From assembly GCA_003054655.1 (NCBI GenBank), contig QAYZ01000011.1:124001-188000 (forward strand): a stretch of 64,000 nt of DNA, given 5' to 3'. Both the position numbers and the translations under genes were made by a program. This DNA comes from Spartobacteria bacterium LR76. Lineage in GTDB: Bacteria > Verrucomicrobiota > Verrucomicrobiia > Chthoniobacterales > Terrimicrobiaceae. Each line of letters opens with the position of its first letter. The first letter of the stretch is position 1. Under the pieces are notes generated by a model. The model worked only from the letters and a program-made list of their open reading frames with translations, did no database searches and had not been told where the DNA came from. Positions 1 to 64,000 of the stretch are shown here, in pieces.

Positions 1-27
1 TCGAGCGCGGAATGCAGCAGATCCGCT

Positions 28-657
28 CTAGAGTTTTCCAGCGACATCATGATGGCCGAGATCGATGAGGGTTGAGCGCACGATGGCGGGGAAATCCTGT
101 CCGGCATCCTGGGAGAGCACCCAGCGGGCAGCGGCGAGGAGTTCGTCCTGGGTCGGAGTGAGCGCCGCAAGATCCTGGAGGTGTTTGCCGGGACCTTGGT
201 CGACAAGGGCGAAAAGCTTCAGATGGATCAGGTCGTAGCGGTCTGTGAAGTGGACGCGGAGAGAGGGGCCGAATTCCGCGCCATGGAGACGATCAACAAA
301 ACCCGCCGGAAGGCCGCACTGAAGCTGATCGGCAGGCTCGGCATTCAACCAGTTCGGCGGCAGATCAAGGAGGCGTCCGATGCGGGCGGCAATGGCGAGC
401 AATGCCGGAGAGAGGGGGCGGGGTTCCACGAGGTTTCGCTCGGCATCTTACCGGGCGATGACGTCGACGTCGCGAGTGGTGCGGCGGGAGAAATTCAGTG
501 CCAGCAGAGCCGAGCCGCCGCAAACCACGAGATCGTGGGGTTCTATGCCCTCCCGTTCCATCTCGGACGCCAAGAGAGAGAGGGCTTGATGAAGGTAATC
601 TGGAGAAAATGGCGGCATGAGTGCAATAAAACTCTCTAAACGCGAATTTAATTGCAC
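28..657 (-). pseudogene. DUF6036-type nucleotidyltransferase, interrupted by an in-frame stop
   Basis: Two open segments lie in the same frame, 657-448 and 447-28, separated only by a TAA codon at 450-448. The upstream part carries the nucleotidyltransferase-like signature VVCGGSALLALN followed by RRTTRDVDVIAR. The downstream part continues the same family (RPLSPALL, GLPAGFVDRLHG, RYDLIHLKLFALVDQGPGKH) up to a TAG at 30-28. Read through the stop, the product is about 209 residues, close to the usual length of this nucleotidyltransferase/antitoxin-like family. The start is GTG at 657, or ATG at 618. The single nonsense codon suggests a recent pseudogene; a sequencing error or readthrough cannot be excluded. 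No partner toxin is visible. Family assignment is from remembered motifs. Confidence 0.7.
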
Positions 658-719
658 ATTAACTGCGATGCAATTCGTCTTTTTTACGGATTTGGAGAAT
701 TTCAGGGTGGGGCTTCGCC

Positions 720-1160
720 CTAGACGGCGATGTCTTCGTTCCAGAGTTCCGGGCGGTCAGCGATGAACTGGCGCATCATGGCGATGCATTCCTCATCCTG
801 GGCGACGACGAGCTCGACGCCCTGGGATTTCAGCCAGTCCTCGGCTCCGAGGAAGGTCACATTTTCGCCGATGACGATTTTCGGGATTTTATAGAGGAGC
901 GAGGTGCCGCTGCACATCGGGCAGGGCGAGAGGGTGGTGTAGAGGACGCACTCGCGGTAGACGGAGGCGGGCTGGCGGCCGGCCTGCTGAAAGGCGCTCA
1001 TCTCGCCGTGGAGGAGCGGGTCGCCTTTCTGGACGCGCATATTGTGGCCGCGGCCGATGATGCGGCCCTGGTGAACGATGACGGAGCCAATCGGGATGCC
1101 GCCCTCGGCCAGCCCCTGGCGGGCTTCGTCGATGGCGGCCTGGAGAAACGGATCGCGCAT
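720..1160 (-). CDS. Cytosine/nucleoside deaminase, yeast FCY1-like
   Basis: This 146-residue protein has the zinc deaminase fold of the cytidine/deoxycytidylate superfamily. The zinc site is clear: HGE (LLHGEMSAF) and the PCPMC motif in LSPCPMCSG. The whole chain follows the yeast cytosine deaminase pattern (EGGIPIGSVIV, GRGHNMRVQKGD, TTLSPCPMC, VVGEN-like VIGENV, MRQFIADRPELWNEDI) rather than the unrelated bacterial CodA amidohydrolase. The expected reaction is cytosine to uracil plus ammonia in pyrimidine salvage, although other substrates such as guanine-like bases are possible in this superfamily. It stands alone, transcribed away from the alginate-lyase gene, with no obvious operon partner. 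Confidence 0.85.
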   Translation of the reverse strand: MRDPFLQAAIDEARQGLAEGGIPIGSVIVHQGRIIGRGHNMRVQKGDPLLHGEMSAFQQAGRQPASVYRECVLYTTLSPCPMCSGTSLLYKIPKIVIGENVTFLGAEDWLKSQGVELVVAQDEECIAMMRQFIADRPELWNEDIAV

Positions 1161-1451
1161 GGTGCGTGGGAGGGTAGCGCGGTGCGCCGTCCGTTTCCAG
1201 CATGCAGTTGACCGGCCTGGGGGAACTACGCGGAACGCATCGGGTTGCTTCTACAGTGAGACAATCGAGGCCCTTGCTGGCGGGCGGGGGATGGGGTTAG
1301 GGGTTGCCAAGATCACCGCCAGTGGCGGATGCGCGAGTCTCGGAAACGGTGGGAATGCGCCGTGGCCGGTTGAACGGCGCGTTGACGGCCTCTGGCGAAA
1401 CCATGCAGGCGGGCGGCGAAATCGCCGTCTGCCGATCACCCCCCCCGAACC

Positions 1452-3527
1452 ATGAAAATCCTCCTCGCGGCGCTTGGCGCCTTTTCGCTGGCTATTGCCT
1501 CATCCCAGGGACTCGTCGTTACCGGAACGTCCGATCTCCCGGCGGTGAAGAGCTATGTGCAAAACCTCGCCATCGTGCACGACGGCAGCATGATGAACTC
1601 CCAGGCGGAGCTGGATTTCATCAAGGACAAGATCCAGAACAACGTCGAGCCGTGGAAGACCTACTACACGAACCTGACGAAGAGCGGTCATTCCAAGCTC
1701 ACCCGTACACCCCAGGCCATGGCGGAGCCGACGACGCAATCGGGCTTCCTGGGAGACTCCTATGCGGCCTACAACCAGGCGCTGATCTTCTATTTCACCG
1801 GCGATGTACAGTATGCTCAGAATGCCCGGACGCTGATCCTGGCCTGGGCGTCGACGTTGCAGAACTTTGGGCAGGTCGGGGCAAACTGGTATCTGGCTCC
1901 GGCGTGGGCGGCATCGGTTTTCGCTCCGGCGGCCGAGTTGCTGCGCAATACGCCGGGGTCGGGCTGGACGGCGGCGGACACGGCAAGCGTGCAGGCGATG
2001 TTCAACCGGGCGTTTCTGCCGGTGCTGAAGTTTCGCTATGCGTATGGAAACCGCGAGCTGTCGGTCTGCAATGCGCTGGTGGCTATCGGCATCTTCAACG
2101 ACGACCGGGCCGCCCTCTACATGGGGCTGCATCAATGGGTGAGCTATATCCCGTGCTATTTCTATCTGGCCTCCGATGGGGCGACGCCGATCCAGGCGGA
2201 TTATTTTCTCACCCAGCCCGATGCCAATACGCTCTGGGCGATGCACCAGGATCTTTTCCCGACGATGGGGTCGTCGAGCGACTGGCTGTACACCTTCAGC
2301 AGCGGATATCCGAACTACCCATTCGCCGGCAAGGGCGACGACAAGACGATGATGCTCATGCCCGCCGCCAGCGGGTACACGCTGATGGACCAGTGGTACA
2401 TGGGGGCCAATCGCAAGAGCATCGCCAATCCGGTGCCCGCCTTTGTCGACGGGCTTTGCGCGGAGACATTTCGCGACCTCGGGCATGTGGAGTTTGGTTT
2501 CACGGCGGCGATGAATGTGGCGGAGATGGCGTGGCGGCAGGGTATTGACCTCTACTCCGGCTACCAGGAGCGGATCTCGAAATTCCTCGAGCTGCATGCG
2601 GGCTTCCGCCTTTCCGAACCTCTGCCCGCGGCCCTGGCGGCCTCGGGCGTGCTCAATGCAGGCGACGGTCTCGCCGCACCGTTTGAGATCGCGTACAACC
2701 GCTTCCACGACAATCTCGGCGTGCCGCTGCCCAAGCTGGAGCAACTGCTGCCCGTGATCCGGAGCGAGCTCTGGTATCGCACGGCGGCACCGGCGGGGAT
2801 CTTTGCCACCGGGCTGTGGGGGCAGCAGTATTATCACATCCAGTGGGAGTCCCTGCTGCACCAGGGGCTGCCCCCCGAGTCCCTCTTTCCCACCAGCGGC
2901 CTCGTGGGCTATTACGGCCTGGAGCAAAGCGTGTCGGATGCCTCGGGAGCAGGCAATAACGGCTCGGCGGTGGCCGGGGCGGCCTATTCCGCCGATGCGG
3001 CGGAGGAGAGTCATTCCGGGGTATTCGATGGGACGGGTGCCCGCATGGTCATTCCCGACAGCCCGTCGCTGCGCATGACGACCGCGCTGACCATGGGGGC
3101 CTTTGTGAAGGTGCAGTCCTCATCCTTCGCCGCGCGGCCCAACCTGATCGCGAAGAGCTTCAACAATGGCTATCGGCTGCGTTTCAACACCAGCGGAACC
3201 CTCAACCTGCTGATCGGCAACGGGACATCGTCGCCGACCCAGTTCAACGGCACCCAGGTCGTGCCGCTGAATGCGTGGACGCACGTGGCCGCCGTGGTGG
3301 AGATCACTGGCGGTACGGCGACCGTGCGATTTTACGTCGACGGAGTGCCGGACCCCAATGTGCCGACCGCCACGCTCGCCCAGATCAAGGTCGGCAGCGG
3401 CGCTCTCGTCCTCGGTACACGGCTCGACCAGACCTCGACGACGGAATCGCTCCAGGGGCTGCTGGATCAGGTGACGATTCACAACCGCGCCCTCAGCGCG
3501 GCCGAGGTGTTGCAGATGACCCAGTGA
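1452..3527 (+). CDS. Secreted alginate-lyase-family protein with C-terminal LamG domain
   Basis: The protein has 691 residues. It opens with a signal peptide (MKILLAALGAFSLAIASSQG). Residues of about 60-380 form an alpha/alpha-barrel typical of the alginate_lyase family (PF05426): repeated helices, AYGNRELSVCNALVAIGIF and the late motif ETFRDLGHVEFGFTAAMNVAEMAWRQG. Residues of about 480-690 look like a LamG/concanavalin A-like jelly roll (GLVGYYGLEQSVSDASG, NAWTHVAAVVE, LLDQVTIHNRALSAAEV). The likely role is beta-elimination of uronic-acid polysaccharide in the periplasm or outside the cell, with the LamG domain for glycan binding. The exact substrate cannot be read from sequence. It is a single gene, convergent with the sensor kinase downstream. 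Confidence 0.8.
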   Translation: MKILLAALGAFSLAIASSQGLVVTGTSDLPAVKSYVQNLAIVHDGSMMNSQAELDFIKDKIQNNVEPWKTYYTNLTKSGHSKLTRTPQAMAEPTTQSGFLGDSYAAYNQALIFYFTGDVQYAQNARTLILAWASTLQNFGQVGANWYLAPAWAASVFAPAAELLRNTPGSGWTAADTASVQAMFNRAFLPVLKFRYAYGNRELSVCNALVAIGIFNDDRAALYMGLHQWVSYIPCYFYLASDGATPIQADYFLTQPDANTLWAMHQDLFPTMGSSSDWLYTFSSGYPNYPFAGKGDDKTMMLMPAASGYTLMDQWYMGANRKSIANPVPAFVDGLCAETFRDLGHVEFGFTAAMNVAEMAWRQGIDLYSGYQERISKFLELHAGFRLSEPLPAALAASGVLNAGDGLAAPFEIAYNRFHDNLGVPLPKLEQLLPVIRSELWYRTAAPAGIFATGLWGQQYYHIQWESLLHQGLPPESLFPTSGLVGYYGLEQSVSDASGAGNNGSAVAGAAYSADAAEESHSGVFDGTGARMVIPDSPSLRMTTALTMGAFVKVQSSSFAARPNLIAKSFNNGYRLRFNTSGTLNLLIGNGTSSPTQFNGTQVVPLNAWTHVAAVVEITGGTATVRFYVDGVPDPNVPTATLAQIKVGSGALVLGTRLDQTSTTESLQGLLDQVTIHNRALSAAEVLQMTQ

Positions 3528-3586
3528 GGGGTGGGTGTCGCCGCGTCCCGGGGGCTTGATCTCGAGCTGTCCGTGGCGGCGATGGT

Positions 3587-5293
3587 CTACGAGGCGCGGG
3601 CTGCGGGAGTGTGAGGTGCGGCGGGCAGGGTGACGAGGAATGTCGTCCCTTGTCCCGGCGTGCTTTCCACCGAGATCGTGCCGCCATTGGCCTGCACAAA
3701 GTCCATGCACAACTGCAGGCCCAGCCCGAGGCCGCGCTCCCCCTTGGTGCCGAGGGTGGAATCCGGATCGTCATCGAAAAGCGAACGGCTTCTGGCCGGG
3801 TCCATGCCCACGCCGTCATCGGTCACGGATAGCGTCCATTGATTGTTCTCCCTCACGGCGGAGAAGGAGATGCAGCCGCTGACGCGGGTGAACTTGATGG
3901 CGTTGGAGAGCAGGTTGCGCAGGACGGATTTGATCTGGCGGGGATCGGCGAGCACGACGGCATTGGCGGGCACGGTGTTTTCCACGCGGATGTACTTTTC
4001 CTTGGCGAGGAGGCCGAGGAGCTGGATCTCGTCGTGCGCGGCGTCGCGGAGGTTCATGGGCTCTGGCCGGGCCTCGAGGGGATTTGTCTGGAGGCTGCCC
4101 CATTCCATGAGGTTGCCCAGGGCGATCAGGACATGATCCACACCGCGGTGAAGGTCGTCGCGGATCTCCTGGAACGTCTCCATGTCGAGCGTATCGTTGC
4201 CGAGGAGGTCGAGGGAGCTCTTGAGGTTGCCCACGGGGCCGCGCAGGTCGTGCCCGATGATGGAGAAGAGCCGGTCGCGGGCGGACTTGGCGCGCTCCAG
4301 CCGGAGGTTCTTGGCCTCGAGGTTGCGTTGATAGCGGATGGTGGTCTGGTGAAAGATGCCGAGCAGGAGGGCCGCCACGAGCAGGCAGACGATGAAGTTC
4401 AGCCCAAAGGTCTTGAAAAGGATGGCACCCGTACCGTCGGAGGCCTGCTCGACCACCAGCACCCAGCTCAGCTCGGGAATGTAGCGGTAGCTGGCGAGCG
4501 CCCCGCTGCTTGCCACGACCGACATCTCTGCGGAGGTGTTGCCCTGGTCGACCTGGCGCAGGATGGTCTGCATGGCCTCCTCGCCGGCATGGGGAGGCCC
4601 CTCCGCCGCTGCACCCGGAGAGGCCGGGCTGCGGAGGACGAGGCTGCCCTTGCGGTCATAGAAATAGACATCGCGATGGTAGCGCTCGCGGTACTTTTGC
4701 ATGAGCGACTTCACCGCGCTCACGCTCAGGCCCACTCCGGTGGCGGCGAGAAACTCCCCGTCGTTGCCGAGGATGCGATAGTTGATGAAGATCGTCATCG
4801 CATTACTGTTCGACATGTCGGGGTCGACATTGATCTCGTAGTCCTGAGGCATCTGGCGGACGCGGAAAAACCACGCGTCGGCGGGATTGTCCTCGCGGAC
4901 GATCTTCAGCACCTCGGTGGTGTTGTAGTATTTTCGCGTGTGTTCCGAGACGAGGAAGGCGGTGATCGTGCCGTACTTTTTCCTGATATGGGAGAGGTAG
5001 TCGGTGATGGCGGATTCGTCTTTTTCCCCCTGGATCAGCCAGGTTTTGACGAAGGTGTCATTCGCCATCAGCGATGAAATCAGGATTGGGCGAAAGAGGT
5101 CGTGCTGGATCTCCGAGTAGATGTTGTTGCTCGAGAGCGGGAGTTCGTTCTGGAGGATGGCGGAGCGGATCGACTCCCGCGATACGAGATAGCTGATCGT
5201 GCTGGTCACGAGAAAGCCGAGGAACAGCAGGGTTCCCAGGAAGACCAGCAATCGCGACCGGGGGATCGAGGACAATTTGCGGAGCAGATTCAT
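3587..5293 (-). CDS. Membrane sensor histidine kinase with extracytoplasmic sensing domain
   Basis: The protein has 568 residues. TM1 is at about residues 15-37 (LLVFLGTLLFLGFLVTSTIS), followed by a periplasmic region of about 250 residues with Cache-like character (IFINYRILGNDGEFLAATGVGLSV) and TM2 at about 295-318 (FIVCLLVAALLLGIF). A short coiled coil leads to the HisKA dimerisation helix with phosphoacceptor His348 in SIIGHDLRGPVGN. The HATPase domain follows, with an N box (LRNLLSNAIKF) and the G2 motif GERGLGLGLQL. No response regulator is adjacent, so it is an orphan kinase here. The signal is unknown; small organic acids or amino acids are common for Cache domains, but that is family knowledge only. 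Confidence 0.88.
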   Translation of the reverse strand: MNLLRKLSSIPRSRLLVFLGTLLFLGFLVTSTISYLVSRESIRSAILQNELPLSSNNIYSEIQHDLFRPILISSLMANDTFVKTWLIQGEKDESAITDYLSHIRKKYGTITAFLVSEHTRKYYNTTEVLKIVREDNPADAWFFRVRQMPQDYEINVDPDMSNSNAMTIFINYRILGNDGEFLAATGVGLSVSAVKSLMQKYRERYHRDVYFYDRKGSLVLRSPASPGAAAEGPPHAGEEAMQTILRQVDQGNTSAEMSVVASSGALASYRYIPELSWVLVVEQASDGTGAILFKTFGLNFIVCLLVAALLLGIFHQTTIRYQRNLEAKNLRLERAKSARDRLFSIIGHDLRGPVGNLKSSLDLLGNDTLDMETFQEIRDDLHRGVDHVLIALGNLMEWGSLQTNPLEARPEPMNLRDAAHDEIQLLGLLAKEKYIRVENTVPANAVVLADPRQIKSVLRNLLSNAIKFTRVSGCISFSAVRENNQWTLSVTDDGVGMDPARSRSLFDDDPDSTLGTKGERGLGLGLQLCMDFVQANGGTISVESTPGQGTTFLVTLPAAPHTPAARAS

Positions 5294-5812
5294 CGGGTTT
5301 ACAACTCATCGGGACTGACTGTCCACCACGTGCGCAAACCCGATCTGCGGAGTGTAAGGGGGAATGCGATAAGAGGAAAAGCGGAGAGTCGCCCGCCCGC
5401 GCCTCCCCTCCCTGCGATGCGGCCCCTTGATGCGCCCCCGGCCTTGGTAACAAGAGCCGTGGCAGATTTTAACGAAGTGCTCGTAATATTATGCATTTTT
5501 TCTTGGGAGAAACCTGAAAGTCCTGCGAAAGGATCGCAGGGATTTCGCAAACCGGATTTCTTTCCAGCATGAGCTGGAGCGGTTTGGTAACGGTGACGCC
5601 TCTGATCGGTGAGAGGGGGCGTGCAGTCATCTTGCCAGAAAGCCTGCGATCTGTTAGCAGATAACGTAACAGACGCCTTGGGTGCAGGGGCATTTTCCCG
5701 GTTGGGAGGGTAGCGGCCCTGTCTTGGTGGAACGAAAGCAAACCGCGTCGCGGTTCCGTGGTGGTCAACGCTACTCCGGGCGGCGGCGCACAACTCCGTC
5801 CATCATCAGATT
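5294..5812. other. Intergenic region with several hairpins, possible structured leader
   Basis: About 520 bases separate the divergent sensor kinase and the Nif11-like gene. No convincing gene is seen. Several inverted repeats are present. CCTGCGA (5522-5528) pairs with TCGCAGG (5534-5540). CAAACCG near 5548 pairs with CGGTTTG near 5580, around a nested CCAGC-atga-GCTGG. AACCGC (5741-5746) pairs with GCGGTT (5750-5755). They may belong to a 5' leader of the small downstream gene or of the kinase. I could not match them to a known riboswitch. Confidence 0.35.
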
Positions 5813-6034
5813 ATGTCCAGAGAGAACGTGGAACGCCTGCTGCTCGCAGGAGGCAAAGACAAGGACCTGCGCGCGAAATACAACGCCTTCGAGACCAAGG
5901 AGGAGTTTGTCGCCTCGGCGGTGCAGGATGGCTATGACTTCACCATCGAGGAACTCGACAAGGTCATCGCCGACGAGGGTGATTCCTTCGAATCCGCCGG
6001 CAACCCGCGCACGCGCAACATCTGGTGGCGGTAG
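5813..6034 (+). CDS. Nif11-like leader peptide protein, possible RiPP precursor
   Basis: This 73-residue protein fits the Nif11 leader-peptide family (TIGR03798-like). It begins MSRENVERLL, has the charged helical region LRAKYNAFETKEEFVASAV, and carries the hallmark GYDFTIEELDKVIADEG. Nif11-type leaders guide modification enzymes in some RiPP (ribosomally made, modified peptide) pathways. The tail after the domain is short and distinctive, DSFESAGNPRTRNIWWR. It has no Gly-Gly cleavage site, no cysteines and no Ser/Thr-rich core, and no lanthipeptide synthetase, radical SAM maturase or peptidase-transporter gene lies nearby. It may therefore be a stand-alone regulatory or scaffold Nif11 protein rather than a true precursor. 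The start is ATG with no clear ribosome binding site. It converges on the next gene with a 14-base gap. Confidence 0.75.
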   Translation: MSRENVERLLLAGGKDKDLRAKYNAFETKEEFVASAVQDGYDFTIEELDKVIADEGDSFESAGNPRTRNIWWR

Positions 6035-6048
6035 GGTAGGGCAATCCG

Positions 6049-8613
6049 CTAGCGAGGGCTGATCTCCGCGAGCACTTTCCCCAAGGACTGCAGGGCAGCC
6101 TCGGGGTCGTGCGTCGTGGTGAGGATGACGCCCTCGGGCGAGATCACGAAATAGACGGGTCTCACCTGCTGCCTGAGAGCGGTGCGGAGTGATATCGCCT
6201 CCGCCTCGGAGATTTCCTCCACGGCAGGGGATGGCCGGTCGGGTGAGGGAGTTTCGTCCCATACCCGTACGACGACAGGGCGGGAGGCTTCCGGCAGGGT
6301 CTCGATGGCCTGGACGATATTGCCGCCCTGGTTCTTTCCTGCGGGGAAGATGATTATACCCAGGCGCTGGCGGAAGGCCTCGGCTGAGATTTTCTTTCCG
6401 GACACGCTGGTGATCTGAAAGTCGGGAAGCCTGTCCCCTGCACCCAGCGTGCGTTCTACGAATTGGCTCGGTACGTCTTTGAGCGTTAGCACAGTAGTGT
6501 CTTTAGGGATGGTAACCTGGGCATAGGCATTGCCGATCGAGACGGTAAAGGGATGTTCCTTGCTGGGCGAATCGCCGCTGAAATCGACGTTCAGCGAGTA
6601 CACGCCAGCGGCCACATCGGGAGCCTCGAAGCTGCCGTCGGGGGCGATCTCGAACTCGTAGTTGGCGTATTTCGCAAAGTCCTTCGTTGAGGCGACATTG
6701 CTGATACTCAGGCGTCCGATCGAGTCGGCAAAGTCAATGCGCGCACGCTGGTCCTCGGGGATCAAAACCTTGCCCTTCACCACCGCTCCCGCCCCGCCGA
6801 GGGTGACGCGTGCGGTTCCTTTCGCCGGTACGGTGATGGCTATTGAGTGGTAGGTTTTTTCCCAGATTCCCTTCCTTTCTCGAAGCGCTCCAATGATCGC
6901 CGTTCCGGGAATCGCCCGGTCGATACGAAAGTCTCCCTGCGCATCGGTCGTCGCGGTGGCCGAGATGGAAATGGCGGGGTTTTCATTCGCCAGGGTCGGG
7001 AAGAACGCCTGCACTCTCTTGTCGACGAGCGGAGTTCCGCCGCATCGGGCGTTCCCGTCGATGCGCACCCAGGGAGACAGAGTGAGCTCAGACTTCGCGG
7101 CTCCCGATTCCACCGCCCAGCCACTCTCGTGGATGGCGAGCAGCTTGCAGGCCGGGAGATCGCCGGGCGACGGCACCTGGAGACCGAACCGCCCTTGCGC
7201 ACTGGTTTTGGTGTGCGCCCCCCGGAAGCCATATTCGCTGACTTTTCCATCCCGGATATCCGCCTGCTGACCTGGGCGGATGAAGAGGACCTCGGCTCCT
7301 TCCACCGGCTGGCCATCGGGCGTACGGATGACGCCGGTGATGTTCTTTCCCACCTCGGAGGTGGTTCCCTTGCGACGGAGGATCACCTCGGCGGTCGTGG
7401 TGTTTTTGTCGACCTGCAGATGCTGCGCCTCCGGCCATCGACGCCCCTCGTCGAGCCTGTCGGAGTAGCCGGAAACACTGACTGCGAAGGAGATGTCATC
7501 ACCCGCCCGCGCGGCAAAGCGGAAGCGCCCCTCGGCATCGAGGGTGCGGAGCTGAGGGTCCCAGGCGTTCTCTCGATCAATGAGCACCTGGGTGCGAGGC
7601 GGGATGGGTTTCCCGTCATCCAGCGTGACCTGACCTTTCACGATTACGCCTTTTTCCACAGTGATGTCCCCGAGGTCGATCTCGGTATCGGGCTTGACCG
7701 TGAAGACCGACGTCGAGCCGGTGACCCCATCGTCGGGTAGAGTGTCGCGCATGGCGGAGAGCAGCCAGAGTTGGCCGGCGGGGACATTGGTGAGTTCAAA
7801 CTTCCCATCCACATCGGTGCCGATGGTCTGCTTGCCGAGGAAGCCTTCGGCATTGCGGTTTGCCTGGTCAATGACGATGGCCGCATGAGGCACCGGTTTG
7901 CCGTCCCGTACGAGGCGGCCCGTTACGGTCACGCCGCGATCGAGACGATACTCGGCCACGCTGCCATCCGCCCTGGCCGGGAAGATCTTTCGCGCGAGCT
8001 GTGGGGCTTCGATTTGAATGCCGAGGCCGGTGACGGCACCGGGTGGGAAACTGAGAGCGAAAAGCCCTTCCCGGTCGCTCACCGCCAGGGGATCGGTAGG
8101 AGAATGGCCGAACATCTTTCCCCGCGGGATTTCCGTCCAGACCGGCTCGATCTTGGCACCAAAGACCGGCCTGCCCTCGGGATCGAGGATCTTTCCACGG
8201 AGCACCGTATTCTCTGGAGGCGGAACCTTCAGGGTGACGGTGAACGTGCCTTTTCGCGGATCAGTTCGTTCCGCAGAGGAGGGGCTGAACCCATTGGCCG
8301 CGATGAGGATATTGAACAACAGCCCATCATCGACATCGGCGATGGTGAAGCGGCCTTCCGCATCGGTCGTCGCGGATTTTCCACAGTCCGGGTAGCACGA
8401 TGGACAAAGCGGGCTGTTTCCCTCCCTTACCTGCGCAGTAGAGATGAGGACTCTTGCCTGCGAGACAGGTTTGCCGGTTTCATCGGTTACCGTTCCACGC
8501 AATTCTGCCGCGACAATCGCGCCCGGCAGCAGGAGCATCAGCAGGATTTCCCCGAGCCGGAGGAAGGAACATCGGGAAATGATGCGAGTCGGAGCGAGGG
8601 GAGAAGCTTGCAT
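6049..8613 (-). CDS. Large secreted protein with carboxypeptidase-regulatory-like repeats and a C-terminal thioredoxin-like domain
   Basis: The protein has 854 residues. The N-terminus has a long hydrophobic signal segment (LGEILLMLLLPGAIVAAEL). It is followed by at least six carboxypeptidase-regulatory/transthyretin-like beta-sandwich repeats, each opening with a pattern such as LRGTVTDETGKPVSQARVLI, GKILDPEGRPVFGAKI, GRLVRDGKPVPHAAIV or GVIRTPDGQPVEGAEVLF. Residues of about 725-854 resemble a redoxin/thioredoxin fold (RLPDFQITSVSGKKI, VYFVISPEGVILTT) but lack the CXXC motif: the expected site reads FPAGKNQGG. A redox role is therefore doubtful. Such multi-repeat proteins are common in Verrucomicrobia and Planctomycetes and may act in envelope binding or assembly. 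No specific function can be assigned. Confidence 0.75.
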   Translation of the reverse strand: MQASPLAPTRIISRCSFLRLGEILLMLLLPGAIVAAELRGTVTDETGKPVSQARVLISTAQVREGNSPLCPSCYPDCGKSATTDAEGRFTIADVDDGLLFNILIAANGFSPSSAERTDPRKGTFTVTLKVPPPENTVLRGKILDPEGRPVFGAKIEPVWTEIPRGKMFGHSPTDPLAVSDREGLFALSFPPGAVTGLGIQIEAPQLARKIFPARADGSVAEYRLDRGVTVTGRLVRDGKPVPHAAIVIDQANRNAEGFLGKQTIGTDVDGKFELTNVPAGQLWLLSAMRDTLPDDGVTGSTSVFTVKPDTEIDLGDITVEKGVIVKGQVTLDDGKPIPPRTQVLIDRENAWDPQLRTLDAEGRFRFAARAGDDISFAVSVSGYSDRLDEGRRWPEAQHLQVDKNTTTAEVILRRKGTTSEVGKNITGVIRTPDGQPVEGAEVLFIRPGQQADIRDGKVSEYGFRGAHTKTSAQGRFGLQVPSPGDLPACKLLAIHESGWAVESGAAKSELTLSPWVRIDGNARCGGTPLVDKRVQAFFPTLANENPAISISATATTDAQGDFRIDRAIPGTAIIGALRERKGIWEKTYHSIAITVPAKGTARVTLGGAGAVVKGKVLIPEDQRARIDFADSIGRLSISNVASTKDFAKYANYEFEIAPDGSFEAPDVAAGVYSLNVDFSGDSPSKEHPFTVSIGNAYAQVTIPKDTTVLTLKDVPSQFVERTLGAGDRLPDFQITSVSGKKISAEAFRQRLGIIIFPAGKNQGGNIVQAIETLPEASRPVVVRVWDETPSPDRPSPAVEEISEAEAISLRTALRQQVRPVYFVISPEGVILTTTHDPEAALQSLGKVLAEISPR

Positions 8614-8823
8614 GGCGATGGGTAGGGAAGCGGACGGCCAGGCACCTGCGGGAGAGGCGCGAAGCGGTAAGCTGTTACTACGCGACGGGCTGTGCGGTTG
8701 GCGAATACTCTGACCGTATGAGCAGATTGTCTCCGTGATGGATGGACTCAGTTAGCGACTTTTCTCAGGCTCTACGTGAGCGCACGTATCTGCTGGGCGC
8801 GATCCTGCTTTTCAGGTCATGCG

Positions 8824-10107
8824 CTACTCCTGGTCGACCTGGAGCATGACCGGCTCGGGCTGGCGATAGGTGCGGATCAGGCGGGCGGTGTCGGGATGGC
8901 TTTCCAACTGCTTCCTGATCCGGGCGAGCCGGGCATCCCATTCGCTGCGGCTCCCCTGCCAGAGGAGGGCGGGTCGGAAAGCTCCGGCTGATCCGTCGCG
9001 GCGGAGCTGGACCTGGAGCCTTACCACGGCCGCCCGGTCGCCCCGGAAGGCGAAGATGACCGAGTCGAGCGGGAGCACGGGGCCGTCGCGGAATCCATCG
9101 GCCAGCGAGATGAGCCCCAGGCTGCGCAGGATGAAGAAATACTGGATGTCATGGCCGACGAGGATCTGCCGGGAGCCGGGGGGCAGGTGGTCGATGTGGC
9201 GGAGGGGGAACCAGGCCTGGATGGAGCCGGTCGCGCCCGGATTATTAATCAGCCAGCGCGCCGCGCTGACTTTCAGGCCCGTGTGGATGAGAGTGCCGAT
9301 GTCCTGTTGCCCGGCTGGTTTGCCAAAGAGCACGCGCAGAGGCGAGCCCTTGGCGGCTGCCATCTCGAGCGATACGGCGAGCTTTGCTGTCTCGCGGAAA
9401 ATAGGCGCTTCCGTTTTCCCGTCCGGAAAGACTGGTGGTATGGTCACGGGCTGGCTGGTTCCCAGCGCGGCCTGCTGGAAGGCCTGCAAAAACCCGGCGG
9501 TTGACTCGCGTAGGGCGCGGCTTTCCTCCGGTGTGATTTTGCGGCGAAACTCCTCAATGGTTTCCGGCTGCAGAGCGGAAAGGGAGAAGGATGTGACAAA
9601 ATCCCTCACCTCGGTATCGCGGGAGGGAACGCCCACCAGCGGCACCTTGCCGCCCAGCCCGCGGCGGATGAAGAGCGCGGTCTCAAAATCCCGCGACGTC
9701 CCGAGATCGGGCCGGATGAGATCCCAATGCTGATCGAGTCCTTTGACGCCGACCGCCTGGCCGGCCATCTCGACGGCGGCGCGCAGCCCGGCAGGATACA
9801 CGTCCTGTGCGATGCGCAGGCCCTCGGGCATGGCATCCATCCCATAGGCAAACATGGGCGGGGTGAAACGAAAGCCGATCTCCGGCAGGTCGATCACCTC
9901 AGGCGGCACAGCCTTTGAGACGCCCCGGAAGGTGTGGCGGGCATACACCGCGATGGTCGTGGGCGGTTCCTCTGCTTTCGCGCTGCTCGTCAGGAGGGAG
10001 ACCAGCAGGCTGACAACTATGCCCAGGCGCAACAGACTCACGAAGCGGACATTGCCATAAGCGGTGGCAAAAGTCTTTAGCGTGTTTTTCGAAAATGCCC
10101 GGCGCAC
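8824..10107 (-). CDS. Secreted histidine-type acid phosphatase (AppA/Agp branch) with altered active-site motif
   Basis: The protein has 427 residues with an N-terminal signal peptide (LGIVVSLLVSLLTSSAKAEE). The family is recognised from the N-terminal active site IAVYARHTFRGVS, which aligns with the RHGxRxP box, from the following Arg-containing segment DLGTSRDFETALFIRRGL, and from the C-terminal HD motif QILVGHDIQYFF, which supplies the proton donor. The RHG glycine is replaced by Thr (RHT) and the RxP proline is missing, so activity or specificity may differ from classic phytase or glucose-1-phosphatase. It probably acts in the periplasm on organic phosphate. It is divergent from the MFS exporter, with a perfect hairpin between them. 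Confidence 0.75.
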   Translation of the reverse strand: MRRAFSKNTLKTFATAYGNVRFVSLLRLGIVVSLLVSLLTSSAKAEEPPTTIAVYARHTFRGVSKAVPPEVIDLPEIGFRFTPPMFAYGMDAMPEGLRIAQDVYPAGLRAAVEMAGQAVGVKGLDQHWDLIRPDLGTSRDFETALFIRRGLGGKVPLVGVPSRDTEVRDFVTSFSLSALQPETIEEFRRKITPEESRALRESTAGFLQAFQQAALGTSQPVTIPPVFPDGKTEAPIFRETAKLAVSLEMAAAKGSPLRVLFGKPAGQQDIGTLIHTGLKVSAARWLINNPGATGSIQAWFPLRHIDHLPPGSRQILVGHDIQYFFILRSLGLISLADGFRDGPVLPLDSVIFAFRGDRAAVVRLQVQLRRDGSAGAFRPALLWQGSRSEWDARLARIRKQLESHPDTARLIRTYRQPEPVMLQVDQE

Positions 10108-10129
10108 ATCGCGCTCTCCCGGTGGTCAG

Positions 10130-10180
10130 AATTTCGTTTCCCGTTTCCTTTTATTAATAAAGGAAACGGGAAACGAAATT
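10130..10180. repeat. Perfect 22-bp inverted repeat with 7-base loop
   Basis: The arms 10130-10151 and 10159-10180 are exactly complementary around the loop TATTAAT. The stem itself is built from a tandem motif (CGTTTCC-CGTTTCC). It lies between divergent genes, so it is not an ordinary terminator of either. It could be an operator, a transcribed leader hairpin or the remnant of a small mobile palindrome. Confidence 0.9.
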
Positions 10181-10268
10181 ACCGGGGCGGTGCGGAGGGG
10201 GCAGCTTCCGCATTTTTCCGCTCCGCGATTTGACGAGCGGGGCATTCTCCGCCTAGAACGCCCCGATC

Positions 10269-11762
10269 ATGAGTGTAGTCGCGGGGCTTTTCCAAAAAGC
10301 AGCCACGGGGCCGGATCGCCGCTGGTGGGTGCTCGGTGCGGTGGAGTGCGGGAATTTCGTCGTTTACATGGACGCCTTCATCGTGACGCTGGCGCTCCCC
10401 GCGATGGCGTCGCAGTTTGGCGTCGGCCTCCACGAGGTGAAGTGGGTGATGCTGTCCTACATGATCGCGCTCACGGCGTCGCTCCTGGTGGCGGGCAGGC
10501 TGGGTGACCGGATCGGGCGCAAGACCGTCACCCTCCTCGGCATGGCCGGGCTGGCGGGGGGTTCGCTGGCCTGTCTCCTCGCTCCCACGCTGGCCGTGCT
10601 CATTGTCTGCCGCGCGGTGCAGGGCATCGGCGGGGCGCTGGTGCTGGCCAATGTGATGGCGGAGATCACCGCCGTGTTTCCCAAGGTGGAGCGACGGAGG
10701 GCCATGGCGATCAATGCCTCCGTGCTGGCGATGGGGCAGGTGGTCGGCCTGCTGGTGGGCGGGGCCTTGATCGGGGCTTGCGGGTGGCGCTCGATCTTTC
10801 TCGTCATCGCGGGCATCTCCCTTGCGGGGCTGGTGCTCGATGTCCTCATCCTGAGGAATCAGGAGCGCTCGGGCGCGGGGCGGTTCGACCTGCCGGGAGC
10901 GTTGCTTTCGCTGCCACTGGTGGGAGTCCCGTTCCTCCTCGTCGAGAGGCTGGCCTCGCGGACGGCGCAGGGTTTTCCCTGGGAAGTGCTGGCGGTCGGG
11001 CTGGGCCTGCTCGCGGTCTTCCTGGTGGTGGAGCTCCGCACGGCCTCGCCGTTGCTCGACCCGAGGGTGTTTCGGCTGCGGGCGTATGTCTGCGGGTCAT
11101 TCGCGGCGGCGGCTTACTTTGTGGCGGCAGCGTCGTGCTATTTTCTCGTGCCGCTGTATGCGCAGGCGGTGCTGGGGCTCACGCCGTTTCAGGCGGGGCT
11201 GCTCATGCTTCCGCTCTCGGTGGCTCTCACTGCGGCCAGTCAGGTCATTGGCGGACTTTCCAAGTACATCAGCGCCCGCGTCGTGGCGTCCCTTGGCCTG
11301 CTCTGCACGGCGGGGGGTGTCTTTGCCCTGTCCTTCCTGGGGCCGACGGCGATGCTCCTGGTCGTGGCGGGAATCGTGGCCCTCGTCGGGGCGGGCGGGG
11401 GGCTTTTTCACCCGCCGAACAACACCTCCGTCCTCGCGGCCGTGCCGCCGTCCATGCTCGGCTCGGCCAATGGGTTTTTCACCATGTCGCGGAACTTTGG
11501 TCAGGCGCTCGGCGTGTCGCTGGCGGCGGCCATTCTCGGCGCGACCGTGGCTGGCACGGGGGCGGGGAAGCTCCTGGCGGGGTATCACCCCGAGCATGCG
11601 CGGGAGACAGTGTTTGCGATTTACACCAGCGGGCAGAGCGCGGCGTTTCACGTCGCGGCGATCATTGGCGTGGCGGGAGCCATCGTGTCGGCCTTTCGCG
11701 GTCCTCCCATCGTGACTCCGCCCCCGGAGGATCTGAAGGCTCCAGCCACTGCCTCCAGGTAA
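10269..11762 (+). CDS. MFS transporter, DHA2 (EmrB/QacA) family drug exporter type
   Basis: The protein has 497 residues with about 14 predicted membrane segments, as expected for DHA2-family exporters. Family marks are the first-helix motif FVVYMDAFIVTLALPAM (the DxxIVNVALP-type signature), the loop 2-3 motif ASLLVAGRLGDRIGRKTVTLLGM (motif A), CRAVQGIGGALVLANVMA in helix 4 and AINASVLAMGQVVGLLVGGALIG (motif C-like). The C-terminal half keeps the LGSANGFFTMSRNFGQALGVSL motif. It likely exports small hydrophobic molecules by proton antiport. There is no adjacent membrane fusion protein, so the exported substrate is unknown. It is divergent from the phosphatase. Confidence 0.88.
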   Translation: MSVVAGLFQKAATGPDRRWWVLGAVECGNFVVYMDAFIVTLALPAMASQFGVGLHEVKWVMLSYMIALTASLLVAGRLGDRIGRKTVTLLGMAGLAGGSLACLLAPTLAVLIVCRAVQGIGGALVLANVMAEITAVFPKVERRRAMAINASVLAMGQVVGLLVGGALIGACGWRSIFLVIAGISLAGLVLDVLILRNQERSGAGRFDLPGALLSLPLVGVPFLLVERLASRTAQGFPWEVLAVGLGLLAVFLVVELRTASPLLDPRVFRLRAYVCGSFAAAAYFVAAASCYFLVPLYAQAVLGLTPFQAGLLMLPLSVALTAASQVIGGLSKYISARVVASLGLLCTAGGVFALSFLGPTAMLLVVAGIVALVGAGGGLFHPPNNTSVLAAVPPSMLGSANGFFTMSRNFGQALGVSLAAAILGATVAGTGAGKLLAGYHPEHARETVFAIYTSGQSAAFHVAAIIGVAGAIVSAFRGPPIVTPPPEDLKAPATASR

Positions 11763-11893
11763 CATGCTCCGGCCCGGCGAGGGCATGAGGGATTCTACCG
11801 CCGGAATGGTAAAAATCCGGGGGCTGAGTTCTTTTCAACGGAACGAAACATCGGATTGCAGAACCTCCCGCCGCCTGCCAAGTATCCACCGCT

Positions 11894-12670
11894 GTGGTAG
11901 GAGTGATCGGTCGCAATACATTGGATCTCGTTTCCCGTCTGGGCGAGTTTGCCATGTTCGTGGTGGCGTCCTTCCGTGGAGCGATGGGGGCGCGGCGTCT
12001 GCCGAGGCGGATCGTGCGGGCCTTTTATGAACAGGGGGCGCTGTGCCTGCCGGTGATCCTGATCGTCGGCATCTTCACGGGCCTCGTCCTGGGTCTCCAG
12101 GGGTATTACGTATTGAGTCGCTTCGGATCGGAGGGGCTTCTCGGAGCGCTGGTTTCCCTGAGCCTCGTGCGGGAGATGGCTCCCGTGCTCGCGGCTCTGA
12201 TGATTGTCGGACAGGCCGGATCGGCCCTCGCGGCGGAGCTCGGCATCCAGCGCAACTCCGAGCAGATCGTGGCGCTGGAGACGATGGGCATCGACAGCCA
12301 TGGATATCTGGTGTCGCCGCGTCTGCTCGCCGCCATCATTGTTTTTCCTCTGCAAACCGCTCTTTTTGTCGCCATCGGTCTTTACGGAGGCAGCCTTTCG
12401 GGGTCCGTGCTGCTCGGTGTCGATCCCGGCATCTACTGGTCGGCGGTGGATCGTGCGGTCGAGATGGCGGATGTGCGCGAGTGCTTCATCAAGGCGGCGA
12501 CCTTTGGCGTGCTCACGATCTCCATCTGCTCGTACTACGGCTACAACGCGCACCGCTGCTCCACAGCGACAGGCGCGCAGGCCGTGAGCGCGTCGACCAC
12601 CCGGGCGGTGGTGCTGTCCAGCATCGTCGTGCTGGCGGTCGACTACGCCATCACCTCCTTCCTCGTCTAG
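11894..12670 (+). CDS. mlaE: Mla lipid-transport ABC permease MlaE
   Basis: This is a 258-residue permease of the MlaE/YrbE family, which forms the membrane core of the MCE lipid transporter that moves phospholipids between inner and outer membranes. Recognisable segments are IVGIFTGLVLGLQGYYVL, SLVREMAPVLAALMIVGQAGSALAAELG (the conserved cytoplasmic coupling helix), EQIVALETMGID and the C-terminal YYGYNAH. The start is GTG at 11894, with an alternative GTG at 11903. It is the first gene of a tight five-gene operon: the next gene begins 3 bases after its stop. The usual STAS partner MlaB is not present next to it. Confidence 0.93.
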   Translation: MVGVIGRNTLDLVSRLGEFAMFVVASFRGAMGARRLPRRIVRAFYEQGALCLPVILIVGIFTGLVLGLQGYYVLSRFGSEGLLGALVSLSLVREMAPVLAALMIVGQAGSALAAELGIQRNSEQIVALETMGIDSHGYLVSPRLLAAIIVFPLQTALFVAIGLYGGSLSGSVLLGVDPGIYWSAVDRAVEMADVRECFIKAATFGVLTISICSYYGYNAHRCSTATGAQAVSASTTRAVVLSSIVVLAVDYAITSFLV

Positions 12671-12673
12671 TCC

Positions 12674-13453
12674 ATGGCCGCGCCGCTGCTGCAAGTTTCG
12701 GGATTGCGCAAGAGCTTCGGCTCCCAGGAGGTGCTGTCGGGCATCAACCTCGAGGTGCAGCGCGGGCAGGTCTTCACCATCCTCGGCCCCAGCGGCGCGG
12801 GGAAATCGGTCTTCCTCAAATGCCTCGGCGGCGTGATCGCGCAGGACGCGGGGGAGGTGCATTTCGACGGCAGGCTGCTCTCGGCGTCCAACCCGGCGTC
12901 GGTGGCGGATTTTCGCCATCGGTGCAGCTTTCTGTTCCAGAGCAACGCGCTCTTCGACTCCCTGACGGCGCTGGAAAACGTGGCGCTCCCGCTGGAGCAA
13001 ACGACCGATCTTTCCAGCCGGGAGATCCGCGAGCAGGCCATGGAGGCGCTCCGGCAGCTCGAGATCGACACCTTTGCCAGCCGGTCTCCCAGCCAGATGT
13101 CCGGCGGCATGCAGAAGCGACTCGCCCTGGCGCGAGCCATCGTCACGAAGCCCGAGCTGGTTTTCTTTGACGAGCCGACGGCGGGGCTCGATCCCCTGCG
13201 GCGCAATGCCGTCTTTGCCATGATCGCGCGCTACCAGCGGCAGCTCGCCTTTACCGCGCTCGTCGTCACGCATGACGTCCCCGAGGCGCTGGTCACGAGC
13301 GACCGCGTCGCCCTGCTCGAGGGCGGCCAGTTGCGCTTCAACGGCACCCCGGCGGAATTTTCCGCCTCGACGCTCCCGGTCGTCACGGGATTCCGTGACA
13401 GTGTCGAGGCACTTGGCAACACTCTTGCTGCATTACAGACTCCTGAAAAATGA
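12674..13453 (+). CDS. mlaF: Mla lipid-transport ATP-binding protein MlaF
   Basis: This 259-residue ABC ATPase drives the MlaE permease. The motifs are intact: Walker A GPSGAGKS at residues 38-45, the Q-loop within CSFLFQSNALFDS, the signature MSGGMQKRLALARA, Walker B LVFFDEPTAGLDP and the switch histidine in VVTHDV. The segment FQSNALFDSLTALENV is typical of MlaF. The stop codon overlaps the start of mlaD by 4 bases, indicating translational coupling. Confidence 0.95.
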   Translation: MAAPLLQVSGLRKSFGSQEVLSGINLEVQRGQVFTILGPSGAGKSVFLKCLGGVIAQDAGEVHFDGRLLSASNPASVADFRHRCSFLFQSNALFDSLTALENVALPLEQTTDLSSREIREQAMEALRQLEIDTFASRSPSQMSGGMQKRLALARAIVTKPELVFFDEPTAGLDPLRRNAVFAMIARYQRQLAFTALVVTHDVPEALVTSDRVALLEGGQLRFNGTPAEFSASTLPVVTGFRDSVEALGNTLAALQTPEK

Positions 13454-13938
13454 AACCATCCCGTCTTGAGCTCCTCGTGGGCGTGTTTGTCCTCCTGGGA
13501 CTTGCCGCCGTGCTTTATCTCACGATCAAGCTGGGTGCGGGCAATCTCCCCGCGGGCGACACCTACGTGATCGAGGCGCGATTTTCCAACGCCGGGGGGC
13601 TGCACAAGGGAGGCAGCGTGGTGATTTCCGGCGTGACCGTCGGGCGGGTGGAGGACATCCGGCTCGACAAGGACGACTTCAGCGCCATCGCGACGCTGCG
13701 GGTGCAATCCGTCCTGCATTTGCCGACGGACTCCATGGCGGCGATCAAAACATCCGGGCTGATCGGCGACAAATTCGTTGCACTTTCGCCGGGAGCGGAT
13801 GAAACCTATCTGCAACCTGGCAATCGCATCACCATGACCGAATCATCCGTGGACCTGGAGTCGCTCATTGGAAAAATGGCCTTTGGTTCCGCGGACAAGC
13901 CGGCTGAGAGCCAGCCCACACCGCAACCTCAACCATGA
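13450..13938 (+). CDS. mlaD: MCE-domain lipid-binding protein MlaD
   Basis: The protein has 162 residues with one N-terminal membrane anchor (LLVGVFVLLGLAAVLYLTI) and a single MCE domain. Typical MCE sequence is present: YVIEARFSNAGGLHKGGSVVISGVTVGRVEDI and the hydrophobic pore-loop region LPTDSMAAIKTSGLIGDKFVALSPG. MlaD forms a periplasmic hexameric ring on MlaE through which lipids pass. The C-terminus is a short Pro/Gln-rich tail. It overlaps mlaF and mlaC by 4 bases each. Confidence 0.95.
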   Translation: MKPSRLELLVGVFVLLGLAAVLYLTIKLGAGNLPAGDTYVIEARFSNAGGLHKGGSVVISGVTVGRVEDIRLDKDDFSAIATLRVQSVLHLPTDSMAAIKTSGLIGDKFVALSPGADETYLQPGNRITMTESSVDLESLIGKMAFGSADKPAESQPTPQPQP

Positions 13939-14513
13939 TCACGCCTCGTTTCTTCCTTCTTCTCGCAGCACTTGTCGCCCTGACCGTCCCCGCGACGGCC
14001 CAGAGCGTGGCGGAGCAAAAGGTGCGCACCACCAATGATGAACTCATCGCCATCGCCGAGAAGGTGCCGAACAACGAGGTGCTCATGCAAAAGGTGCGCC
14101 CGGTGCTGGAAAAGAACATGAGTTTTTCCGCCATGACGCGGCGCGCCATCGGGCCGGGCTGGAAGACCTTCACGCCCGACCAGCAGAAGAAGGCCATCTC
14201 GCTCTTTACCGACCTCATCATCCGCCGCTATGCCGGACGCTACACCATCGGCGAACGCCCCGAGGTGACCTACAAGGCGGCGGCCACGCCCGCTCCCGGC
14301 CGGGCCGAGGTGCCGACCGTGGTGCTCTACAAGGGCAGCAAATACGAGGTCATCTACCGCCTGGAGCAAAGCGAAGACTGGCGCATCACCGATGTGGTGG
14401 TGGAAGGCGTGAGCTTCGTGGGCAACTACCGCTCGCAATTTGACGCGCAGTATCAAAAGGGAGGCGCCACCGCCGTCCTGGCTGCGCTCACCAACGCCGT
14501 GAACAATCCTTAA
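13935..14513 (+). CDS. mlaC: Periplasmic phospholipid carrier MlaC
   Basis: The protein has 192 residues with a cleavable signal peptide (FFLLLAALVALTVPATAQS) and a Tol-Tol-Ttg2/MlaC domain. The family pattern includes VRPVLEKNMSFSAMTRRAIGPGWKTFTPDQQKKAISLFTDL, RRYAGRYT, and the closing segment WRITDVVVEGVSFVGNYRSQF. MlaC shuttles phospholipid between MlaD in the inner membrane and MlaA in the outer membrane. The start overlaps mlaD by 4 bases, and the stop shares a base with the mlaA start. Confidence 0.94.
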   Translation: MITPRFFLLLAALVALTVPATAQSVAEQKVRTTNDELIAIAEKVPNNEVLMQKVRPVLEKNMSFSAMTRRAIGPGWKTFTPDQQKKAISLFTDLIIRRYAGRYTIGERPEVTYKAAATPAPGRAEVPTVVLYKGSKYEVIYRLEQSEDWRITDVVVEGVSFVGNYRSQFDAQYQKGGATAVLAALTNAVNNP

Positions 14514-15292
14514 TGAAAAAGATCCTGTGCCTCTCGCTCGCCTCCGCGTTTTTCGTCGGTTGTGCGACTACCAAGAAAGAAGCGCCAGCAGCCCCTGCCG
14601 ATGGCAAGGCGGCCGTGGGAGGCAAGGCGGCGGTCGCGTCTGCGGACGACCTCGACACCTACTCCACCGTGGCTCAGGTGCCAGACCCGCTCCAGCCGGT
14701 CAATCGCGTCACCTTCTGGATCAACCACCAGGTTTACCGCTACATCCTCAAGCCGGTGGCCATGGGCTACAAGTTCATCATCCCCGAGAAGGGGCGCGAG
14801 GCGATCGGCAACGCCTTTGAGAACGTCAAGTACCCGGTGCGTCTCGCCAACAACCTCCTCCAGGCCGACCTGCCCGGGGCTGGCAAGCAAACGGGTGCGT
14901 TTCTCGTGAACAGCACCGTCGGCATCGGCGGCCTCGGGCGTCCGGCCCGGCACATTCCCGCGCTGGCCGATCTGCCGCCGGCGGACACAGCCCAGACCTT
15001 TGCCAAATGGGGCATCCCGAACGGCTTCTATTTCGTGGTCCCGCTGATCGGCCCGACCACTCTGCGCGATGGCGTGGGTCTGGCGGGCGACTGGGCGTTG
15101 AACCCCATCACCTGGTGCGGATACGTGTGGGGCCAGCCGGTGTGGTACATCGCCGTACCGGCGGCGAATACGATGCGCTCGCTGCCGACGCAGCTCGACA
15201 CCTATGAAGCGGCGACGAAGGATACGATCGATCGCTATCTCGCCGCCCGCACGGCGTACATCCAGTATCGGAACGAGGTCAACTCGCGCTAG
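14513..15292 (+). CDS. mlaA: Outer-membrane lipoprotein MlaA (VacJ)
   Basis: The protein has 259 residues. It begins with a lipoprotein signal ending in the lipobox FVGC (Cys at about residue 17), then an Ala/Lys-rich linker, then the MlaA domain: DPLQPVNRVTFWINHQVYRYILKPVAMGYK, FENVKYPVRLANNLLQ, FLVNSTVGIGGLG and GNGFYFVVPLIGPTTLRDGVG-like sequence. MlaA removes misplaced phospholipid from the outer leaflet. Its position inside the mlaEFDC operon gives a complete inner-to-outer membrane pathway in one transcript. This supports a diderm cell envelope with lipid asymmetry. Confidence 0.94.
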   Translation: MKKILCLSLASAFFVGCATTKKEAPAAPADGKAAVGGKAAVASADDLDTYSTVAQVPDPLQPVNRVTFWINHQVYRYILKPVAMGYKFIIPEKGREAIGNAFENVKYPVRLANNLLQADLPGAGKQTGAFLVNSTVGIGGLGRPARHIPALADLPPADTAQTFAKWGIPNGFYFVVPLIGPTTLRDGVGLAGDWALNPITWCGYVWGQPVWYIAVPAANTMRSLPTQLDTYEAATKDTIDRYLAARTAYIQYRNEVNSR

Positions 15293-15333
15293 TCTCGAGG
15301 GGCCGGTGATCTGTCCTGGCTCCAGAGAGGTCG

Positions 15334-16335
15334 ATGAGCAGTGATGTCGTAACCATACCCAGGCCGGTCGAGCGACTGGCCGGGTGTGTCTGGCTGGTCC
15401 GGCTGATTTTCAAGGCGAGGCAGTTTGCCGCGGGCGAGCTGTCTCCGGAGTTTGCCGCGCGGTTCTGTCACCCGACGGGAGTCGACGGGCATTTTCTCGC
15501 CTTTTTCCACCTGACCCGGGAGGAAATCCTCGCGGTTTGCGGCCAGGACGATGCGGCGGTGGCGGAGTGGTTTCTTTCCTCGGCGGAACGAACCGCACGG
15601 ATCGCGCAATGGAATCACGTCGCGCTGAATCTCGGGCGTCCCGGCTTTCCCATGGCGGAGCGTCTGGCTGTCGCTCTGCAAAGCGTCTATCCCAACCTCG
15701 CTCCGCGCAATCTCCAGACGGTCTTTGAGGTGCTCGAAGCCGACGATGCGCTTTCGGCGGGGCGCGTGATGTTTTTCCCGACGCCGCGCGAGATAGAGAC
15801 CGACCGTGTCCGGCTCCGCCAGTGGCGGAAGGAGGATTTTGCGCCTTTTGCCGCGCTGAGCGCCGATCCCGAGGTGATGCGCTATTTCCCCGCGCCCCTG
15901 AGCGCGGAGGAGAGCGATGCCTATGCGCAGCGATGCCGCGACCTCATCGCGGAGCGCGGGTGGGGCTTCTGGGCGGCGGAGGAGAAGGCGTCGGGCGAGT
16001 TCATGGGCTTCATCGGCCTGCATATTCCGAGCGCGCCGCTGCCGTTCATGCCGTGCGTCGAGATTGGCTGGCGGCTGGCGCGGAAGTGGTGGGGCCGGGG
16101 CCTTGCCACCGAGGGCGCGCGCGGGGCGCTGGAGTTCGGCTTCCGTGAGCTGGACCTCGACTCGGTCGTGTCCTTTACCGCGCTGGTCAACCACCGCTCC
16201 GAAGCCGTGATGAAGCGCCTCGGCATGCAGCGCGAATCCACCTTTGAACACCCCGTCGTTCCCGCCGGACACGTGCTGAGGGAGCATTGCCTCTACCGGC
16301 TGGCGAATCCGCTTCGCCAACAGGCGTCTGTCTAG
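15334..16335 (+). CDS. DUF5069-GNAT acetyltransferase fusion protein
   Basis: The protein has 333 residues in two parts. Residues of about 5-140 match the DUF5069 pattern (LAGCVWLVRLIFKARQFAAGEL, GVDGHFLAFFHLTREEIL, DDAAVAEWFLSS). Residues of about 155-330 form a RimJ/RimL-type GNAT N-acetyltransferase: ETDRVRLRQWRKEDFAPFAAL, the acetyl-CoA loop GWRLARKWWGRGLATEGARGAL and NHRSEAVMKRLGM. The acceptor is unknown; relatives acetylate protein N-termini or small amines. Both modules occur separately elsewhere, and the fusion suggests DUF5069 acts as an accessory or substrate module. It follows mlaA by about 40 bases and may be co-transcribed with it. Its stop overlaps the end of the convergent thioesterase gene. 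Confidence 0.8.
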   Translation: MSSDVVTIPRPVERLAGCVWLVRLIFKARQFAAGELSPEFAARFCHPTGVDGHFLAFFHLTREEILAVCGQDDAAVAEWFLSSAERTARIAQWNHVALNLGRPGFPMAERLAVALQSVYPNLAPRNLQTVFEVLEADDALSAGRVMFFPTPREIETDRVRLRQWRKEDFAPFAALSADPEVMRYFPAPLSAEESDAYAQRCRDLIAERGWGFWAAEEKASGEFMGFIGLHIPSAPLPFMPCVEIGWRLARKWWGRGLATEGARGALEFGFRELDLDSVVSFTALVNHRSEAVMKRLGMQRESTFEHPVVPAGHVLREHCLYRLANPLRQQASV

Positions 16336-16760
16336 CCCAGATCGACGAGCGGGAAGCAGGCGCGCACGCTCTCGGGAATCGAGCGGGGGCGTCCCGTCTC
16401 CGCACAGACGTAGACCCACTCGGTTTCACCCTGCGCGAGCACCACGCCATCGGAGATGCGGGTGAAGCGATACCGGCGCGTCGAGGTGGCACGCTTTGCA
16501 TTGATGATGCAGGTGGCGGCCTCGATCACCTCTCCCGCGTAGGCGGGGCGGAGATACTCGATATGATGGGAGCGGGCGAACCATGTCGCCCCATCGGCCC
16601 GGGCGGCGGCGGTGGCACCGGAGTCGTTGGCGTGCTGGATGGCGACATCCTGCATCCACTGGACAAAGACGACGTTGTTCACGTGGCCGTTGGTGTCGAT
16701 GGCGGAGGCGGGGACCTCGATGCGGCGAGTGAGAATGCCGGGCGTGTCGGTGGGTGTCAC
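16332..16760 (-). CDS. Acyl-CoA thioesterase, 4HBT hot-dog family
   Basis: The protein has 142 residues with a single hot-dog domain. The family marks are AIDTNGHVNNVVFVQWMQDVA (the DxxGHVNN active-site loop, Asp and Asn present), WFARSHHIEYLRPAYAGEVIEA and the C-terminal strands. Members hydrolyse acyl-CoA or acyl-ACP thioesters in the cytoplasm; the substrate here is not predictable. It lies upstream of nothing obvious and is followed by the convergent GNAT fusion, overlapping it by 4 bases. The MFS gene on the same strand lies 49 bases upstream. Confidence 0.85.
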   Translation of the reverse strand: MTPTDTPGILTRRIEVPASAIDTNGHVNNVVFVQWMQDVAIQHANDSGATAAARADGATWFARSHHIEYLRPAYAGEVIEAATCIINAKRATSTRRYRFTRISDGVVLAQGETEWVYVCAETGRPRSIPESVRACFPLVDLG

Positions 16761-16809
16761 GGTACGCCGGGATTCTCGTCGCAGCGGGGCCGGGCTGACA
16801 AAGGAATTC

Positions 16810-17943
16810 TTACGCCCGGATGAAGCGCCCGCTCAGCGCGACGGCGATGAGGAGCAGCGTGATGAGGGCGAAGGCGACGGAAAGCGAGGAAAGGTGCGAG
16901 ATGAACCCGATCGCCGCCGGGCCGGCCAGGATGCCTGCGTACCCCAGCGTCGTGATGGCGGGAATGGCGACATTTTCCGGCATGATTTTTTGCCGTCCCG
17001 CGGCGGAGAACATGACGGGCACGATGTTGGAGCAGCCGATGCCGACGAGGGCATAGCCGACCAGCGCGGTGGGCCAGTACGGGTAAAGCGTGACCCCGAT
17101 GCCGAGGGCGGCGCAGATGCCGCCGAGGAGGACGACCTTGGGGCCGCCGAGGCGGTGAACGATGCCGTCCCCGGTCAGCCGTCCGAGAGTCATGGTGCAG
17201 GCAAAAGCGGCATAGCCAAGCCCGGCCTGCGCAGGGGTCATGCCGTGGTGGGAGATGAGAAACACGGCGCTCCAGTCGAGCATCGAGCCCTCTGTGAGGA
17301 AGACGATGAAGCAGACGATGCCGATCAGGAGCACGATGCCATGCGGCACAGCGAAGAGCGGCCCGTCGCTGCTGCTGCCGTAGGGAAGCAGGGTGCGCAC
17401 CGAGGCGATGATCGCGAGGGCGATGAGGATCAGCACCACCACGACGGCGAGCAGCGGACTCACGCCCAGCCCGAGCAGCATGGTCACGCCCGCCGCTCCG
17501 GCGATGCCGCCGAGGCTGAACATGCCATGAAAGCCCGACATCATGGTTTTCCCGCTGGCCCGCTCCACGATCACGGCCTGCACGTTCATGCTCACGTCGA
17601 GCGAACCCACCCCCGCGCCGAAGGCGAGCAGGCTGATCATCAGGCCGGGAAGGCTGGAGAGCGTGGCGAGAAAGGGCAGCGCCACGGCGAGCAGGATGCT
17701 CGACGCGGTGATGACCACGCGGCAGCCGAGCTTCGCCGAGAGCGCACCCGCCAGCGGCATGGCCACGATGGACCCGGCCCCGAGGCAAAGCAGGAGGAGG
17801 CCGAGCATTCCGTCGTCGATCTGCGCCCGGGCCTTGGCAAAGGGCACCAGCGGAGCCCATGCCGCCATGCCGATACCCGCGATGAAGAAGACAATGCGGG
17901 TGGAAATCTGCTCGGCGCGGCCAGGTGTCGGTTGCGAAGTCAT
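16810..17943 (-). CDS. MFS transporter, YbjJ-like
   Basis: The protein has 377 residues with about 12 membrane segments. I start it at ATG 17943 (MTSQPTPGRAEQI) because the longer open frame upstream is Arg/Ser-rich and antisense-like. Characteristic sequence: VFFIAGIGMAAWAPLVPFAKAR in helix 1, MLGLLLLCLGAGSIVAMPLAG, SLDVSMNVQAVIVER and SGFHGMFSLGGIAGAAG. These resemble the YbjJ/FucP-like branch of MFS proteins, whose substrates are largely unknown (sugars or drugs). It may form a unit with the protein phosphatase gene 73 bases upstream. Confidence 0.85.
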   Translation of the reverse strand: MTSQPTPGRAEQISTRIVFFIAGIGMAAWAPLVPFAKARAQIDDGMLGLLLLCLGAGSIVAMPLAGALSAKLGCRVVITASSILLAVALPFLATLSSLPGLMISLLAFGAGVGSLDVSMNVQAVIVERASGKTMMSGFHGMFSLGGIAGAAGVTMLLGLGVSPLLAVVVVLILIALAIIASVRTLLPYGSSSDGPLFAVPHGIVLLIGIVCFIVFLTEGSMLDWSAVFLISHHGMTPAQAGLGYAAFACTMTLGRLTGDGIVHRLGGPKVVLLGGICAALGIGVTLYPYWPTALVGYALVGIGCSNIVPVMFSAAGRQKIMPENVAIPAITTLGYAGILAGPAAIGFISHLSSLSVAFALITLLLIAVALSGRFIRA

Positions 17944-18016
17944 CAGGAGAAAGGCGTTCGGTGAAACGGTGAAGCCCGCAAGGTAGCTGCGAACTCCCGC
18001 GTGGCCAGCGGGATGT

Positions 18017-18529
18017 TTATTTTTTGCAGGCCCGGGCCATCGCGCCGCGCCGGTCGAGCAGGTCGTCGGCGAGGCTGATGATGAGCTCGTTGGGCATGGC
18101 CTGCGGGCGGCTCTCCCGCATGGTCGAGAGGCACTTCTTTTCCTCGCCGGGCTCGGTGAGCGAACACAGCAGCGAATACGCCACAGCCGTCGAGCGCGAA
18201 ACGCCCGCCCAACAGTGGACGAGGAGATTGTCCGCGTCGGTGATGCCCCGGCCAAACTCCAGGATTTCCGCGATCTTTTCCGCCGTCGGCAACACCTGCT
18301 CGTCGGTCGGTGCGGAGATGTCGTGCATGTAGGTGAAGTGTGCTTTCGCCTCCGGGGCCAGCTTGCCGCGCAATTTCTCGATGTGACTGCCCCGATCCAT
18401 CCAGACCGGGTCCCAGATCGAGATCACGTGGCTGAAGTTCGACAATTCCAGCGCGTCCAGCTCGTGGACGCCGCAGATCGTCAGCTTCGGAAACCGCTCT
18501 GTCACCATACCTCTCGTCACTTGGGACAT
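18017..18529 (-). CDS. Dual-specificity/tyrosine-type protein phosphatase
   Basis: The protein has about 170 residues. The active-site P-loop is complete: LLVHCWAGVSRSTAVAYSLL, with the CX5R nucleophile Cys and Arg. A candidate general-acid Asp lies upstream in YMHDISAPTDEQ, and FSHVISIWDP forms the early strand. These features fit small cysteine-dependent phosphatases acting on phosphotyrosine, phosphoserine/threonine or phosphoinositides. The start is chosen at ATG 18529 (MSQVTRGMVTER); ATG 18508 is an alternative. It is transcribed after the Rrf2 regulator gene on the same strand, but a hairpin lies between them, so membership of the nitrosative-stress operon is uncertain. Confidence 0.82.
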   Translation of the reverse strand: MSQVTRGMVTERFPKLTICGVHELDALELSNFSHVISIWDPVWMDRGSHIEKLRGKLAPEAKAHFTYMHDISAPTDEQVLPTAEKIAEILEFGRGITDADNLLVHCWAGVSRSTAVAYSLLCSLTEPGEEKKCLSTMRESRPQAMPNELIISLADDLLDRRGAMARACKK

Positions 18530-18580
18530 AGCATGTCCGATGCCGTCACGGGCAGGCAATCCCAACCCGTGTTTTGCCTC

Positions 18581-18596
18581 ATTCCCCGAGGGGAAT
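18581..18596 (-). terminator. Hairpin downstream of the Rrf2 gene, possible terminator
   Basis: ATTCCCC (18581-18587) pairs perfectly with GGGGAAT (18590-18596) just past the stop of the Rrf2 gene. There is no clear U-tract, so termination is only a possibility. Confidence 0.35.
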
Positions 18597-18604
18597 CCGG
18601 CGCG

Positions 18605-19012
18605 TTACGCGTTCTCCTTTTGAAAAATTGCCAGCGTGGTCGTCTCCATGAACCGGCGGTTGTTCTCCACCATCTCGACGATGGTATTGTGCAGCGGGCA
18701 GGGTTCGCCCTTGCCGCACCAGTCGGGGCCGAAGGGACAGCGGGAAGGTTCATCGGTCTGCTCAAAGAGCGCGACGATGTCAAAGAGGCAGATCTCGCTG
18801 GCAGGCCGCGCCAGCGTGTAGCCACCACCCGGGCCGGGCTGGCCGTTGACCAGGCCGGCGGCGGCGAGCTGGGTGAGGAGCTTGGCCGTGAGGGCGAGGG
18901 AGATGCCCCGCGCCTTGGCGATTTCGCCCGAGCCTGCCCGCCGCGTGGGGTCCGCCGCGAGGTAACTCATGACGGCGATGCCGTTCGCGGCGGTTTTCCC
19001 ATAGATGAACAT
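18605..19012 (-). CDS. Rrf2-family iron-sulfur transcriptional regulator, NsrR-like
   Basis: The protein has 135 residues. It has an N-terminal winged helix (IAVMSYLAADPTRRAGSGEIAKARGISLALTAKLLTQLAAAGLVNGQPGPGGGYTLAR, with the GPGGGY wing). It also has three cysteines at 92, 99 and 105 (CPFGPDWCGKGEPC). That spacing matches the cluster ligands of NsrR/IscR-type regulators. NsrR loses DNA binding when nitric oxide attacks its cluster. The neighbours fit this: it begins 4 bases after the stop of the hybrid-cluster protein gene, which follows the RIC repair gene. It probably autoregulates the operon through the palindrome at 21468-21493. Confidence 0.88.
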   Translation of the reverse strand: MFIYGKTAANGIAVMSYLAADPTRRAGSGEIAKARGISLALTAKLLTQLAAAGLVNGQPGPGGGYTLARPASEICLFDIVALFEQTDEPSRCPFGPDWCGKGEPCPLHNTIVEMVENNRRFMETTTLAIFQKENA

Positions 19013-19016
19013 CCGG

Positions 19017-20669
19017 TCAGGCTGCCATACCGGTCATCATTTCGTCGATATCCTCTTCCGGGGTGCCGATCGTCTTGATGTCAAAGGTCTCGACCAGGAA
19101 CTTCGCGACATTGGGCGAGAGGAAGGCCGGGAGCGAGGGCCCGAGCCGGATGCCCTTGACCCCGAGGTGAAGCAGGGCGAGGAGCACGCAGACGGCCTTT
19201 TGCTCGTACCACGCGATGTCGTAGGAGATCGGGAGGTCGTTGATGTCCGCGAGGCCGAGGACTTCCTTGAGCTTGAGCGCGATCATGACGAGAGAGTACG
19301 AGTCGTTGCACTGCCCGGCGTCGAGTACGCGCGGGATGCCGCCGATATTTCCGAGGTCGAGCTTGTTGTAGCGGAACTTCGCACATCCGGCGGTGAGGAT
19401 CACGGCGCTCTGCGGCAGCTTCTGCGCGACCTCCGTGTAATAGCTGCGTCCGCTGTGGCGGCCATCGCAGCCCGCGAGGACGACGAAGCGCTCGATGGCT
19501 CGGGAGTTCACCGCGTCGAGGACCTTGTCGGCGAGGGAGAGCACCTGATTGTGGGCAAAGCCGCCGACGATCGTGCCGGTCTCCAGCTCGCGCGGAGGGG
19601 CGCAGGTCTTCGCCTGGGCAATGATCGCGGAGAAGTCCTTCGCTCCGCCGCGCGATGCGACGGGAATGTGCTTCGCGCCGGGATAACCCACCGCGCCCGT
19701 GGTGTAGAGCCGGTCGAGGTAGGTATTCTGGCTGCGCAGCGGGACGAGGCAATTCGTGGTCAGGAGGACGGGGCCGTTGAAGGCCTCAAACTCCGCAGTC
19801 TGCTGCCACCACGCGCCGCCGTAGTTGCCGACGAAGTGCGGGTATTTCTTGAAGGCGGGATAGTAGTGCGCGGGCAGCATCTCGCCATGCGTGTAGATGT
19901 CGACTCCGGCGTCCTTGCTCTGCTCCAGCAGCTCGCCGATGTCCTTGAGGTCATGCCCGCTGATGAGGATGCCGGGCCGTTTTCCGACACCGATATTTAC
20001 CTGCGTGATCTCGGGATGGCCGAAGGTCGAGGTATTGGCATTGTCGAGGAGCGCCATGGCGGTGACGGAAACCGCGCCTGCCTTCATCACCAGCGCGATG
20101 AGCTGATCCATGCCGATCGAGCGCGTGGTGGCTTCGAGGCCCTCGTAGAAAAAGTCGTCGACCTCCGCGCTGCGGTAGCCGAGCGCGCCCGCGTGCTTTG
20201 CGTAGGCCGCGATGCCCTTGATGCCGGTGATGAGGAGTTCGCGCAGGGAGCGGATGTCCTCATCGGGCTCGGCGAGGATGCCGACAATCTGCGCCTTGCG
20301 GGCGAAGTGCGTCGCGTCGCCGCGCCAGGTCGCGCAATCCGGCAGATCCCCGGTATCGACTCCGCCAGCGGCCCGCCATTGGGTATCGAGCTGGTCGAGA
20401 CGACGCTGGCCGTCCTCGATGCGGGCGACGAACCAGGCGTCATCCCAGTTGGCATTCGTGATGGTCGAGAAAAGGCTCTCGATGACAAAGTCCGTGTGCG
20501 CGCTTTCCCTCTGGCCGAGGTCGGCGACGCGCTGCACGTAAACCGCTATGCCCTTGAGCGTGTAGACCAGCAGGTCTTGCAGGGCGGCGGTGGTTTCGGG
20601 TTTTCCGCAGACACCTTTGATGGTGCAGCCGGAGTTATTGGCGGATTCCTGGCACTGGTAGCAGAACAT
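19017..20669 (-). CDS. hcp: Hybrid-cluster protein (class I), NO/hydroxylamine reductase
   Basis: The protein has 550 residues, the usual length for Hcp. The N-terminal cysteines at 3, 6, 15 and 21 have the C-x2-C-x8-C-x5-C spacing of class I enzymes, which hold a [4Fe-4S] cluster; class II enzymes differ. Hybrid-cluster ligands are visible in [60 protein letters not shown] and [10 protein letters not shown]. The start is ATG 20669 (MFCYQCQES); the open frame extends upstream but without family similarity. Hcp reduces nitric oxide to nitrous oxide and was first described as a hydroxylamine reductase. It is the middle gene of the ric-hcp-rrf2 operon. No Hcr reductase gene is nearby, as expected for class I. 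Confidence 0.96.
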
Positions 20670-20701
20670 GGCGGTTTTTCGGAGTATGGGGTGGTTATTG
20701 A

Positions 20702-21436
20702 CTACGCCCGGGCGGTCATCGCGAGGGCGGCGGGGAAGAGAACGTGATTCTCGAGGTGAATGTGGCGATGCAGGTCGGTCTCCAGTTCCTCCAGGCCGGA
20801 GAACAGCGCGCGCCACGTATTGCAGGCCTCGGCGGGCGGCGTGTAGTCGTGGGTCAGCGTCCGGAGCCGGGCCAGAGCATCGCCTGCGTCGTCATGCTCC
20901 TCGATCATCTGCGCGACCGGGCCGTCGAGCGTCCACTCCGTCGCGCCACTGTCGTCGGCGGCCTTGATGGCGGGGAAAAGTATCTCCTCCTCCTTGCGCA
21001 GGTGGCTGTCGAGTTCGACGAAGAGCTGCTCAAAGACCGCGAAGACCTCCGCGACGGAAGGCGTGTGGCCGCCATGCACCTTCGCCACCCGTGCCGCCAT
21101 GGCGTGGAGGCGGGGAAGTTCCCGGCGGAGATAATCGTGATGCGTCTCGACGATGTAGGCCGCGAGTGCGGCGGGCGGAAGTTCCGCCGGGTTTTGCTCC
21201 GGAGCGGGACGTCCGGCGGATTCCGCCGCCAGATCGGCCAGCACCCCGTCGAGCGCGATGCCGCGCTGCTCGCAACTGGCGCGCAGGGTTTGCCCGCCCT
21301 TGCAGCAGAAGTCGATGCCCAGCGCCTGAAAGATGCGCGAACGTCCCGGCCGCTCCGCCACCAGCGAGCCCACGGTGCGCTCGGGCAGGGGAGTTTCGGG
21401 AGATTCGGTCGGGAAGGAATGGTGATGCGCACTCAT
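20702..21436 (-). CDS. ric: Iron-sulfur cluster repair di-iron protein (RIC; YtfE/ScdA family)
   Basis: The protein has 244 residues. Residues of about 20-75 are the DUF542/ScdA N-terminal domain with the hallmark [16 protein letters not shown]. Residues of about 95-235 are a hemerythrin-like four-helix bundle with the metal-binding His/Glu residues in [42 protein letters not shown] and [17 protein letters not shown] proteins repair iron-sulfur clusters damaged by nitric oxide or peroxide. It is the first gene of the operon, and an 11-bp palindrome lies just upstream. Confidence 0.94.
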
Positions 21437-21467
21437 GATGGGAGCACTTCAGCGCAACCTCCGGGAT

Positions 21468-21493
21468 AAATAAAGATAAAAGTATCTTTATTT
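21468..21493 (-). promoter_or_regulatory. Palindromic operator of the ric-hcp-rrf2 operon
   Basis: AAATAAAGATA (21468-21478) is exactly complementary to TATCTTTATTT (21483-21493) across the 4-base spacer AAAG, about 30-55 bases upstream of the ric start. The inner half-sites AAGATA/TATCTT resemble the AAGATG-type half-sites of NsrR. The third gene of the operon encodes an NsrR-like regulator, so autoregulation by release on nitric oxide is the natural reading. Confidence 0.7.
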
Positions 21494-21534
21494 CATTAAT
21501 GGAGGGTTGAGCGGGCGGAAAATGAGCAAAAGAA

Positions 21535-21562
21535 AGCCGCCTTTCCGTGGGAAAAGGCGGCT
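21535..21562 (-). terminator. Rho-independent terminator downstream of the yhcH-type gene
   Basis: AGCCGCCTTT (21535-21544) pairs perfectly with AAAGGCGGCT (21553-21562) across an 8-base loop. On the minus strand the stem is followed by TTTCTTTTGC, a U-rich tail. It ends the transcript of the MFS and YhcH-type genes. Confidence 0.8.
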
Positions 21563-21592
21563 GAAAGAGCGGGGAGAGGCGACGCTTTCTCG

Positions 21593-22051
21593 TCAGGCTT
21601 CGAGCTTGAGGACGACCTTGCGGACGGACTCCGGCTGGCCTGCGACGACGTGGCAGCTCGGCAGGTGGGCCTCGTCCTGCCAGAGGACCATGAATTTCCC
21701 GGCGGAGAGGATCACGGATTCCGCATCGGGGATGACGTGGTACTTCGTCACGTCCTTGGCTTCGTTAAAAGGCACGTCGACCGTGAGCGTGTTTACCGGG
21801 GTGAAATACAGCGTCTCGCGGCCGGAGATGATGTATTGAATGTCGACGTAGCGGCGGTGGTTCTCGAAGAACCGGGTGGCCGGATCGTGCGTCTCGTAGG
21901 ACTGCACGATGGCGACGAGGCGCTCGCCGTCGAGCTCGATGCGTTCATCGGGGGCGTCGGGCGGGAGGCTTTGGAGAAAATCGAAGCCCAGTTTCCAAAG
22001 CGGCCCGAGGTGATGGTAGCGGTGAGCCTGGGAGAGAAAATCGAGGATCAT
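21593..22051 (-). CDS. YhcH/YjgK/YiaL (DUF386) family protein
   Basis: The protein has 152 residues with a single cupin-like DUF386 domain, including the metal-site pattern FFENHRRYVDIQYIISGRE and the later LSAGKFMVLWQDEAHLPSC. Relatives include EbgC and NanQ, which help anomerise or open sugar intermediates. It follows the MFS symporter gene with a 60-base gap and ends at a strong terminator, so it is probably the last gene of a sugar uptake unit in the pectin locus. Confidence 0.88.
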   Translation of the reverse strand: MILDFLSQAHRYHHLGPLWKLGFDFLQSLPPDAPDERIELDGERLVAIVQSYETHDPATRFFENHRRYVDIQYIISGRETLYFTPVNTLTVDVPFNEAKDVTKYHVIPDAESVILSAGKFMVLWQDEAHLPSCHVVAGQPESVRKVVLKLEA

Positions 22052-22111
22052 GGGAGGAGATGGGTGTCTGCCGGGAGCGATCTTTCACCCCCGGCGCGAA
22101 CGGCTCAGGAG

Positions 22112-23509
22112 TTAGCGGGTCGGGAGTGGGGGTACGTAATTGTCGTGGCCGCCGTGCTTCTGCCAGCCGCGGAGGACGAGAACCATCGGGACCAGTGCAA
22201 CCGCCGAGATGCCGACGGTCCAGAGGAAGGCGACGCGGTAGTTGCTGCCCGTCGCATCCATGAGCATGCCGATCAGCAAGTTGCCGATGATGAGCGCGCC
22301 GCAGCCGAAGACATTCAGACCGCTGGAGAACTGGCCGAAAAACTCGGCGGGGAACAACTTCATCGAGGTCGCCCGCTGGGCCAGATTCCAGGCCATGGTG
22401 GGCAGGGAGAAGGCGATGGAGTAAACCAGAAAACCGGTCGCGCTCCCGATAAAGAAGAAGGCCAGTATCGCTCCCACGACGATGATCGCGATCGCGCCGA
22501 TGGCGACATGGATCGGCGAAAATCGGTCGCAGAGCCAGCCGAGTGGATAGTAGAAAACGAGCGAGATCAACGCAGTCATCGCGAAGACATGGCCCATCTC
22601 GCCCATCTGAAGCTGGAGGGTGTTGCTGGCAAAGAGCGTGATGAAGTTGCCCGCACAGTTGAGCGAGGCGGTGACGAGCAGGTAGGCGAGGAAGAAGTTG
22701 CGATAAAGCGGGATCTGGAGGCACTCGCGGAAGTAAACCACAAAGGTTTTGAAGAAGCCCGTGCGCTCGGCTTCCGGCTGCGGCGGCGGATAGGTGCCTT
22801 CCTTGACCTTCCAGCACATGAGCAGGAAGAGGATCGTGTAGGCAATACCGACGCCGATGAAGATCTCGTGACGATGGGTCATGAGATGAGGAAATACGAA
22901 GAACAGGAAGATGGCGCTGCTCAGCGTGCCGATGATGCTGAACCACGCGAGGAAACGCGACATGACCTGCAGCGGCACGACGTCGCGGATGAGCCAGTTG
23001 TAGGCGTTCACCAGCACCATGTTGAGAAAGTGGAAGGTGACGACAAAGAGGCACATCAGCCAGATGACGATATTGGCCTCCGTGAAGGCGGGAGGGAGCG
23101 ACTGGTGGAAGGTGTCGCTGATCCATTTGCCCAGGTCGGGAGCGAAACCGACAGCGACGACAGTAGCGGCGGTCAGGGGTGTGGCGACGATGAGCAGCGG
23201 GATGCGTCGGCCCAACGAGGTGCGCAGGTTGTCGCACCAGCGGCTGATCGAGGGCAGGAAGAGCACGTTGACCAGACCGGCGAAGCTGCCGGTCATGATA
23301 CCGATCATCGTGTCGGAGGCATTGAGATGCTTCACGAAGATCGGCAGGAAGCGACCGAAGACGGTTTCGAAGAAGTAAAAGGCGAAATCTCCCCACAGGA
23401 GCCAGAGGGAAAGAACGACCAGGCTTTTCTTGGAGTAGACGAGGGAACCGGCGGTATAGACGCCGGGCGGAGTGCCGGGCTGGGGAGGATTAATCAGGGT
23501 AGGGTTCAT
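22112..23509 (-). CDS. MFS sugar transporter (glycoside-cation symporter type)
   Basis: The protein has 465 residues with about 12 membrane helices. The pattern resembles SLC45/GPH-like symporters: LWLLWGDFAFYFFETVFGRFLPIFV in helix 1, IGIMTGSFAGLVNVLFLPSISRWCDNLRTSLGRRIPLL with the conserved cytoplasmic loop, NAYNWLIRDVVPLQVMSRFLAWF and the C-terminal ALIIGNLLIGMLMDATGSNYR. The large central loop carries FFKTFVVYFRECLQIPLYRNFFLA. In this locus the likely substrate is a rhamnogalacturonan breakdown product. A LacI-like imperfect palindrome lies about 50 bases upstream of its start. Confidence 0.86.
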   Translation of the reverse strand: MNPTLINPPQPGTPPGVYTAGSLVYSKKSLVVLSLWLLWGDFAFYFFETVFGRFLPIFVKHLNASDTMIGIMTGSFAGLVNVLFLPSISRWCDNLRTSLGRRIPLLIVATPLTAATVVAVGFAPDLGKWISDTFHQSLPPAFTEANIVIWLMCLFVVTFHFLNMVLVNAYNWLIRDVVPLQVMSRFLAWFSIIGTLSSAIFLFFVFPHLMTHRHEIFIGVGIAYTILFLLMCWKVKEGTYPPPQPEAERTGFFKTFVVYFRECLQIPLYRNFFLAYLLVTASLNCAGNFITLFASNTLQLQMGEMGHVFAMTALISLVFYYPLGWLCDRFSPIHVAIGAIAIIVVGAILAFFFIGSATGFLVYSIAFSLPTMAWNLAQRATSMKLFPAEFFGQFSSGLNVFGCGALIIGNLLIGMLMDATGSNYRVAFLWTVGISAVALVPMVLVLRGWQKHGGHDNYVPPLPTR

Positions 23510-23560
23510 TCGGGACGTTTCTGATGACGGCCCGCAGGGCGAGGCCGAAATGAACTCTTA

Positions 23561-23574
23561 CCAATACGTGTTGG
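23561..23574 (-). promoter_or_regulatory. Imperfect palindrome, possible LacI-type operator
   Basis: CCAATACGTGTTGG is a near-palindrome with central CG (12 of 14 positions symmetric), the general form of LacI-family operators. It lies between the pseudopilin gene and the MFS gene. Its sequence differs from the TACCG motif found elsewhere in the locus. Confidence 0.35.
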
Positions 23575-23586
23575 CGTCTAGGTCCG

Positions 23587-24270
23587 TCAATTCAGGACGG
23601 TTGACGCCGGGACGGACTCGATGTGGTAGTCGAAGAACAGGACGTTGCGCACATTGCCATGGACAGGCTTGGGAGCCTGCTCCGGTATGTTCACGGTTGA
23701 GGCGTTGATTTGGTCAAAGTCCTGGATCATCCACTGTTTTGTGGCCTTGAAGCCTGGAATTTGCTGGATGACCTGCATGCGCATCGGCAGGCCGTCCGGC
23801 TGCCCCTTGCCAAAAGGGCTGTAGACACCGAGAGGGCTGGATTCATTGACGAAGCCTTTGAGCCGCGAGGGGTTCCAGTAGCACTTGCCCTGCGACATCT
23901 GCATGACGGTTTTCCACGCGGGGCACATGAGGGCTGGGGCGTCGCGGGTGATGGTGTCCGCAGGCGGGAGATCCCAGTACGGGGCCAGGAATGCGCCGAG
24001 GTCGTTGTTTTTGATCCGGTAGGTGGTCCGGATGCTGTTATCGCACTGGCCGGGGAGCGTGCCCTGGTTGTCGCCGGCGTATTGGGCGATGGCGATGCCG
24101 ATGGCCTTGAGATTTCCCACGCATTTTGCGCGATTGGCCAGGCCGACAGACTGCTTGTACCCCCCGAGCACGAGGGCGGAGAGGATGCCGATGATCGCGA
24201 CGGCGATGAGGAGTTCGACCATGGTAAACGCAGCACGGTTGCGCCGCGATGGGTTGCGGGGAGCGTTCAT
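23587..24270 (-). CDS. Prepilin-type secreted protein (type II pseudopilin-like)
   Basis: The protein has 227 residues. A type IV prepilin signal is evident: RNRAAFTMVELLIAVAIIGILSALVL, with cleavage expected before Phe and Glu5 present. The mature part has CVGNLKAIGIAIAQYAGDNQGTLPGQCDN and the late FFDYHIESVPASTVLN, typical of the abundant pseudopilin-like proteins (DUF1559-like or G-H-X9-DG type) in Planctomycetes and Verrucomicrobia. Their function is unknown; surface display or substrate capture has been proposed. The start overlaps the stop of the PL26-like gene by 4 bases, so the two are translationally coupled. Confidence 0.85.
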   Translation of the reverse strand: MNAPRNPSRRNRAAFTMVELLIAVAIIGILSALVLGGYKQSVGLANRAKCVGNLKAIGIAIAQYAGDNQGTLPGQCDNSIRTTYRIKNNDLGAFLAPYWDLPPADTITRDAPALMCPAWKTVMQMSQGKCYWNPSRLKGFVNESSPLGVYSPFGKGQPDGLPMRMQVIQQIPGFKATKQWMIQDFDQINASTVNIPEQAPKPVHGNVRNVLFFDYHIESVPASTVLN

Positions 24271-27200
24271 GGGGTGGCGGGGGTGGCTTCGGGGTTGAAC
24301 CAGTTTTCCGGGTTGGGAGCCAGATACGGGGGGACGCCCTGAATGTCGCAGATGATATCACCTGCGGCCCAGAGAGCGAGCTCCCAAATGGCGTTGGTTT
24401 GAGATTGGTCGGGCGCGTAACTCAATGGCCCGGGCGAATATTGCGGCAGCGTTCCTCCGATCATGGGATCGGCTCCGGCATTGGACCCTCGCAGGAAGGC
24501 GCGCACCCGGCCATCCGGGGAGATCAGCGCGCAGCCATACTCGCCCTGGTGGATGCCGGACACGGAGACCGAGATCGACGACGTTCCCGCCGGGACAAAG
24601 AAGGAGAGCCGCCGCTGGCCGATGCCTGCAAGGTGCAGCTTTGAGCGGGCGTCGAGCACGGTGCGGATGTTGTCCCCGGCGATCCGCCAGGCCCCGGTGA
24701 TGGAATCCTGCATGCGGAGGCGGAAGACATCGCCTGCCTTGCCGCTGATCTCCAAGGGGATATCGAGCTTCTCATTGGGTGAAAACTCCCGTTCAAAGAC
24801 GGTGACGCCTGACGCATTGCTCACCGTGAGGTGGCTCTTTTGCGCATCGGTCCGGGCCGATCCATAGGGCTTGCGGATGACGGTGGGGCGTGCGGCGTCC
24901 GTGGTGAGAGAGATGGCTGCTGACTGATCCCTCGGACCTCGCTGCCACAGATCCCCGGAGGAAGGAAAGTCGCGAATGATCTCGTCGCGGAGGCGGGTCT
25001 CGGCCTTGCTCAGGAGGAGCGGCGCTGCATCCGGATCGTTTTTTGCATAGAAGCGGGCCATCCGGGCAAGCGTGTCGGGGGTGAAGTTCATCTGCTCGGC
25101 GAGCTCCTTGCCGAAGCCCTCGCGGTCGATGAAGGCAAAGTCGCGAACCATCGACTTCAGCACCATGTCCATGTCGGCGCGATGGCCCGCCTTTTCCGCG
25201 ACGTAGGCGATGGCGTTCACGACGAGCGGATTGAGATGAGCGGGATAAAAGGGCGAGGTCGGCCTGCCCTCGGTATCGGCTGAATAAGGCCACGAGGCGC
25301 GCGGGGCATCCCAGGCTTTTCGCAGCCAGGCGGTGCTGGCCTCGAGGGATTTCCAGATCGCTTCGTCGCCGGATTGTTCCTGGTATTCCGCGAGTGCGGT
25401 CAGGAGGATGCCGATGAGGAACGGGCAGTTGCCGACGCGCTGGAGCGGGTCGTGATCGGGAGGGAGCTTGTGCGCCCACGCTCCGCCGAGATCGAGCGTC
25501 TGCGACTTGGCCGCGACCGCTGCGATCTGGCCTGCGGCCTTGAGGTAATCGGGGTCGGGGCGGAGTCTATACAAGCCCATGAGCGCCTTGATCGACCAGC
25601 CGGCCGAGCGTTCATGGGTGCCGAGGGATTTGAAGGACGGGGCGATGGCCCAGGTGAGGTGCTCGCCGAGTTCCAGCGTCGCCTCGGCCACGCGAGGGTC
25701 TCCGGTCAGGCACCAGGCGTCGGCCATGCCGTCGGCCCAGGTGTGGCCGTTGGTGCCATCGGTATGCTCGTCGTAAGCGTGGCTCCAGGTCGCCTGCTTC
25801 GGGCGGTTGGGGCCTTCCCATACGCCGGTGTGTCCGATCGAGTGCTGGTGATTTGCGCCTAGGTAGCGGGGATCGGGGTAGGCGTGAACGATGTCGACAT
25901 CGGCCTGGTGGCGCGCGGCGCGCAGGGCGAGTCGGAAGTAATCGGTATTGCCTGTCCTGGCGAACTGCTGGAAGAAGCAATGCGCCAGGTCGTATTCGTT
26001 ATTACCCCAGTTGCGCTTCCGTTCGCCGAACCAGTCGCCGTAGTTGAAGAAGCCGTACTCGCGCTGGGCGCGGGCGAGGTCCATGTGCTGCTCGTAACTA
26101 CGGGAGACGAATTCATCCCAAAGCTCAAACTGTACGCCTTCCGGAGCCGGGATGTTGCCAAGCGCGCGGGTCGATGCATACCAACTTGCCGGGACGATCG
26201 CCACCAGCGGCGACTGGATTTCCGCGAGCAGCTCCTTGCGGGGAATCTTGCCGGAAAGGTCGATGGCGAGCCGCTCGGTCGTCGACATGCCCCACTTGAA
26301 CCGGTAGTTGCCGGAGACGAAGGGAAACTTCAGGTGATACGGCAGGTCGTCGCCGAAGGTCGGGCCGGGCAGTTTGGGGAGCAGTCCGATACGGATGCGA
26401 TTTTTGCCTGCGGAGAATCCCTTGGGCCAGCGCTGCCAGAAGTCGAGGACCGCGATTCCGATGCCGGAGGTCTCGGTGGCGATGGACCAGCCTCCCGAGG
26501 TTCTGCCGCCGGGCTTGGTCTGGCCGTCGATGGTCCAGGTGCTTTCGAGATCGCTGGATTGAAAGACTGACAGCTCGCGCCCCGAGGCGAGGCGGCTGCC
26601 CTTGTCTTCCGGTGTGGGGAAGTTGGCGAGCACCTGGGTGACGGGTTCCGGTGCCACGAGGTTCAGGTCCAGCGAGGCAATGTCGGTGAACTCATGGGAG
26701 AGATCGTCATTGATATGAGTATGCGCGACCTCCACCACAGGGGAGGCCCGGCGGAAGCTCAGCCGGGTCGTGTAGCGCATGAGCGACTGGCCGGAGCCAT
26801 CGCCGTAGCGCCCGTCCACGCGGATCGTGATTCGCTCGGGGCCGGACTCCTCCACGGCGACCGACTCGGGGGGAAGCGCCGAGGTGGAATAGGCCGTGCC
26901 GTCGATCGCGGTGAGCGTGATGCCGTTGGCGTCGCTCTGCCAGGCAGGCTCTGCCTTGTCCGATGCGCCAACCGCTTTTGCGATCAGGTTGAACCGGGTC
27001 TTGTCGATGGTGACCGTCACCGCCCCGGTCGAGACCTGGAGGGTTTTGTCATCCTGGGTCAGCGTGAGCGGGTTGTCCTTGGGTTGTGCGGGGGCTTTTT
27101 TTGCGAAGCTGACATAGCCTGTCACCGCTTCCTTTGCTTCGACCTTCACGCGGCTCTCGATAAGCAGCCAGCGGATGCTGCCATCGGGCCAGCGCGAGGT

Positions 27201-27605
27201 GACGGTGAACTGGGCGGGAAGCGGAGAGCCTTCCGCATTCGAAAATCGCGCGCCGTCCTTCTTGAAAATCGCGCCCTGGGGCAGCGGAAAACCAAAGCGC
27301 ACGCCGGCCTCCCTCCCGACGCCGGCCTCCTCGGTGAATGTCACCGGGATGCGGTCGGCGATGCCTGTCCCCTTTTCCGTCGCAGGCTCAGAAAAAGGCG
27401 CAATGCCAAAGGGGATCGCAGGACGCGGGCGCGGAAAGGCAAACGGAGCAGTCTTTTCCAGCTTGTCGGCGGTCAGCCCAAGATTGGCGGCTGACTCGTA
27501 TTTCACCCACTCGTTCTGAAAGCGGTACGCGTCGTCCTGAGCCTGCGCGGTGAAGGCCAGCACGCTGAGAAAAGACAATACCTGGAACGGTCGGGAGAGA
27601 ATCAT
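24267..27605 (-). CDS. Secreted PL26-like exo-rhamnogalacturonan lyase (PcRGLX/YetA-like)
   Basis: The protein has 1112 residues. A signal peptide (ILSRPFQVLSFLSVLAFTAQA) is followed by the N-terminal RIFT-barrel region (VRFGFPLPQGAI, TSRWPDGSIRWLLIES), a central beta-sandwich and a C-terminal alpha/alpha toroid. The toroid has the strongly conserved stretch GFFNYGDWFGERKRNWGNNE, then HSIGHTGVWEG and NGHTWADGMADAWCLTGD. Characterised PcRGLX releases unsaturated galacturonosyl-rhamnose from the ends of rhamnogalacturonan I. The extra C-terminal 250 residues look like a beta-rich carbohydrate-binding module. The start is ATG 27605; the longer frame to 27635 crosses the operator. The pseudopilin gene is coupled downstream. 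Confidence 0.8.
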   Translation of the reverse strand: MILSRPFQVLSFLSVLAFTAQAQDDAYRFQNEWVKYESAANLGLTADKLEKTAPFAFPRPRPAIPFGIAPFSEPATEKGTGIADRIPVTFTEEAGVGREAGVRFGFPLPQGAIFKKDGARFSNAEGSPLPAQFTVTSRWPDGSIRWLLIESRVKVEAKEAVTGYVSFAKKAPAQPKDNPLTLTQDDKTLQVSTGAVTVTIDKTRFNLIAKAVGASDKAEPAWQSDANGITLTAIDGTAYSTSALPPESVAVEESGPERITIRVDGRYGDGSGQSLMRYTTRLSFRRASPVVEVAHTHINDDLSHEFTDIASLDLNLVAPEPVTQVLANFPTPEDKGSRLASGRELSVFQSSDLESTWTIDGQTKPGGRTSGGWSIATETSGIGIAVLDFWQRWPKGFSAGKNRIRIGLLPKLPGPTFGDDLPYHLKFPFVSGNYRFKWGMSTTERLAIDLSGKIPRKELLAEIQSPLVAIVPASWYASTRALGNIPAPEGVQFELWDEFVSRSYEQHMDLARAQREYGFFNYGDWFGERKRNWGNNEYDLAHCFFQQFARTGNTDYFRLALRAARHQADVDIVHAYPDPRYLGANHQHSIGHTGVWEGPNRPKQATWSHAYDEHTDGTNGHTWADGMADAWCLTGDPRVAEATLELGEHLTWAIAPSFKSLGTHERSAGWSIKALMGLYRLRPDPDYLKAAGQIAAVAAKSQTLDLGGAWAHKLPPDHDPLQRVGNCPFLIGILLTALAEYQEQSGDEAIWKSLEASTAWLRKAWDAPRASWPYSADTEGRPTSPFYPAHLNPLVVNAIAYVAEKAGHRADMDMVLKSMVRDFAFIDREGFGKELAEQMNFTPDTLARMARFYAKNDPDAAPLLLSKAETRLRDEIIRDFPSSGDLWQRGPRDQSAAISLTTDAARPTVIRKPYGSARTDAQKSHLTVSNASGVTVFEREFSPNEKLDIPLEISGKAGDVFRLRMQDSITGAWRIAGDNIRTVLDARSKLHLAGIGQRRLSFFVPAGTSSISVSVSGIHQGEYGCALISPDGRVRAFLRGSNAGADPMIGGTLPQYSPGPLSYAPDQSQTNAIWELALWAAGDIICDIQGVPPYLAPNPENWFNPEATPATP

Positions 27606-27611
27606 GGAAGG

Positions 27612-27649
27612 AATTACCGTTAAATATACCGACAATAAATAGCTGTCAA
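27612..27649 (-). promoter_or_regulatory. Promoter and operator of the PL26-like gene
   Basis: On the minus strand a perfect -35 TTGACA (27649-27644) is followed after 17 bases by a -10 TATTTA (27626-27621). The shared motif AATTACCGTTAA (27612-27623, plus-strand reading) overlaps the -10 and a second partial copy (ATACCGAC) lies in the spacer. This placement suits repression by the LacI protein encoded at 30237. Confidence 0.65.
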
Positions 27650-27756
27650 AGAATTTGCCTCTTTCGGTGACCGCATCCCTCTAGCAGAGGAGGAATGAGA
27701 TGTGGGACGAGGAGCGGGAAAATAGAGGATACGCGAGAATTGGAAGAAAAACTTCG

Positions 27757-27785
27757 TTGATGAGAATGATAATTACCGTTATATT
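27757..27785 (+). promoter_or_regulatory. Promoter and operator of the secreted-protein gene at 27792
   Basis: A -35 TTGATG (27757-27762) and a -10 TATATT (27780-27785) are separated by 17 bases. The motif AATTACCGTTAT (27771-27782) fills the spacer and overlaps the -10. The predicted transcription start falls at about 27792, on the ATG itself, so the mRNA may be leaderless. Confidence 0.6.
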
Positions 27786-27791
27786 TCATCC

Positions 27792-28427
27792 ATGCATCGA
27801 AACTCCCCTCTGATGGCCTTGATGGCTGGTTGCGCCCTGTTTTCACTGACGGCTTCCTCGTCGTTGGCGATGTCGAAAGAGGAGCTGGCAGAAAAGCTGG
27901 CTCTGGGCGGTACGGCTTCCTTCAAGGAGATGAACATCCTTTACGAAAACACAGGCAAGGTTCAGACGCCTGAGGCCAACACGGAAAAGGCGTCGCAGGT
28001 GCGCATGATTCGCGGCGAGGTGGTGGGGAAGGATCGGCTGCTTTTTGAGGTGCGCTTCGATCACCCTCCGGTGCTGGATCGCTCGTCGTTCTGCCTCTAC
28101 ATCGACATCGACAACGACACGGCGACGGGGCGGCAGGACGAGGGGGTGCAGGGAGTGGACCTGATGGTCGCGCTGGAAACCGCGCAGGGCAAAGCGCCGT
28201 ACGTGCTGTTCAAGAATCCGGATTTCAGCGTGGAAAACACGAAGGTGCGTGCGGCGTGGGATGGGGCCAATCTTTACATTACCCTGGAGCTGCCGCTGCC
28301 GGACCAGGCGTCGGCTGCGCGCATCTTCCTGCTCTCCACGAAGGACGGCGGAGCGAGTAATTTCCGCACGGCGAACGATACGCTGCTCGAGCTGGTGCCC
28401 TCCGACAAATCCCTGCCTCCGCTTTGA
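27792..28427 (+). CDS. Unknown secreted protein of the pectin locus
   Basis: The protein has 211 residues with a signal peptide (LMALMAGCALFSLTASSSLA). I do not recognise the family with confidence. The segments VLDRSSFCLYIDIDNDTATG, GVDLMVALETAQGK and AAWDGANLYITLELPL suggest a beta-sandwich of the kind found in sugar-binding (CBM9-like) domains, where a DxDN-type loop binds calcium or substrate. It is the first gene after a strong promoter that carries the locus operator. Its stop is one base before the GTG start of the next gene, so the two are co-translated. Confidence 0.6.
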   Translation: MHRNSPLMALMAGCALFSLTASSSLAMSKEELAEKLALGGTASFKEMNILYENTGKVQTPEANTEKASQVRMIRGEVVGKDRLLFEVRFDHPPVLDRSSFCLYIDIDNDTATGRQDEGVQGVDLMVALETAQGKAPYVLFKNPDFSVENTKVRAAWDGANLYITLELPLPDQASAARIFLLSTKDGGASNFRTANDTLLELVPSDKSLPPL

Positions 28428-28428
28428 G

Positions 28429-29403
28429 GTGGCCGCGCTGGTCTGGCCCCGGCTTGCGCTTTTCTGCCTGCTGCCCCTGGGGGTAGTCGCGGAAGCGCGG
28501 GACGATGGCGGGTTCTGGCTGGGCGATGGATCGTTCCGCGCCCATGTGGCGGCGGATGCGGATGGGCTGAGGGAAAAGTACGGTCCGCGCTTTGATTCGA
28601 TCCGGGTGGATCGGGTGGAGGGCGGAGGGGTGGAGTTCCTTGGTGAGGAGGGGTTGGTCGATGAGTTCAGTTCCCGCTGGTCGCCGCCTCCCGGTTATGA
28701 TGAGGGATTCGAGGGAGGGTTTCTCAAGATCGGCGTCGGGCTGCTGCGGCGCATGCGCGTGACGCCGTATCGATTCTGGGACCAGTATCCGGTGCTGCAG
28801 GCTGCGACGACGGAGCTGGTGGAGAGATCGGCCTTGCAGGCGGTCTTTGAGCAGCGACTCGACGCCGGGCGCTGGCGATATCTCTATCGCAAGACGATCG
28901 CGGTCGATCCCTCGCGGGGACGGGTGGAGATTTCCTACGAATTTCAAAATACCGGCCGCGAGTGCATAAGCTTCGATCAGTACAATCACAACTGGCTCTG
29001 CATGGAGCGCGGCCAACCGTGGGTGTTTGCCACTTCGTTGCGCTCCGGCATTCAGTGGCTGGGGGCGGCCAGTGCTGTCGCGGGAGGGATGCGGTTTGAA
29101 AAAACGCCCGCTGCGCCTCTTTATTTCACCGCGGAGCAGAGGGAGCGTCCATTGCTGGGCTGGGCGAGGTGCTCCGATGGACGGCGGGAGGTGACGATGA
29201 TCGCCCGGCTGCCGGTGTCGCGCCTGTCGATCTTTCTGAAGGACGGATTTCTTGCCCCGGAGATCTTTGGGGCGTTCCGAGCGGAACCTGGGGAGAGCGT
29301 TTCCTGGAAACGCATCTACATCTTCCGGGCCGGGCGGGAGGCGCTGCCCGGAAAAGGAGAAAGGCAGGACCAGGTGTTGCTCCCGGTCCTGCCTTCCTCC
29401 TGA
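28429..29403 (+). CDS. Unknown secreted protein, possible mutarotase-like fold
   Basis: The protein has about 324 residues starting at GTG 28429, one base after the upstream stop, with a signal peptide (VWPRLALFCLLPLGVVAEA). Upstream codons in this frame overlap the previous gene and look antisense-like. The mid region, VDPSRGRVEISYEFQNTGRE followed by QYNHNWLCMERG, recalls galactose-mutarotase-like beta-supersandwich proteins, in which His residues sit near the sugar site, but the match is weak. Position in the rhamnogalacturonan locus suggests handling of a sugar or oligosaccharide. A hairpin overlaps its 3' end. Confidence 0.6.
   Translation: MAALVWPRLALFCLLPLGVVAEARDDGGFWLGDGSFRAHVAADADGLREKYGPRFDSIRVDRVEGGGVEFLGEEGLVDEFSSRWSPPPGYDEGFEGGFLKIGVGLLRRMRVTPYRFWDQYPVLQAATTELVERSALQAVFEQRLDAGRWRYLYRKTIAVDPSRGRVEISYEFQNTGRECISFDQYNHNWLCMERGQPWVFATSLRSGIQWLGAASAVAGGMRFEKTPAAPLYFTAEQRERPLLGWARCSDGRREVTMIARLPVSRLSIFLKDGFLAPEIFGAFRAEPGESVSWKRIYIFRAGREALPGKGERQDQVLLPVLPSS
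29361..29395 (-). terminator. Hairpin terminator for the PEP-CTERM gene, inside the 3' end of the convergent gene
   Basis: AAGGCAGGACC (29361-29371) pairs perfectly with GGTCCTGCCTT (29385-29395) over a 13-base loop. Read on the minus strand it lies about 27 bases past the PEP-CTERM stop and is followed by TCTCCTTTT. It may work in both directions. Confidence 0.65.
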
Positions 29404-29421
29404 AAGTCGAGCTGTATTGCC

Positions 29422-30144
29422 TTAAACTGCCGCGGAACGTCGGCGGGAGCGATAGATGCCTGCGATGGCTGCTCCGCCGACAAGGGCAAGCAGCGCTGTG
29501 GTCGATGGTTCCGGGACGGATTGGGCCACGAAGTTCAACGTGGAGGTGTTGTTGGTGTAGGTCGCACCCTGATCTGCGGTGTAGAAGGTGTCGCCGATGC
29601 CTGATTGTCCGCCGGTTCCAGAGGTGGCTTGAGTAAAGTTGATAGCCCTGTTGGTCGCGTTGCTGTCGAAGGAGAGTATGATTCCGTAGTTGCCGCCTGC
29701 TGCAAGCGAGTAAGAGTTTTCGAGATTGAAGGTCATGTAGTTCTCGTTGCCGTATGTGATCGGAACGACGGCAGATTCTGAATACAGTGGCGAAAATGGA
29801 GATGAGGGAGACGCGGTTAAGCTGGCGAGCGAAACGATGGAAATCGTCATATTTGCTCCCAGTGCCGTAGCGGTAACTTGGTCGCTGTAAATAAAGAGCG
29901 TTATCTTGTCCAAGCTCACCGCAGATGTCGTGGAGAAGCCAAATCCTACCCAGCGGTTGTTGCTGGTAGGCGTTGATCCATAGTTCCGAAGCTGGATGTT
30001 GCCAGTTGGTGTGGTGACGGTGTTGGAGCGGATCACGTCCGAGGTGGGGAGTGTGTCGGTAAAAAGGATGGTCGCCGCGGGGGAGCTTGCGATTCCGAAA
30101 ACAGAAACGGCCAGGATGATTGTCTTCAGGAGGGTGATTTTCAT
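29422..30144 (-). CDS. PEP-CTERM sorting-domain secreted protein
   Basis: The protein has 240 residues. A signal peptide (TLLKTIILAVSVFGIASSPA) leads into a Ser/Thr/Asn-rich beta domain containing RWVGFGFSTTSAVSLDKITLFIY, similar to choice-of-anchor type domains. The C-terminus is a textbook PEP-CTERM signal: VPEPSTTALLALVGGAAIAG followed by the basic IYRSRRRSAAV. Such proteins are recognised by exosortase and displayed or released with exopolysaccharide. No exosortase is in the window. The start ATG 30144 is preferred because the longer frame (30165) runs through the operator. Its promoter faces the LacI gene and carries two copies of the locus motif. Confidence 0.85.
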   Translation of the reverse strand: MKITLLKTIILAVSVFGIASSPAATILFTDTLPTSDVIRSNTVTTPTGNIQLRNYGSTPTSNNRWVGFGFSTTSAVSLDKITLFIYSDQVTATALGANMTISIVSLASLTASPSSPFSPLYSESAVVPITYGNENYMTFNLENSYSLAAGGNYGIILSFDSNATNRAINFTQATSGTGGQSGIGDTFYTADQGATYTNNTSTLNFVAQSVPEPSTTALLALVGGAAIAGIYRSRRRSAAV

Positions 30145-30149
30145 ATCAA

Positions 30150-30188
30150 TTAATCGGTAATACATTAAAAATTACCGCTAATTGTCAA
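30150..30188 (-). promoter_or_regulatory. Promoter and double operator between the PEP-CTERM gene and lacI-type gene
   Basis: On the minus strand a perfect -35 TTGACA (30188-30183) is followed after 17-18 bases by a -10 region near 30160-30166 (ATGTAT/TGTATT). Two copies of the locus motif face each other: ATTACCGCTAAT (30171-30182) and the reverse TTAATCGGTAAT (30150-30161). One fills the -35/-10 spacer and the other covers the start region, which suits tight repression and possible autoregulation of the LacI gene. Confidence 0.65.
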
Positions 30189-30236
30189 TCGTTAATTTTG
30201 TTGGCCTGAGTCGTCTGGGTGGGTACTTTGCGAGGT

Positions 30237-31199
30237 ATGCGGATCAATCAGGCAAAGATTGCCAATGAGTTGGGGGTGTCGGTGATTACGGTTTCGCGGG
30301 CGTTGCGGAACCATCCCGATCTGGCGGAGGCCACGAAGGAGCGCATCTTGGAAAAGGCGCGTGAGCTCGGCTATACCCGCCTGCGCACGCCCAAGCCGTC
30401 GAGCACCCTGCGGCGGGCGGCGGTGGTGTTCTATGGAACCTCCCAGGTCGATCCGCTGGCCTCCGGAGTGAGGCGGCTGATTTTTTTTGGGCTGCATCAG
30501 CAGTGCAAGGCGCTCAACACCGAGACGGCGATCGAGATGCCGTCGATGTCGGAAGTCCCGGCGGCGGTGCGCAATCGTTCCGTGGAGGCGGTTTTTCTCT
30601 TTGGCCGTTACACGGCGGAGACGGTGAAGAGCCTCGGGGACATCCCGGCGATAGCGGTCAGCAGTTATGCGGAAGGTATTGATCTTCCGCGCATTACGGC
30701 GGATAACTTTGGCGGCATGAGGGACGCGGTGAGTCATCTGGTGGAGCATGGGCACCGCCGGGTGCTTTTCATTCGCGAGGAGGAGCCGCTGACCCAGATC
30801 TTTCTAGAGCGGGAGCGGGGTTACGAGTGGGTCATGCGCAAGAACGGGCTGCCGGTGGAGGTTGCGACATGGAACCTCGAGACCGACCCCCGGCCGACGG
30901 TCCTGGAAGGTATCCCCAAGGGTTCGGCCATCGCATTTGCGAGTGACAGCCTGGCTGGGGCGGCGATGGATTACTTTGAGTCCAAGGGGTGGGAGCTGCC
31001 TCGGGATTGCAGCATGGTGTCCTTTGACGACACGGCCCCGGCTTCCCGGAAACTGACCTCTTTTTCGCCAGACTGGACCCTCATGGGAAAGATGGCGGCC
31101 GACCTGCTGCTGGCCTGGCCAGGGTTGCCCCGACGGACCCCTGTGGAAATTCGCGTCCCGGGCCGATTGTCCATCAAAGGATCGGTAGTTTCCTCCTAG
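30237..31199 (+). CDS. LacI-family transcriptional regulator of the pectin locus
   Basis: The protein has 320 residues. The N-terminal helix-turn-helix and hinge are typical: INQAKIANELGVSVITVSRALRNHPDLAEATKERILEKARELGY. The remainder is a periplasmic-binding-protein-like effector domain (LVEHGHRRVLFIREEEPLTQ, DSLAGAAMDYFESKGWELPRDCSMVSFDDT). The start is ATG 30237, preceded by GCGAGG; GTG 30219 is possible but precedes the fold. It sits centrally between genes whose promoters share the ATTACCG motif, so it is the obvious regulator of the locus, with a rhamnogalacturonan-derived sugar as the likely inducer. Confidence 0.9.
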   Translation: MRINQAKIANELGVSVITVSRALRNHPDLAEATKERILEKARELGYTRLRTPKPSSTLRRAAVVFYGTSQVDPLASGVRRLIFFGLHQQCKALNTETAIEMPSMSEVPAAVRNRSVEAVFLFGRYTAETVKSLGDIPAIAVSSYAEGIDLPRITADNFGGMRDAVSHLVEHGHRRVLFIREEEPLTQIFLERERGYEWVMRKNGLPVEVATWNLETDPRPTVLEGIPKGSAIAFASDSLAGAAMDYFESKGWELPRDCSMVSFDDTAPASRKLTSFSPDWTLMGKMAADLLLAWPGLPRRTPVEIRVPGRLSIKGSVVSS

Positions 31200-31254
31200 T
31201 TTTTGTCATTTTCCGAAACTTCCTGACGGTAGCTTTTTATTTCTGATTGATAAG

Positions 31255-31274
31255 TAACGGTATTTATCGTTGCT
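31255..31274 (+). promoter_or_regulatory. Operator upstream of the acetylesterase gene
   Basis: TAACGGTATTT (31255-31265) is the reverse complement of the locus motif (AAATACCGTTA). With its flank it forms an imperfect palindrome, AAGTAACG against CGTTGCTT (7 of 8 positions pair). It ends about 10 bases before the start codon at 31283. Confidence 0.55.
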
Positions 31275-31282
31275 TATATGTC

Positions 31283-32002
31283 ATGAAATTTGTCGGATGC
31301 CTTGGGGCGTGCGTTGGGATCTTTTTGTTCTCCGCGAGTGTTCCGCTGATGTCATCGGGAGCGAAGTCGGAGACCGTGGTGGTCCTGGTGGGGGATTCCA
31401 CGGTGGCGGACTGGGCGAAGGAAAAGCCTGCGCGGGGCTGGGGGCAGCTTTTGCCGGAGTATCTGGTCGGCGATGTCCGGGTGGTCAATCTGGCCGTTTG
31501 CGGAGCGAGCACGAAGACGTTCCCAGACACGGGGAACTGGCAAAAGGCGCTGGCGAGCGGAGCGCGGTACATGCTCATCCAGTTTGGGCATAACGATTCG
31601 CACGCGCCGGACAAGCCCGAGTCCACCAAGGCGGATGGGGAGTTCACCTCGAACCTCGAGCGATTCATTACCGAGGCCAGAGCCGCCGGGATCACGCCGA
31701 TCCTGGTGACGCCGGTGCATCGCCGGATGTACGGCGCGGATGGCAAGCCCTCGACTGAGCTTGCGCCGTATGCGGCCGCGACGAGGAGGGTGGCCGAAAA
31801 GATGAATGTGCCGCTCATCGATCTCTATACGACCAGCGGCGAGTATTTTGAAAAGATCGGGGAGGCGGGTTCCGTGGGGATCACGGTATCGGATACGGAT
31901 CGCTCGCACTTTACCGAGCAGGGAGCGCGGCAGATCGCGGGGTTTGTGGCCGTGGGGCTCAAGGACGCGTCGCCGGAGGCGGCCCAACTGGTGAAGCCAT
32001 GA
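31283..32002 (+). CDS. Secreted rhamnogalacturonan acetylesterase (SGNH hydrolase)
   Basis: The protein has 239 residues with a signal peptide (FVGCLGACVGIFLFSASVPL). SGNH blocks are clear: VVLVGDSTVADW with the catalytic Ser, NLAVCGASTKTF, the block III motif QFGHNDSH and the C-terminal DRSHFTEQGARQIA with catalytic Asp and His. The pattern matches the rhamnogalacturonan acetylesterase (RhgT-like) family, which removes acetyl groups from rhamnogalacturonan I so that lyases can act. The start is ATG 31283. Its stop overlaps the start of the following oxidoreductase gene by 4 bases. This agrees with the PL26-like assignment upstream. Confidence 0.9.
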   Translation: MKFVGCLGACVGIFLFSASVPLMSSGAKSETVVVLVGDSTVADWAKEKPARGWGQLLPEYLVGDVRVVNLAVCGASTKTFPDTGNWQKALASGARYMLIQFGHNDSHAPDKPESTKADGEFTSNLERFITEARAAGITPILVTPVHRRMYGADGKPSTELAPYAAATRRVAEKMNVPLIDLYTTSGEYFEKIGEAGSVGITVSDTDRSHFTEQGARQIAGFVAVGLKDASPEAAQLVKP

Positions 32003-33216
32003 AGCCGCGCATCGCTCTGGTCGGAGTATCGGGGTTCGCCGGGGTCTACTATGAGGACCTGGTGAAGAGAGCTGCCGCGGGGGGGATCGATCTCGTCGCG
32101 GCCACCGTCATCAATCAAGAGGCGGAGCCTCGGAAGTGCGACGGCCTGAGGCGGGCGGGATGCCGGATTTATCCCCGGTACGAGGATATGGTGGAGGCCG
32201 AGGAGGGGCGTATCGACCTCTGTATCATCCCGACGGGCATCCATCTGCATGCGCCGATGACCCTGGCGGCGCTCGAGGCGGGCTGGAATGTGCTGCTTGA
32301 GAAACCCGCGGCCGCGACGATGGCCGAGGTCGGGCAGATGAAGGCGGCGGAGGCCCGCAGCGGTCGCTTTGTGGCGGTGGCTTATCAGCATATGTACGCG
32401 CCGGAGACGATGCAGTTGAAGCGCGCTCTTTGCGGAGGCCTCGTGGGAGAGATCCAGGCGATCAAGTGCCTCGGGCTCTGGCCTAGGGACGGCGTCTACT
32501 ACGCGCGGAACGATTGGGCGGGGCGCATGAAGGCCAGGGGGCGGTGGGTGCTCGATGCGCCGTTTAACAATGCGCTGGCGCATTGGCTGAATCTCATGAT
32601 CTTTTTCGCCGGGGAAGAGGTGCCGCACGCGGGCAACCCGGTTTCGCTCGAGGCCGAGCTGTATCGCGCCCGGCCGATCGAGAGTTGCGACACGGCCTGT
32701 TTCCGGATCGGGATCGACTCCGGGGCCGATGTGTACTTCTGGGTGGGGCATAGCTGCCCGCGAGAGCTGGGGCCGGTCATGGAGATCCGGGGATCGACCG
32801 GGGTGGTCCGCTGGGCCGGCGGACAGATCTTTCACCGGGATGCGCGGGGAGAGCGCGTCTTTGCCTCGTGCAGCGACTCTCCCGCGCTGCGCAGGCACCT
32901 GCTGGACGCCGTCCTGGACCGGTTGAGAGGCGAGACGGTCTTCCTATGCGATCTGAATATCGCAGGCCGGCAGACACTGGTCTCCAGCACGGCCTTTGAA
33001 ATCGCGCCGATCCATTCCATCGAGGGCGAGCATCTTGTTCCCACTCCGGAGCAGGCTGGCGAGCGTCACATCGGCGGGATCGAGCGGGACAGTGTGCGGG
33101 CGTTTGGCGAGGAGAGGCTCTGGAATGAACTGTCGGCGGCATGGACCATGCCGTCGGCGAAGGCGCTCATCGCTCCTGCGGCCGAACCCGCCCCGATGGT
33201 GTCGCTGGTCCCTTAA
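31999..33216 (+). CDS. Gfo/Idh/MocA family oxidoreductase
   Basis: The protein has 405 residues. The N-terminal Rossmann domain reads IALVGVSGFAGVYYEDLV, then IDLCIIPTGIHLHAPMTLAALEAG and the catalytic-lysine motif VLLEKPAAAT. The C-terminal alpha/beta domain has WVLDAPFNNALAHWLNLMIFFAG. These enzymes oxidise or reduce sugars with NAD(P). It is translationally coupled to the acetylesterase gene, so it probably handles a monosaccharide from rhamnogalacturonan, for example a uronate or rhamnose derivative. The usual GxGxxG is replaced by GVSGFAG, and cofactor binding is likely but not certain. Confidence 0.85.
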   Translation: MKPRIALVGVSGFAGVYYEDLVKRAAAGGIDLVAATVINQEAEPRKCDGLRRAGCRIYPRYEDMVEAEEGRIDLCIIPTGIHLHAPMTLAALEAGWNVLLEKPAAATMAEVGQMKAAEARSGRFVAVAYQHMYAPETMQLKRALCGGLVGEIQAIKCLGLWPRDGVYYARNDWAGRMKARGRWVLDAPFNNALAHWLNLMIFFAGEEVPHAGNPVSLEAELYRARPIESCDTACFRIGIDSGADVYFWVGHSCPRELGPVMEIRGSTGVVRWAGGQIFHRDARGERVFASCSDSPALRRHLLDAVLDRLRGETVFLCDLNIAGRQTLVSSTAFEIAPIHSIEGEHLVPTPEQAGERHIGGIERDSVRAFGEERLWNELSAAWTMPSAKALIAPAAEPAPMVSLVP

Positions 33217-33283
33217 CCTGGGAGACCTGGGAAACTTAGCTTAGCGAAGCGGACCCTTTCCAAAACCCCGGCATGGGAGCTGT

Positions 33284-33994
33284 CTAGGCGTCGCTGTCGG
33301 ACTCGCTGCGCTGGTACTCGCCTCGCGTGAATGACCATGAGTCGCTTTTCCGCAACTGGCGGAGCATCTTGATCAGCTTGGACTCGAGCAGGAAACGGCT
33401 GTGAATGCCGAAGTGGGCGAGGAGGCGCTCGACATGCTTCTCCACGGTGCGGTCGGCGATCTTGAGCTTCTTTGCGATCTCCTCGTTGGTCTGGCCGTCG
33501 AGGATGCCCTCGGCGATGTCGGCCAGGCGCGGGGTGAGTCCAAAGGACTGGAAGTGTCCGTTGGTCAGCGAGAGCCGTTCATCCGCCAGCAAGGCGGCTT
33601 CGTAGGCCTTGAGGGCGTCGGAGATGGTTTTGCGCAATGGAGCGCGGAGGAAGGGCTTTACCAGATACTGAAATGCGCCCTGGTTCACCGCCGAGATGGC
33701 CGACTCCATGGAGGCGTTTGCGGTTAGGATGATGATCTGGGTAAACGGGGAGGAGCGCCGGATGGCCTCCATGATCTCGATGCCCTGGAGGACCTTCGCT
33801 CCCTGGGAGCTCTTGATCTGAAGATCGACGATCGCAACGGGAAAAACCTTCCTCGCGGCCGCCTCGATGCCGAGCTCTCCGGTAGGGTGCCCCTCGACGG
33901 TGCAAATATCTACAAGGAGGTTCTCGACGATCTGCGGGAGGTCGGGTTCATCATCGATCATCAAAATACGCGGGAGATCGAGAGAGGTGGGCAT
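33284..33994 (-). CDS. Response regulator with LuxR-type DNA-binding domain
   Basis: The protein has 236 residues. The receiver domain (residues about 8-130) has the acidic pair in LMIDDEPDL, phosphoacceptor Asp57 in VAIVDLQIK and conserved Thr and Lys in IIILTANAS and YLVKPF. The output is a LuxR/GerE helix-turn-helix at about 155-215 (LTPRLADIAEGILDGQTNEEIAKKLKIADRTVEKHVERLL). It is transcribed away from the PKS-signalling operon across a 674-base intergenic region, which makes it the best candidate for the transcriptional output of that phosphorelay. No kinase is encoded beside it on its own strand. Confidence 0.88.
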   Translation of the reverse strand: MPTSLDLPRILMIDDEPDLPQIVENLLVDICTVEGHPTGELGIEAAARKVFPVAIVDLQIKSSQGAKVLQGIEIMEAIRRSSPFTQIIILTANASMESAISAVNQGAFQYLVKPFLRAPLRKTISDALKAYEAALLADERLSLTNGHFQSFGLTPRLADIAEGILDGQTNEEIAKKLKIADRTVEKHVERLLAHFGIHSRFLLESKLIKMLRQLRKSDSWSFTRGEYQRSESDSDA

Positions 33995-34668
33995 GACTAA
34001 AGCTTTCAGAGTGACGTGACTTACATCAATTCATTGAAGGGTAACCTTGGCAACAAAAAACCCGAAATTTCCTTTTTAGGCAATGACTCGCAATATCTGA
34101 TAAAATACGTGAAGGTACGCAAGCTGTGAATTTAACGTATCGTTTAAGTTGCCTGTAATGAATTGGTTGCGTATTTCCTGTTCGGTGGTCTTTCTGGGCG
34201 GATTGCCGGAGTGAGAGGCGGGTTTGCCAAGAGGAATGCTCTTGTTATTCGAATAAAATAATTCTCAGCCAGATCGCTCAGACAGCTTGCGGCGGGAGGG
34301 TGGAGGACGAGATGAATGCCGGGGGCGGGCGGGCGATGGCCGCGGCGGGCGGGATGGCTGGACCTATGCAAAGAGAAGGGAGGCAGGCTTAGTCTGCCAT
34401 GCGGGAAATATCGTTGGCGGATCAGGCGGGTGCCCGTTTCCAAGTCGGAGAGTTTCCGCTTGGGGAGCGGCTGCGGAGGGTGCGGAGGAGGTAATCCAGA
34501 GAGTGGAATCCGTCTTTTTACGATTAATAAGAAAGTAATCGGGAGGCGGAGCGCGGGCGGAAATGGGAGGCCTCCGGCGGTGAATGTAATGCTATGAGAA
34601 GTGCGAAGCGATCGTGGTGGGGCGAGGTGAGGGAAGGCTAATAAAGATAGCTAAGTATCGCGGCGGGG
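33995..34668. other. Long intergenic region upstream of the PKS-signalling operon
   Basis: About 670 bases without a convincing gene. The left half (33995-34265) is AT-rich against a GC-rich background and contains a perfect 12-bp palindrome TTATTCGAATAA (34245-34256) and an imperfect one around TTTAACG-tat-CGTTTAA near 34132-34148. Either could be an operator for the LuxR-type regulator. The right half is G-rich with only short frames that lack any recognisable protein. The length and AT bias suggest complex regulation of the divergent genes. Confidence 0.5.
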
Positions 34669-37600
34669 ATGTCCCGGGGCCGGCGACGGAATCTTCTGTT
34701 CAAGCTTGGAGAGAGGGGCTGGAATTGGTTAGGTGCCGGGGTGAGTTTGGAACCCCACAGTGACAGGAGGATTGCGATCGTTGGTGCAGGGTGTCGCATG
34801 CCTCCCAATGCGACATCTCTTGCGGCATTCTGGAAGTTTCTGGTGCGAGGCGGCAGTGCGTCGAAGGCGTTGAAGAAAGACCGCTGGGACTGGCGGCAAT
34901 ACTACGACGAAGATCAGAGCCGGCCGGGGAAAAGCTACGCCAGCAAGGCGTCCTATCTCGATCAGGACGTCCGCCAGTTTGATCCGCTCGCCTTTGGGAT
35001 GTCGCCGCGCGAGGCGGAGTCGCTCGATCCGCAGCAGCGCCTGCTGCTGGAGTCGGCGTGGGAGGCGTTTGAAGACGCAGGCTATCCGCTGCACAAGATG
35101 TCCGGATCGAGCACGGGGGTCTTTGTCGGCGGCTTCTGCCTGGATCACATGGTGATGCAGGCGCAGCCCTCCAACCGGCATCTGGTCAACGCCCACTCGG
35201 CGGGCGGAGTGATGATGACGGTGCTGTCCAACCGCCTGTCGCATGCCTTCAACCTGCGCGGTCCGAGCTTGACGATGGATACGGCGTGTTCGTCGTCGCT
35301 GGTGGCCCTGCACTATGCGTGCCAGAGCCTGCTCCTGGGCGAGTGCAGCATGGCCCTGGCGGGCGGGGTGAATGTGATGACCCGGCCGGAGTTTCCGATC
35401 ATCATGAGCAAGGGCCACTTCCTTTCGCCTCATGGAGAGTGCCATACCTTTGACGAAACGGCGGCGGGCTATGGCCGGGGAGAGGGGGCCGGGCTGCTGC
35501 TGCTCAAGCGGCTGGAGGATGCCCTCGCGGATGGCGACCAGATTCATGCCGTGGTGCGTGCCAGCGGAGTCAACCAGGACGGCCATACGGACGGCATCTC
35601 GCTTCCCAACAGCGCCGCGCAGGAGGAGTTGATCCGCAAGGTCTACAGCACGGCTGGAGTGCCTGTGGCGGAGGTGGACTATGTCGAGGCGCATGGCACC
35701 GGCACGCAGGCGGGAGACTCCGCCGAGCTGGGCGCACTGCACCGCAGTTTCTCCGAGGGAAGGTCCCGCAATCTCATCGTCGGATCGGTGAAGTCCAATA
35801 TCGGCCACCTCGAGGCTGCCGCCGGAGTAGCGGGAGTGCTCAAGGCCATCGGCATCCTGAAGAACCGCCAGGTGCCCAAGAACCTGCACTTCAAAAAGCC
35901 CAACCCAAACATCCCGTTTTCGGAGTATTGCATCGAAGTGGCCAGGGAGACGCGGGCCCTGCCTGCTCCCTCCGAGAAGGCGACGGTGTATGCGGCGATC
36001 AACTCCTTTGGCTACGGGGGGACGAATGCCCACGTGCTGCTGGAGTCTGCTCCCGAGCGGGAGGACGTGCCAGCCGCGGCAGGCGGGAGCGAGGTGCGGG
36101 TCATCCCGTTTTCCGCGCAGAGCGACAAGGGCTTGCGGGATCTCGCGGGCAAGTTTGCCTTTCTGCTGGGTCAGCCGGGATATGGCACGCTGGAAGATAT
36201 TGCACATACCGCAGCGCATCGGCGCAGCCATTTGAACTTTCGCGGCGTGGCAGTGGCCTCCAGCGTGGAGGCATTGCGGGCGCAGTTCATCGCGGCCTCG
36301 ACGGGGGAGTCGCATGACGGATTGGTGACGGGTGCCGGAGCTGCTGATCCCGGGGCGGGGCTGGTTTTTGTCTATACCGGGATGGGTCCCCAGTGGTGGG
36401 GAATGGGGCAGGAACTGGTCAAGACCCAGCCTATTGTCGAAAAGACGCTCGACGAGATCGACGCGATCTTCCAGCCCCTGGCCGGGTGGTCGCTCAAGGA
36501 AGCCATGATGGCGGATGAGGCATCGTCCCGCATGGCCAGGACGGAGCTGGCCCAGCCGGCGAATTTTGCCCTCCAGGTGGCGCTCACGCGCTTGTGGGCG
36601 TCGTATGGACTTCATCCCGCCGCCGTCGTCGGCCATAGCGTGGGCGAGGTGGCGTCGAGTTATGTCGCCGGGGTCTACACTCTGGAGGAGGCGGTGCGTG
36701 TGAGCTACTATCGCAGCCAGCTCCAGCAAGGTGCAGCCGGGCAGGGGGCGATGCTGGCGGTGGGGCTGCCCGAGGCGGAGGCCCTGGCGCTGCTGGGCGA
36801 TGCCCCCGGGGTATCCATCGCGGCGGTCAACAGCTTCAACGCAGTCACGCTGTCGGGCGACACCGACCAGCTCAAAGCCATCGCCGCCGGGCTGGAGGAG
36901 CGCGGGGTGTTCCACAAATTCCTGCGGGTGGAGGTGGCTTATCACAGCCCGCAGATGGAGCCATTGCGCGAGCCGCTGCTGGCCGCGCTGGCCGGGTTGT
37001 CACCGAAACCGGCGCGCCTTCCCCTGTACTCGACGGGTTATGGCAGGATCATTCCCGCCGAGGAGTGGTCGGCAGAGTGCTGGTGGCACAATGTGCGCCA
37101 GCCGGTGCGGTTTGCCGCGGCGATCCAGGCGCTGATCGAGGATGGGTTTGCTTCGTTCCTTGAGGTGGGGCCGCATCCCGTGCTCGGCAATTCCATCAAG
37201 GAATGCGCCGCGCATCTGGAGCAAAAGGTGCGGTGTTTCGTGTCTCTGCGCCGGGCGGAGCCGGAGATGGCGCGCGTGCTTGCGACGGTCGGGGAGCTTT
37301 ACTGTGCGGGCTACGATCCCGACTGGACGATGCTCGCTCCGGAGCGCGGCGCGTTTTTGCCGGGACCGCAGTACCCCTGGCAGCGCGAGACGCTGTGGGT
37401 GGAATCCGAGCGGTCCAGGATGGAGCGGCTCGGCCTGCCGGGGCCGGTGTATCTGAACCGTTCGGTGATCGCGCTCAACCCCACCTGGGAGGTGGAGATC
37501 AATCGCAACTACTTCCCGTTTCTCTTCGATCATGGCGTGCAGGACCAGATCGTCTTTGCCGGCATGGGGTACATCGAGGCGGCGATCAGCCTGAACAGAC

Positions 37601-40600
37601 AGTTGCACGCCAGTGCCGCCGTCGTGCTGGAGAATGTCAGCTTCGAGCGTGTGCTGGTGGTGGATTACTCCAAGCTCCAGTATCTCGTGACAGAGTACGA
37701 TGCGGAGGCGGGACGTTTCTCCCTGTCGAGCCGCACGGAGGGAGAGGAAATCGGGAATTTACGCCACTGCCGGGGGCGTTTGCTGCCCCAGGCTCAACCA
37801 GTTGCCCGCAAGCTCGACCTTGCCGCGCTCCAGGCGCAATGCTCGACGCCGGTGGATCGCGAGGCGTTCTACGATGATCTTTCGCGTCGCGGCCTTCATT
37901 ACGGGCCGACCTTTCGCCCGACGCGGGAGATATGGATCGGCGAGGACAGCTATCTGCTGAGGCTGGATGCCTCGGAGACGCTGGCGGAGGACACGCATTA
38001 CCTGCATCCGACGCTCTTTGACGCGGCGATCCAGCCGATTCTGTACCGGTCGGGGATGGCCGGGCTGTATGTGCCCTTTTCGATCGAGCAGTTTGAGTAT
38101 CATTCCCGTCCCAGCTCGAAAGAGCTGTTTGTCTACGGCGAGCTGACATCGCGTACGGCGTCGCGGCTGGTGGCTCATGTCTGGCTGATGGATGCCGACG
38201 GAGTCGTGCATGCCCATGGGCGGCACATGTCGCTGCAGGCCATCGACATGAAAGCCGGGGAGTCGGCGGAGTCGCCTTATTACCAGCTCCGGTGGAAGCC
38301 GTCGCCGCTTGCGGAGGATGGCAGGGAACCCGTCTCCGGTGCCATCATTCTCGCCGACCCGCGGGACTCCGATCTCGTGCTGGCGCAAGAGTTGTCGGCG
38401 GCATTGCCAGGGGCGGAATTGATCGTGCGGGAGTTTGCGAGCGGAACGACCCGGGGCGACTTTTCCCCGGTGCTCGGCGAGGCCTCCGTCGCCAGTCGTT
38501 CGCGGATCATCCTGCTCTGGGGGTCCGGAGGGCAGGCGGCGGGAGATGCCGTGGCGGCTTCGGAGTTATCCGAGCGGGTGGTCGCGCTATTGCAGGCGGC
38601 TGCCCTGCTGCCCGAGGCGCAGGTCGATGTGACGTCGGTCACGGTCGGCGCAAAGGCGGTGCGCGAGGGCGAGACCATCGCCAACTGGCCTGCCTTTTCC
38701 CTCCATGCCATCGGCATGGTGGGCCAGAACGAATATGACGCCATACGCTTTCGCTCCATCGACCTGGATGCCGCGAATACGGAGGCGGTGCTCGCCGAGC
38801 TGGCTGCCGGCAGCAATGGCGAGGTCGCCTATCGCGCCGGGGAGCGGCTGGAGAATATCCTGGAGTCTGCGGATGAGGGAAATCCGACCGCCCGCGTGGA
38901 GGCGCGTTCCCTCGATGAGCCGGTGGAGCTGCAGGTCGGGACCAAGGGGAAGATCGACTCGCTGTATTATGAACCGGCAGAGCGGACGGAACCCGGCCCC
39001 GGGCAGATCGAGGTGCGCATCCATGCGAGCGCGCTGAACTACAAGGATCTCCTCAAGGTCGAGGGCAGGCTGCATCCCGGGGCGGTCGAGGGGACCTACA
39101 ATGAAGGGGAGTTTGGCATGGAATGCGCGGGGGTGGTGCTGAGAGCCGGTCCCGGCAGCGCCTTTGCCCCCGGCGACCGCATCCTCGCTGTATTGACTCG
39201 AGGCTTTCGCAGCATCGCGACCATTGACGAAGGCTTTGCCGTCAGGATACCGCCCGGCTTCGGGATGGACATGGCGGCGGTGCCGGTCGTCTATCTCGCG
39301 GCCTATCACGGGCTGGTCACCATCGCAAATCTCCAGCGTGGCGAGCGGGTGCTCATCCATCATGCGTCGGGAGGACTCGGCATGGCAGCGATCGAGATCG
39401 CGCGCTGGCGGGGGGCGGAGATTTACGCCACGGCGGGGGCGGAGGAAAAGCAGCAGTACCTGAGAGAGCTCGGCATCAGCCACGTTTACTCCTCCCGCAC
39501 GCTCGATTTCGGCCAGCGCATCCGCGAGGATACCGGCGAGGAGGGAGTGGATGTCGTGATCGGAGCGCAGACGGGGCAGGCGATGCATGTGAGCCTCAAT
39601 CTGCTCCGCACCGGCGGGCGGTATATCGAGATCGGCAAGAAAGACATCGCCGAGGACAACAGTCTCCCGCTCCGCGCCTTCAACCGCAACCTCATCTTTG
39701 CCTCGGTCGACATGGACCGGCTGGCCAGGGAGCGGCCTGCCCAGGTTCAGCAGACATTGCGCGACGTGGTGGAGCATTTCGCGCGGGGAGATTTCAAGCC
39801 CGGCCCGGTCCGGGTTTATCCGGCGGCGGAGATCAAGGCGGCCTTTGCCGAGATGGAGCGCAGCCAGCATATCGGCAAGCTGGTGGCGGACTTCTCGCAG
39901 GGCGAGGTGGAGGTGCTCGTCAAAGAGCAGCTCGCGCCGGTCTGTCATCGCGCCGGCAGCTATATCGTGACCGGGGGCACGTCGGGCTTTGGCGTGGTCA
40001 CGGCTGAGTGGCTGGCCACGCAGGGAGCAGGCAAGGTTTACCTCGTGAGCCGGTCCGGCAACAAGGCTGGCGGGTTGTCCGAGGCCGTGGCGCGCATCGA
40101 GGCGGCGGGCACCGAGGTCGAGGTCCTCTCGGTCGATGTCACGGATGCCGGCCAGGTGGCGGATCTCGTGCGCAAGGCTGATACGGCGCCATATGCCCTT
40201 CGCGGGGTGATCCATGGCGCCATGGTACTCGACGACGCCATGATGGCCGACGTGACGGCGGAGCGTTTCCGCAAGGTCTTCCTGCCCAAGGTGGCCGGGG
40301 CGTTGAATCTCGCCGAGGCCGTGAAAGGCGCGACGGCGCTGGATTTCCTGGTCTTCTACTCATCGATCTCCTCGGTGATCGGAAACCGCGGGCAGACCAG
40401 CTATGTCGGCGCCAACCGGGCCCTCGACGGGCTGGCGGGCGTGCTCCGGGAGCGGGGCATCCCCGCGATCTCGCTGAACTGGGGCGCGCTGGCAGAATCC
40501 GGCGTGGTGGCTCGTGATGAGAGGCTGGGCACGGTATTGGCTTCCTCCGGCATCACCGGCCTGGGCAACCGCGAGGCGCTGCAGGCCCTGGGCACGGTAC

Positions 40601-41022
40601 TGAGGGCGGGGAGGGAGCAGATCGGCGTCTTCCTGGTGGATTGGGAGAAATGGCGTGATGCCAATCCCAGGCTCGCCGGGCACGCGATATTCCGCGATCA
40701 GGCGATGCGCTCGCAGACGGCAGGGAACGAGGCGATGGCCCGCATCCTGGAGGAGTTGAAGGATGCCTCCCGCGAGCAGCGGCTGCGTGTTCTTGAGGAT
40801 CGTCTGCAAGAGGTGCTCGCCAAAACCCTCCGGATGGCGAAGGATGTGATACCTATGACCCGCAAGCTCAACGAGATGGGGGTGGATTCGCTCATGGTGC
40901 TGGAACTTAGTCTCGGCATTAAGGAGCAGATCGGCTTGAATTTCTCAGCGATGGAATTTCTCAAGGGGCCGACTCTCCGACAGCTCGCCGCCCTGGCGGA
41001 AAGCCGCCTGTGGGGCGCTTAA
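34669..41022 (+). CDS. Single-module highly reducing type I polyketide synthase (KS-AT-DH-ER-KR-ACP)
   Basis: The protein has 2117 residues. KS, about 33-460: Cys207 in DTACSSS, His342 in EAHGTGT, His380 in NIGH. AT, about 565-870: Ser657 in GHSVGE, with the specificity box VAYHS, which does not clearly match malonyl (HAFH) or methylmalonyl (YASH). DH, about 930-1220: His955 and Asp1118 (LFDAAIQP); the HxxxGxxxxP motif is altered (Gly to Asp959, Pro to Ala964). A structural KR half follows at about 1230-1415. ER, about 1420-1735: NADPH loop HHASGGLGMAA. KR, about 1760-1980: TGGTSGFG, Tyr1912. ACP, about 2030-2110: Ser2074 in GVDSLM. There is no thioesterase. Expected product: a reduced, lipid-like acyl chain. 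The start may instead be GTG 34741, which has a better AGG site. It heads an operon with signalling genes. Confidence 0.95.
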   Translation: MSRGRRRNLLFKLGERGWNWLGAGVSLEPHSDRRIAIVGAGCRMPPNATSLAAFWKFLVRGGSASKALKKDRWDWRQYYDEDQSRPGKSYASKASYLDQDVRQFDPLAFGMSPREAESLDPQQRLLLESAWEAFEDAGYPLHKMSGSSTGVFVGGFCLDHMVMQAQPSNRHLVNAHSAGGVMMTVLSNRLSHAFNLRGPSLTMDTACSSSLVALHYACQSLLLGECSMALAGGVNVMTRPEFPIIMSKGHFLSPHGECHTFDETAAGYGRGEGAGLLLLKRLEDALADGDQIHAVVRASGVNQDGHTDGISLPNSAAQEELIRKVYSTAGVPVAEVDYVEAHGTGTQAGDSAELGALHRSFSEGRSRNLIVGSVKSNIGHLEAAAGVAGVLKAIGILKNRQVPKNLHFKKPNPNIPFSEYCIEVARETRALPAPSEKATVYAAINSFGYGGTNAHVLLESAPEREDVPAAAGGSEVRVIPFSAQSDKGLRDLAGKFAFLLGQPGYGTLEDIAHTAAHRRSHLNFRGVAVASSVEALRAQFIAASTGESHDGLVTGAGAADPGAGLVFVYTGMGPQWWGMGQELVKTQPIVEKTLDEIDAIFQPLAGWSLKEAMMADEASSRMARTELAQPANFALQVALTRLWASYGLHPAAVVGHSVGEVASSYVAGVYTLEEAVRVSYYRSQLQQGAAGQGAMLAVGLPEAEALALLGDAPGVSIAAVNSFNAVTLSGDTDQLKAIAAGLEERGVFHKFLRVEVAYHSPQMEPLREPLLAALAGLSPKPARLPLYSTGYGRIIPAEEWSAECWWHNVRQPVRFAAAIQALIEDGFASFLEVGPHPVLGNSIKECAAHLEQKVRCFVSLRRAEPEMARVLATVGELYCAGYDPDWTMLAPERGAFLPGPQYPWQRETLWVESERSRMERLGLPGPVYLNRSVIALNPTWEVEINRNYFPFLFDHGVQDQIVFAGMGYIEAAISLNRQLHASAAVVLENVSFERVLVVDYSKLQYLVTEYDAEAGRFSLSSRTEGEEIGNLRHCRGRLLPQAQPVARKLDLAALQAQCSTPVDREAFYDDLSRRGLHYGPTFRPTREIWIGEDSYLLRLDASETLAEDTHYLHPTLFDAAIQPILYRSGMAGLYVPFSIEQFEYHSRPSSKELFVYGELTSRTASRLVAHVWLMDADGVVHAHGRHMSLQAIDMKAGESAESPYYQLRWKPSPLAEDGREPVSGAIILADPRDSDLVLAQELSAALPGAELIVREFASGTTRGDFSPVLGEASVASRSRIILLWGSGGQAAGDAVAASELSERVVALLQAAALLPEAQVDVTSVTVGAKAVREGETIANWPAFSLHAIGMVGQNEYDAIRFRSIDLDAANTEAVLAELAAGSNGEVAYRAGERLENILESADEGNPTARVEARSLDEPVELQVGTKGKIDSLYYEPAERTEPGPGQIEVRIHASALNYKDLLKVEGRLHPGAVEGTYNEGEFGMECAGVVLRAGPGSAFAPGDRILAVLTRGFRSIATIDEGFAVRIPPGFGMDMAAVPVVYLAAYHGLVTIANLQRGERVLIHHASGGLGMAAIEIARWRGAEIYATAGAEEKQQYLRELGISHVYSSRTLDFGQRIREDTGEEGVDVVIGAQTGQAMHVSLNLLRTGGRYIEIGKKDIAEDNSLPLRAFNRNLIFASVDMDRLARERPAQVQQTLRDVVEHFARGDFKPGPVRVYPAAEIKAAFAEMERSQHIGKLVADFSQGEVEVLVKEQLAPVCHRAGSYIVTGGTSGFGVVTAEWLATQGAGKVYLVSRSGNKAGGLSEAVARIEAAGTEVEVLSVDVTDAGQVADLVRKADTAPYALRGVIHGAMVLDDAMMADVTAERFRKVFLPKVAGALNLAEAVKGATALDFLVFYSSISSVIGNRGQTSYVGANRALDGLAGVLRERGIPAISLNWGALAESGVVARDERLGTVLASSGITGLGNREALQALGTVLRAGREQIGVFLVDWEKWRDANPRLAGHAIFRDQAMRSQTAGNEAMARILEELKDASREQRLRVLEDRLQEVLAKTLRMAKDVIPMTRKLNEMGVDSLMVLELSLGIKEQIGLNFSAMEFLKGPTLRQLAALAESRLWGA

Positions 41023-41049
41023 CATTGACTACCAAGACCTTTATCGACC

Positions 41050-42447
41050 GTGGAAAAAGCACTTGCCGGAATTGATAGCCTCGTCGCCTTCGTCAACACC
41101 TCCGGAATCCGGGGGCGTGGAACATTGATCCACATCTCGAGGTCCGTGGCGGTTTTCGAGGTATATAATCCCTTCTCCCTGATCCAGATGAGCGAGGTCC
41201 TCCAGGAGATCTCGGTCATGCGCGGCGAGCGTGTGATTTACAAGGGCCGGGGCGTCGTCACGAGCATCGTCTCCACCGGGCTGATGGTGATCGTCTCGGT
41301 CACGCTCATCGACTCCTGGAGCGCGCTGAATCACCTGGAGCCCGGCGCGGCGCTGAGCGAGGAGTTTGGCAAATTCATTAGTGATTGGGAAAGCGGGCTG
41401 AACATCTCCGATGGCTATCAACTCGCGGTGAATAAATTTTCCAACTTCCTGGCGGAGACCAGCCGGTGGATCGAGGAGGCGGAGACGGCCATCGTGGGCG
41501 ATATCAACGCCCATCCGGAAAAGGCGGCGCGGTTCCGTGAATCGATCGAGCAGGTCGTCACCGGGAAGCTTTCGCAACTGCTGTATCTTTTCCAGGACGA
41601 GGCAGCCCGGGTGCCGGAGGAGGACTCGATGATCTACAAGGCGTTTGCCCGTCGCGAGATTCATCCCTATCTGCTCTGCGCCCCCTTTGTCTGGAGGACG
41701 TTTTACAAGCCGCTGGGCTATGCGGGGGATTACGAGATGGTGAACATGCTGCTCCAGGAGTCGCAGACCACGGGAGCGACCACGTACGCGCGGATCTTTC
41801 ATGAGCTGACCAGCAGCGTGGCCGCGTGCATCGCGCATCGCAACCGCGTCACGATCATGGAGCGCACGCTCGGCGAGGAGGCCGAGCGCGTCCAGGACGA
41901 GCAGCGTGTCTTTACCGCGCTCACCGTGGCATGCGGCCCGGCGGTGGAGATCCAGCGATTCATCCGCCGCAACCCGCGGTCCAGCCAGTGCGCGCTGCAC
42001 CTCATGGATTTCAATGAGGAGACGCTGGAGTACGTGAAGCTGCGGACGGCCGAGGCCATCGAGGAATCGGGCAACAAGCCCGCACTGAAGTTCATCCAGA
42101 AATCCATCGACGACCTGCTCAAGGACATCCACCTGGAGAGCGAGGGGTTCCTGCCCAGCTACGACATGATCTACTGCGCGGGGCTGTTTGATTACTTCCC
42201 GGACAATGTCTGCCGCAACCTGCTCGAGCTTTACTACCGGTGGGTGCGGCCGGGCGGTCTGTTGCTGACGACCAATGTGCATCCCAACAATCCCGAGCGT
42301 TACCTCATGGAGCATCTGCTCGAGTGGTATCTGATCTATCGCAATGAGGAGGAACTGCTCAGCCTGGCGCCCAGGGGCTCCGAGGGAGAGGTCTATGCAG
42401 ATGAGACGGGGGTCAATGTGTTCCTAACGATCCGCAAGCCTCTATGA
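41050..42447 (+). CDS. SAM-dependent methyltransferase, PhcB-like (3-hydroxy fatty acid methyl ester signal synthase family)
   Basis: The protein has 465 residues. The N-terminal 100 residues form a beta-rich PilZ-like region (VAVFEVYNPFSLIQMSEVLQ). The middle has the diagnostic FYKPLGYAGDYEMVNMLL and AHRNRVTIMERTL. The SAM-binding core starts at residue 293 (VACGPAVEIQRFI) with an acidic strand-2 end in LHLMDFNEETLEY and YDMIYCAGLFDYFPD. From memory this layout matches the family of Ralstonia PhcB, which makes methyl 3-hydroxypalmitate or myristate as a quorum-sensing signal. It lies 27 bases after the PKS gene and overlaps the kinase gene by 4 bases. I infer that it methylates a PKS- or fatty-acid-derived carboxylate. 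SAM methyltransferase is sure; the signal role is inferred. Confidence 0.75.
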   Translation: MEKALAGIDSLVAFVNTSGIRGRGTLIHISRSVAVFEVYNPFSLIQMSEVLQEISVMRGERVIYKGRGVVTSIVSTGLMVIVSVTLIDSWSALNHLEPGAALSEEFGKFISDWESGLNISDGYQLAVNKFSNFLAETSRWIEEAETAIVGDINAHPEKAARFRESIEQVVTGKLSQLLYLFQDEAARVPEEDSMIYKAFARREIHPYLLCAPFVWRTFYKPLGYAGDYEMVNMLLQESQTTGATTYARIFHELTSSVAACIAHRNRVTIMERTLGEEAERVQDEQRVFTALTVACGPAVEIQRFIRRNPRSSQCALHLMDFNEETLEYVKLRTAEAIEESGNKPALKFIQKSIDDLLKDIHLESEGFLPSYDMIYCAGLFDYFPDNVCRNLLELYYRWVRPGGLLLTTNVHPNNPERYLMEHLLEWYLIYRNEEELLSLAPRGSEGEVYADETGVNVFLTIRKPL

Positions 42448-45065
42448 GCGCCGACAGTGTGGCGGAGGCCAGGGATCACGCGCTGCGACTGAGATACCGG
42501 GCGTATAACTCGGAGAAGCTCGCCTATGGGCTGATGGTCCTCAGCGGGCTCTCGGTGCTGGTGGTGCCGGGGGGATTCGTCCTCGATTACTTCCTGTATC
42601 CGCACGAGTTTCTGACGTTTCTCGCGGTGAGGCTGGCCACGGCTGCCTTCCTGCTCCTGCTGATCGGGGTGCTGTATCTGGAGAGGAAGAGCCAGCGGAT
42701 GATGCTGATCAAGTCGCTGGGAGTGCTCTCGGCCCTGAGCGTGAACTTCGCCATGTGCTTCATGATCTACCGGACGGATGGGGCGAAGTCGCCGTACTTT
42801 GTCGGGCTGATCCTGGTGCTCACCTGCTGGTCGATCCTTTCGCCCTGGACGGTCGTGGAGACGGCCAGCATGTGCTTTCTCTCCATCCTCGCCTTTCTCC
42901 TGGCCTGCATCCTGAATCCCGATTTTGAGGCTCCGGGATCGATTCCCCTGCTTGGTTTTGGCGGTTTCTTTCTGCTCATTACCGCGACGGTGTGCGTGGG
43001 TATTACCTTTTATCTGGCCAGGGCGCGGTTTGAGGAGTTTCGGCTGCGGCATCAGCTCGACGAGCAGAACCGGGAGCTGCAGGACCTGGATCGGCTGAAG
43101 ACCCAGTTCTTTTCCAATGTCAGCCATGAGCTGCGGACGCCGCTGACGCTCATTCTCGGTCCGGTCGAGACGATCCTGAGCCGGAGCGAGGCGCTCGACC
43201 AGAAGGTGCACGACGGGATCATCCTGATCCATCGCAACGCGCTGCGGCTGCTCAAGCTCATCAACGACCTTCTCGATCTGACGAGGCTCGATCAGGGAGC
43301 CGAGGTCCTGCGCAAACGGGAGATCCCGACGGCGGCCTTTATCAAGGGTATCGTCGATTCCGTGCGGCACCTGGGGCTTTCCAAGAATCTCCGGATGAAG
43401 ATCGAGGAGAGCCAGCCCTCGGTGAAGCTGATTGCCGATCCGTCGAGGCTGGAAAAGGTGCTGGTCAATCTCCTGACCAACGCGCTCAAGTACACGCCAT
43501 CCGGCGGGTTGATCACTGTGCGGTGGTATACTCGTGACGGGGAGACCTGCATCGAGGTGGAGGATACGGGAGTCGGCATTGCCGAGGAGGAACTGCCGCG
43601 CATCTTTGACCGGTTTCATCAGGTGCGGAGCAATCTGGCCAATCGCAGCCAGGGCGTCGGGATCGGGCTGGCGCTCGCGAAGGAGCTGGTCGTCGAGCAC
43701 GGCGGACGCATCGAGGTGGAGAGCGTCGTCGGGCAGGGGAGCACATTCCGCGTCTGTCTGCCCCAGGGCGACGGGGCGGAGGGAGTGGAGGCGCTGGAGC
43801 CTGGGACGGGCGAGGGCGGAGATGAGCCATTTGAGCAGGCATTTCGCTCGGCGGATCGAAGCTGGCGGAGTGCGCCGGAGAGCCGGGCGGAGCCGGAGTT
43901 TTCCATCGTCGGGCAGGGCGATAAGACCGTGCTCGTGGCGGATGATGAGCCCGACATGCGCAACTATGTCGTCTCGCTCCTGGCGGAGAGATACCGGGTG
44001 ATCCAGACCCCGGATGGCGTGCACGTCGGCGCTCTCGTCGCAGAGCATAAGCCGGCGATCGTTTTGCTCGACTGGATGATGCCGGGCAAGGATGGCCTGA
44101 CGGTCTGCCAGGAACTCCGCGCCAATGAGCAGAACAGCGACCTGAAGATCGTGCTGCTGACCGCTCGCGTGGACGAGCAATCCAAGATCGACGCGCTCCA
44201 GGCGGGAGCGGATGATTTTCTGACCAAGCCCTTCAGCAGCATCGAGGTACTGACCCGCATCGACAACCTGCTGAGGTCGGTGCGCCTGCAGGCGGACCTG
44301 CGCGCTCGCAATGAGGAGCTCCTGGCCGCGATGGAAAAGTTGAAGAGCACGGAGATCATGCTCATCCAGAGCGAGAAGATGAACGCGATCGGCTCCCTGT
44401 CGGCGGGGCTGATGCACGAGATTAACAACCCGCTGAACTACACGCTCGCGGCGGTCAGTTTCGCCAAGCAGTTCCAGAGTCAGCTCAGCCCGGAGATGCA
44501 GGAGGTGGTCGCCGACATCGAGGAGGGCATGACGCGGGTGAGCGACGTGGTGACGAACCTCAAGACCTTCGCCTATCCGGAGCGGGCCGGGGTGACATCG
44601 CTCTTCACGGTCGAGGAGGTGCTGCAATCTGCCCGCAAGATCATGGCTCGCGATTTGCAGGGCATCGAGGTGAAGTCGGAGATCCCTGCCAGTCTGGCGA
44701 TTCAGGGCCAGAAGACCCAGATGATCCATCTGTTTATCAACCTGTTTGCCAATGCGGCGCGTGCGATCCAGGAACAGCCTCAAGGGGGAGGGAAGGAGAT
44801 CACCGTCTCGGCATCGGTTGACGGATGCGTCGCAAGGATCGACTTTGCCGATAGCGGACCGGGCATTCCCGAAATGATCCTGGGTCGCATCTTTGAGCCA
44901 TTCTTTACCACCCGCGATGTGGGGTCGGGAATGGGGATGGGACTTAGCATCTGCCACACCATCATGGAAGCTCACCACGGCAGCATCACCGCAGATAACC
45001 GGCCGGGAGGCGGGGCGGTATTTACCATCACTTTGCCACTCGCCGAAAACCAGCCCTATATATGA
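42444..45065 (+). CDS. Hybrid sensor kinase with HK-REC-HK architecture, PhcS-like position
   Basis: The protein has 873 residues. About six membrane helices lie in residues 30-205 (LMVLSGLSVLVVPGGFVLDY, FLAVRLATAAFLLLLIGVLY, LLGFGGFFLLITATVCVGIT) with almost no periplasmic loops, as in sensors of hydrophobic signals. First kinase: HisKA His228 in NVSHELRTPLTLI, HATPase with QGVGIGLALAKEL. Receiver: about 490-610, Asp543 in VLLDWMMPG. Second kinase: His658 in GLMHEINNPLNY and HATPase with GMGMGLSICHTI. Two complete kinase cores around one receiver in a single chain is unusual. It overlaps the methyltransferase and next response-regulator genes by 4 bases each, so it is probably the receptor of the signal made by the two upstream genes. 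Confidence 0.88.
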   Translation: MSADSVAEARDHALRLRYRAYNSEKLAYGLMVLSGLSVLVVPGGFVLDYFLYPHEFLTFLAVRLATAAFLLLLIGVLYLERKSQRMMLIKSLGVLSALSVNFAMCFMIYRTDGAKSPYFVGLILVLTCWSILSPWTVVETASMCFLSILAFLLACILNPDFEAPGSIPLLGFGGFFLLITATVCVGITFYLARARFEEFRLRHQLDEQNRELQDLDRLKTQFFSNVSHELRTPLTLILGPVETILSRSEALDQKVHDGIILIHRNALRLLKLINDLLDLTRLDQGAEVLRKREIPTAAFIKGIVDSVRHLGLSKNLRMKIEESQPSVKLIADPSRLEKVLVNLLTNALKYTPSGGLITVRWYTRDGETCIEVEDTGVGIAEEELPRIFDRFHQVRSNLANRSQGVGIGLALAKELVVEHGGRIEVESVVGQGSTFRVCLPQGDGAEGVEALEPGTGEGGDEPFEQAFRSADRSWRSAPESRAEPEFSIVGQGDKTVLVADDEPDMRNYVVSLLAERYRVIQTPDGVHVGALVAEHKPAIVLLDWMMPGKDGLTVCQELRANEQNSDLKIVLLTARVDEQSKIDALQAGADDFLTKPFSSIEVLTRIDNLLRSVRLQADLRARNEELLAAMEKLKSTEIMLIQSEKMNAIGSLSAGLMHEINNPLNYTLAAVSFAKQFQSQLSPEMQEVVADIEEGMTRVSDVVTNLKTFAYPERAGVTSLFTVEEVLQSARKIMARDLQGIEVKSEIPASLAIQGQKTQMIHLFINLFANAARAIQEQPQGGGKEITVSASVDGCVARIDFADSGPGIPEMILGRIFEPFFTTRDVGSGMGMGLSICHTIMEAHHGSITADNRPGGGAVFTITLPLAENQPYI

Positions 45066-46078
45066 CGACCAACGATCCGAATCCGCGTTGCGGAATCCTT
45101 TACATTGATGACGAAGAAAAAGCCCTGAAGTACTTCCGCATGGCTTTCGCCGAGAAATTCGAGATTTTTACGGCGAGTTCCGGGCGGGAAGGTCTGGAGA
45201 TTCTGAAGAAAGAAGCGGGGCGGATCGGCGTGGTGATTTCCGACCAGCGAATGCCGGAGATGCTCGGCGCCGAGGTGCTGGGCATCGTGCGGGATCAATA
45301 TCCGTCGATGGTGCGCATCATCACCACGGCGTACTCCGACCTGGAGAGCGCCATCCAGGCGGTGAACAAGGGCAATATCTACCAGTATGTGGTCAAGCCC
45401 TGGGAGATCCGCGATCTCGGGATGGTGCTTCAGCGTGCGGCGGACTATTTCCAGGTGCTGACCGAGCGCAATGAGCTGCTGGCGCTCAAGATGGCAACCT
45501 TGCAGCGCATCCTTTGCAGCGACCGGGTCAAGTGGCTGCTGGTGTATGCGCAGTCCTGGGAGCCAACGGCACGGGAGATCCTCCAGCGCGCCTTGCTGGC
45601 GGCGGTGCAGGCATTGCCCGCCGATCCGTCCTTTCTTTCCTCGCCTGCGGCGGCGGCCCGCAGCTTTGAGATCGGGTCCTTGATTCGTTCCGAGCTGGCA
45701 GGCGCGGCGGCGGTGGCTCCGGCGCTGGAGGCATTGCGCAAATCTCCTCCCGCGGCTGAGGCGGCCTGGGAGGCGCTGACCGGAGATCTCGCGGAGAAGC
45801 ATGGGCTGACGCCCGCGGGAGAGTTTTCGCTGGCCTTTGCCAGCCCGGCCTCAGGCGCGGCGCTGCACCGGGATCTGTTTGGCTCCCTCCTGGGAGGAGC
45901 GGGAGATACGGCATCCCTGCGGTTCCTGGAGTGCCTTTACGCGCTGGCTTCGGCCAATGCCGTCGCGACGGTGACGATCGGAGACATTTCAGCACAGGTG
46001 CCAGCCTCGGCCTCCGAGGAGGCTGTGGTCGACGCGCTGGCCGCGAAGTTTGCCTCCTGGGACATAGCCCGCTTATAG
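45062..46078 (+). CDS. Response regulator, PhcQ-like, with unknown C-terminal region
   Basis: The protein has 338 residues. The receiver (residues about 10-130) has the acidic pair in LYIDDEEKALKYF, Asp61 in VISDQRMPE, Thr in ITTAYSDLESAI and Lys in YQYVVKPWEI. This SDQRMP / TTAY / KPW pattern is shared by PhcQ and by some HD-GYP regulators. After a helix the C-terminal 190 residues are Ala-rich and helical with no DNA-binding, kinase or EAL/GGDEF motif; I cannot assign them. It overlaps the kinase gene by 4 bases and precedes a second, related regulator. Confidence 0.8.
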   Translation: MTTNDPNPRCGILYIDDEEKALKYFRMAFAEKFEIFTASSGREGLEILKKEAGRIGVVISDQRMPEMLGAEVLGIVRDQYPSMVRIITTAYSDLESAIQAVNKGNIYQYVVKPWEIRDLGMVLQRAADYFQVLTERNELLALKMATLQRILCSDRVKWLLVYAQSWEPTAREILQRALLAAVQALPADPSFLSSPAAAARSFEIGSLIRSELAGAAAVAPALEALRKSPPAAEAAWEALTGDLAEKHGLTPAGEFSLAFASPASGAALHRDLFGSLLGGAGDTASLRFLECLYALASANAVATVTIGDISAQVPASASEEAVVDALAAKFASWDIARL

Positions 46079-46101
46079 GCGAAAGGACCGGGATTACCTG
46101 C

Positions 46102-47316
46102 ATGGATCACAAAGGCATACTGCTGGTCGATGACGAGGCGCTCGCGCTGAAGTACTTTTCGAAGGCCTTCGGACAGCGCTTTCCCATCTATGCGGCGTCT
46201 TCCGCCGCCGAGGCCCTGCAGGTGCTCGAAGAGCATGCCCAGCGTATCGGGGTGGTCGTCACAGATCAGCGCATGCCCGAGGCCACCGGAGTGGAGCTCC
46301 TCACCGAGGTTCGCAACAGATACCCGGGCACGGCGAGGATTCTGACGACGGCGTACTCCGACTTCGACGTTCTCGTCTCGGCCATCAATGTCGGAGCAGT
46401 CCATTCCTTCGTGGCCAAGCCTTGGAATATCGGCGACCTGGAGCGCACGCTGGTGGAGGCTTTGGAAACCCGGAGGCACAGGCTGCCGGGCGGCCCCGGG
46501 CTGGCCCTGCCCTGGGATGAGGCGGCACCCAGTGGCACGGACGACCGGATCTATGATGTCGGCCTCATCGCGGCGAGACTGGGGCACTATGTGCACAATG
46601 CGCTGTGCCCGATGACCTTCCTGCTCGATCAACTGATCGCCAACAAGCCTGTGGGGCAGATTTGCTCGCTGGAGTTTCTGCAGGAGGTCCGCAACCATAT
46701 TCACGAGGTATCGCGGACGTTGAAGGAGTTTGAGCTGGTCAGCCGGCCCCTGCGAGACCGGGATCGCGAGTGGCTCGACCTGAGGGCCGTGTTTAACAGC
46801 ACCCTGGCGGAGATGGTTTCCATCCGGGAGCAGAAGCAGTTGCGGATCGAGGCGATCATCCCGGCGGATTTGCCGCAGATCCGTGGTTCGGCGGGCCATA
46901 TCGGGAGGCTGTTTCGGTTCATGATCGCCGAGGAGGCGGTTTCCCTGCCGGCTGAGAGCCTGTTGCGCATAGTGTTTTCCAGTCATGTCGAGGAGGGCGG
47001 GTGCCAGGGCGTGGATATTGAGTTTGAGGATTTCAGCCCGGTTTCCGCGAGCATCGACCCGGGGAGCTTTCTGCTGCCTTTTCACGTGAGGAGCGGAAAC
47101 CCGCGCGAGTTTGGGGTGTTCCTGGCGGCCTGCTACTTCATCGCCCGCCAACATGGAGGAACCTTCGAGGTGCGCCGGAAGGAGCAGGGAGGAGACGGGC
47201 TTTATTTTCGCGTTTTTCTCCCGATGGAGGACCGGGGGCTTCCTCCTGAGGGAACGGATTTTCTCGGCAAGTCGCTTTCCGGGCAGTACAATGCATCGTC
47301 CTTTCATGATAGCTGA
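46102..47316 (+). CDS. Response regulator with degenerate histidine-kinase-like C-terminus
   Basis: The protein has 404 residues from ATG 46102. The receiver closely resembles that of the preceding gene (LLVDDEALALKYFSKAFG, Asp55 in VTDQRMPE, TTAYSDFDVL, AKPWNIGDL), so the pair looks like a duplication followed by divergence. The C-terminal part has an H-box-like helix (ARLGHYVHNALCPMTFLLD) and an ATPase-like end (FGVFLAACYFIARQHGGTFEVRR). The glycine-rich ATP lid motifs are missing, so it may be a pseudokinase or a docking partner. It lies 23 bases after the previous gene and overlaps the next. Confidence 0.75.
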   Translation: MDHKGILLVDDEALALKYFSKAFGQRFPIYAASSAAEALQVLEEHAQRIGVVVTDQRMPEATGVELLTEVRNRYPGTARILTTAYSDFDVLVSAINVGAVHSFVAKPWNIGDLERTLVEALETRRHRLPGGPGLALPWDEAAPSGTDDRIYDVGLIAARLGHYVHNALCPMTFLLDQLIANKPVGQICSLEFLQEVRNHIHEVSRTLKEFELVSRPLRDRDREWLDLRAVFNSTLAEMVSIREQKQLRIEAIIPADLPQIRGSAGHIGRLFRFMIAEEAVSLPAESLLRIVFSSHVEEGGCQGVDIEFEDFSPVSASIDPGSFLLPFHVRSGNPREFGVFLAACYFIARQHGGTFEVRRKEQGGDGLYFRVFLPMEDRGLPPEGTDFLGKSLSGQYNASSFHDS

Positions 47317-48421
47317 GCGCCCCCATAGGAAAGTCCTGGTCGTCGATGACGAACCGCTGGTGCGGGAGACGCTCGATTATTGCCTGAATGACGAATACGA
47401 CGTCACGGCTGCCGCCTCGGGGGAGGAGGCGATAGAGCTTTCCAAACAGCAGGATTTCCCGGTGGTGCTGCTCGATCTGCGGATGGATGGCATTTCCGGC
47501 CTGGAGACGCTGAGGCGGCTCAAGCAGCTTCACGCCACGCAGAATGTGGTGATCCTGACGGCCTACGAGAGTACGGAGTCGGCGATTGAGGCGCTGAACC
47601 TCGGGGCTTACAGCTATCTGACCAAGCCGTTCCGGCAAACCCGGCTCAAGGAAGTGATTTCCCGGGGCATTCACGATTACGATCAGAATACGTGCCGGGT
47701 GCAGGAGATGCAGCGGCGCCTGATGGGCGTGCATGATTCCTTTTTGTCCCTGCTCTGCCACGAGTTTAACACCCCGCTGACGTCGATCCTCGGGTTCTCC
47801 GAGTTATTGTCGGACGCCGCCCTCGACGAGGAGCAAAAGGCGTGGGTCGCCAATGTCCAGAAGTCCGGCCACCACCTCCATGACATTCTCATGGAGATCG
47901 TCGACTATATCGGTGCGTCCCATCTGGCCAGTGAAGGCGTGAAGGAGGAGTTCACCTTGCGGAGCGTGCTGGCCAAGGCCGTGGCACCGCTGGTTTCCCG
48001 GGACTTTGTTGTCCGGCTGGAGGAGGACGAGATGCTGGACTTGCGCCTGCGCGGCGCATCCCGGTCGGTCCAGATGATCGCCAGGAAACTGGTGCGTATC
48101 GCCTCGCACCAATCGCGAAACGTGCTGTTGCGGGCCAATGTGGAATACATGCCCGGCACGGATGCGCAACGCCTGACCGTGGTCGTGCAAAATACCGGCC
48201 TGGTGGAGGGGCGGTCCGGGATCGCGCGGATCGAGCAGCTTTTTGAGCCTTACTTCTTCCGGCCGACGGAGGAGAGCACGGGATTCAGCAAGAGCCTGGG
48301 GTTGGAACTGGCCACATGTCGGCGCATCGCGGAGTACGCGGACGGCACCGTCGTCTGCCGGATCGGCCTGAACAAGGAGATCGAGTTTGCCGCCACGCTC
48401 CTTGTCGATTTGATCGACTGA
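47291..48421 (+). CDS. Response regulator-histidine kinase fusion, PhcR-like
   Basis: The protein has 376 residues from ATG 47291; ATG 47306 is an alternative. The receiver comes first (VLVVDDEPLVRETLDY, Asp62 in VVLLDLRMDG, ILTAYES, YLTKPFRQTRL). A HisKA helix follows with His157 in LLCHEFNTPLTSILGFSEL. The HATPase region is weak (GFSKSLGLELATCRRI replaces the usual GLGL). A receiver followed by a kinase core is the layout described for Ralstonia PhcR, which supports the Phc comparison. It is the last gene of the operon: the next element is a 170-bp inverted repeat and then a convergent gene. Confidence 0.8.
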   Translation: MHRPFMIAERPHRKVLVVDDEPLVRETLDYCLNDEYDVTAAASGEEAIELSKQQDFPVVLLDLRMDGISGLETLRRLKQLHATQNVVILTAYESTESAIEALNLGAYSYLTKPFRQTRLKEVISRGIHDYDQNTCRVQEMQRRLMGVHDSFLSLLCHEFNTPLTSILGFSELLSDAALDEEQKAWVANVQKSGHHLHDILMEIVDYIGASHLASEGVKEEFTLRSVLAKAVAPLVSRDFVVRLEEDEMLDLRLRGASRSVQMIARKLVRIASHQSRNVLLRANVEYMPGTDAQRLTVVVQNTGLVEGRSGIARIEQLFEPYFFRPTEESTGFSKSLGLELATCRRIAEYADGTVVCRIGLNKEIEFAATLLVDLID

Positions 48422-48463
48422 GGAAACCCGGGGTCTGGCAGGCGTCAGCTAGCGGGCGCTGTT

Positions 48464-48633
48464 TAGAGCATTTCAACAAAATCCCTAGCCGCATCTGAAC
48501 AGCGGCACAAGGCGGGCGACGGCGTCACGGCGCTCGGGCAGTAGCACTGCGGCTACAGCCGCTTCGCTTGTGCCTGGTGGCCCGCCCTGTGGCGCTCGCC
48601 ATCTCCGGCTATGGATTTTGTTGAAATGCTCTA
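48464..48633. repeat. 170-bp element with 21-bp perfect terminal inverted repeats (MITE-like)
   Basis: The outer arms 48464-48484 and 48613-48633 are perfectly complementary (outer bases TAGAGCATTTC...). Similarity continues inward with mismatches for another 25-30 bases (TAGCCG, AGCG, CCAC/GCAC, GGCGGG), so the whole element can fold into a long cruciform. A small hairpin GCGGCT-ac-AGCCGC lies in the middle. It encodes nothing. It sits between convergent genes and its right end overlaps the stop codon of the minus-strand gene. A non-autonomous mobile palindrome or a species-specific intergenic repeat is likely; it may also terminate transcription. Confidence 0.8.
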
Positions 48634-49002
48634 GGTATTGGCGAGGGCGGCCGTTTCCTTGCAGGTGCCAGCCTCCTCGTCGGTGATGACCACGTAGGCA
48701 GCGCGGATATCCTGCGGATTCCCGATACAATAGGACGGACCGTCCTGCTCGATCGGGATGTAGAGGCGGAGGTGGTTTTCCCAGGGGCCCTGCGGCGTAT
48801 CGAGGACGACAGGACCAGCGGCGCAGGCGAGGAGACGCCCGTCGATTTCATCCTTCTCGAGGAACTCGATGGCGAACGAGGCGACCGGTACGCGGGTGCG
48901 GCGGGGCTGGTTGGGGTCGTAAACCGCGAGGGGAAGCTCCTCCAGGACGAATCGGGAGATGGTGGGTGAAAGGGATTCTGCGAATTTCGGCTCTGTGGAC
49001 AT
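48631..49002 (-). CDS. Small protein of unknown function
   Basis: The protein has about 123 residues, starting at ATG 49002 (MSTEPKFAESLSPTISRFV). I do not recognise it. It looks like a compact alpha/beta protein without signal peptide or membrane segments: RVPVASFAIEFLEKDEIDGR, WENHLRLYIPIEQDG, IRAAYVVITDEE. The stop codon TAG is formed by the last bases of the adjacent 170-bp inverted repeat, so insertion of that repeat could have set its current C-terminus. It is divergent from the jet operon. Confidence 0.6.
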   Translation of the reverse strand: MSTEPKFAESLSPTISRFVLEELPLAVYDPNQPRRTRVPVASFAIEFLEKDEIDGRLLACAAGPVVLDTPQGPWENHLRLYIPIEQDGPSYCIGNPQDIRAAYVVITDEEAGTCKETAALANT

Positions 49003-49180
49003 GGCGCGATGTGGCGGCGGCAAGCCGTGTTTTTAGAGGGGAATGTCGCGGGCCGCAATCCTCAAACGAGGTTAAGGACTTCATTTGGGCCTGAAACATG
49101 GGTCAGGGGGGCGGCGTGAGAATTCCTTGTCGCTCCGGCGGCAAAGGGGTACCAAGGCTTGCTCCCTCGAAGGCGCATTC

Positions 49181-50662
49181 ATGGCATCTGAGCTTCCCTT
49201 AAGCACTCGATTGAGCAAGACGGTCTCGGCGGATTTTTTCCGACCGCTGACCCGTCCGTCTGCGCCTGTGTATGTCGATTGCGCCTGCCGGCTGGAGGAG
49301 GAGGCGGGTCTTGCCGGGCGATTGCCGCTGCTGGATGCCCAGCAGATCATTCGCGAGGTGCTGCTGGCTCATCCGGCGGTGCATTTTGATGAGGATGAGG
49401 GTGCGTTGCTGCGGGATGTCCGCCAGCGGGCCAGTGTCTTCCTGACCAAGCTCCTGGCGGCAGGCTGGGTGGAGGAGCAGACGCTCGGGCTGCATGACCG
49501 GCGGATCATTATTTCCCCCGGGCTGCGGCTCCTCATGGGCATGCTGCGCACGCTGGTGGAAGATCAAGTCGCCGAGCTGCAAACCTTTGCCGATACGCTG
49601 CGAGGAGTCTGCGAGACGCTGGAGCGCACTCATGTCCTCGATCCCCTTCACCAATCGGGCGACGACCTGCGCGGGACGGTGCATGATCTCAACCAGCGGC
49701 TCGATCTCGCGGTGTCGCAGCTTTATTCGGTCGAGAAGTTGATCGCGGGTTTTGAGATGCGCCAGCGGCACTCCGAGTCTCCGCTGGAGACGCTGCAGGT
49801 TTTTTACACGGAGTTTTCGCGCGGCCAGCACATGGTCTGCTACGATGTGTTGAGCAAGGGCGGGCTGATCTCGCGGCTCCGCGCGGCTCGGGCCAAGGTG
49901 AGCGATGGGCGGGACGATCCGCTGACCCGCGACCGGCTGGCGGAGGGTTTGCGGGAGCATTACGGGTGCGACGAGGCCGAGGCGGCGACGAGGGCCAATA
50001 CGATCCTCATGCGGCTGGAGCGCAGTCTCGGCGGGCTGGGCGAGATCGCCCGTGCCATCGACGAGCGCATGGCGGCCTTTAACCGGCTCTCGCAGCAGCG
50101 CTACCGCTACCAGACGGAGATTCGTGGCCGGAGGCCGGAGCTGGTGAAGGCGTACTGCGATGCCATCAACCAGGCTCATGGCGGCGGACATTTCCGCATC
50201 TTTGCCAATGCCGCGCCGGATTTCCGCCCGCTTTGCCCGGAGACACGATTTTTGCACGGCACGGAGTCGCTGTGGAAAATGCACAAGCGGCGCACGCCCG
50301 CCGATCTCTCCTTTGCCACGGGCCGGGCCACGCCGGAAGATGAGTCCGCCGCGCTCGCCGCCCTGCGCGAGCGCCAGCGGCTAGCCCTCACCCCGCTACG
50401 CGCGGCCAAGCTGGTCGCGAAGTTTCTCCCGAAGAAAGGGGAGAATGGCGCGGTCGGCGACTTTGCGGTGGAGAACACGGACGAACTCCTCGATCTGCTC
50501 GCCATCGTGGCCTACGACCACGCGCAGGATGAGAACGGGCGCACGGTTCGCTGGAAGGTCGACGGCCTGCGGCGTTCCTCGGGGCTGGAACCTGAAAAGG
50601 TCGCCCGCGACGCGCAACTCGATTGGCTCATGGACCGCTTTGAGGTAAACCGCACGCAATGA
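49181..50662 (+). CDS. jetA: Wadjet JetA-like kleisin (DUF5716, MukF/MksF-like)
   Basis: The protein has 493 residues. The start is ATG 49181 with GAAGG seven bases upstream; an earlier in-frame start gives a poor N-terminus. The N-terminal winged helix (SADFFRPLTRPSAPVYVDCACRLEEEA, VFLTKLLAAGWVEEQTL) is followed by long helices (LRGVCETLERTHVL, HDLNQRLDLAVSQLYSVEKLI) typical of the kleisin of Mks/Wadjet condensins. The C-terminal winged helix lies at about 420-490. JetA links the SMC-like ATPase heads. The gene overlaps jetB by 4 bases. In Wadjet defence the complex recognises and extrudes plasmid DNA; in MksBEF it organises chromosomes. Confidence 0.85.
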   Translation: MASELPLSTRLSKTVSADFFRPLTRPSAPVYVDCACRLEEEAGLAGRLPLLDAQQIIREVLLAHPAVHFDEDEGALLRDVRQRASVFLTKLLAAGWVEEQTLGLHDRRIIISPGLRLLMGMLRTLVEDQVAELQTFADTLRGVCETLERTHVLDPLHQSGDDLRGTVHDLNQRLDLAVSQLYSVEKLIAGFEMRQRHSESPLETLQVFYTEFSRGQHMVCYDVLSKGGLISRLRAARAKVSDGRDDPLTRDRLAEGLREHYGCDEAEAATRANTILMRLERSLGGLGEIARAIDERMAAFNRLSQQRYRYQTEIRGRRPELVKAYCDAINQAHGGGHFRIFANAAPDFRPLCPETRFLHGTESLWKMHKRRTPADLSFATGRATPEDESAALAALRERQRLALTPLRAAKLVAKFLPKKGENGAVGDFAVENTDELLDLLAIVAYDHAQDENGRTVRWKVDGLRRSSGLEPEKVARDAQLDWLMDRFEVNRTQ

Positions 50663-51312
50663 CCGACGAACGCACCGATCCCCTCTGGCCCAGCTTTTGG
50701 GCCGATGTCGCCGCCGAGGACCGCGCCCCGCTGCGCGACATCCTTGCGGAGTTGCTCGGTCGCGGTGTGCTGCTGGGCGACACCGGCAGCGGGCGGGAGC
50801 TTTTCCTGCTGGCGCGGGATCATCATCGCTTCCGGCTGGAGGATTACCTCGCTCCGCTCGGGCTGGAGCTCATCGTGGACGACGAGGCGCTGCTCCTGCA
50901 GGCGCGCCCGCGCATGGAGACGTGCCAGCTCCTCGGGAACTTCACCAAGGACGAAACCCTCATCCTCCTCACCCTCTGGCGGGTGTGGGACGAGGCGCAG
51001 ACGGCGGGCACCAGCTCGGCCGTGTTGATGCGGCTCGACGATCTCTGGGAAAAACTCCGCGTCTTCTTTGACCGGATCGAGCCTCCCGAGAAATCCCAGA
51101 TCGAAGCCGCGCTCAGCCGCCTGAAGCGCTACCGGCTCATTCGCACCCAGCGCCCGGAGGATATGACACAATCCGGCGACCTCCTCATCGAGGTGCTGCC
51201 CTCGCTGGCGCGGGCCATCCCGTTTGACTCCATCGAGCAATGGCGCGAGCGGGTTGACATGGCCTCCCCTCGCGATGGCGAGCCGGAGACTGAAGAACCC
51301 TCTATTTCCTGA
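50659..51312 (+). CDS. jetB: Wadjet JetB-like protein (DUF4194, MukE/MksE-like)
   Basis: The protein has 217 residues. It matches DUF4194: an early helical and winged-helix region (APLRDILAELLGRGVLL, DEALLLQARP), LTLWRVWDEAQTAG, and a second winged helix IEAALSRLKRYRLIRT, with an acidic tail. JetB is the KITE subunit that binds the kleisin JetA. It overlaps jetA by 4 bases and is followed by jetC after 5 bases, so all three are translationally linked. Confidence 0.87.
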   Translation: MTDERTDPLWPSFWADVAAEDRAPLRDILAELLGRGVLLGDTGSGRELFLLARDHHRFRLEDYLAPLGLELIVDDEALLLQARPRMETCQLLGNFTKDETLILLTLWRVWDEAQTAGTSSAVLMRLDDLWEKLRVFFDRIEPPEKSQIEAALSRLKRYRLIRTQRPEDMTQSGDLLIEVLPSLARAIPFDSIEQWRERVDMASPRDGEPETEEPSIS

Positions 51313-51317
51313 TCCGC

Positions 51318-54300
51318 GTGAATTCTCGTATTACCCTGAGCCGCATTGTCGCCGTGAACTGGTATGGCTACCGGCAGTTCATCGACATCAGCGGGCTTTC
51401 GCTCATCACGGGCGCAAACGGCTCGGGCAAGAGCGCGCTGCTCGACCTGATCCAGTTCGTCATGCTGGGCGAGAATCTCAGCCGCTTCAACAAGGCCGCC
51501 GCCGGGGCGGGGAGCGGGCGCACGCTGCGCGGGTACTGCCTGTGCGACACGAATACGCTGGGCCGCGACGGGCAGGAGCGTTACCTGCGCACGAGCGGCG
51601 TTACGATAGCCGCGCTGGAGTTTCAGTTTCCGCCGCAGGAGGGCGAGGAGGAGCCGCGCCGTCAGACATGGGGGGCGCGCATCGAGTTTGACAGCCCGAC
51701 GGGCAAGGGGCGCACGCTGTGGTTCACCGTCCCGACGCGCCTGGAGCGCAGTGACTTTCTGCGTGAGAATGCCCTGCTGGGCGGCGAGGAGTTTTTGCCG
51801 GAGGATGAGTTTCGCGTGCATTTCAAGCGCGACCTCGGTGGGGAAACCTGGGAGCACCAGCGCACGTACCTCGAGGAGATGCGCCAAAGCTCGGGACTGC
51901 ATTTCGATCGCGAGCAGATGAACAAGACGCTGCCCAAGGCGATGGCGTTTCAGCCGGAGAGCAACTTCGAGGCGTTCATCCGTGATTACCTCCTGGAGGC
52001 CGGAATGCCGGACGTGCGGGCGGTGAAGGAAAGCGTCGACGCCCACCGCCGGGCCAAGGAGCGCCTCGACAAGATGCGCGACCAGCACGTGCGATTGACG
52101 AAGATCGGCGAACTCCATGCCGTCGCGGCGAAGCACCGGCGCGAGGCCGCACTGTGGACGCACCTGCGCGATGCGCTCGCGCACGAGGAAGCCTCCGAGC
52201 GTTGGCAGAATGACCAGACGAAGCTGCGCACACTGGTCGAGGAAAACAAAAACAACCTGCTGGCCCGCAAGGAAGCCGTCAGCGAACGCGACCGCTATCG
52301 CGAGCAGCTCGACGAGGTGCGGCTCGTGGTCGGGCGTGATTCCCAGATCGCCCGCCTGAGCGAGGAGCGCGAGAAGCTCGCCAAGCTCGAGCGCGAACTC
52401 GCCACCCTGCGCGAGGCGCGCAAGGCCGCCGGGCAGTTCCTGCGTGACTATTCCCAGGACTGGCGCGACTGGCTGCGGCTCGGTGAGCAGCTCGGGCTGG
52501 AGTCGCTGGAGGAGTGTTTCCATCTCGTCCAGTCGCTGAACGAAGGCGATGAGGCGGCGGGCCTTGAGATCGTGACACGGTTGTCCCGGGAGGGGGCGCG
52601 TTTGCAGGATCAGGCCAAAGCGCGGCTCGCGGAGTTGGAGGAGGCAATACGCCGTTCCGAGCGCCGAGAGGCGGATCTGGTGCGCGACCTGGAGAATTAC
52701 CAGAAGGATCGCACCGCCTCCGCGCCGCTGCTGGAGGCCCTGCACGAGGCGGGAGTGAAGGCGAAGGCCCTCGGGCGCGTCATCGAGGTGAAGCCCTCGG
52801 CGGAAAGCTGGTGGCCGCTTTTGGAGACTTTGCTTGCCGGGGAGCGCCATTCGATCCTGGCGGAAAATTTCGATGCAGCATGGGAGGTGGCCCAGCGCGT
52901 CTCCAGCCCCGACGAGGTGCTGCTGAATCCGGCGGAACTCGGGAAAGCCGGCACCAAGCCCCTGCGAGGGAGCCTGCGCGATTTCTTTGAGGTGAAGCAC
53001 AAGGCCGCCTCGGCCTACCTCGACCGGTTGCTGGGCCAGATCATGCCGGTCGAGCACCCGACATTTTTGGAAGAACACGAGCGTGCGTTGTCGCGCGACG
53101 GCTGGCTGAAAGACCCGCCGCGCCGCGTGCTGCTCAAGCCCGCGAAGGAGCTGACCATCGGCGAGGAGGGCCTGCGCCGCCTGCGCGAGATCCGCGAAAA
53201 GGAGATCACCGATGTGCGCCACGAGCTCAGCGGCATCCGGCGCGAACGCAATGACTGGCGCTCCTGGCTGGATCGCGCGGAGAAGCGCAGCCTCATTCAT
53301 CCCGAGATTCCCAAGGTCGCCCACGCGCTCGAGCGGCTTCCCGAGGCGGAGCGCGAGCGGAACATTCGTGAAGAGACGATCAAGCTTCTCTCCACGCCGG
53401 AACGCGAGAAAGCCGTGGCGGAGCTGCAGCGGTTGGAAAGCGACGAGCGCGGTGCGACGGAGCGCGCCGTGCGCCTGGACGAACGGCTGAAGGCGGTGGA
53501 TCAGAGCATACGCGAGTTGCGTGATCGTGCAGGAGCGGCGGAGGATGACGAGTCGAGGCTGCGCCTGGAGCGCCAGCTCAGCCGGGCGCGTCTCAGCGGC
53601 GTGCTCGACGACGAGATTGCGGATTACATCACCAAGGCCCGGCGGCAGTTCTCCTCCTGGTCGAAGCGCATCGAGGCGTCAATCGAGGCGTCATCCTCGG
53701 AGCAGAATCGCGCGGCTGAGGCGATTCGCAACCGGGACGACGCGAGGCGCGAGTTTCTGCTCGTGCACCGCGAGATGGCCGAGGTCTTCGATCCTGATGA
53801 TGAGGATAACGACCGCTACGATCAGCGCTGCCGCGAACTGGGCGAGCAGGAGCTGGATCGTTTCCAGGCCGAGGCCGAGCGCGCTCGCGCCGAATGGGAG
53901 GACCGCCTCCAGCACCAGGTGCTCGATGTTCTCCGCGACAAGATCAACGAGGCCGAGCGCACCAAGCGCGAGCTGAACAAGGCGATGCTCCACGACATCG
54001 GCGGCATCGTCTATCAGATCGTGAGCCACCGCGACCGCGCCCATAGCGCGATCTGGGCGCTGGTCGAGAAAGGTCTGCCCTCCGGCGAGGACATGGGGCT
54101 GTTCAACTCCGCCCAGCGTGAGGAGATCGAGAAGGCCAAGGAGGAACTGATGGCCGCGATCGAGTCCGTCGACAATCCCGACGACAAGAAGGGCCAGCGC
54201 GCGCTCGACTACCGGTTTTATCATCGCTGGGACATCGAGGCCCGGCCCAGCGGCAAGGGCGACGAGGCGGCAATTTCTCTCAACAAGAGCGCCAAGAAGC

Positions 54301-54659
54301 AGAGCGGCGGCGAAAACCAGGCACCGTTCTTCGTGGCCACCCTCGCGGCTTTTCATCGCGTCTACGACGTCGGCGGGCGCGGCGGGCAGCCGACGCTCGG
54401 GCTGGTCGTGATGGATGAGGCGTTCAGCAAGCTCTCCGGCGATCGTATCGACGACTGCCTCGCGCTGGCGCGCAACTTTGGCCTCCAGCTCGTGATGGCC
54501 TTCCCCGAGGATCGCCTGCCGACGATGATCGAGCACGCCGAGACGGTGGTGCAATGCCGCGTCGAGCGCGGATACCACGACAAGACCGGCGCGGTGAACC
54601 ACATCGAGAACTGGGTCGTGCGCGTCAACCGAGATCGTCTGCGCGAGATCCTTTCCTGA
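51318..54659 (+). CDS. jetC: Wadjet JetC-like SMC-type ATPase (MukB/MksB-like)
   Basis: The protein has 1113 residues from GTG 51318. N-terminal head: Walker A GANGSGKS at residues 32-39 within SLITGANGSGKSALLDLIQF. Long coiled coils run from about 230 to 470 and 600 to 960, around a hinge-like globule (VIEVKPSAESWWPLLETLLAG). C-terminal head: signature SGGENQAPF at 996 and Walker B LGLVVMDEAFSKLSG (Asp1033, Glu1034). This is the motor of a condensin complex with JetA and JetB. Its stop is 25 bases before the alpha/beta hydrolase gene; the nuclease JetD expected at that position in type I Wadjet is absent. Confidence 0.9.
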   Translation: MNSRITLSRIVAVNWYGYRQFIDISGLSLITGANGSGKSALLDLIQFVMLGENLSRFNKAAAGAGSGRTLRGYCLCDTNTLGRDGQERYLRTSGVTIAALEFQFPPQEGEEEPRRQTWGARIEFDSPTGKGRTLWFTVPTRLERSDFLRENALLGGEEFLPEDEFRVHFKRDLGGETWEHQRTYLEEMRQSSGLHFDREQMNKTLPKAMAFQPESNFEAFIRDYLLEAGMPDVRAVKESVDAHRRAKERLDKMRDQHVRLTKIGELHAVAAKHRREAALWTHLRDALAHEEASERWQNDQTKLRTLVEENKNNLLARKEAVSERDRYREQLDEVRLVVGRDSQIARLSEEREKLAKLERELATLREARKAAGQFLRDYSQDWRDWLRLGEQLGLESLEECFHLVQSLNEGDEAAGLEIVTRLSREGARLQDQAKARLAELEEAIRRSERREADLVRDLENYQKDRTASAPLLEALHEAGVKAKALGRVIEVKPSAESWWPLLETLLAGERHSILAENFDAAWEVAQRVSSPDEVLLNPAELGKAGTKPLRGSLRDFFEVKHKAASAYLDRLLGQIMPVEHPTFLEEHERALSRDGWLKDPPRRVLLKPAKELTIGEEGLRRLREIREKEITDVRHELSGIRRERNDWRSWLDRAEKRSLIHPEIPKVAHALERLPEAERERNIREETIKLLSTPEREKAVAELQRLESDERGATERAVRLDERLKAVDQSIRELRDRAGAAEDDESRLRLERQLSRARLSGVLDDEIADYITKARRQFSSWSKRIEASIEASSSEQNRAAEAIRNRDDARREFLLVHREMAEVFDPDDEDNDRYDQRCRELGEQELDRFQAEAERARAEWEDRLQHQVLDVLRDKINEAERTKRELNKAMLHDIGGIVYQIVSHRDRAHSAIWALVEKGLPSGEDMGLFNSAQREEIEKAKEELMAAIESVDNPDDKKGQRALDYRFYHRWDIEARPSGKGDEAAISLNKSAKKQSGGENQAPFFVATLAAFHRVYDVGGRGGQPTLGLVVMDEAFSKLSGDRIDDCLALARNFGLQLVMAFPEDRLPTMIEHAETVVQCRVERGYHDKTGAVNHIENWVVRVNRDRLREILS

Positions 54660-54684
54660 AACACCCTTTTACTACTTACGAATC

Positions 54685-55698
54685 ATGAGCATCCCCGGCA
54701 CCCAGGAACGCGCAGCCTTGTTGGAAACCCTCGGCACCTTTCTCGGCCAGCGCAGAGAGTTTGCCGCCGTCTCGCGCCGCGAGTGGTTTCAGCCGGACAT
54801 GGCAAATGCCCAGGCCTATGCCGACAGCCTGCCGCTGTATCGCGAGGAATGGAAACGCCTGCTCGGCTGGCCGCTGACGGAGCCAGCCGCCGCGGCTGAG
54901 ACGGAGTGCGAGCTGCTATCGCAGGATGCCCTGGGGCGTGTCTTCCGCGTGAGCCAGCGGCTTTTCGGCATCGTCCGTACGTATGGACTGCTCTTTCTCC
55001 CGGCGGCGGAGGGGCGTTACCCCCTGGTGATCGCGCAGCATGGCGGCAAGGGGAGCCCGGAGCTGGCCGCCGGGCTGACCGAGATCGGGTCGGCCAACTA
55101 CAACCGGCTCGTCCACGGATTGCGGGAACGCGGGATCGCGGTTTTTGCCCAGCAGTTGCTGGTCTGGGACGACGGCCAGGAGCCGAAGTTCGACCAATAC
55201 CTGCTTGATCGGCAGTTTCGCCACCTTGGCGGATCACGCGTAGCTTTCGATCTTTGCCAGCTCCAGGGATCGTTCAACTGGCTCCTGGAGCACCCCGAGA
55301 TTGATCCCGATCACGTCGGCATGGCGGGTCTTTCGTACGGAGGATTCTATACGCTCGCCTTCACTGCGCTGGAGCCGCGCATCCGGGTCGCAGTGGCCTC
55401 CTGCTTTGTGAATGATCGCTTCCGTTACAACTGGGAGGATCTGGTCTGGGGCGGCAGCGCCCTGCGTTTTCTCGATGGCGAGATCGCCCGCATGGTCTGC
55501 CCGAGGCCGCTCTTTCTCGAGGCTGGCGAGGCGGATGATGTGTTTTCGGTGGAGGGATTTTCCGCGCCGGCCGGGGAGGTTGAGAAATGCTATAAGGCGC
55601 TCGGGCTGGGGGATCGATGCGAGCGGCGGACGCATCCGGGCGGGCACGAGTACGACATCGACGGAAAGGCCGAGGCGTTTTTGCTGAAGTGGCTGTGA
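54685..55698 (+). CDS. Alpha/beta hydrolase (esterase/dienelactone-hydrolase type)
   Basis: The protein has 337 residues. The nucleophile elbow is GLSYGGFYTL with Ser217; a candidate acid lies in EAGEADDVFSV, and the catalytic His is probably in HPGGHEYDI. The N-terminal part (LLFLPAAEGRYPLVIAQHGGKGSPE) resembles the acetyl-xylan-esterase/DUF1100-like families. No signal peptide is present, so it acts in the cytoplasm. It follows jetC by 25 bases and could be co-transcribed, but nothing in the sequence suggests nuclease activity, so it does not replace JetD. It may simply be an unrelated neighbour. Confidence 0.82.
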   Translation: MSIPGTQERAALLETLGTFLGQRREFAAVSRREWFQPDMANAQAYADSLPLYREEWKRLLGWPLTEPAAAAETECELLSQDALGRVFRVSQRLFGIVRTYGLLFLPAAEGRYPLVIAQHGGKGSPELAAGLTEIGSANYNRLVHGLRERGIAVFAQQLLVWDDGQEPKFDQYLLDRQFRHLGGSRVAFDLCQLQGSFNWLLEHPEIDPDHVGMAGLSYGGFYTLAFTALEPRIRVAVASCFVNDRFRYNWEDLVWGGSALRFLDGEIARMVCPRPLFLEAGEADDVFSVEGFSAPAGEVEKCYKALGLGDRCERRTHPGGHEYDIDGKAEAFLLKWL

Positions 55699-55778
55699 CC
55701 TCCGGTGCTGGCCGCCGGTGAAATCGTCATTTCCTGGAGGCAAAGACCGGGCTACGGTGCAGTGATCCAGAGTGAGAA

Positions 55779-58406
55779 ATGAGCTCATTGATGTCGTGGG
55801 GTAAGATTGCAGTCTGGGCCGGGCGGAGGCGCCGATGGCTGATTGCACTCGGGCTGGTGATCGGAGTGCTGGCCGGTTTACGCGCCATCCTGCCGACGGT
55901 GGCCGAGCGGGCGGTCGCCTGGTCCTCCCAGTATTATCTCGGGCTGCCTGCCCGGGTGGAAAACGTTGATCTCTCGCTGCTCGCTGGCGGCGTGGTGCTG
56001 GAGAATGTGCGCGTGGGCGCTGTGGCCGAGGAGGGAACTCCCTGGCAGGCGGCGCTGCACCCGCGCGTCATCGATCCCAAGGCCTCGCTGCTGCACATTG
56101 AGCGGCTGGCCTTTCGCTGGTCCTGGTGGGGATTGCTCCGGGGGCGGCTGCAAATCAAGGAGTTCACCCTGCACTCGCCGACGGTGCGCCTGCTGCGAGA
56201 GGCGGATGGGCAGATCGACCCGCTGCGGCAGGCAAAACCCCTCGCTCCCCCGATGGCCGCGAAGCCCGAGCCGCCTGCGAAGGGAGGGTCTCGCTCCTGG
56301 CCGATCGAGGTGCGGCGGTTTGCCCTGAAAGATCCCAACGTCAAGATCCTCGATGTGCCGACGGGGCAGGACCTGCTGGTGTTTTCGCTGGAGAGCTTTG
56401 AACTCGACGAGGCCTCGTGGCGGGAGTCGGAGTTGGGCTTTGGTTCCATGGCGGTACGCGGTCCTGTTCTCAAGGTGAAACGCGAGCTGGTGCTGGCGGA
56501 ACCGGAGCGCACGGGCGAAAAGACGGCGGCCCAGCGCGAGGCCGGGGCGGGGACTGCGGGCAGGCCGGGATTTCGCATCCGGAAGGTCGATGTCGAGCGC
56601 GCGGAATTCACCTGGCTGAGCGCCAGGGGGCCGCTGGACGTGATGATGAAGCTGAAGGCCTCCGGCATCACGGCGGAGCAGGGAAAACGCTTTCCGCTGG
56701 AGCTGGCTTTGCAGATCGGGACCGGGAGGGCCGACCTGTCCGGGGAGGTCGGGATGCTCCCGCCCTACTACAAGGGCCGGTTGAAATGGGATGGTATTTC
56801 CTTTGCCCCGCTCCTGATGGCGGCGGTGCCCGACCTGGCAGCGTGGCTGAAATCCACGGATGGCAGCGGAGACTTGCGCATCACCGCGGATCTCGCGGGC
56901 GTCGCGGGATCGCCGGGCATCCATCTGGCCGGGCGGACGACGGTGGAGAATTTTTCCGCAGCGGATCCGGCCGGAGGGGGATTTGCCCTGGGCTGGAAGC
57001 GTCTGGATGTCGTGATGAAGGAGGCGGTAATACCTCTGGCAGCCGGGGGCGGGGCGGCACCGCTGCCGAGCCTGGAGCTCGAGCGGGTCACCCTGCAGGA
57101 CCCGCGCATTCTCTACACCCATCCGTGGCCGCTGCTGGAGACCTTCCTCGGCTGGGACCCGGCGCAAAAGGCGACGATGGTGGCTTTTGTCCTGGGAATA
57201 CTGCAACGCGAGAGCGAGGACGAGCAGGCGGTCGGCAGGGCCGCGCTCGACCTCCTGGAGATCAAGGGCGGCGAGATCGAGATGAGAGATACCACGGCGG
57301 CGGCGCAGGCGACGGTGCGCGGCATGGATGTGACCCTGCGCAATATGAATTTCCCTGAGATGACATTTGAAGCCCTCTCGATGCAGGCCACGCTGCCGAC
57401 GGACTCCCGGTTTTCCCTGGAAGGGAGCCTGAAAGCGGGGCAGACCGGGGATTTTGTCATCAGCCTGCAGGGGCTGGATCTGCCGACATTCAGCCCCTAT
57501 GCGAAAGACGCCGGAGTGACGCTCGACGCCGGCCGGTTTTCGCTGCAAACCCGGCTGAAGATGGAGGGAGGCGTGATGACGATGGATAACGACGTCACCC
57601 TGAACAAGCTCGGTGTGTCGCTCAGCCATGCCGACTGGTTTGGGAGGGAGTTCGGCGTGCCGATCAATCTCGCACTCGCCCTGCTGCGAGACGCCGGCGG
57701 CGACATCCGGCTGCAGGTGCCGATGCGGCGGGATGAAAAGGGGACCACGATATCGATGGGGGCGGTGGTTGCCTCGGCGCTGCGGGCCTCGATCCTCGGC
57801 GCGATCAGCTCGCCGCTGAAGCTGGCGGGCATCGGCATGGGAGGTAACGGCTCGTCCGGGCAGTTGAGCGGCGCGGCGATTAAGAACGTGGCGGGCGCGG
57901 CGGATCCTGCTCAAGGCGCTGCGGCCCGGCTGGACGGGCTGGCCCGGCTGCTGGCAGAGCGGCCCGAGCTGCAACTCGCCCTGCGTGGACGCATCGGGCC
58001 GGAGGATCTGCCGATCCTGGCAGACCGCCAGTTGGTTGAAAACGCGCGGGCGAAGGTCAAATTGCCGGAGCTTCCGCAGGTCGGGTTCCTGGCCCGGAGG
58101 AGGATCGGCATCTATCTGGCGAAACGTGCCAAAGGCGAAGACGCCACGCTGGGCGCAGAGGATCAAGCCCTGTATGCCCGCTATGTGGCTGCTGTCCAGG
58201 TGCCTGACGATCAGCTTCAGCTCCTGGCCCGCCAACGGGCGGAGAAGGTCAGGGATCTCCTGGTCGCGAGAAAGGTCGATAGCAAACGGCTCGCCGTCGG
58301 CGAAAGGGAGGCCGACGGGCAACCCGGTGTCGTGATTTCCTTTCAGCCGCCTCCCTCCGATGGCGGGAAGCCGGTCAAGGCACCGGCAACGAAGAAGCCT
58401 TCCTGA
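55779..58406 (+). CDS. DUF748/AsmA-like envelope protein
   Basis: The protein has 875 residues. One N-terminal membrane anchor (WLIALGLVIGVLAGLRAIL) precedes an AsmA-type opening (GLPARVENVDLSLLAGGVVLENVRV) and long beta-rich stretches, as in DUF748 proteins. The C-terminus has the DUF748 closing pattern PELQLALRGRIGPEDLPILADRQLVENARAK and LLARQRAEKVRDLLVARKVDSKRLAV. AsmA-like proteins form beta-groove bridges across the periplasm and are implicated in lipid transport to the outer membrane; the role here is inferred from family. It may complement the Mla system. It is a single gene with an 80-base gap upstream. Confidence 0.82.
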   Translation: MSSLMSWGKIAVWAGRRRRWLIALGLVIGVLAGLRAILPTVAERAVAWSSQYYLGLPARVENVDLSLLAGGVVLENVRVGAVAEEGTPWQAALHPRVIDPKASLLHIERLAFRWSWWGLLRGRLQIKEFTLHSPTVRLLREADGQIDPLRQAKPLAPPMAAKPEPPAKGGSRSWPIEVRRFALKDPNVKILDVPTGQDLLVFSLESFELDEASWRESELGFGSMAVRGPVLKVKRELVLAEPERTGEKTAAQREAGAGTAGRPGFRIRKVDVERAEFTWLSARGPLDVMMKLKASGITAEQGKRFPLELALQIGTGRADLSGEVGMLPPYYKGRLKWDGISFAPLLMAAVPDLAAWLKSTDGSGDLRITADLAGVAGSPGIHLAGRTTVENFSAADPAGGGFALGWKRLDVVMKEAVIPLAAGGGAAPLPSLELERVTLQDPRILYTHPWPLLETFLGWDPAQKATMVAFVLGILQRESEDEQAVGRAALDLLEIKGGEIEMRDTTAAAQATVRGMDVTLRNMNFPEMTFEALSMQATLPTDSRFSLEGSLKAGQTGDFVISLQGLDLPTFSPYAKDAGVTLDAGRFSLQTRLKMEGGVMTMDNDVTLNKLGVSLSHADWFGREFGVPINLALALLRDAGGDIRLQVPMRRDEKGTTISMGAVVASALRASILGAISSPLKLAGIGMGGNGSSGQLSGAAIKNVAGAADPAQGAAARLDGLARLLAERPELQLALRGRIGPEDLPILADRQLVENARAKVKLPELPQVGFLARRRIGIYLAKRAKGEDATLGAEDQALYARYVAAVQVPDDQLQLLARQRAEKVRDLLVARKVDSKRLAVGEREADGQPGVVISFQPPPSDGGKPVKAPATKKPS

Positions 58407-58499
58407 GTGTTTCGATATGCGGCAGCCCGGACCCATGCCGGAGTGGCGGGCGGCAAGTCATGGCTTGTCATGCGAGGCGGCAATTCCATAGTTAGGGGA

Positions 58500-58904
58500 A
58501 TGTCATCCGAAGTCTTTCCGTCCTCCGCCGCCCTCCGTCAGATCCTGCCACTTGCTGAAAAGCGCGAGGCTTTGCTCAAGAAAGTCGAGGCGCTGGATCG
58601 TCAGATCGCCGGGCTGAGAGTGAATGCTCCGGCAGCCGCGGCGGTGCCAAAGGCTCAGCCGGTACGCCAGGCGGCAGGTCGCAGGAAGCCCGTGGAGGCG
58701 GCTCCGGCCGGGGAGAAGAAAGACACGTCGGCGAAGATCCTCGGTCTGCTCAAGGCCGCAGGCTCAAAGGGGGCAAGCATCAAGGAAATCGCCGCCCGGC
58801 TCGGGATGAAGGTCCAGAATGTGCACGTGTGGTTCAGCTTCAAGGGGAGAAGGCTGGCTGCCCTCCAGAAGATCGGGCCGGCGCAGTGGGCGCTCAAAGC
58901 CTGA
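58500..58904 (+). CDS. Small protein with C-terminal winged-helix domain
   Basis: The protein has 134 residues starting at ATG 58500, just after GGGG; ATG 58470 is an alternative. It has an N-terminal coiled coil (AEKREALLKKVEALDRQIAGL), an Ala/Pro/Lys-rich linker and a C-terminal winged-helix module (SAKILGLLKAAGSKGASIKEIAARLGMKVQNVHVWFSFKGRRL). It may bind DNA as a nucleoid or regulatory protein. I know no precise family name; similar coiled-coil/helix-turn-helix proteins occur in Verrucomicrobia. Confidence 0.65.
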   Translation: MSSEVFPSSAALRQILPLAEKREALLKKVEALDRQIAGLRVNAPAAAAVPKAQPVRQAAGRRKPVEAAPAGEKKDTSAKILGLLKAAGSKGASIKEIAARLGMKVQNVHVWFSFKGRRLAALQKIGPAQWALKA

Positions 58905-58949
58905 TCCGGGCGTAGAGCGGCGAATCTCCGCCGGTCGATGCGCCCCGGG

Positions 58950-59795
58950 CTACTTGCGAGGGCTTGCCTGGATTCTTTGCCGATAGGCAAGAGGCGAGAT
59001 TTGAAACTCCGCCTTGAAGGCGCGGGAGAAGGCGCTCCCGCTGCCAAACCCCGCATGCTCGCTGATCTGCTCCAGAGTCATTTCCGGATCTCTCATGAGC
59101 CACTTTGCCCGCTCGAACTGGACATCGGTAAACGCCTCCTGGGGGGAGATCCCCCGGACCTTGTGAAACAGCCGCCGCAGGTGGCTGGACGACAGGTGAA
59201 TGGCCTCGGCGACCTCGGCGATGCTGGGGCCTTTTTGGAGGTTTGCCTCATACCAGGCCATCGCTTCGTTCACCTTGGTCGTGCCATAGTTGGGAGGATC
59301 GCCCCACTGGGCCCGCGGAATGTGCTTCAGGAAAAATAACGTCAGCTCGGACGCTACGATCCGGTAGATGAGAGGCTCCAGGACGCCCATGCTTCTCTGC
59401 GCCTCGATCGGAGTCGCTCCGATGGTTTTACGCGCTTCGCCACAGCGGTCATAGAGTTGCTCGATCAGGGGCAGAAAGGGCGCGCGGAGTGGGATGCGGC
59501 GGTATCCTTCATTCCCGACGATCGTTCGCACCGTGTACTCCGCCTCGTCAAAGTGGAAGATGATGCTGCGGCAGAAATCCGATGGTTCGCCTCCCCACCC
59601 GTGCACGCAGTCCGGGCCGCTCACCACGAGTGTCGGGACGGTGATGCGCTCGGCGTGCAGGGACTCGTCCTTCCTGAGGAGAAGATTGCAGCGGCCATCG
59701 AAGAGGAACTGGAATTCCCAGGCCCCTCGGCGATAAGGGATCAAGGGGGCCTTGCCGTAGCGGCGCTCGCCGCGATTCCGATACAGGAGAAGCAT
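58950..59795 (-). CDS. AraC-family transcriptional regulator
   Basis: The protein has 281 residues. The N-terminal cupin-like sensor part (YRRGAWEFQFLFDGRCNLLLR, FHFDEAEYTV) is followed by the C-terminal double helix-turn-helix: GPSIAEVAEAIHLSSSHLRRLFHKVRGISPQEAFTDVQFERAKWLM and LEQISEHAGFGSGSAFSRAFKAEFQISPLAYR. This is a standard AraC/XylS activator of sugar genes. It is divergent from the Gfo/Idh/MocA gene (95-base gap), which is its likely target. Confidence 0.92.
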   Translation of the reverse strand: MLLLYRNRGERRYGKAPLIPYRRGAWEFQFLFDGRCNLLLRKDESLHAERITVPTLVVSGPDCVHGWGGEPSDFCRSIIFHFDEAEYTVRTIVGNEGYRRIPLRAPFLPLIEQLYDRCGEARKTIGATPIEAQRSMGVLEPLIYRIVASELTLFFLKHIPRAQWGDPPNYGTTKVNEAMAWYEANLQKGPSIAEVAEAIHLSSSHLRRLFHKVRGISPQEAFTDVQFERAKWLMRDPEMTLEQISEHAGFGSGSAFSRAFKAEFQISPLAYRQRIQASPRK

Positions 59796-59890
59796 GGCGT
59801 CATGGTTGGCGGCCGGAGCGAAAATGTCAAAACTTTGAGCGTTTCATCTATGGCTGCATCCGGGTTCGGGTGGGATATTCCGACCATCCA

Positions 59891-61321
59891 ATGAACGCTC
59901 CTTCATCCTCCTCCGCCACGGTCTCGCCCGTCTCCAGCACCCATAGAAAACGCTATGCTGTCGTCGGGACAGGCGGCCGCTCGTGGATGTTCATCCAGGC
60001 GCTGGCCTCGACCTTTCGCGATTCCTGCGAGCTTGTGGCATTCTGTGACACAAACTCTACGAGAATGAATTTCTACAATCGGGAGATCGGGCAGAAATAC
60101 GGGCTGTCTCCCGTGGCGACCTATCGCGCCGAGGACTTTGACCAGCTCGTGCGGGAAGCCCGCCCCGACGTGGTGATCGTATCCTCGATCGATCGCACCC
60201 ACCATCACTACATCGTGCGGGCGATGGAACTGGGCTGCGATGTTGTGTCGGAAAAACCGCTCACGGTGGATATCGGGAAATGCATCGAGATCCTGGAGGC
60301 CATCGAGCAGACGGGCCGCAAGCTCACCGTCACCTTCAACTATCGGTATGCCCCGATCCGATCCAAGGTGAAGGAACTCATCCAGGAGGGAGCCATCGGC
60401 GAGGTGAAGTCCGTGCACTTTGAGTGGCTGCTGGACACCCAGCATGGCGCGGATTACTTCCGGCGCTGGCATCGCGACAAGGCGAACTCCGGCGGGCTCA
60501 TGGTGCACAAGGCGACGCATCATTTTGATCTCGTGAACTGGTGGCTGGACTCCTCGCCCGAGACGGTTGTCGGCATGGGGCGTCTTGCCTTTTACGGCAG
60601 GGAAAATGCGAAAAGCCGGGGGATAACGAAATTCTATGACCGAGGCACGGACACACCGGAGGCGGCGGGTGATCCGTTTGCGCTGGATCTGCGGTCCTCG
60701 GAGAATCTGAAGAGCCTCTATCTCGATGCCGAGCATGAGGACGGGTATCGCCGGGACCAGAGCGTCTTTGGTGAAGGAATCTCGATCGAGGATACGATGA
60801 ATGTGCTCGTACGCTACAAGTCGGGTGCGCAGATGACGTACAGCCTCCATGCCTATGCTCCCTGGGAAGGCTATCGGATCGCGTTCAATGGCACCAAGGG
60901 GCGCATCGAGGTCAACCACCAGGAAACATCCTATATCAACGCAGGCACGGGTGCCTTGACGGAGGGGATGTCGAGTTCCGAGCAGCTTCTGCTCCTGCCC
61001 TTGTTCGGAAAGCCGGAGGTCATCGAGATTCCTGCCAGCGAGGGCGGGCATGGCGGAGGAGACCCCATCATGCTGCGCGAGATCTTTCAGGGAGCAGAAC
61101 ATACAGACCCTCTGGGGCGTGCGGCGAACCACATCGATGGCGCGCGCTCGATCCTGACGGGCATCGCCGCCAACGAGTCCTTCAAGACGGGGCTTCCTGT
61201 CCACGTTGACTCCCTGTTGAGAGTTGATGAATGGGCCGCATCGTCGAGAAACGGAGCGGCTCCCACCGGTCCAGGCGCGGAACAGAAGGATAGCGTCGCC
61301 AGCGGGGCGGCCGCCCAGTGA
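59891..61321 (+). CDS. Gfo/Idh/MocA family oxidoreductase
   Basis: The protein has 476 residues from ATG 59891. Rossmann motif YAVVGTGGRSWMFIQAL, DVVIVSSIDRTHHHYIVRAMELG and the catalytic region DVVSEKPLTVDIGKC are followed by NYRYAPIRSKVKELI and the C-terminal sheet domain with MVHKATHHFDLVNWWLDSSPE. The C-terminus has an Ala/Ser-rich tail. It probably oxidises a sugar or inositol derivative with NAD(P). It is divergent from the AraC regulator gene and followed by a GntR-LacI type regulator gene, so this is a small sugar-catabolic cluster. Confidence 0.88.
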   Translation: MNAPSSSSATVSPVSSTHRKRYAVVGTGGRSWMFIQALASTFRDSCELVAFCDTNSTRMNFYNREIGQKYGLSPVATYRAEDFDQLVREARPDVVIVSSIDRTHHHYIVRAMELGCDVVSEKPLTVDIGKCIEILEAIEQTGRKLTVTFNYRYAPIRSKVKELIQEGAIGEVKSVHFEWLLDTQHGADYFRRWHRDKANSGGLMVHKATHHFDLVNWWLDSSPETVVGMGRLAFYGRENAKSRGITKFYDRGTDTPEAAGDPFALDLRSSENLKSLYLDAEHEDGYRRDQSVFGEGISIEDTMNVLVRYKSGAQMTYSLHAYAPWEGYRIAFNGTKGRIEVNHQETSYINAGTGALTEGMSSSEQLLLLPLFGKPEVIEIPASEGGHGGGDPIMLREIFQGAEHTDPLGRAANHIDGARSILTGIAANESFKTGLPVHVDSLLRVDEWAASSRNGAAPTGPGAEQKDSVASGAAAQ

Positions 61322-61426
61322 TCTCCTGAGGGAGCCGCCGGTGCGGGAGGATCGCGGGGCGATGCGATCTTCCGGCGCAAGGGCTTGGCAATGGATACGC
61401 ATTGTATTTATACGATGTGCATATCG

Positions 61427-62533
61427 ATGGCGGATCCCTCACCTGTTCCCAAATATGTGGAGCTGGCCAATCTCCTGCGCGAGAATCTGGCAGCGAAGGC
61501 GGATGGCACCCGCCTGCCCTCGGTGAGGGCGATGATGAGGAGGTTTCACGTCAGCCAGCACACGGTGACATCTGCATTGGGGTTGCTGGAGAATGACGGA
61601 ATGATCGAGCGGCGGCCGGGAAGCGGGGTTTATGCCTCCCGGCAGAACGCCGCGCCGGTCGTTTGCTTTTGTCGGCCGCAGAACCAGAATGCCCACTTCG
61701 ATTTAAAGGAAGAGGCTCTCGACAAGGCCTGCCGGGCCCGAGGCTGGCAGCTTGTGGTGGATCGCTTTGATGCTCTCAAGGTGGATTCCTTCTCGGAGGG
61801 CGCATCGGCCAGCGCCTTTATCGTGCCGCCGGAGCTGATCACCTTTCACTCTCCGCTGCTCCGGCGTCTGGCCGCGAGGGGGGTGCCTGTGGTCGTGATG
61901 GGCCGTGACACGAGCGGTGAACCTCTCGATTTTGTGACAGGCGACGACACTCCGGTCCTGCGGGAATTCGTCCTGGGACTGAAGGAACGGGGGCATCGGC
62001 GGATCGCCTATCTGGATTGCGAACCGCCATTTGATGAAGTCCGCAGACGCGTGGAATCCTTCCGGGAAATCTGTCGATCGCACGGCATGGATGGCTCTCT
62101 CGTGCTCAATGTGCGAGCGCAGTACGGACAGGATAGCACGGCAAAGTCGGAGCGCTTTCTGCGTCGTTACCTGGGTTCGTTGCGCGGCAAACCGCTGCCA
62201 TTTACGGCGCTCATCGCCGGGAGTCTTGCGGGATCGGTCCCGGCCCCGCTGGTCTTTCGGGACGCGGGCTGCCGGATTCCCCGCGACCTCAGCCTGTGCA
62301 GCCTGGGATGCGATCCCCGGGCCGTATACTCGATCCCGCCGATTTCCGACGCCACGATCCATGACCGCGAACTCGCCTCCGCCGCTCTGGAGATCATCGG
62401 ACGACGTTGGAATGGCGACCGCTCGGAGCTTCTTTCCCATACCGTCTCATACCGGGCGAACTGGCGGGAAAGTGTGGGCAGTCCTTCCCGGAGGAAGCGG
62501 GCGCGAGCGGGTGTTGCGGGCTGCTCCGGCTGA
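61427..62533 (+). CDS. Transcriptional regulator with GntR-type DNA-binding and LacI-type sensor domains
   Basis: The protein has 368 residues from ATG 61427. The N-terminal winged helix is GntR-like (YVELANLLRENLAAKADGTRLPSVRAMMRRFHVSQHTVTSALGLLENDGMIERRPGSGVY). The rest resembles LacI/GalR periplasmic-binding-like sensors (LGLKERGHRRIAYLDCEPPFDEVRRRVESF, VFRDAGCRIPRDLSLCSLGCDP). Earlier starts (61391, 61415) are possible, but they would put an imperfect palindrome CGATGTGCATATCG (61413-61426) inside the gene; that dyad looks like an autoregulatory operator directly before 61427. It follows the oxidoreductase gene on the same strand. Confidence 0.82.
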   Translation: MADPSPVPKYVELANLLRENLAAKADGTRLPSVRAMMRRFHVSQHTVTSALGLLENDGMIERRPGSGVYASRQNAAPVVCFCRPQNQNAHFDLKEEALDKACRARGWQLVVDRFDALKVDSFSEGASASAFIVPPELITFHSPLLRRLAARGVPVVVMGRDTSGEPLDFVTGDDTPVLREFVLGLKERGHRRIAYLDCEPPFDEVRRRVESFREICRSHGMDGSLVLNVRAQYGQDSTAKSERFLRRYLGSLRGKPLPFTALIAGSLAGSVPAPLVFRDAGCRIPRDLSLCSLGCDPRAVYSIPPISDATIHDRELASAALEIIGRRWNGDRSELLSHTVSYRANWRESVGSPSRRKRARAGVAGCSG

Positions 62534-62730
62534 TCTTGCGGGGTGCCAGGGGAGCAGGGAAATTTTCATGCAATGTCGCGGAGACAGTGCGAGCCGGATG
62601 TTTTTGCGTTTCGCGTAACACATACTCGCAGAGCGGCTTTGCCATATTGACTGAGCATGCGCGCGGGGCGGCGGTGCAGAAACCGCGTGTCACGCCCGCC
62701 CTGGAAATGCGAGGATTTCCGACTGAGATA

Positions 62731-63519
62731 ATGAAAAGCTTGTTCCTGATCCTGCTCGCGACTGCCTCGGCAGCGGTGGCAGCAGATGTGCCGCTGGTTA
62801 CGTTTTATTTCGATGATCCCGCACCCGCCACCGTTGCGCCCTTTGCTCCGTCGAGGACGGCGCAGGAGGTGAAGGCTGGCCCGATCGAGCGCGGCGAGGG
62901 ATTTGTCGAGGGCGAGGTACTGCCTGCTGTCGACGAATACCAGAAGCCCTCGGCCTCCCTCGGCGGCAAGGTCGACCTGCAAATCCCGCTCCACCAAACC
63001 CCCGGCTCCTACGACCTCCTCTACGTCGCGGGCGGGGGGGCGACGCATGCGGGTCCTGTGGGAGGAGTCAATAAAGGAGGATTCCTTGTCTGCCAGGTGC
63101 GTCCGCTCGCAGGCACGCAGCAGGCCGACACGCTCGCCGCCGCCACCGCGCATGAGCTCGACTTTTCCTTCCCCGTCTCCGCCGTCGGGGCTGATGTGAC
63201 CGTGACGACCATCGCTTTCCGCACCGCGTATTTTCGCGACGGCGAGCGGGTCATTCCGCGCCAGGGCCAGTGGGAGGTCGCGCTCGACGATGGCCGCGAT
63301 TTTCAGCCCTTCGGCGATCCCGTCCAGCTCGTCGACCCCGCTGCGCCCGCCGACCGCCTCATTGAGAAGAAGGTGAAAGGCCGACCCTTCACCATCCCCG
63401 CAGGCAAGACCGCCGTCTTCCGCTTCACCACCTACGGCCCGGCCGAGCACTCCGACTCCGGCCATCCCCTTGTCCTCGACGACATCACCCTCGGCGGCTC
63501 GGTCGCTCCGGTGAAATAG
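62731..63519 (+). CDS. Unknown secreted protein
   Basis: The protein has 262 residues from ATG 62731, with a signal peptide (KSLFLILLATASAAVAADV). The mature part is beta-rich (VTFYFDDPAPATVAPF, GSYDLLYVAGGGATHAG, AVGADVTVTTIAFRTAYFRDGERVIP, AVFRFTTYGPAEHSDSGHPLVLDDITLGG). The ending VLDDITLGG resembles jelly-roll domains before a PEP-CTERM signal, but no such signal follows and the protein simply ends VAPVK. I cannot name the family. The frame is open far upstream, but that stretch is not protein-like. Confidence 0.6.
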   Translation: MKSLFLILLATASAAVAADVPLVTFYFDDPAPATVAPFAPSRTAQEVKAGPIERGEGFVEGEVLPAVDEYQKPSASLGGKVDLQIPLHQTPGSYDLLYVAGGGATHAGPVGGVNKGGFLVCQVRPLAGTQQADTLAAATAHELDFSFPVSAVGADVTVTTIAFRTAYFRDGERVIPRQGQWEVALDDGRDFQPFGDPVQLVDPAAPADRLIEKKVKGRPFTIPAGKTAVFRFTTYGPAEHSDSGHPLVLDDITLGGSVAPVK

Positions 63520-63642
63520 GCGGCTGGCCTTGCTGCGGGTGCCCTCGTGCAGTGCGGACAGGAAGCCCCGCAGCTCATTCAGCGGCTCTTTTCGCTTAAC
63601 CGCGCCCGAGGCATCTCAAGGCACGGACGTTCTCACGAGCTT

Positions 63643-64000
63643 TCAGGTCATTGCTGCAGCCAGGACATTCCAGCTAAGAAAACCTGCGTTGAAATTGGGA
63701 GCACCCGTATCGGGATGATAGCATTCGTGCAGCGTTCCGGTCGCGGCCAGGTCATTCTCCAGCAGGGTGCGCGTCTTGCGGGCGAGGGCGGCGGCATCGT
63801 CATGATAGCCGTAGTTCTTCAATCCCTCGTAGATCATGTAGTTGGCCACGATCCAGATCGGGCCGAGCCAGTTGCTGGGGTTGGCGCTGTCGGTTCCAGG
63901 GCTGTACATGCGCTCGCTCTGTGAGAGGCTCCGGATGCCCCAGTTGGCTGAGAAGGTGCGTTCGTCGCGCAAATGGGAGCTTACCAGCGTCGCAGCCTGC
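63643..64000 (-). CDS. MGH1-like glycoside hydrolase (GH63/GH37-type alpha-toroid), C-terminal fragment cut by window edge
   Basis: The frame is open from the right edge of the window to a stop at 63645-63643, giving the last 118 residues. The sequence TFSANWGIRSLSQSERMYSPGTD, NPSNWLGPIWIVANYMIYEGLKNYG and TLHECYHPDTGAPNFNAGFLSWN matches the end of alpha/alpha-toroid glycosidases such as mannosylglycerate hydrolase-like and GH63 proteins. These include a catalytic-base Glu in the THECYHPDTG-like segment (LHECYHP here). The substrate cannot be told from the fragment. The remainder lies beyond the window. Confidence 0.8.
   Translation of the reverse strand, partial: QAATLVSSHLRDERTFSANWGIRSLSQSERMYSPGTDSANPSNWLGPIWIVANYMIYEGLKNYGYHDDAAALARKTRTLLENDLAATGTLHECYHPDTGAPNFNAGFLSWNVLAAAMT

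Follow-up and report, generated by a model that had tools for sequence, protein, structure and literature searches.

Gene content and surroundings of the locus

The window analysed here, a stretch of 64,000 nucleotides, belongs to a soil/bioreactor bacterium of the Verrucomicrobiota whose genome (4.75 Mb) is 96% complete. It carries an operon of six co-directional genes that encode, in this order, a PKS, a PhcB-type methyltransferase, a sensor kinase and three receiver proteins. From the PKS to receiver C, the successive junctions are of 27, -4, -4 and 23 bases, followed by an overlap:

33995-34668 (+): intergenic stretch of 674 bases before the PKS; likely the promoter region, an inferred and putative assignment
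34669-41022 (+): type I PKS of the MAS type; single module KS-AT-DH-ER-KR-ACP by Pfam, with no thioesterase and no loading module
41050-42447 (+): PhcB-type SAM methyltransferase, 27 bases after the PKS; assigned from identity to PhcB, a tree and an AlphaFold model
42444-45065 (+): PhcS-type sensor kinase (P0003), overlapping the methyltransferase gene by 4 bases; Pfam HisKA-HATPase-REC-HisKA-HATPase and an N-terminal membrane part
45062-46078 (+): PhcQ-like receiver A (P0004), overlapping the kinase gene by 4 bases; REC and a C-terminal extension of unknown fold
46102-47316 (+), from its ATG: PhcR-like receiver B (P0005), after a 23-base gap; REC and a kinase-like C-terminal part
47291-48421 (+), from its ATG: PhcR-like receiver C (P0006), overlapping receiver B; REC, HisKA and a degenerate ATPase part

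The open reading frames and junctions given in a preliminary description of this DNA (gaps of 27 and 23 bases, the others overlapping) are borne out by the coordinates, and the Pfam domains agree with its account of a single-module reducing PKS, a HK-REC-HK membrane kinase and three response-regulator proteins. In the closest named relative, a Verrucomicrobia MAG (L061), the entire operon is collinear and the methyltransferase is 95% identical. The PKS may start about 21 codons further downstream than listed; its L061 copy is 2096 aa long.

No gene was assigned between the PKS and a divergent regulator (33995-34668). This regulator, a REC-GerE (LuxR/NarL-type) response regulator at 33284-33994 (-), lies just upstream of the PKS and is kept in L061 (2211-2921); no receiver match was found upstream of the operon in L062. 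It could be the output regulator of the operon. On the other side, the genes at 49085-54659 match JetA, JetB and JetC of a Wadjet-type SMC system (JetC1, E 3e-132). JetD was not found beside them, the next gene (54685-55698) encoding an alpha/beta-hydrolase-like protein. The Jet genes, from 49085 on, are a unit separate from the Phc-type operon.

Relationship of the signalling genes to PhcB, PhcS, PhcR and PhcQ

Phc signalling is known from plant-associated Burkholderiales, in which the signals are simple 3-hydroxy fatty acid methyl esters, and the output of the system is the LysR-type regulator PhcA. For comparison, reference proteins were searched for in 299 genomes of Ralstonia's family, 11 of which form a group about 70% identical to L098. 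We recognised them by the residues published for R. solanacearum and R. pseudosolanacearum, namely R22 in PhcB, and L161 and H230 in PhcS (PMC6989110, PMC11960443). The PhcB of the 11-genome group has an arginine at residue 22, and L174, the one member translated throughout, encodes a PhcS with both L161 and H230. The published phcQ offset and R154 were not matched in the Ralstonia genomes read, and membership of the R. solanacearum species complex could not be demonstrated for any sampled genome.

The window methyltransferase, present as a single copy in the host genome, is 41% identical to PhcB of the genus Ralstonia over 453 aa. Scanning 84,980 species genomes with the family alignment returned more than 560 relatives, including proteins from Cupriavidus, Paraburkholderia, Hydrogenophaga and a strain labelled Ralstonia sp. 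that are 41-45% identical over the whole length. The equivalent of PhcB R22 is R23 in the window protein, and it is an arginine in 38/46 relatives. In a tree of 66 rows, the window protein falls within the clade of full-length PhcB-type proteins and the short methyltransferases, which are 24-27% identical, fall outside. The AlphaFold model (pLDDT 85) comprises an N-terminal six-stranded beta domain, a central helical region and a C-terminal class I methyltransferase fold. Judged from its sequence, the window methyltransferase is a member of the PhcB family over its full length, N-terminal domain included. The preliminary description had named it PhcB-like and had stated that a placement outside the PhcB family would refute its proposal; both identity and tree place the enzyme inside.

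The substrate is a different matter. A fold search with the model matched class I methyltransferases in general, with 3ocj, a protein of unknown function, as the best hit (Z 20.7), and thus says nothing about what the enzyme methylates. CheR, a carboxyl methyltransferase family, is matched weakly by 17 of the 46 relatives. NCBIfam, which holds no PhcB model, gave no match for the methyltransferase. A PilZ-like reading of the N-terminal beta domain was considered and could not be shown, the domain being barely covered by the fold search. Short PhcB-related methyltransferases that lack this N-terminal domain were also seen on many Rhizobium plasmids (L033, L034), and EAL-domain genes adjoin them in both records opened.

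The multi-TM sensor of the kinase spans approximately residues 16-205. Compared with PhcS sensors, the membrane part of the kinase family gives an alignment of 204 columns (E 1.4e-55), in which the stretch 'MIxxTxGxxSPYxxGLxL' is shared. The PhcS kinase region (residues 186-442) aligns to residues 614-868 of the window kinase with 39% identity (E 1e-57), H658 of this second kinase part (HK2) being the equivalent of PhcS H230. Between the sensor and HK2 lie a first kinase part (HK1, H228) and a receiver (REC, D543). From these alignments, the protein reads as a PhcS into which a receiver and another complete HisKA-HATPase have been inserted. This TM-HK1-REC-HK2 architecture is common to relatives in Planctomycetota and other groups, whereas the Burkholderiales proteins do not have the cassette. 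In L040 (10589-13306), two separate genes 72 bases apart, TM-HK1 and REC-HK2, take the place of the hybrid kinase gene.

Receiver A matches the PhcQ profile over 225 columns (E 8e-46; C-terminal part alone, E 5e-7) and is 43% identical to PhcQ of the genus Ralstonia over 152 residues. Receivers B and C are PhcR-like with low identity; the C-terminal part of receiver B has no Pfam HATPase match and its ATPase part is apparently degenerate. Pfam detected no DNA-binding domain in any of the three receivers. The earlier assignment of kinase and receivers to PhcS, PhcR and PhcQ is upheld by these comparisons, with the inserted HK1-REC cassette as a refinement.

With PhcBSRQ of Ralstonia, Cupriavidus and Paraburkholderia, the window operon therefore shares a PhcB-type methyltransferase, N-terminal beta domain included, a sensor and kinase of the PhcS type, receivers like PhcR and PhcQ, and a tight co-directional arrangement with methyltransferase then kinase (phcB first, then phcS). 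It differs by the dedicated PKS in front, the HK1-REC cassette inside the kinase, the three receivers with the PhcQ-like one first, and its phylum, Verrucomicrobiota. A PhcA orthologue was not identified either; the host genome has 12 genes with a LysR substrate domain, none near the operon.

Phc-type operons without a PKS were found in Planctomycetota, other Verrucomicrobiota, and Alpha-, Beta-, Gamma- and 'Delta'-proteobacteria (examples outside Betaproteobacteria are among L070-L091, L094, L101, L115 and others). Those outside Betaproteobacteria have the methyltransferase, the TM-HK1-REC-HK2 kinase and the PhcQ-like receiver in common with the window, but no adjoining PKS. The surprise first voiced at a verrucomicrobial PhcB is thus only partly justified: the PKS coupling is special, while PhcB-type operons are spread over several phyla. 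Among the operons seen, an anammox-group planctomycete MAG has two PhcB-type methyltransferase genes in tandem (L089, 8278-11383), and on the Paraburkholderia graminis plasmid pPHS1_P a Phc-type operon is followed by pel exopolysaccharide genes (L031, 19983-40488).

Linkage and predicted chemistry of the PKS

The order PKS, methyltransferase, kinase, receiver is found in 12 genomes, that is the window and 11 further ones (at least 11 others overall): L061, L062, L063 (G131; L002 is the same genome), L064 (G048), L036 (G039), L065, L066, L067, L068, L069 (G340) and L072 (G290). All are Opitutales/Chthoniobacterales-type MAGs. In the further genomes the PKS lies 17-60 bases upstream of the methyltransferase wherever its frame is intact; in L067 the frames are broken along the whole locus, probably by sequencing errors. 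The PKS-linked methyltransferases of the 12 genomes form one clade (SH-aLRT 99 in the 66-row tree), and so do the KS domains of the PKS-linked genomes (SH-aLRT 98), with the same internal order. Pairwise identities of the two proteins are strongly correlated (r=0.95, a value reached by 0/5000 Mantel permutations), but correlated divergence is also expected from the vertical descent of two neighbouring genes. Across 388 genomes of the phylum, a KS of at least 57% identity occurs in exactly the six genomes that have a PKS-linked methyltransferase; the next KS, at 51%, belongs to a genome without a methyltransferase match. If genomes were independent, this six-of-six coincidence would have a probability of about 2e-13 by chance; they are not, and the figure is only a guide.

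The preliminary description had allowed that the two genes might be paired only by chance in this genome, which would have refuted it. That PKS and Phc operon are fortuitous neighbours is hardly credible in view of the 12 genomes and the six-of-six coincidence, and we rejected it on that coincidence and the permutation result: the pairing is conserved and co-inherited. The PKS coupling arose once in the sampled set, leaving aside L042 and L087, which are weaker, separate cases and belong to another clade. In these two records (L042, 1770-10998; L087, 9580-21039), PKSs of organisation AMP-binding-ACP-KS-AT-C-MT-KR-ACP immediately adjoin PhcB-type methyltransferases of that other clade, possibly a second, independent pairing; given the other PKS type and the other methyltransferase clade, they were left out of the count of 12. 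A fusion was also seen on an Enterobacter ludwigii plasmid (L032, 13078-16215): a PKS protein (KS-ACP) has at its end a methyltransferase domain with a 24% match to the PhcB-type protein over residues 40-439, which makes it a PKS line with a fused PhcB-like domain.

Conserved linkage can also be read as regulation, the signal being an ordinary FAS-derived 3-hydroxy acyl chain and the PKS its target, making a co-regulated lipid or secondary metabolite. Homologous operons that lack a PKS are frequent, and the chains that they use presumably come from FAS; the Ralstonia phc system does control a PKS/NRPS product, ralsolamycin (PMC9197120). A target gene, however, need not be the first of the operon, 17-60 bases before the signal synthase in every genome of the clade, and this PKS group was never seen without the methyltransferase among the 388 genomes. 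We regard the PKS as target as unlikely, without dismissing it.

By phmmer, residues 35-2108 of the PKS match mycocerosic acid synthase (MAS) collinearly, and MAS is its closest solved structure. Like MAS-type iterative PKSs, it is collinear over its whole length as KS-AT-DH-ER-KR-ACP and has no thioesterase; unlike them, it shares an operon with a signalling methyltransferase, and its sequence is distant. The host genome has no other type I PKS and one PPTase match, in a 250-aa frame. The catalytic motifs are in place: KS C-H-H, AT GHSVG, ER GGLG, the KR SYN triad with LDD, and ACP DSL. The DH retains both its His and its Asp and, close to the His, carries the substitutions G to D and P to A; the AT motif VAYHS fits neither textbook extender signature.

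The LDD motif is the established signature of B-type KRs, which give an (R)-3-hydroxyl, as is found in the known Phc signals. It is present in 9/11 aligned PKSs, the remaining two having LED and LGD, and it predicts the same (R)-3-hydroxyl here, although this chemistry is inferred. A subclade (L065, L066, L069, L072) differs from the MAS type in that the ER cofactor (NADPH) motif is degenerate or lost, with ER length kept and KS, AT, KR and ACP motifs intact; we infer that chains made there should keep double bonds or hydroxyls. In the absence of a thioesterase, one possibility is that the methyltransferase esterifies the ACP-bound chain directly, a release step that is likewise inferred.

Long branched lipids of the cell envelope are known products of MAS-type PKSs. 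Together with the structural match to MAS, this leaves room for a PKS and methyltransferase that produce the methyl ester of a membrane or storage lipid, the kinase then sensing the membrane state or lipid of its own cell without any diffusible signal. We find this quite improbable: sensor, kinase and receivers are homologous to a known diffusible-signal system, and the operon contains no lipid-attachment gene.

Proposed signalling circuit and its significance

We consider it probable that the window operon serves Phc-type signalling between cells and includes its own synthase for the signal chain. By sequence, it belongs to the Phc family of operons and has a PKS in addition. We observed its gene content, the homology of all signalling parts to PhcB, PhcS, PhcR and PhcQ, the catalytic motifs and the conserved, co-inherited PKS-methyltransferase linkage. 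Most likely, the PKS builds the acyl chain, the methyltransferase esterifies it and the kinase senses the ester, a chemistry that is inferred and not shown. First, the MAS-type PKS would iterate on a starter acyl group to leave a reduced acyl chain on its ACP, its B-type KR setting (R)-3-hydroxyl groups. The PhcB-type enzyme would then transfer a methyl from SAM to the carboxyl of this chain, and the methyl ester would leave the cell to be bound by the membrane sensor of the PhcS-type kinase. Phosphate might pass within the kinase through HK1 H228, REC D543 and HK2 H658, then to the PhcQ/PhcR-like receivers, which, without a DNA-binding domain, would in turn act on some regulator that has yet to be identified. 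The substrate, product, release step, ligand, path of the phosphate and output are all inferences, no chemistry or expression data being available. Moreover, a PKS is absent from most Phc-type operons and hence dispensable for the enzyme family, which counts against this explanation. Quorum sensing is not shown, since no product, density response or PhcA orthologue is known.

We lean, with little more than even confidence, towards a class of quorum-sensing signals in which a dedicated iterative PKS makes the acyl chain and a PhcB-type enzyme methyl-esterifies it, with subclades making different chains (ER kept or ER cofactor site lost) and co-evolving sensor kinases. Searches of the open-access literature gave no description of PhcB together with Verrucomicrobia, Planctomycetes or PKS-made methyl ester signals; most subscription papers were outside the search, and the novelty of a PKS-coupled Phc operon is provisional.

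Homologous Phc operons are now found in several phyla, and one lineage has a dedicated PKS locked to the signal methyltransferase. If the chemistry holds, this would open up a family of polyketide-derived signals that can be read from the genes of poorly cultured bacteria, with synthase-sensor pairs amenable to joint testing, and a branch of the Verrucomicrobiota may communicate by polyketide-type methyl esters.
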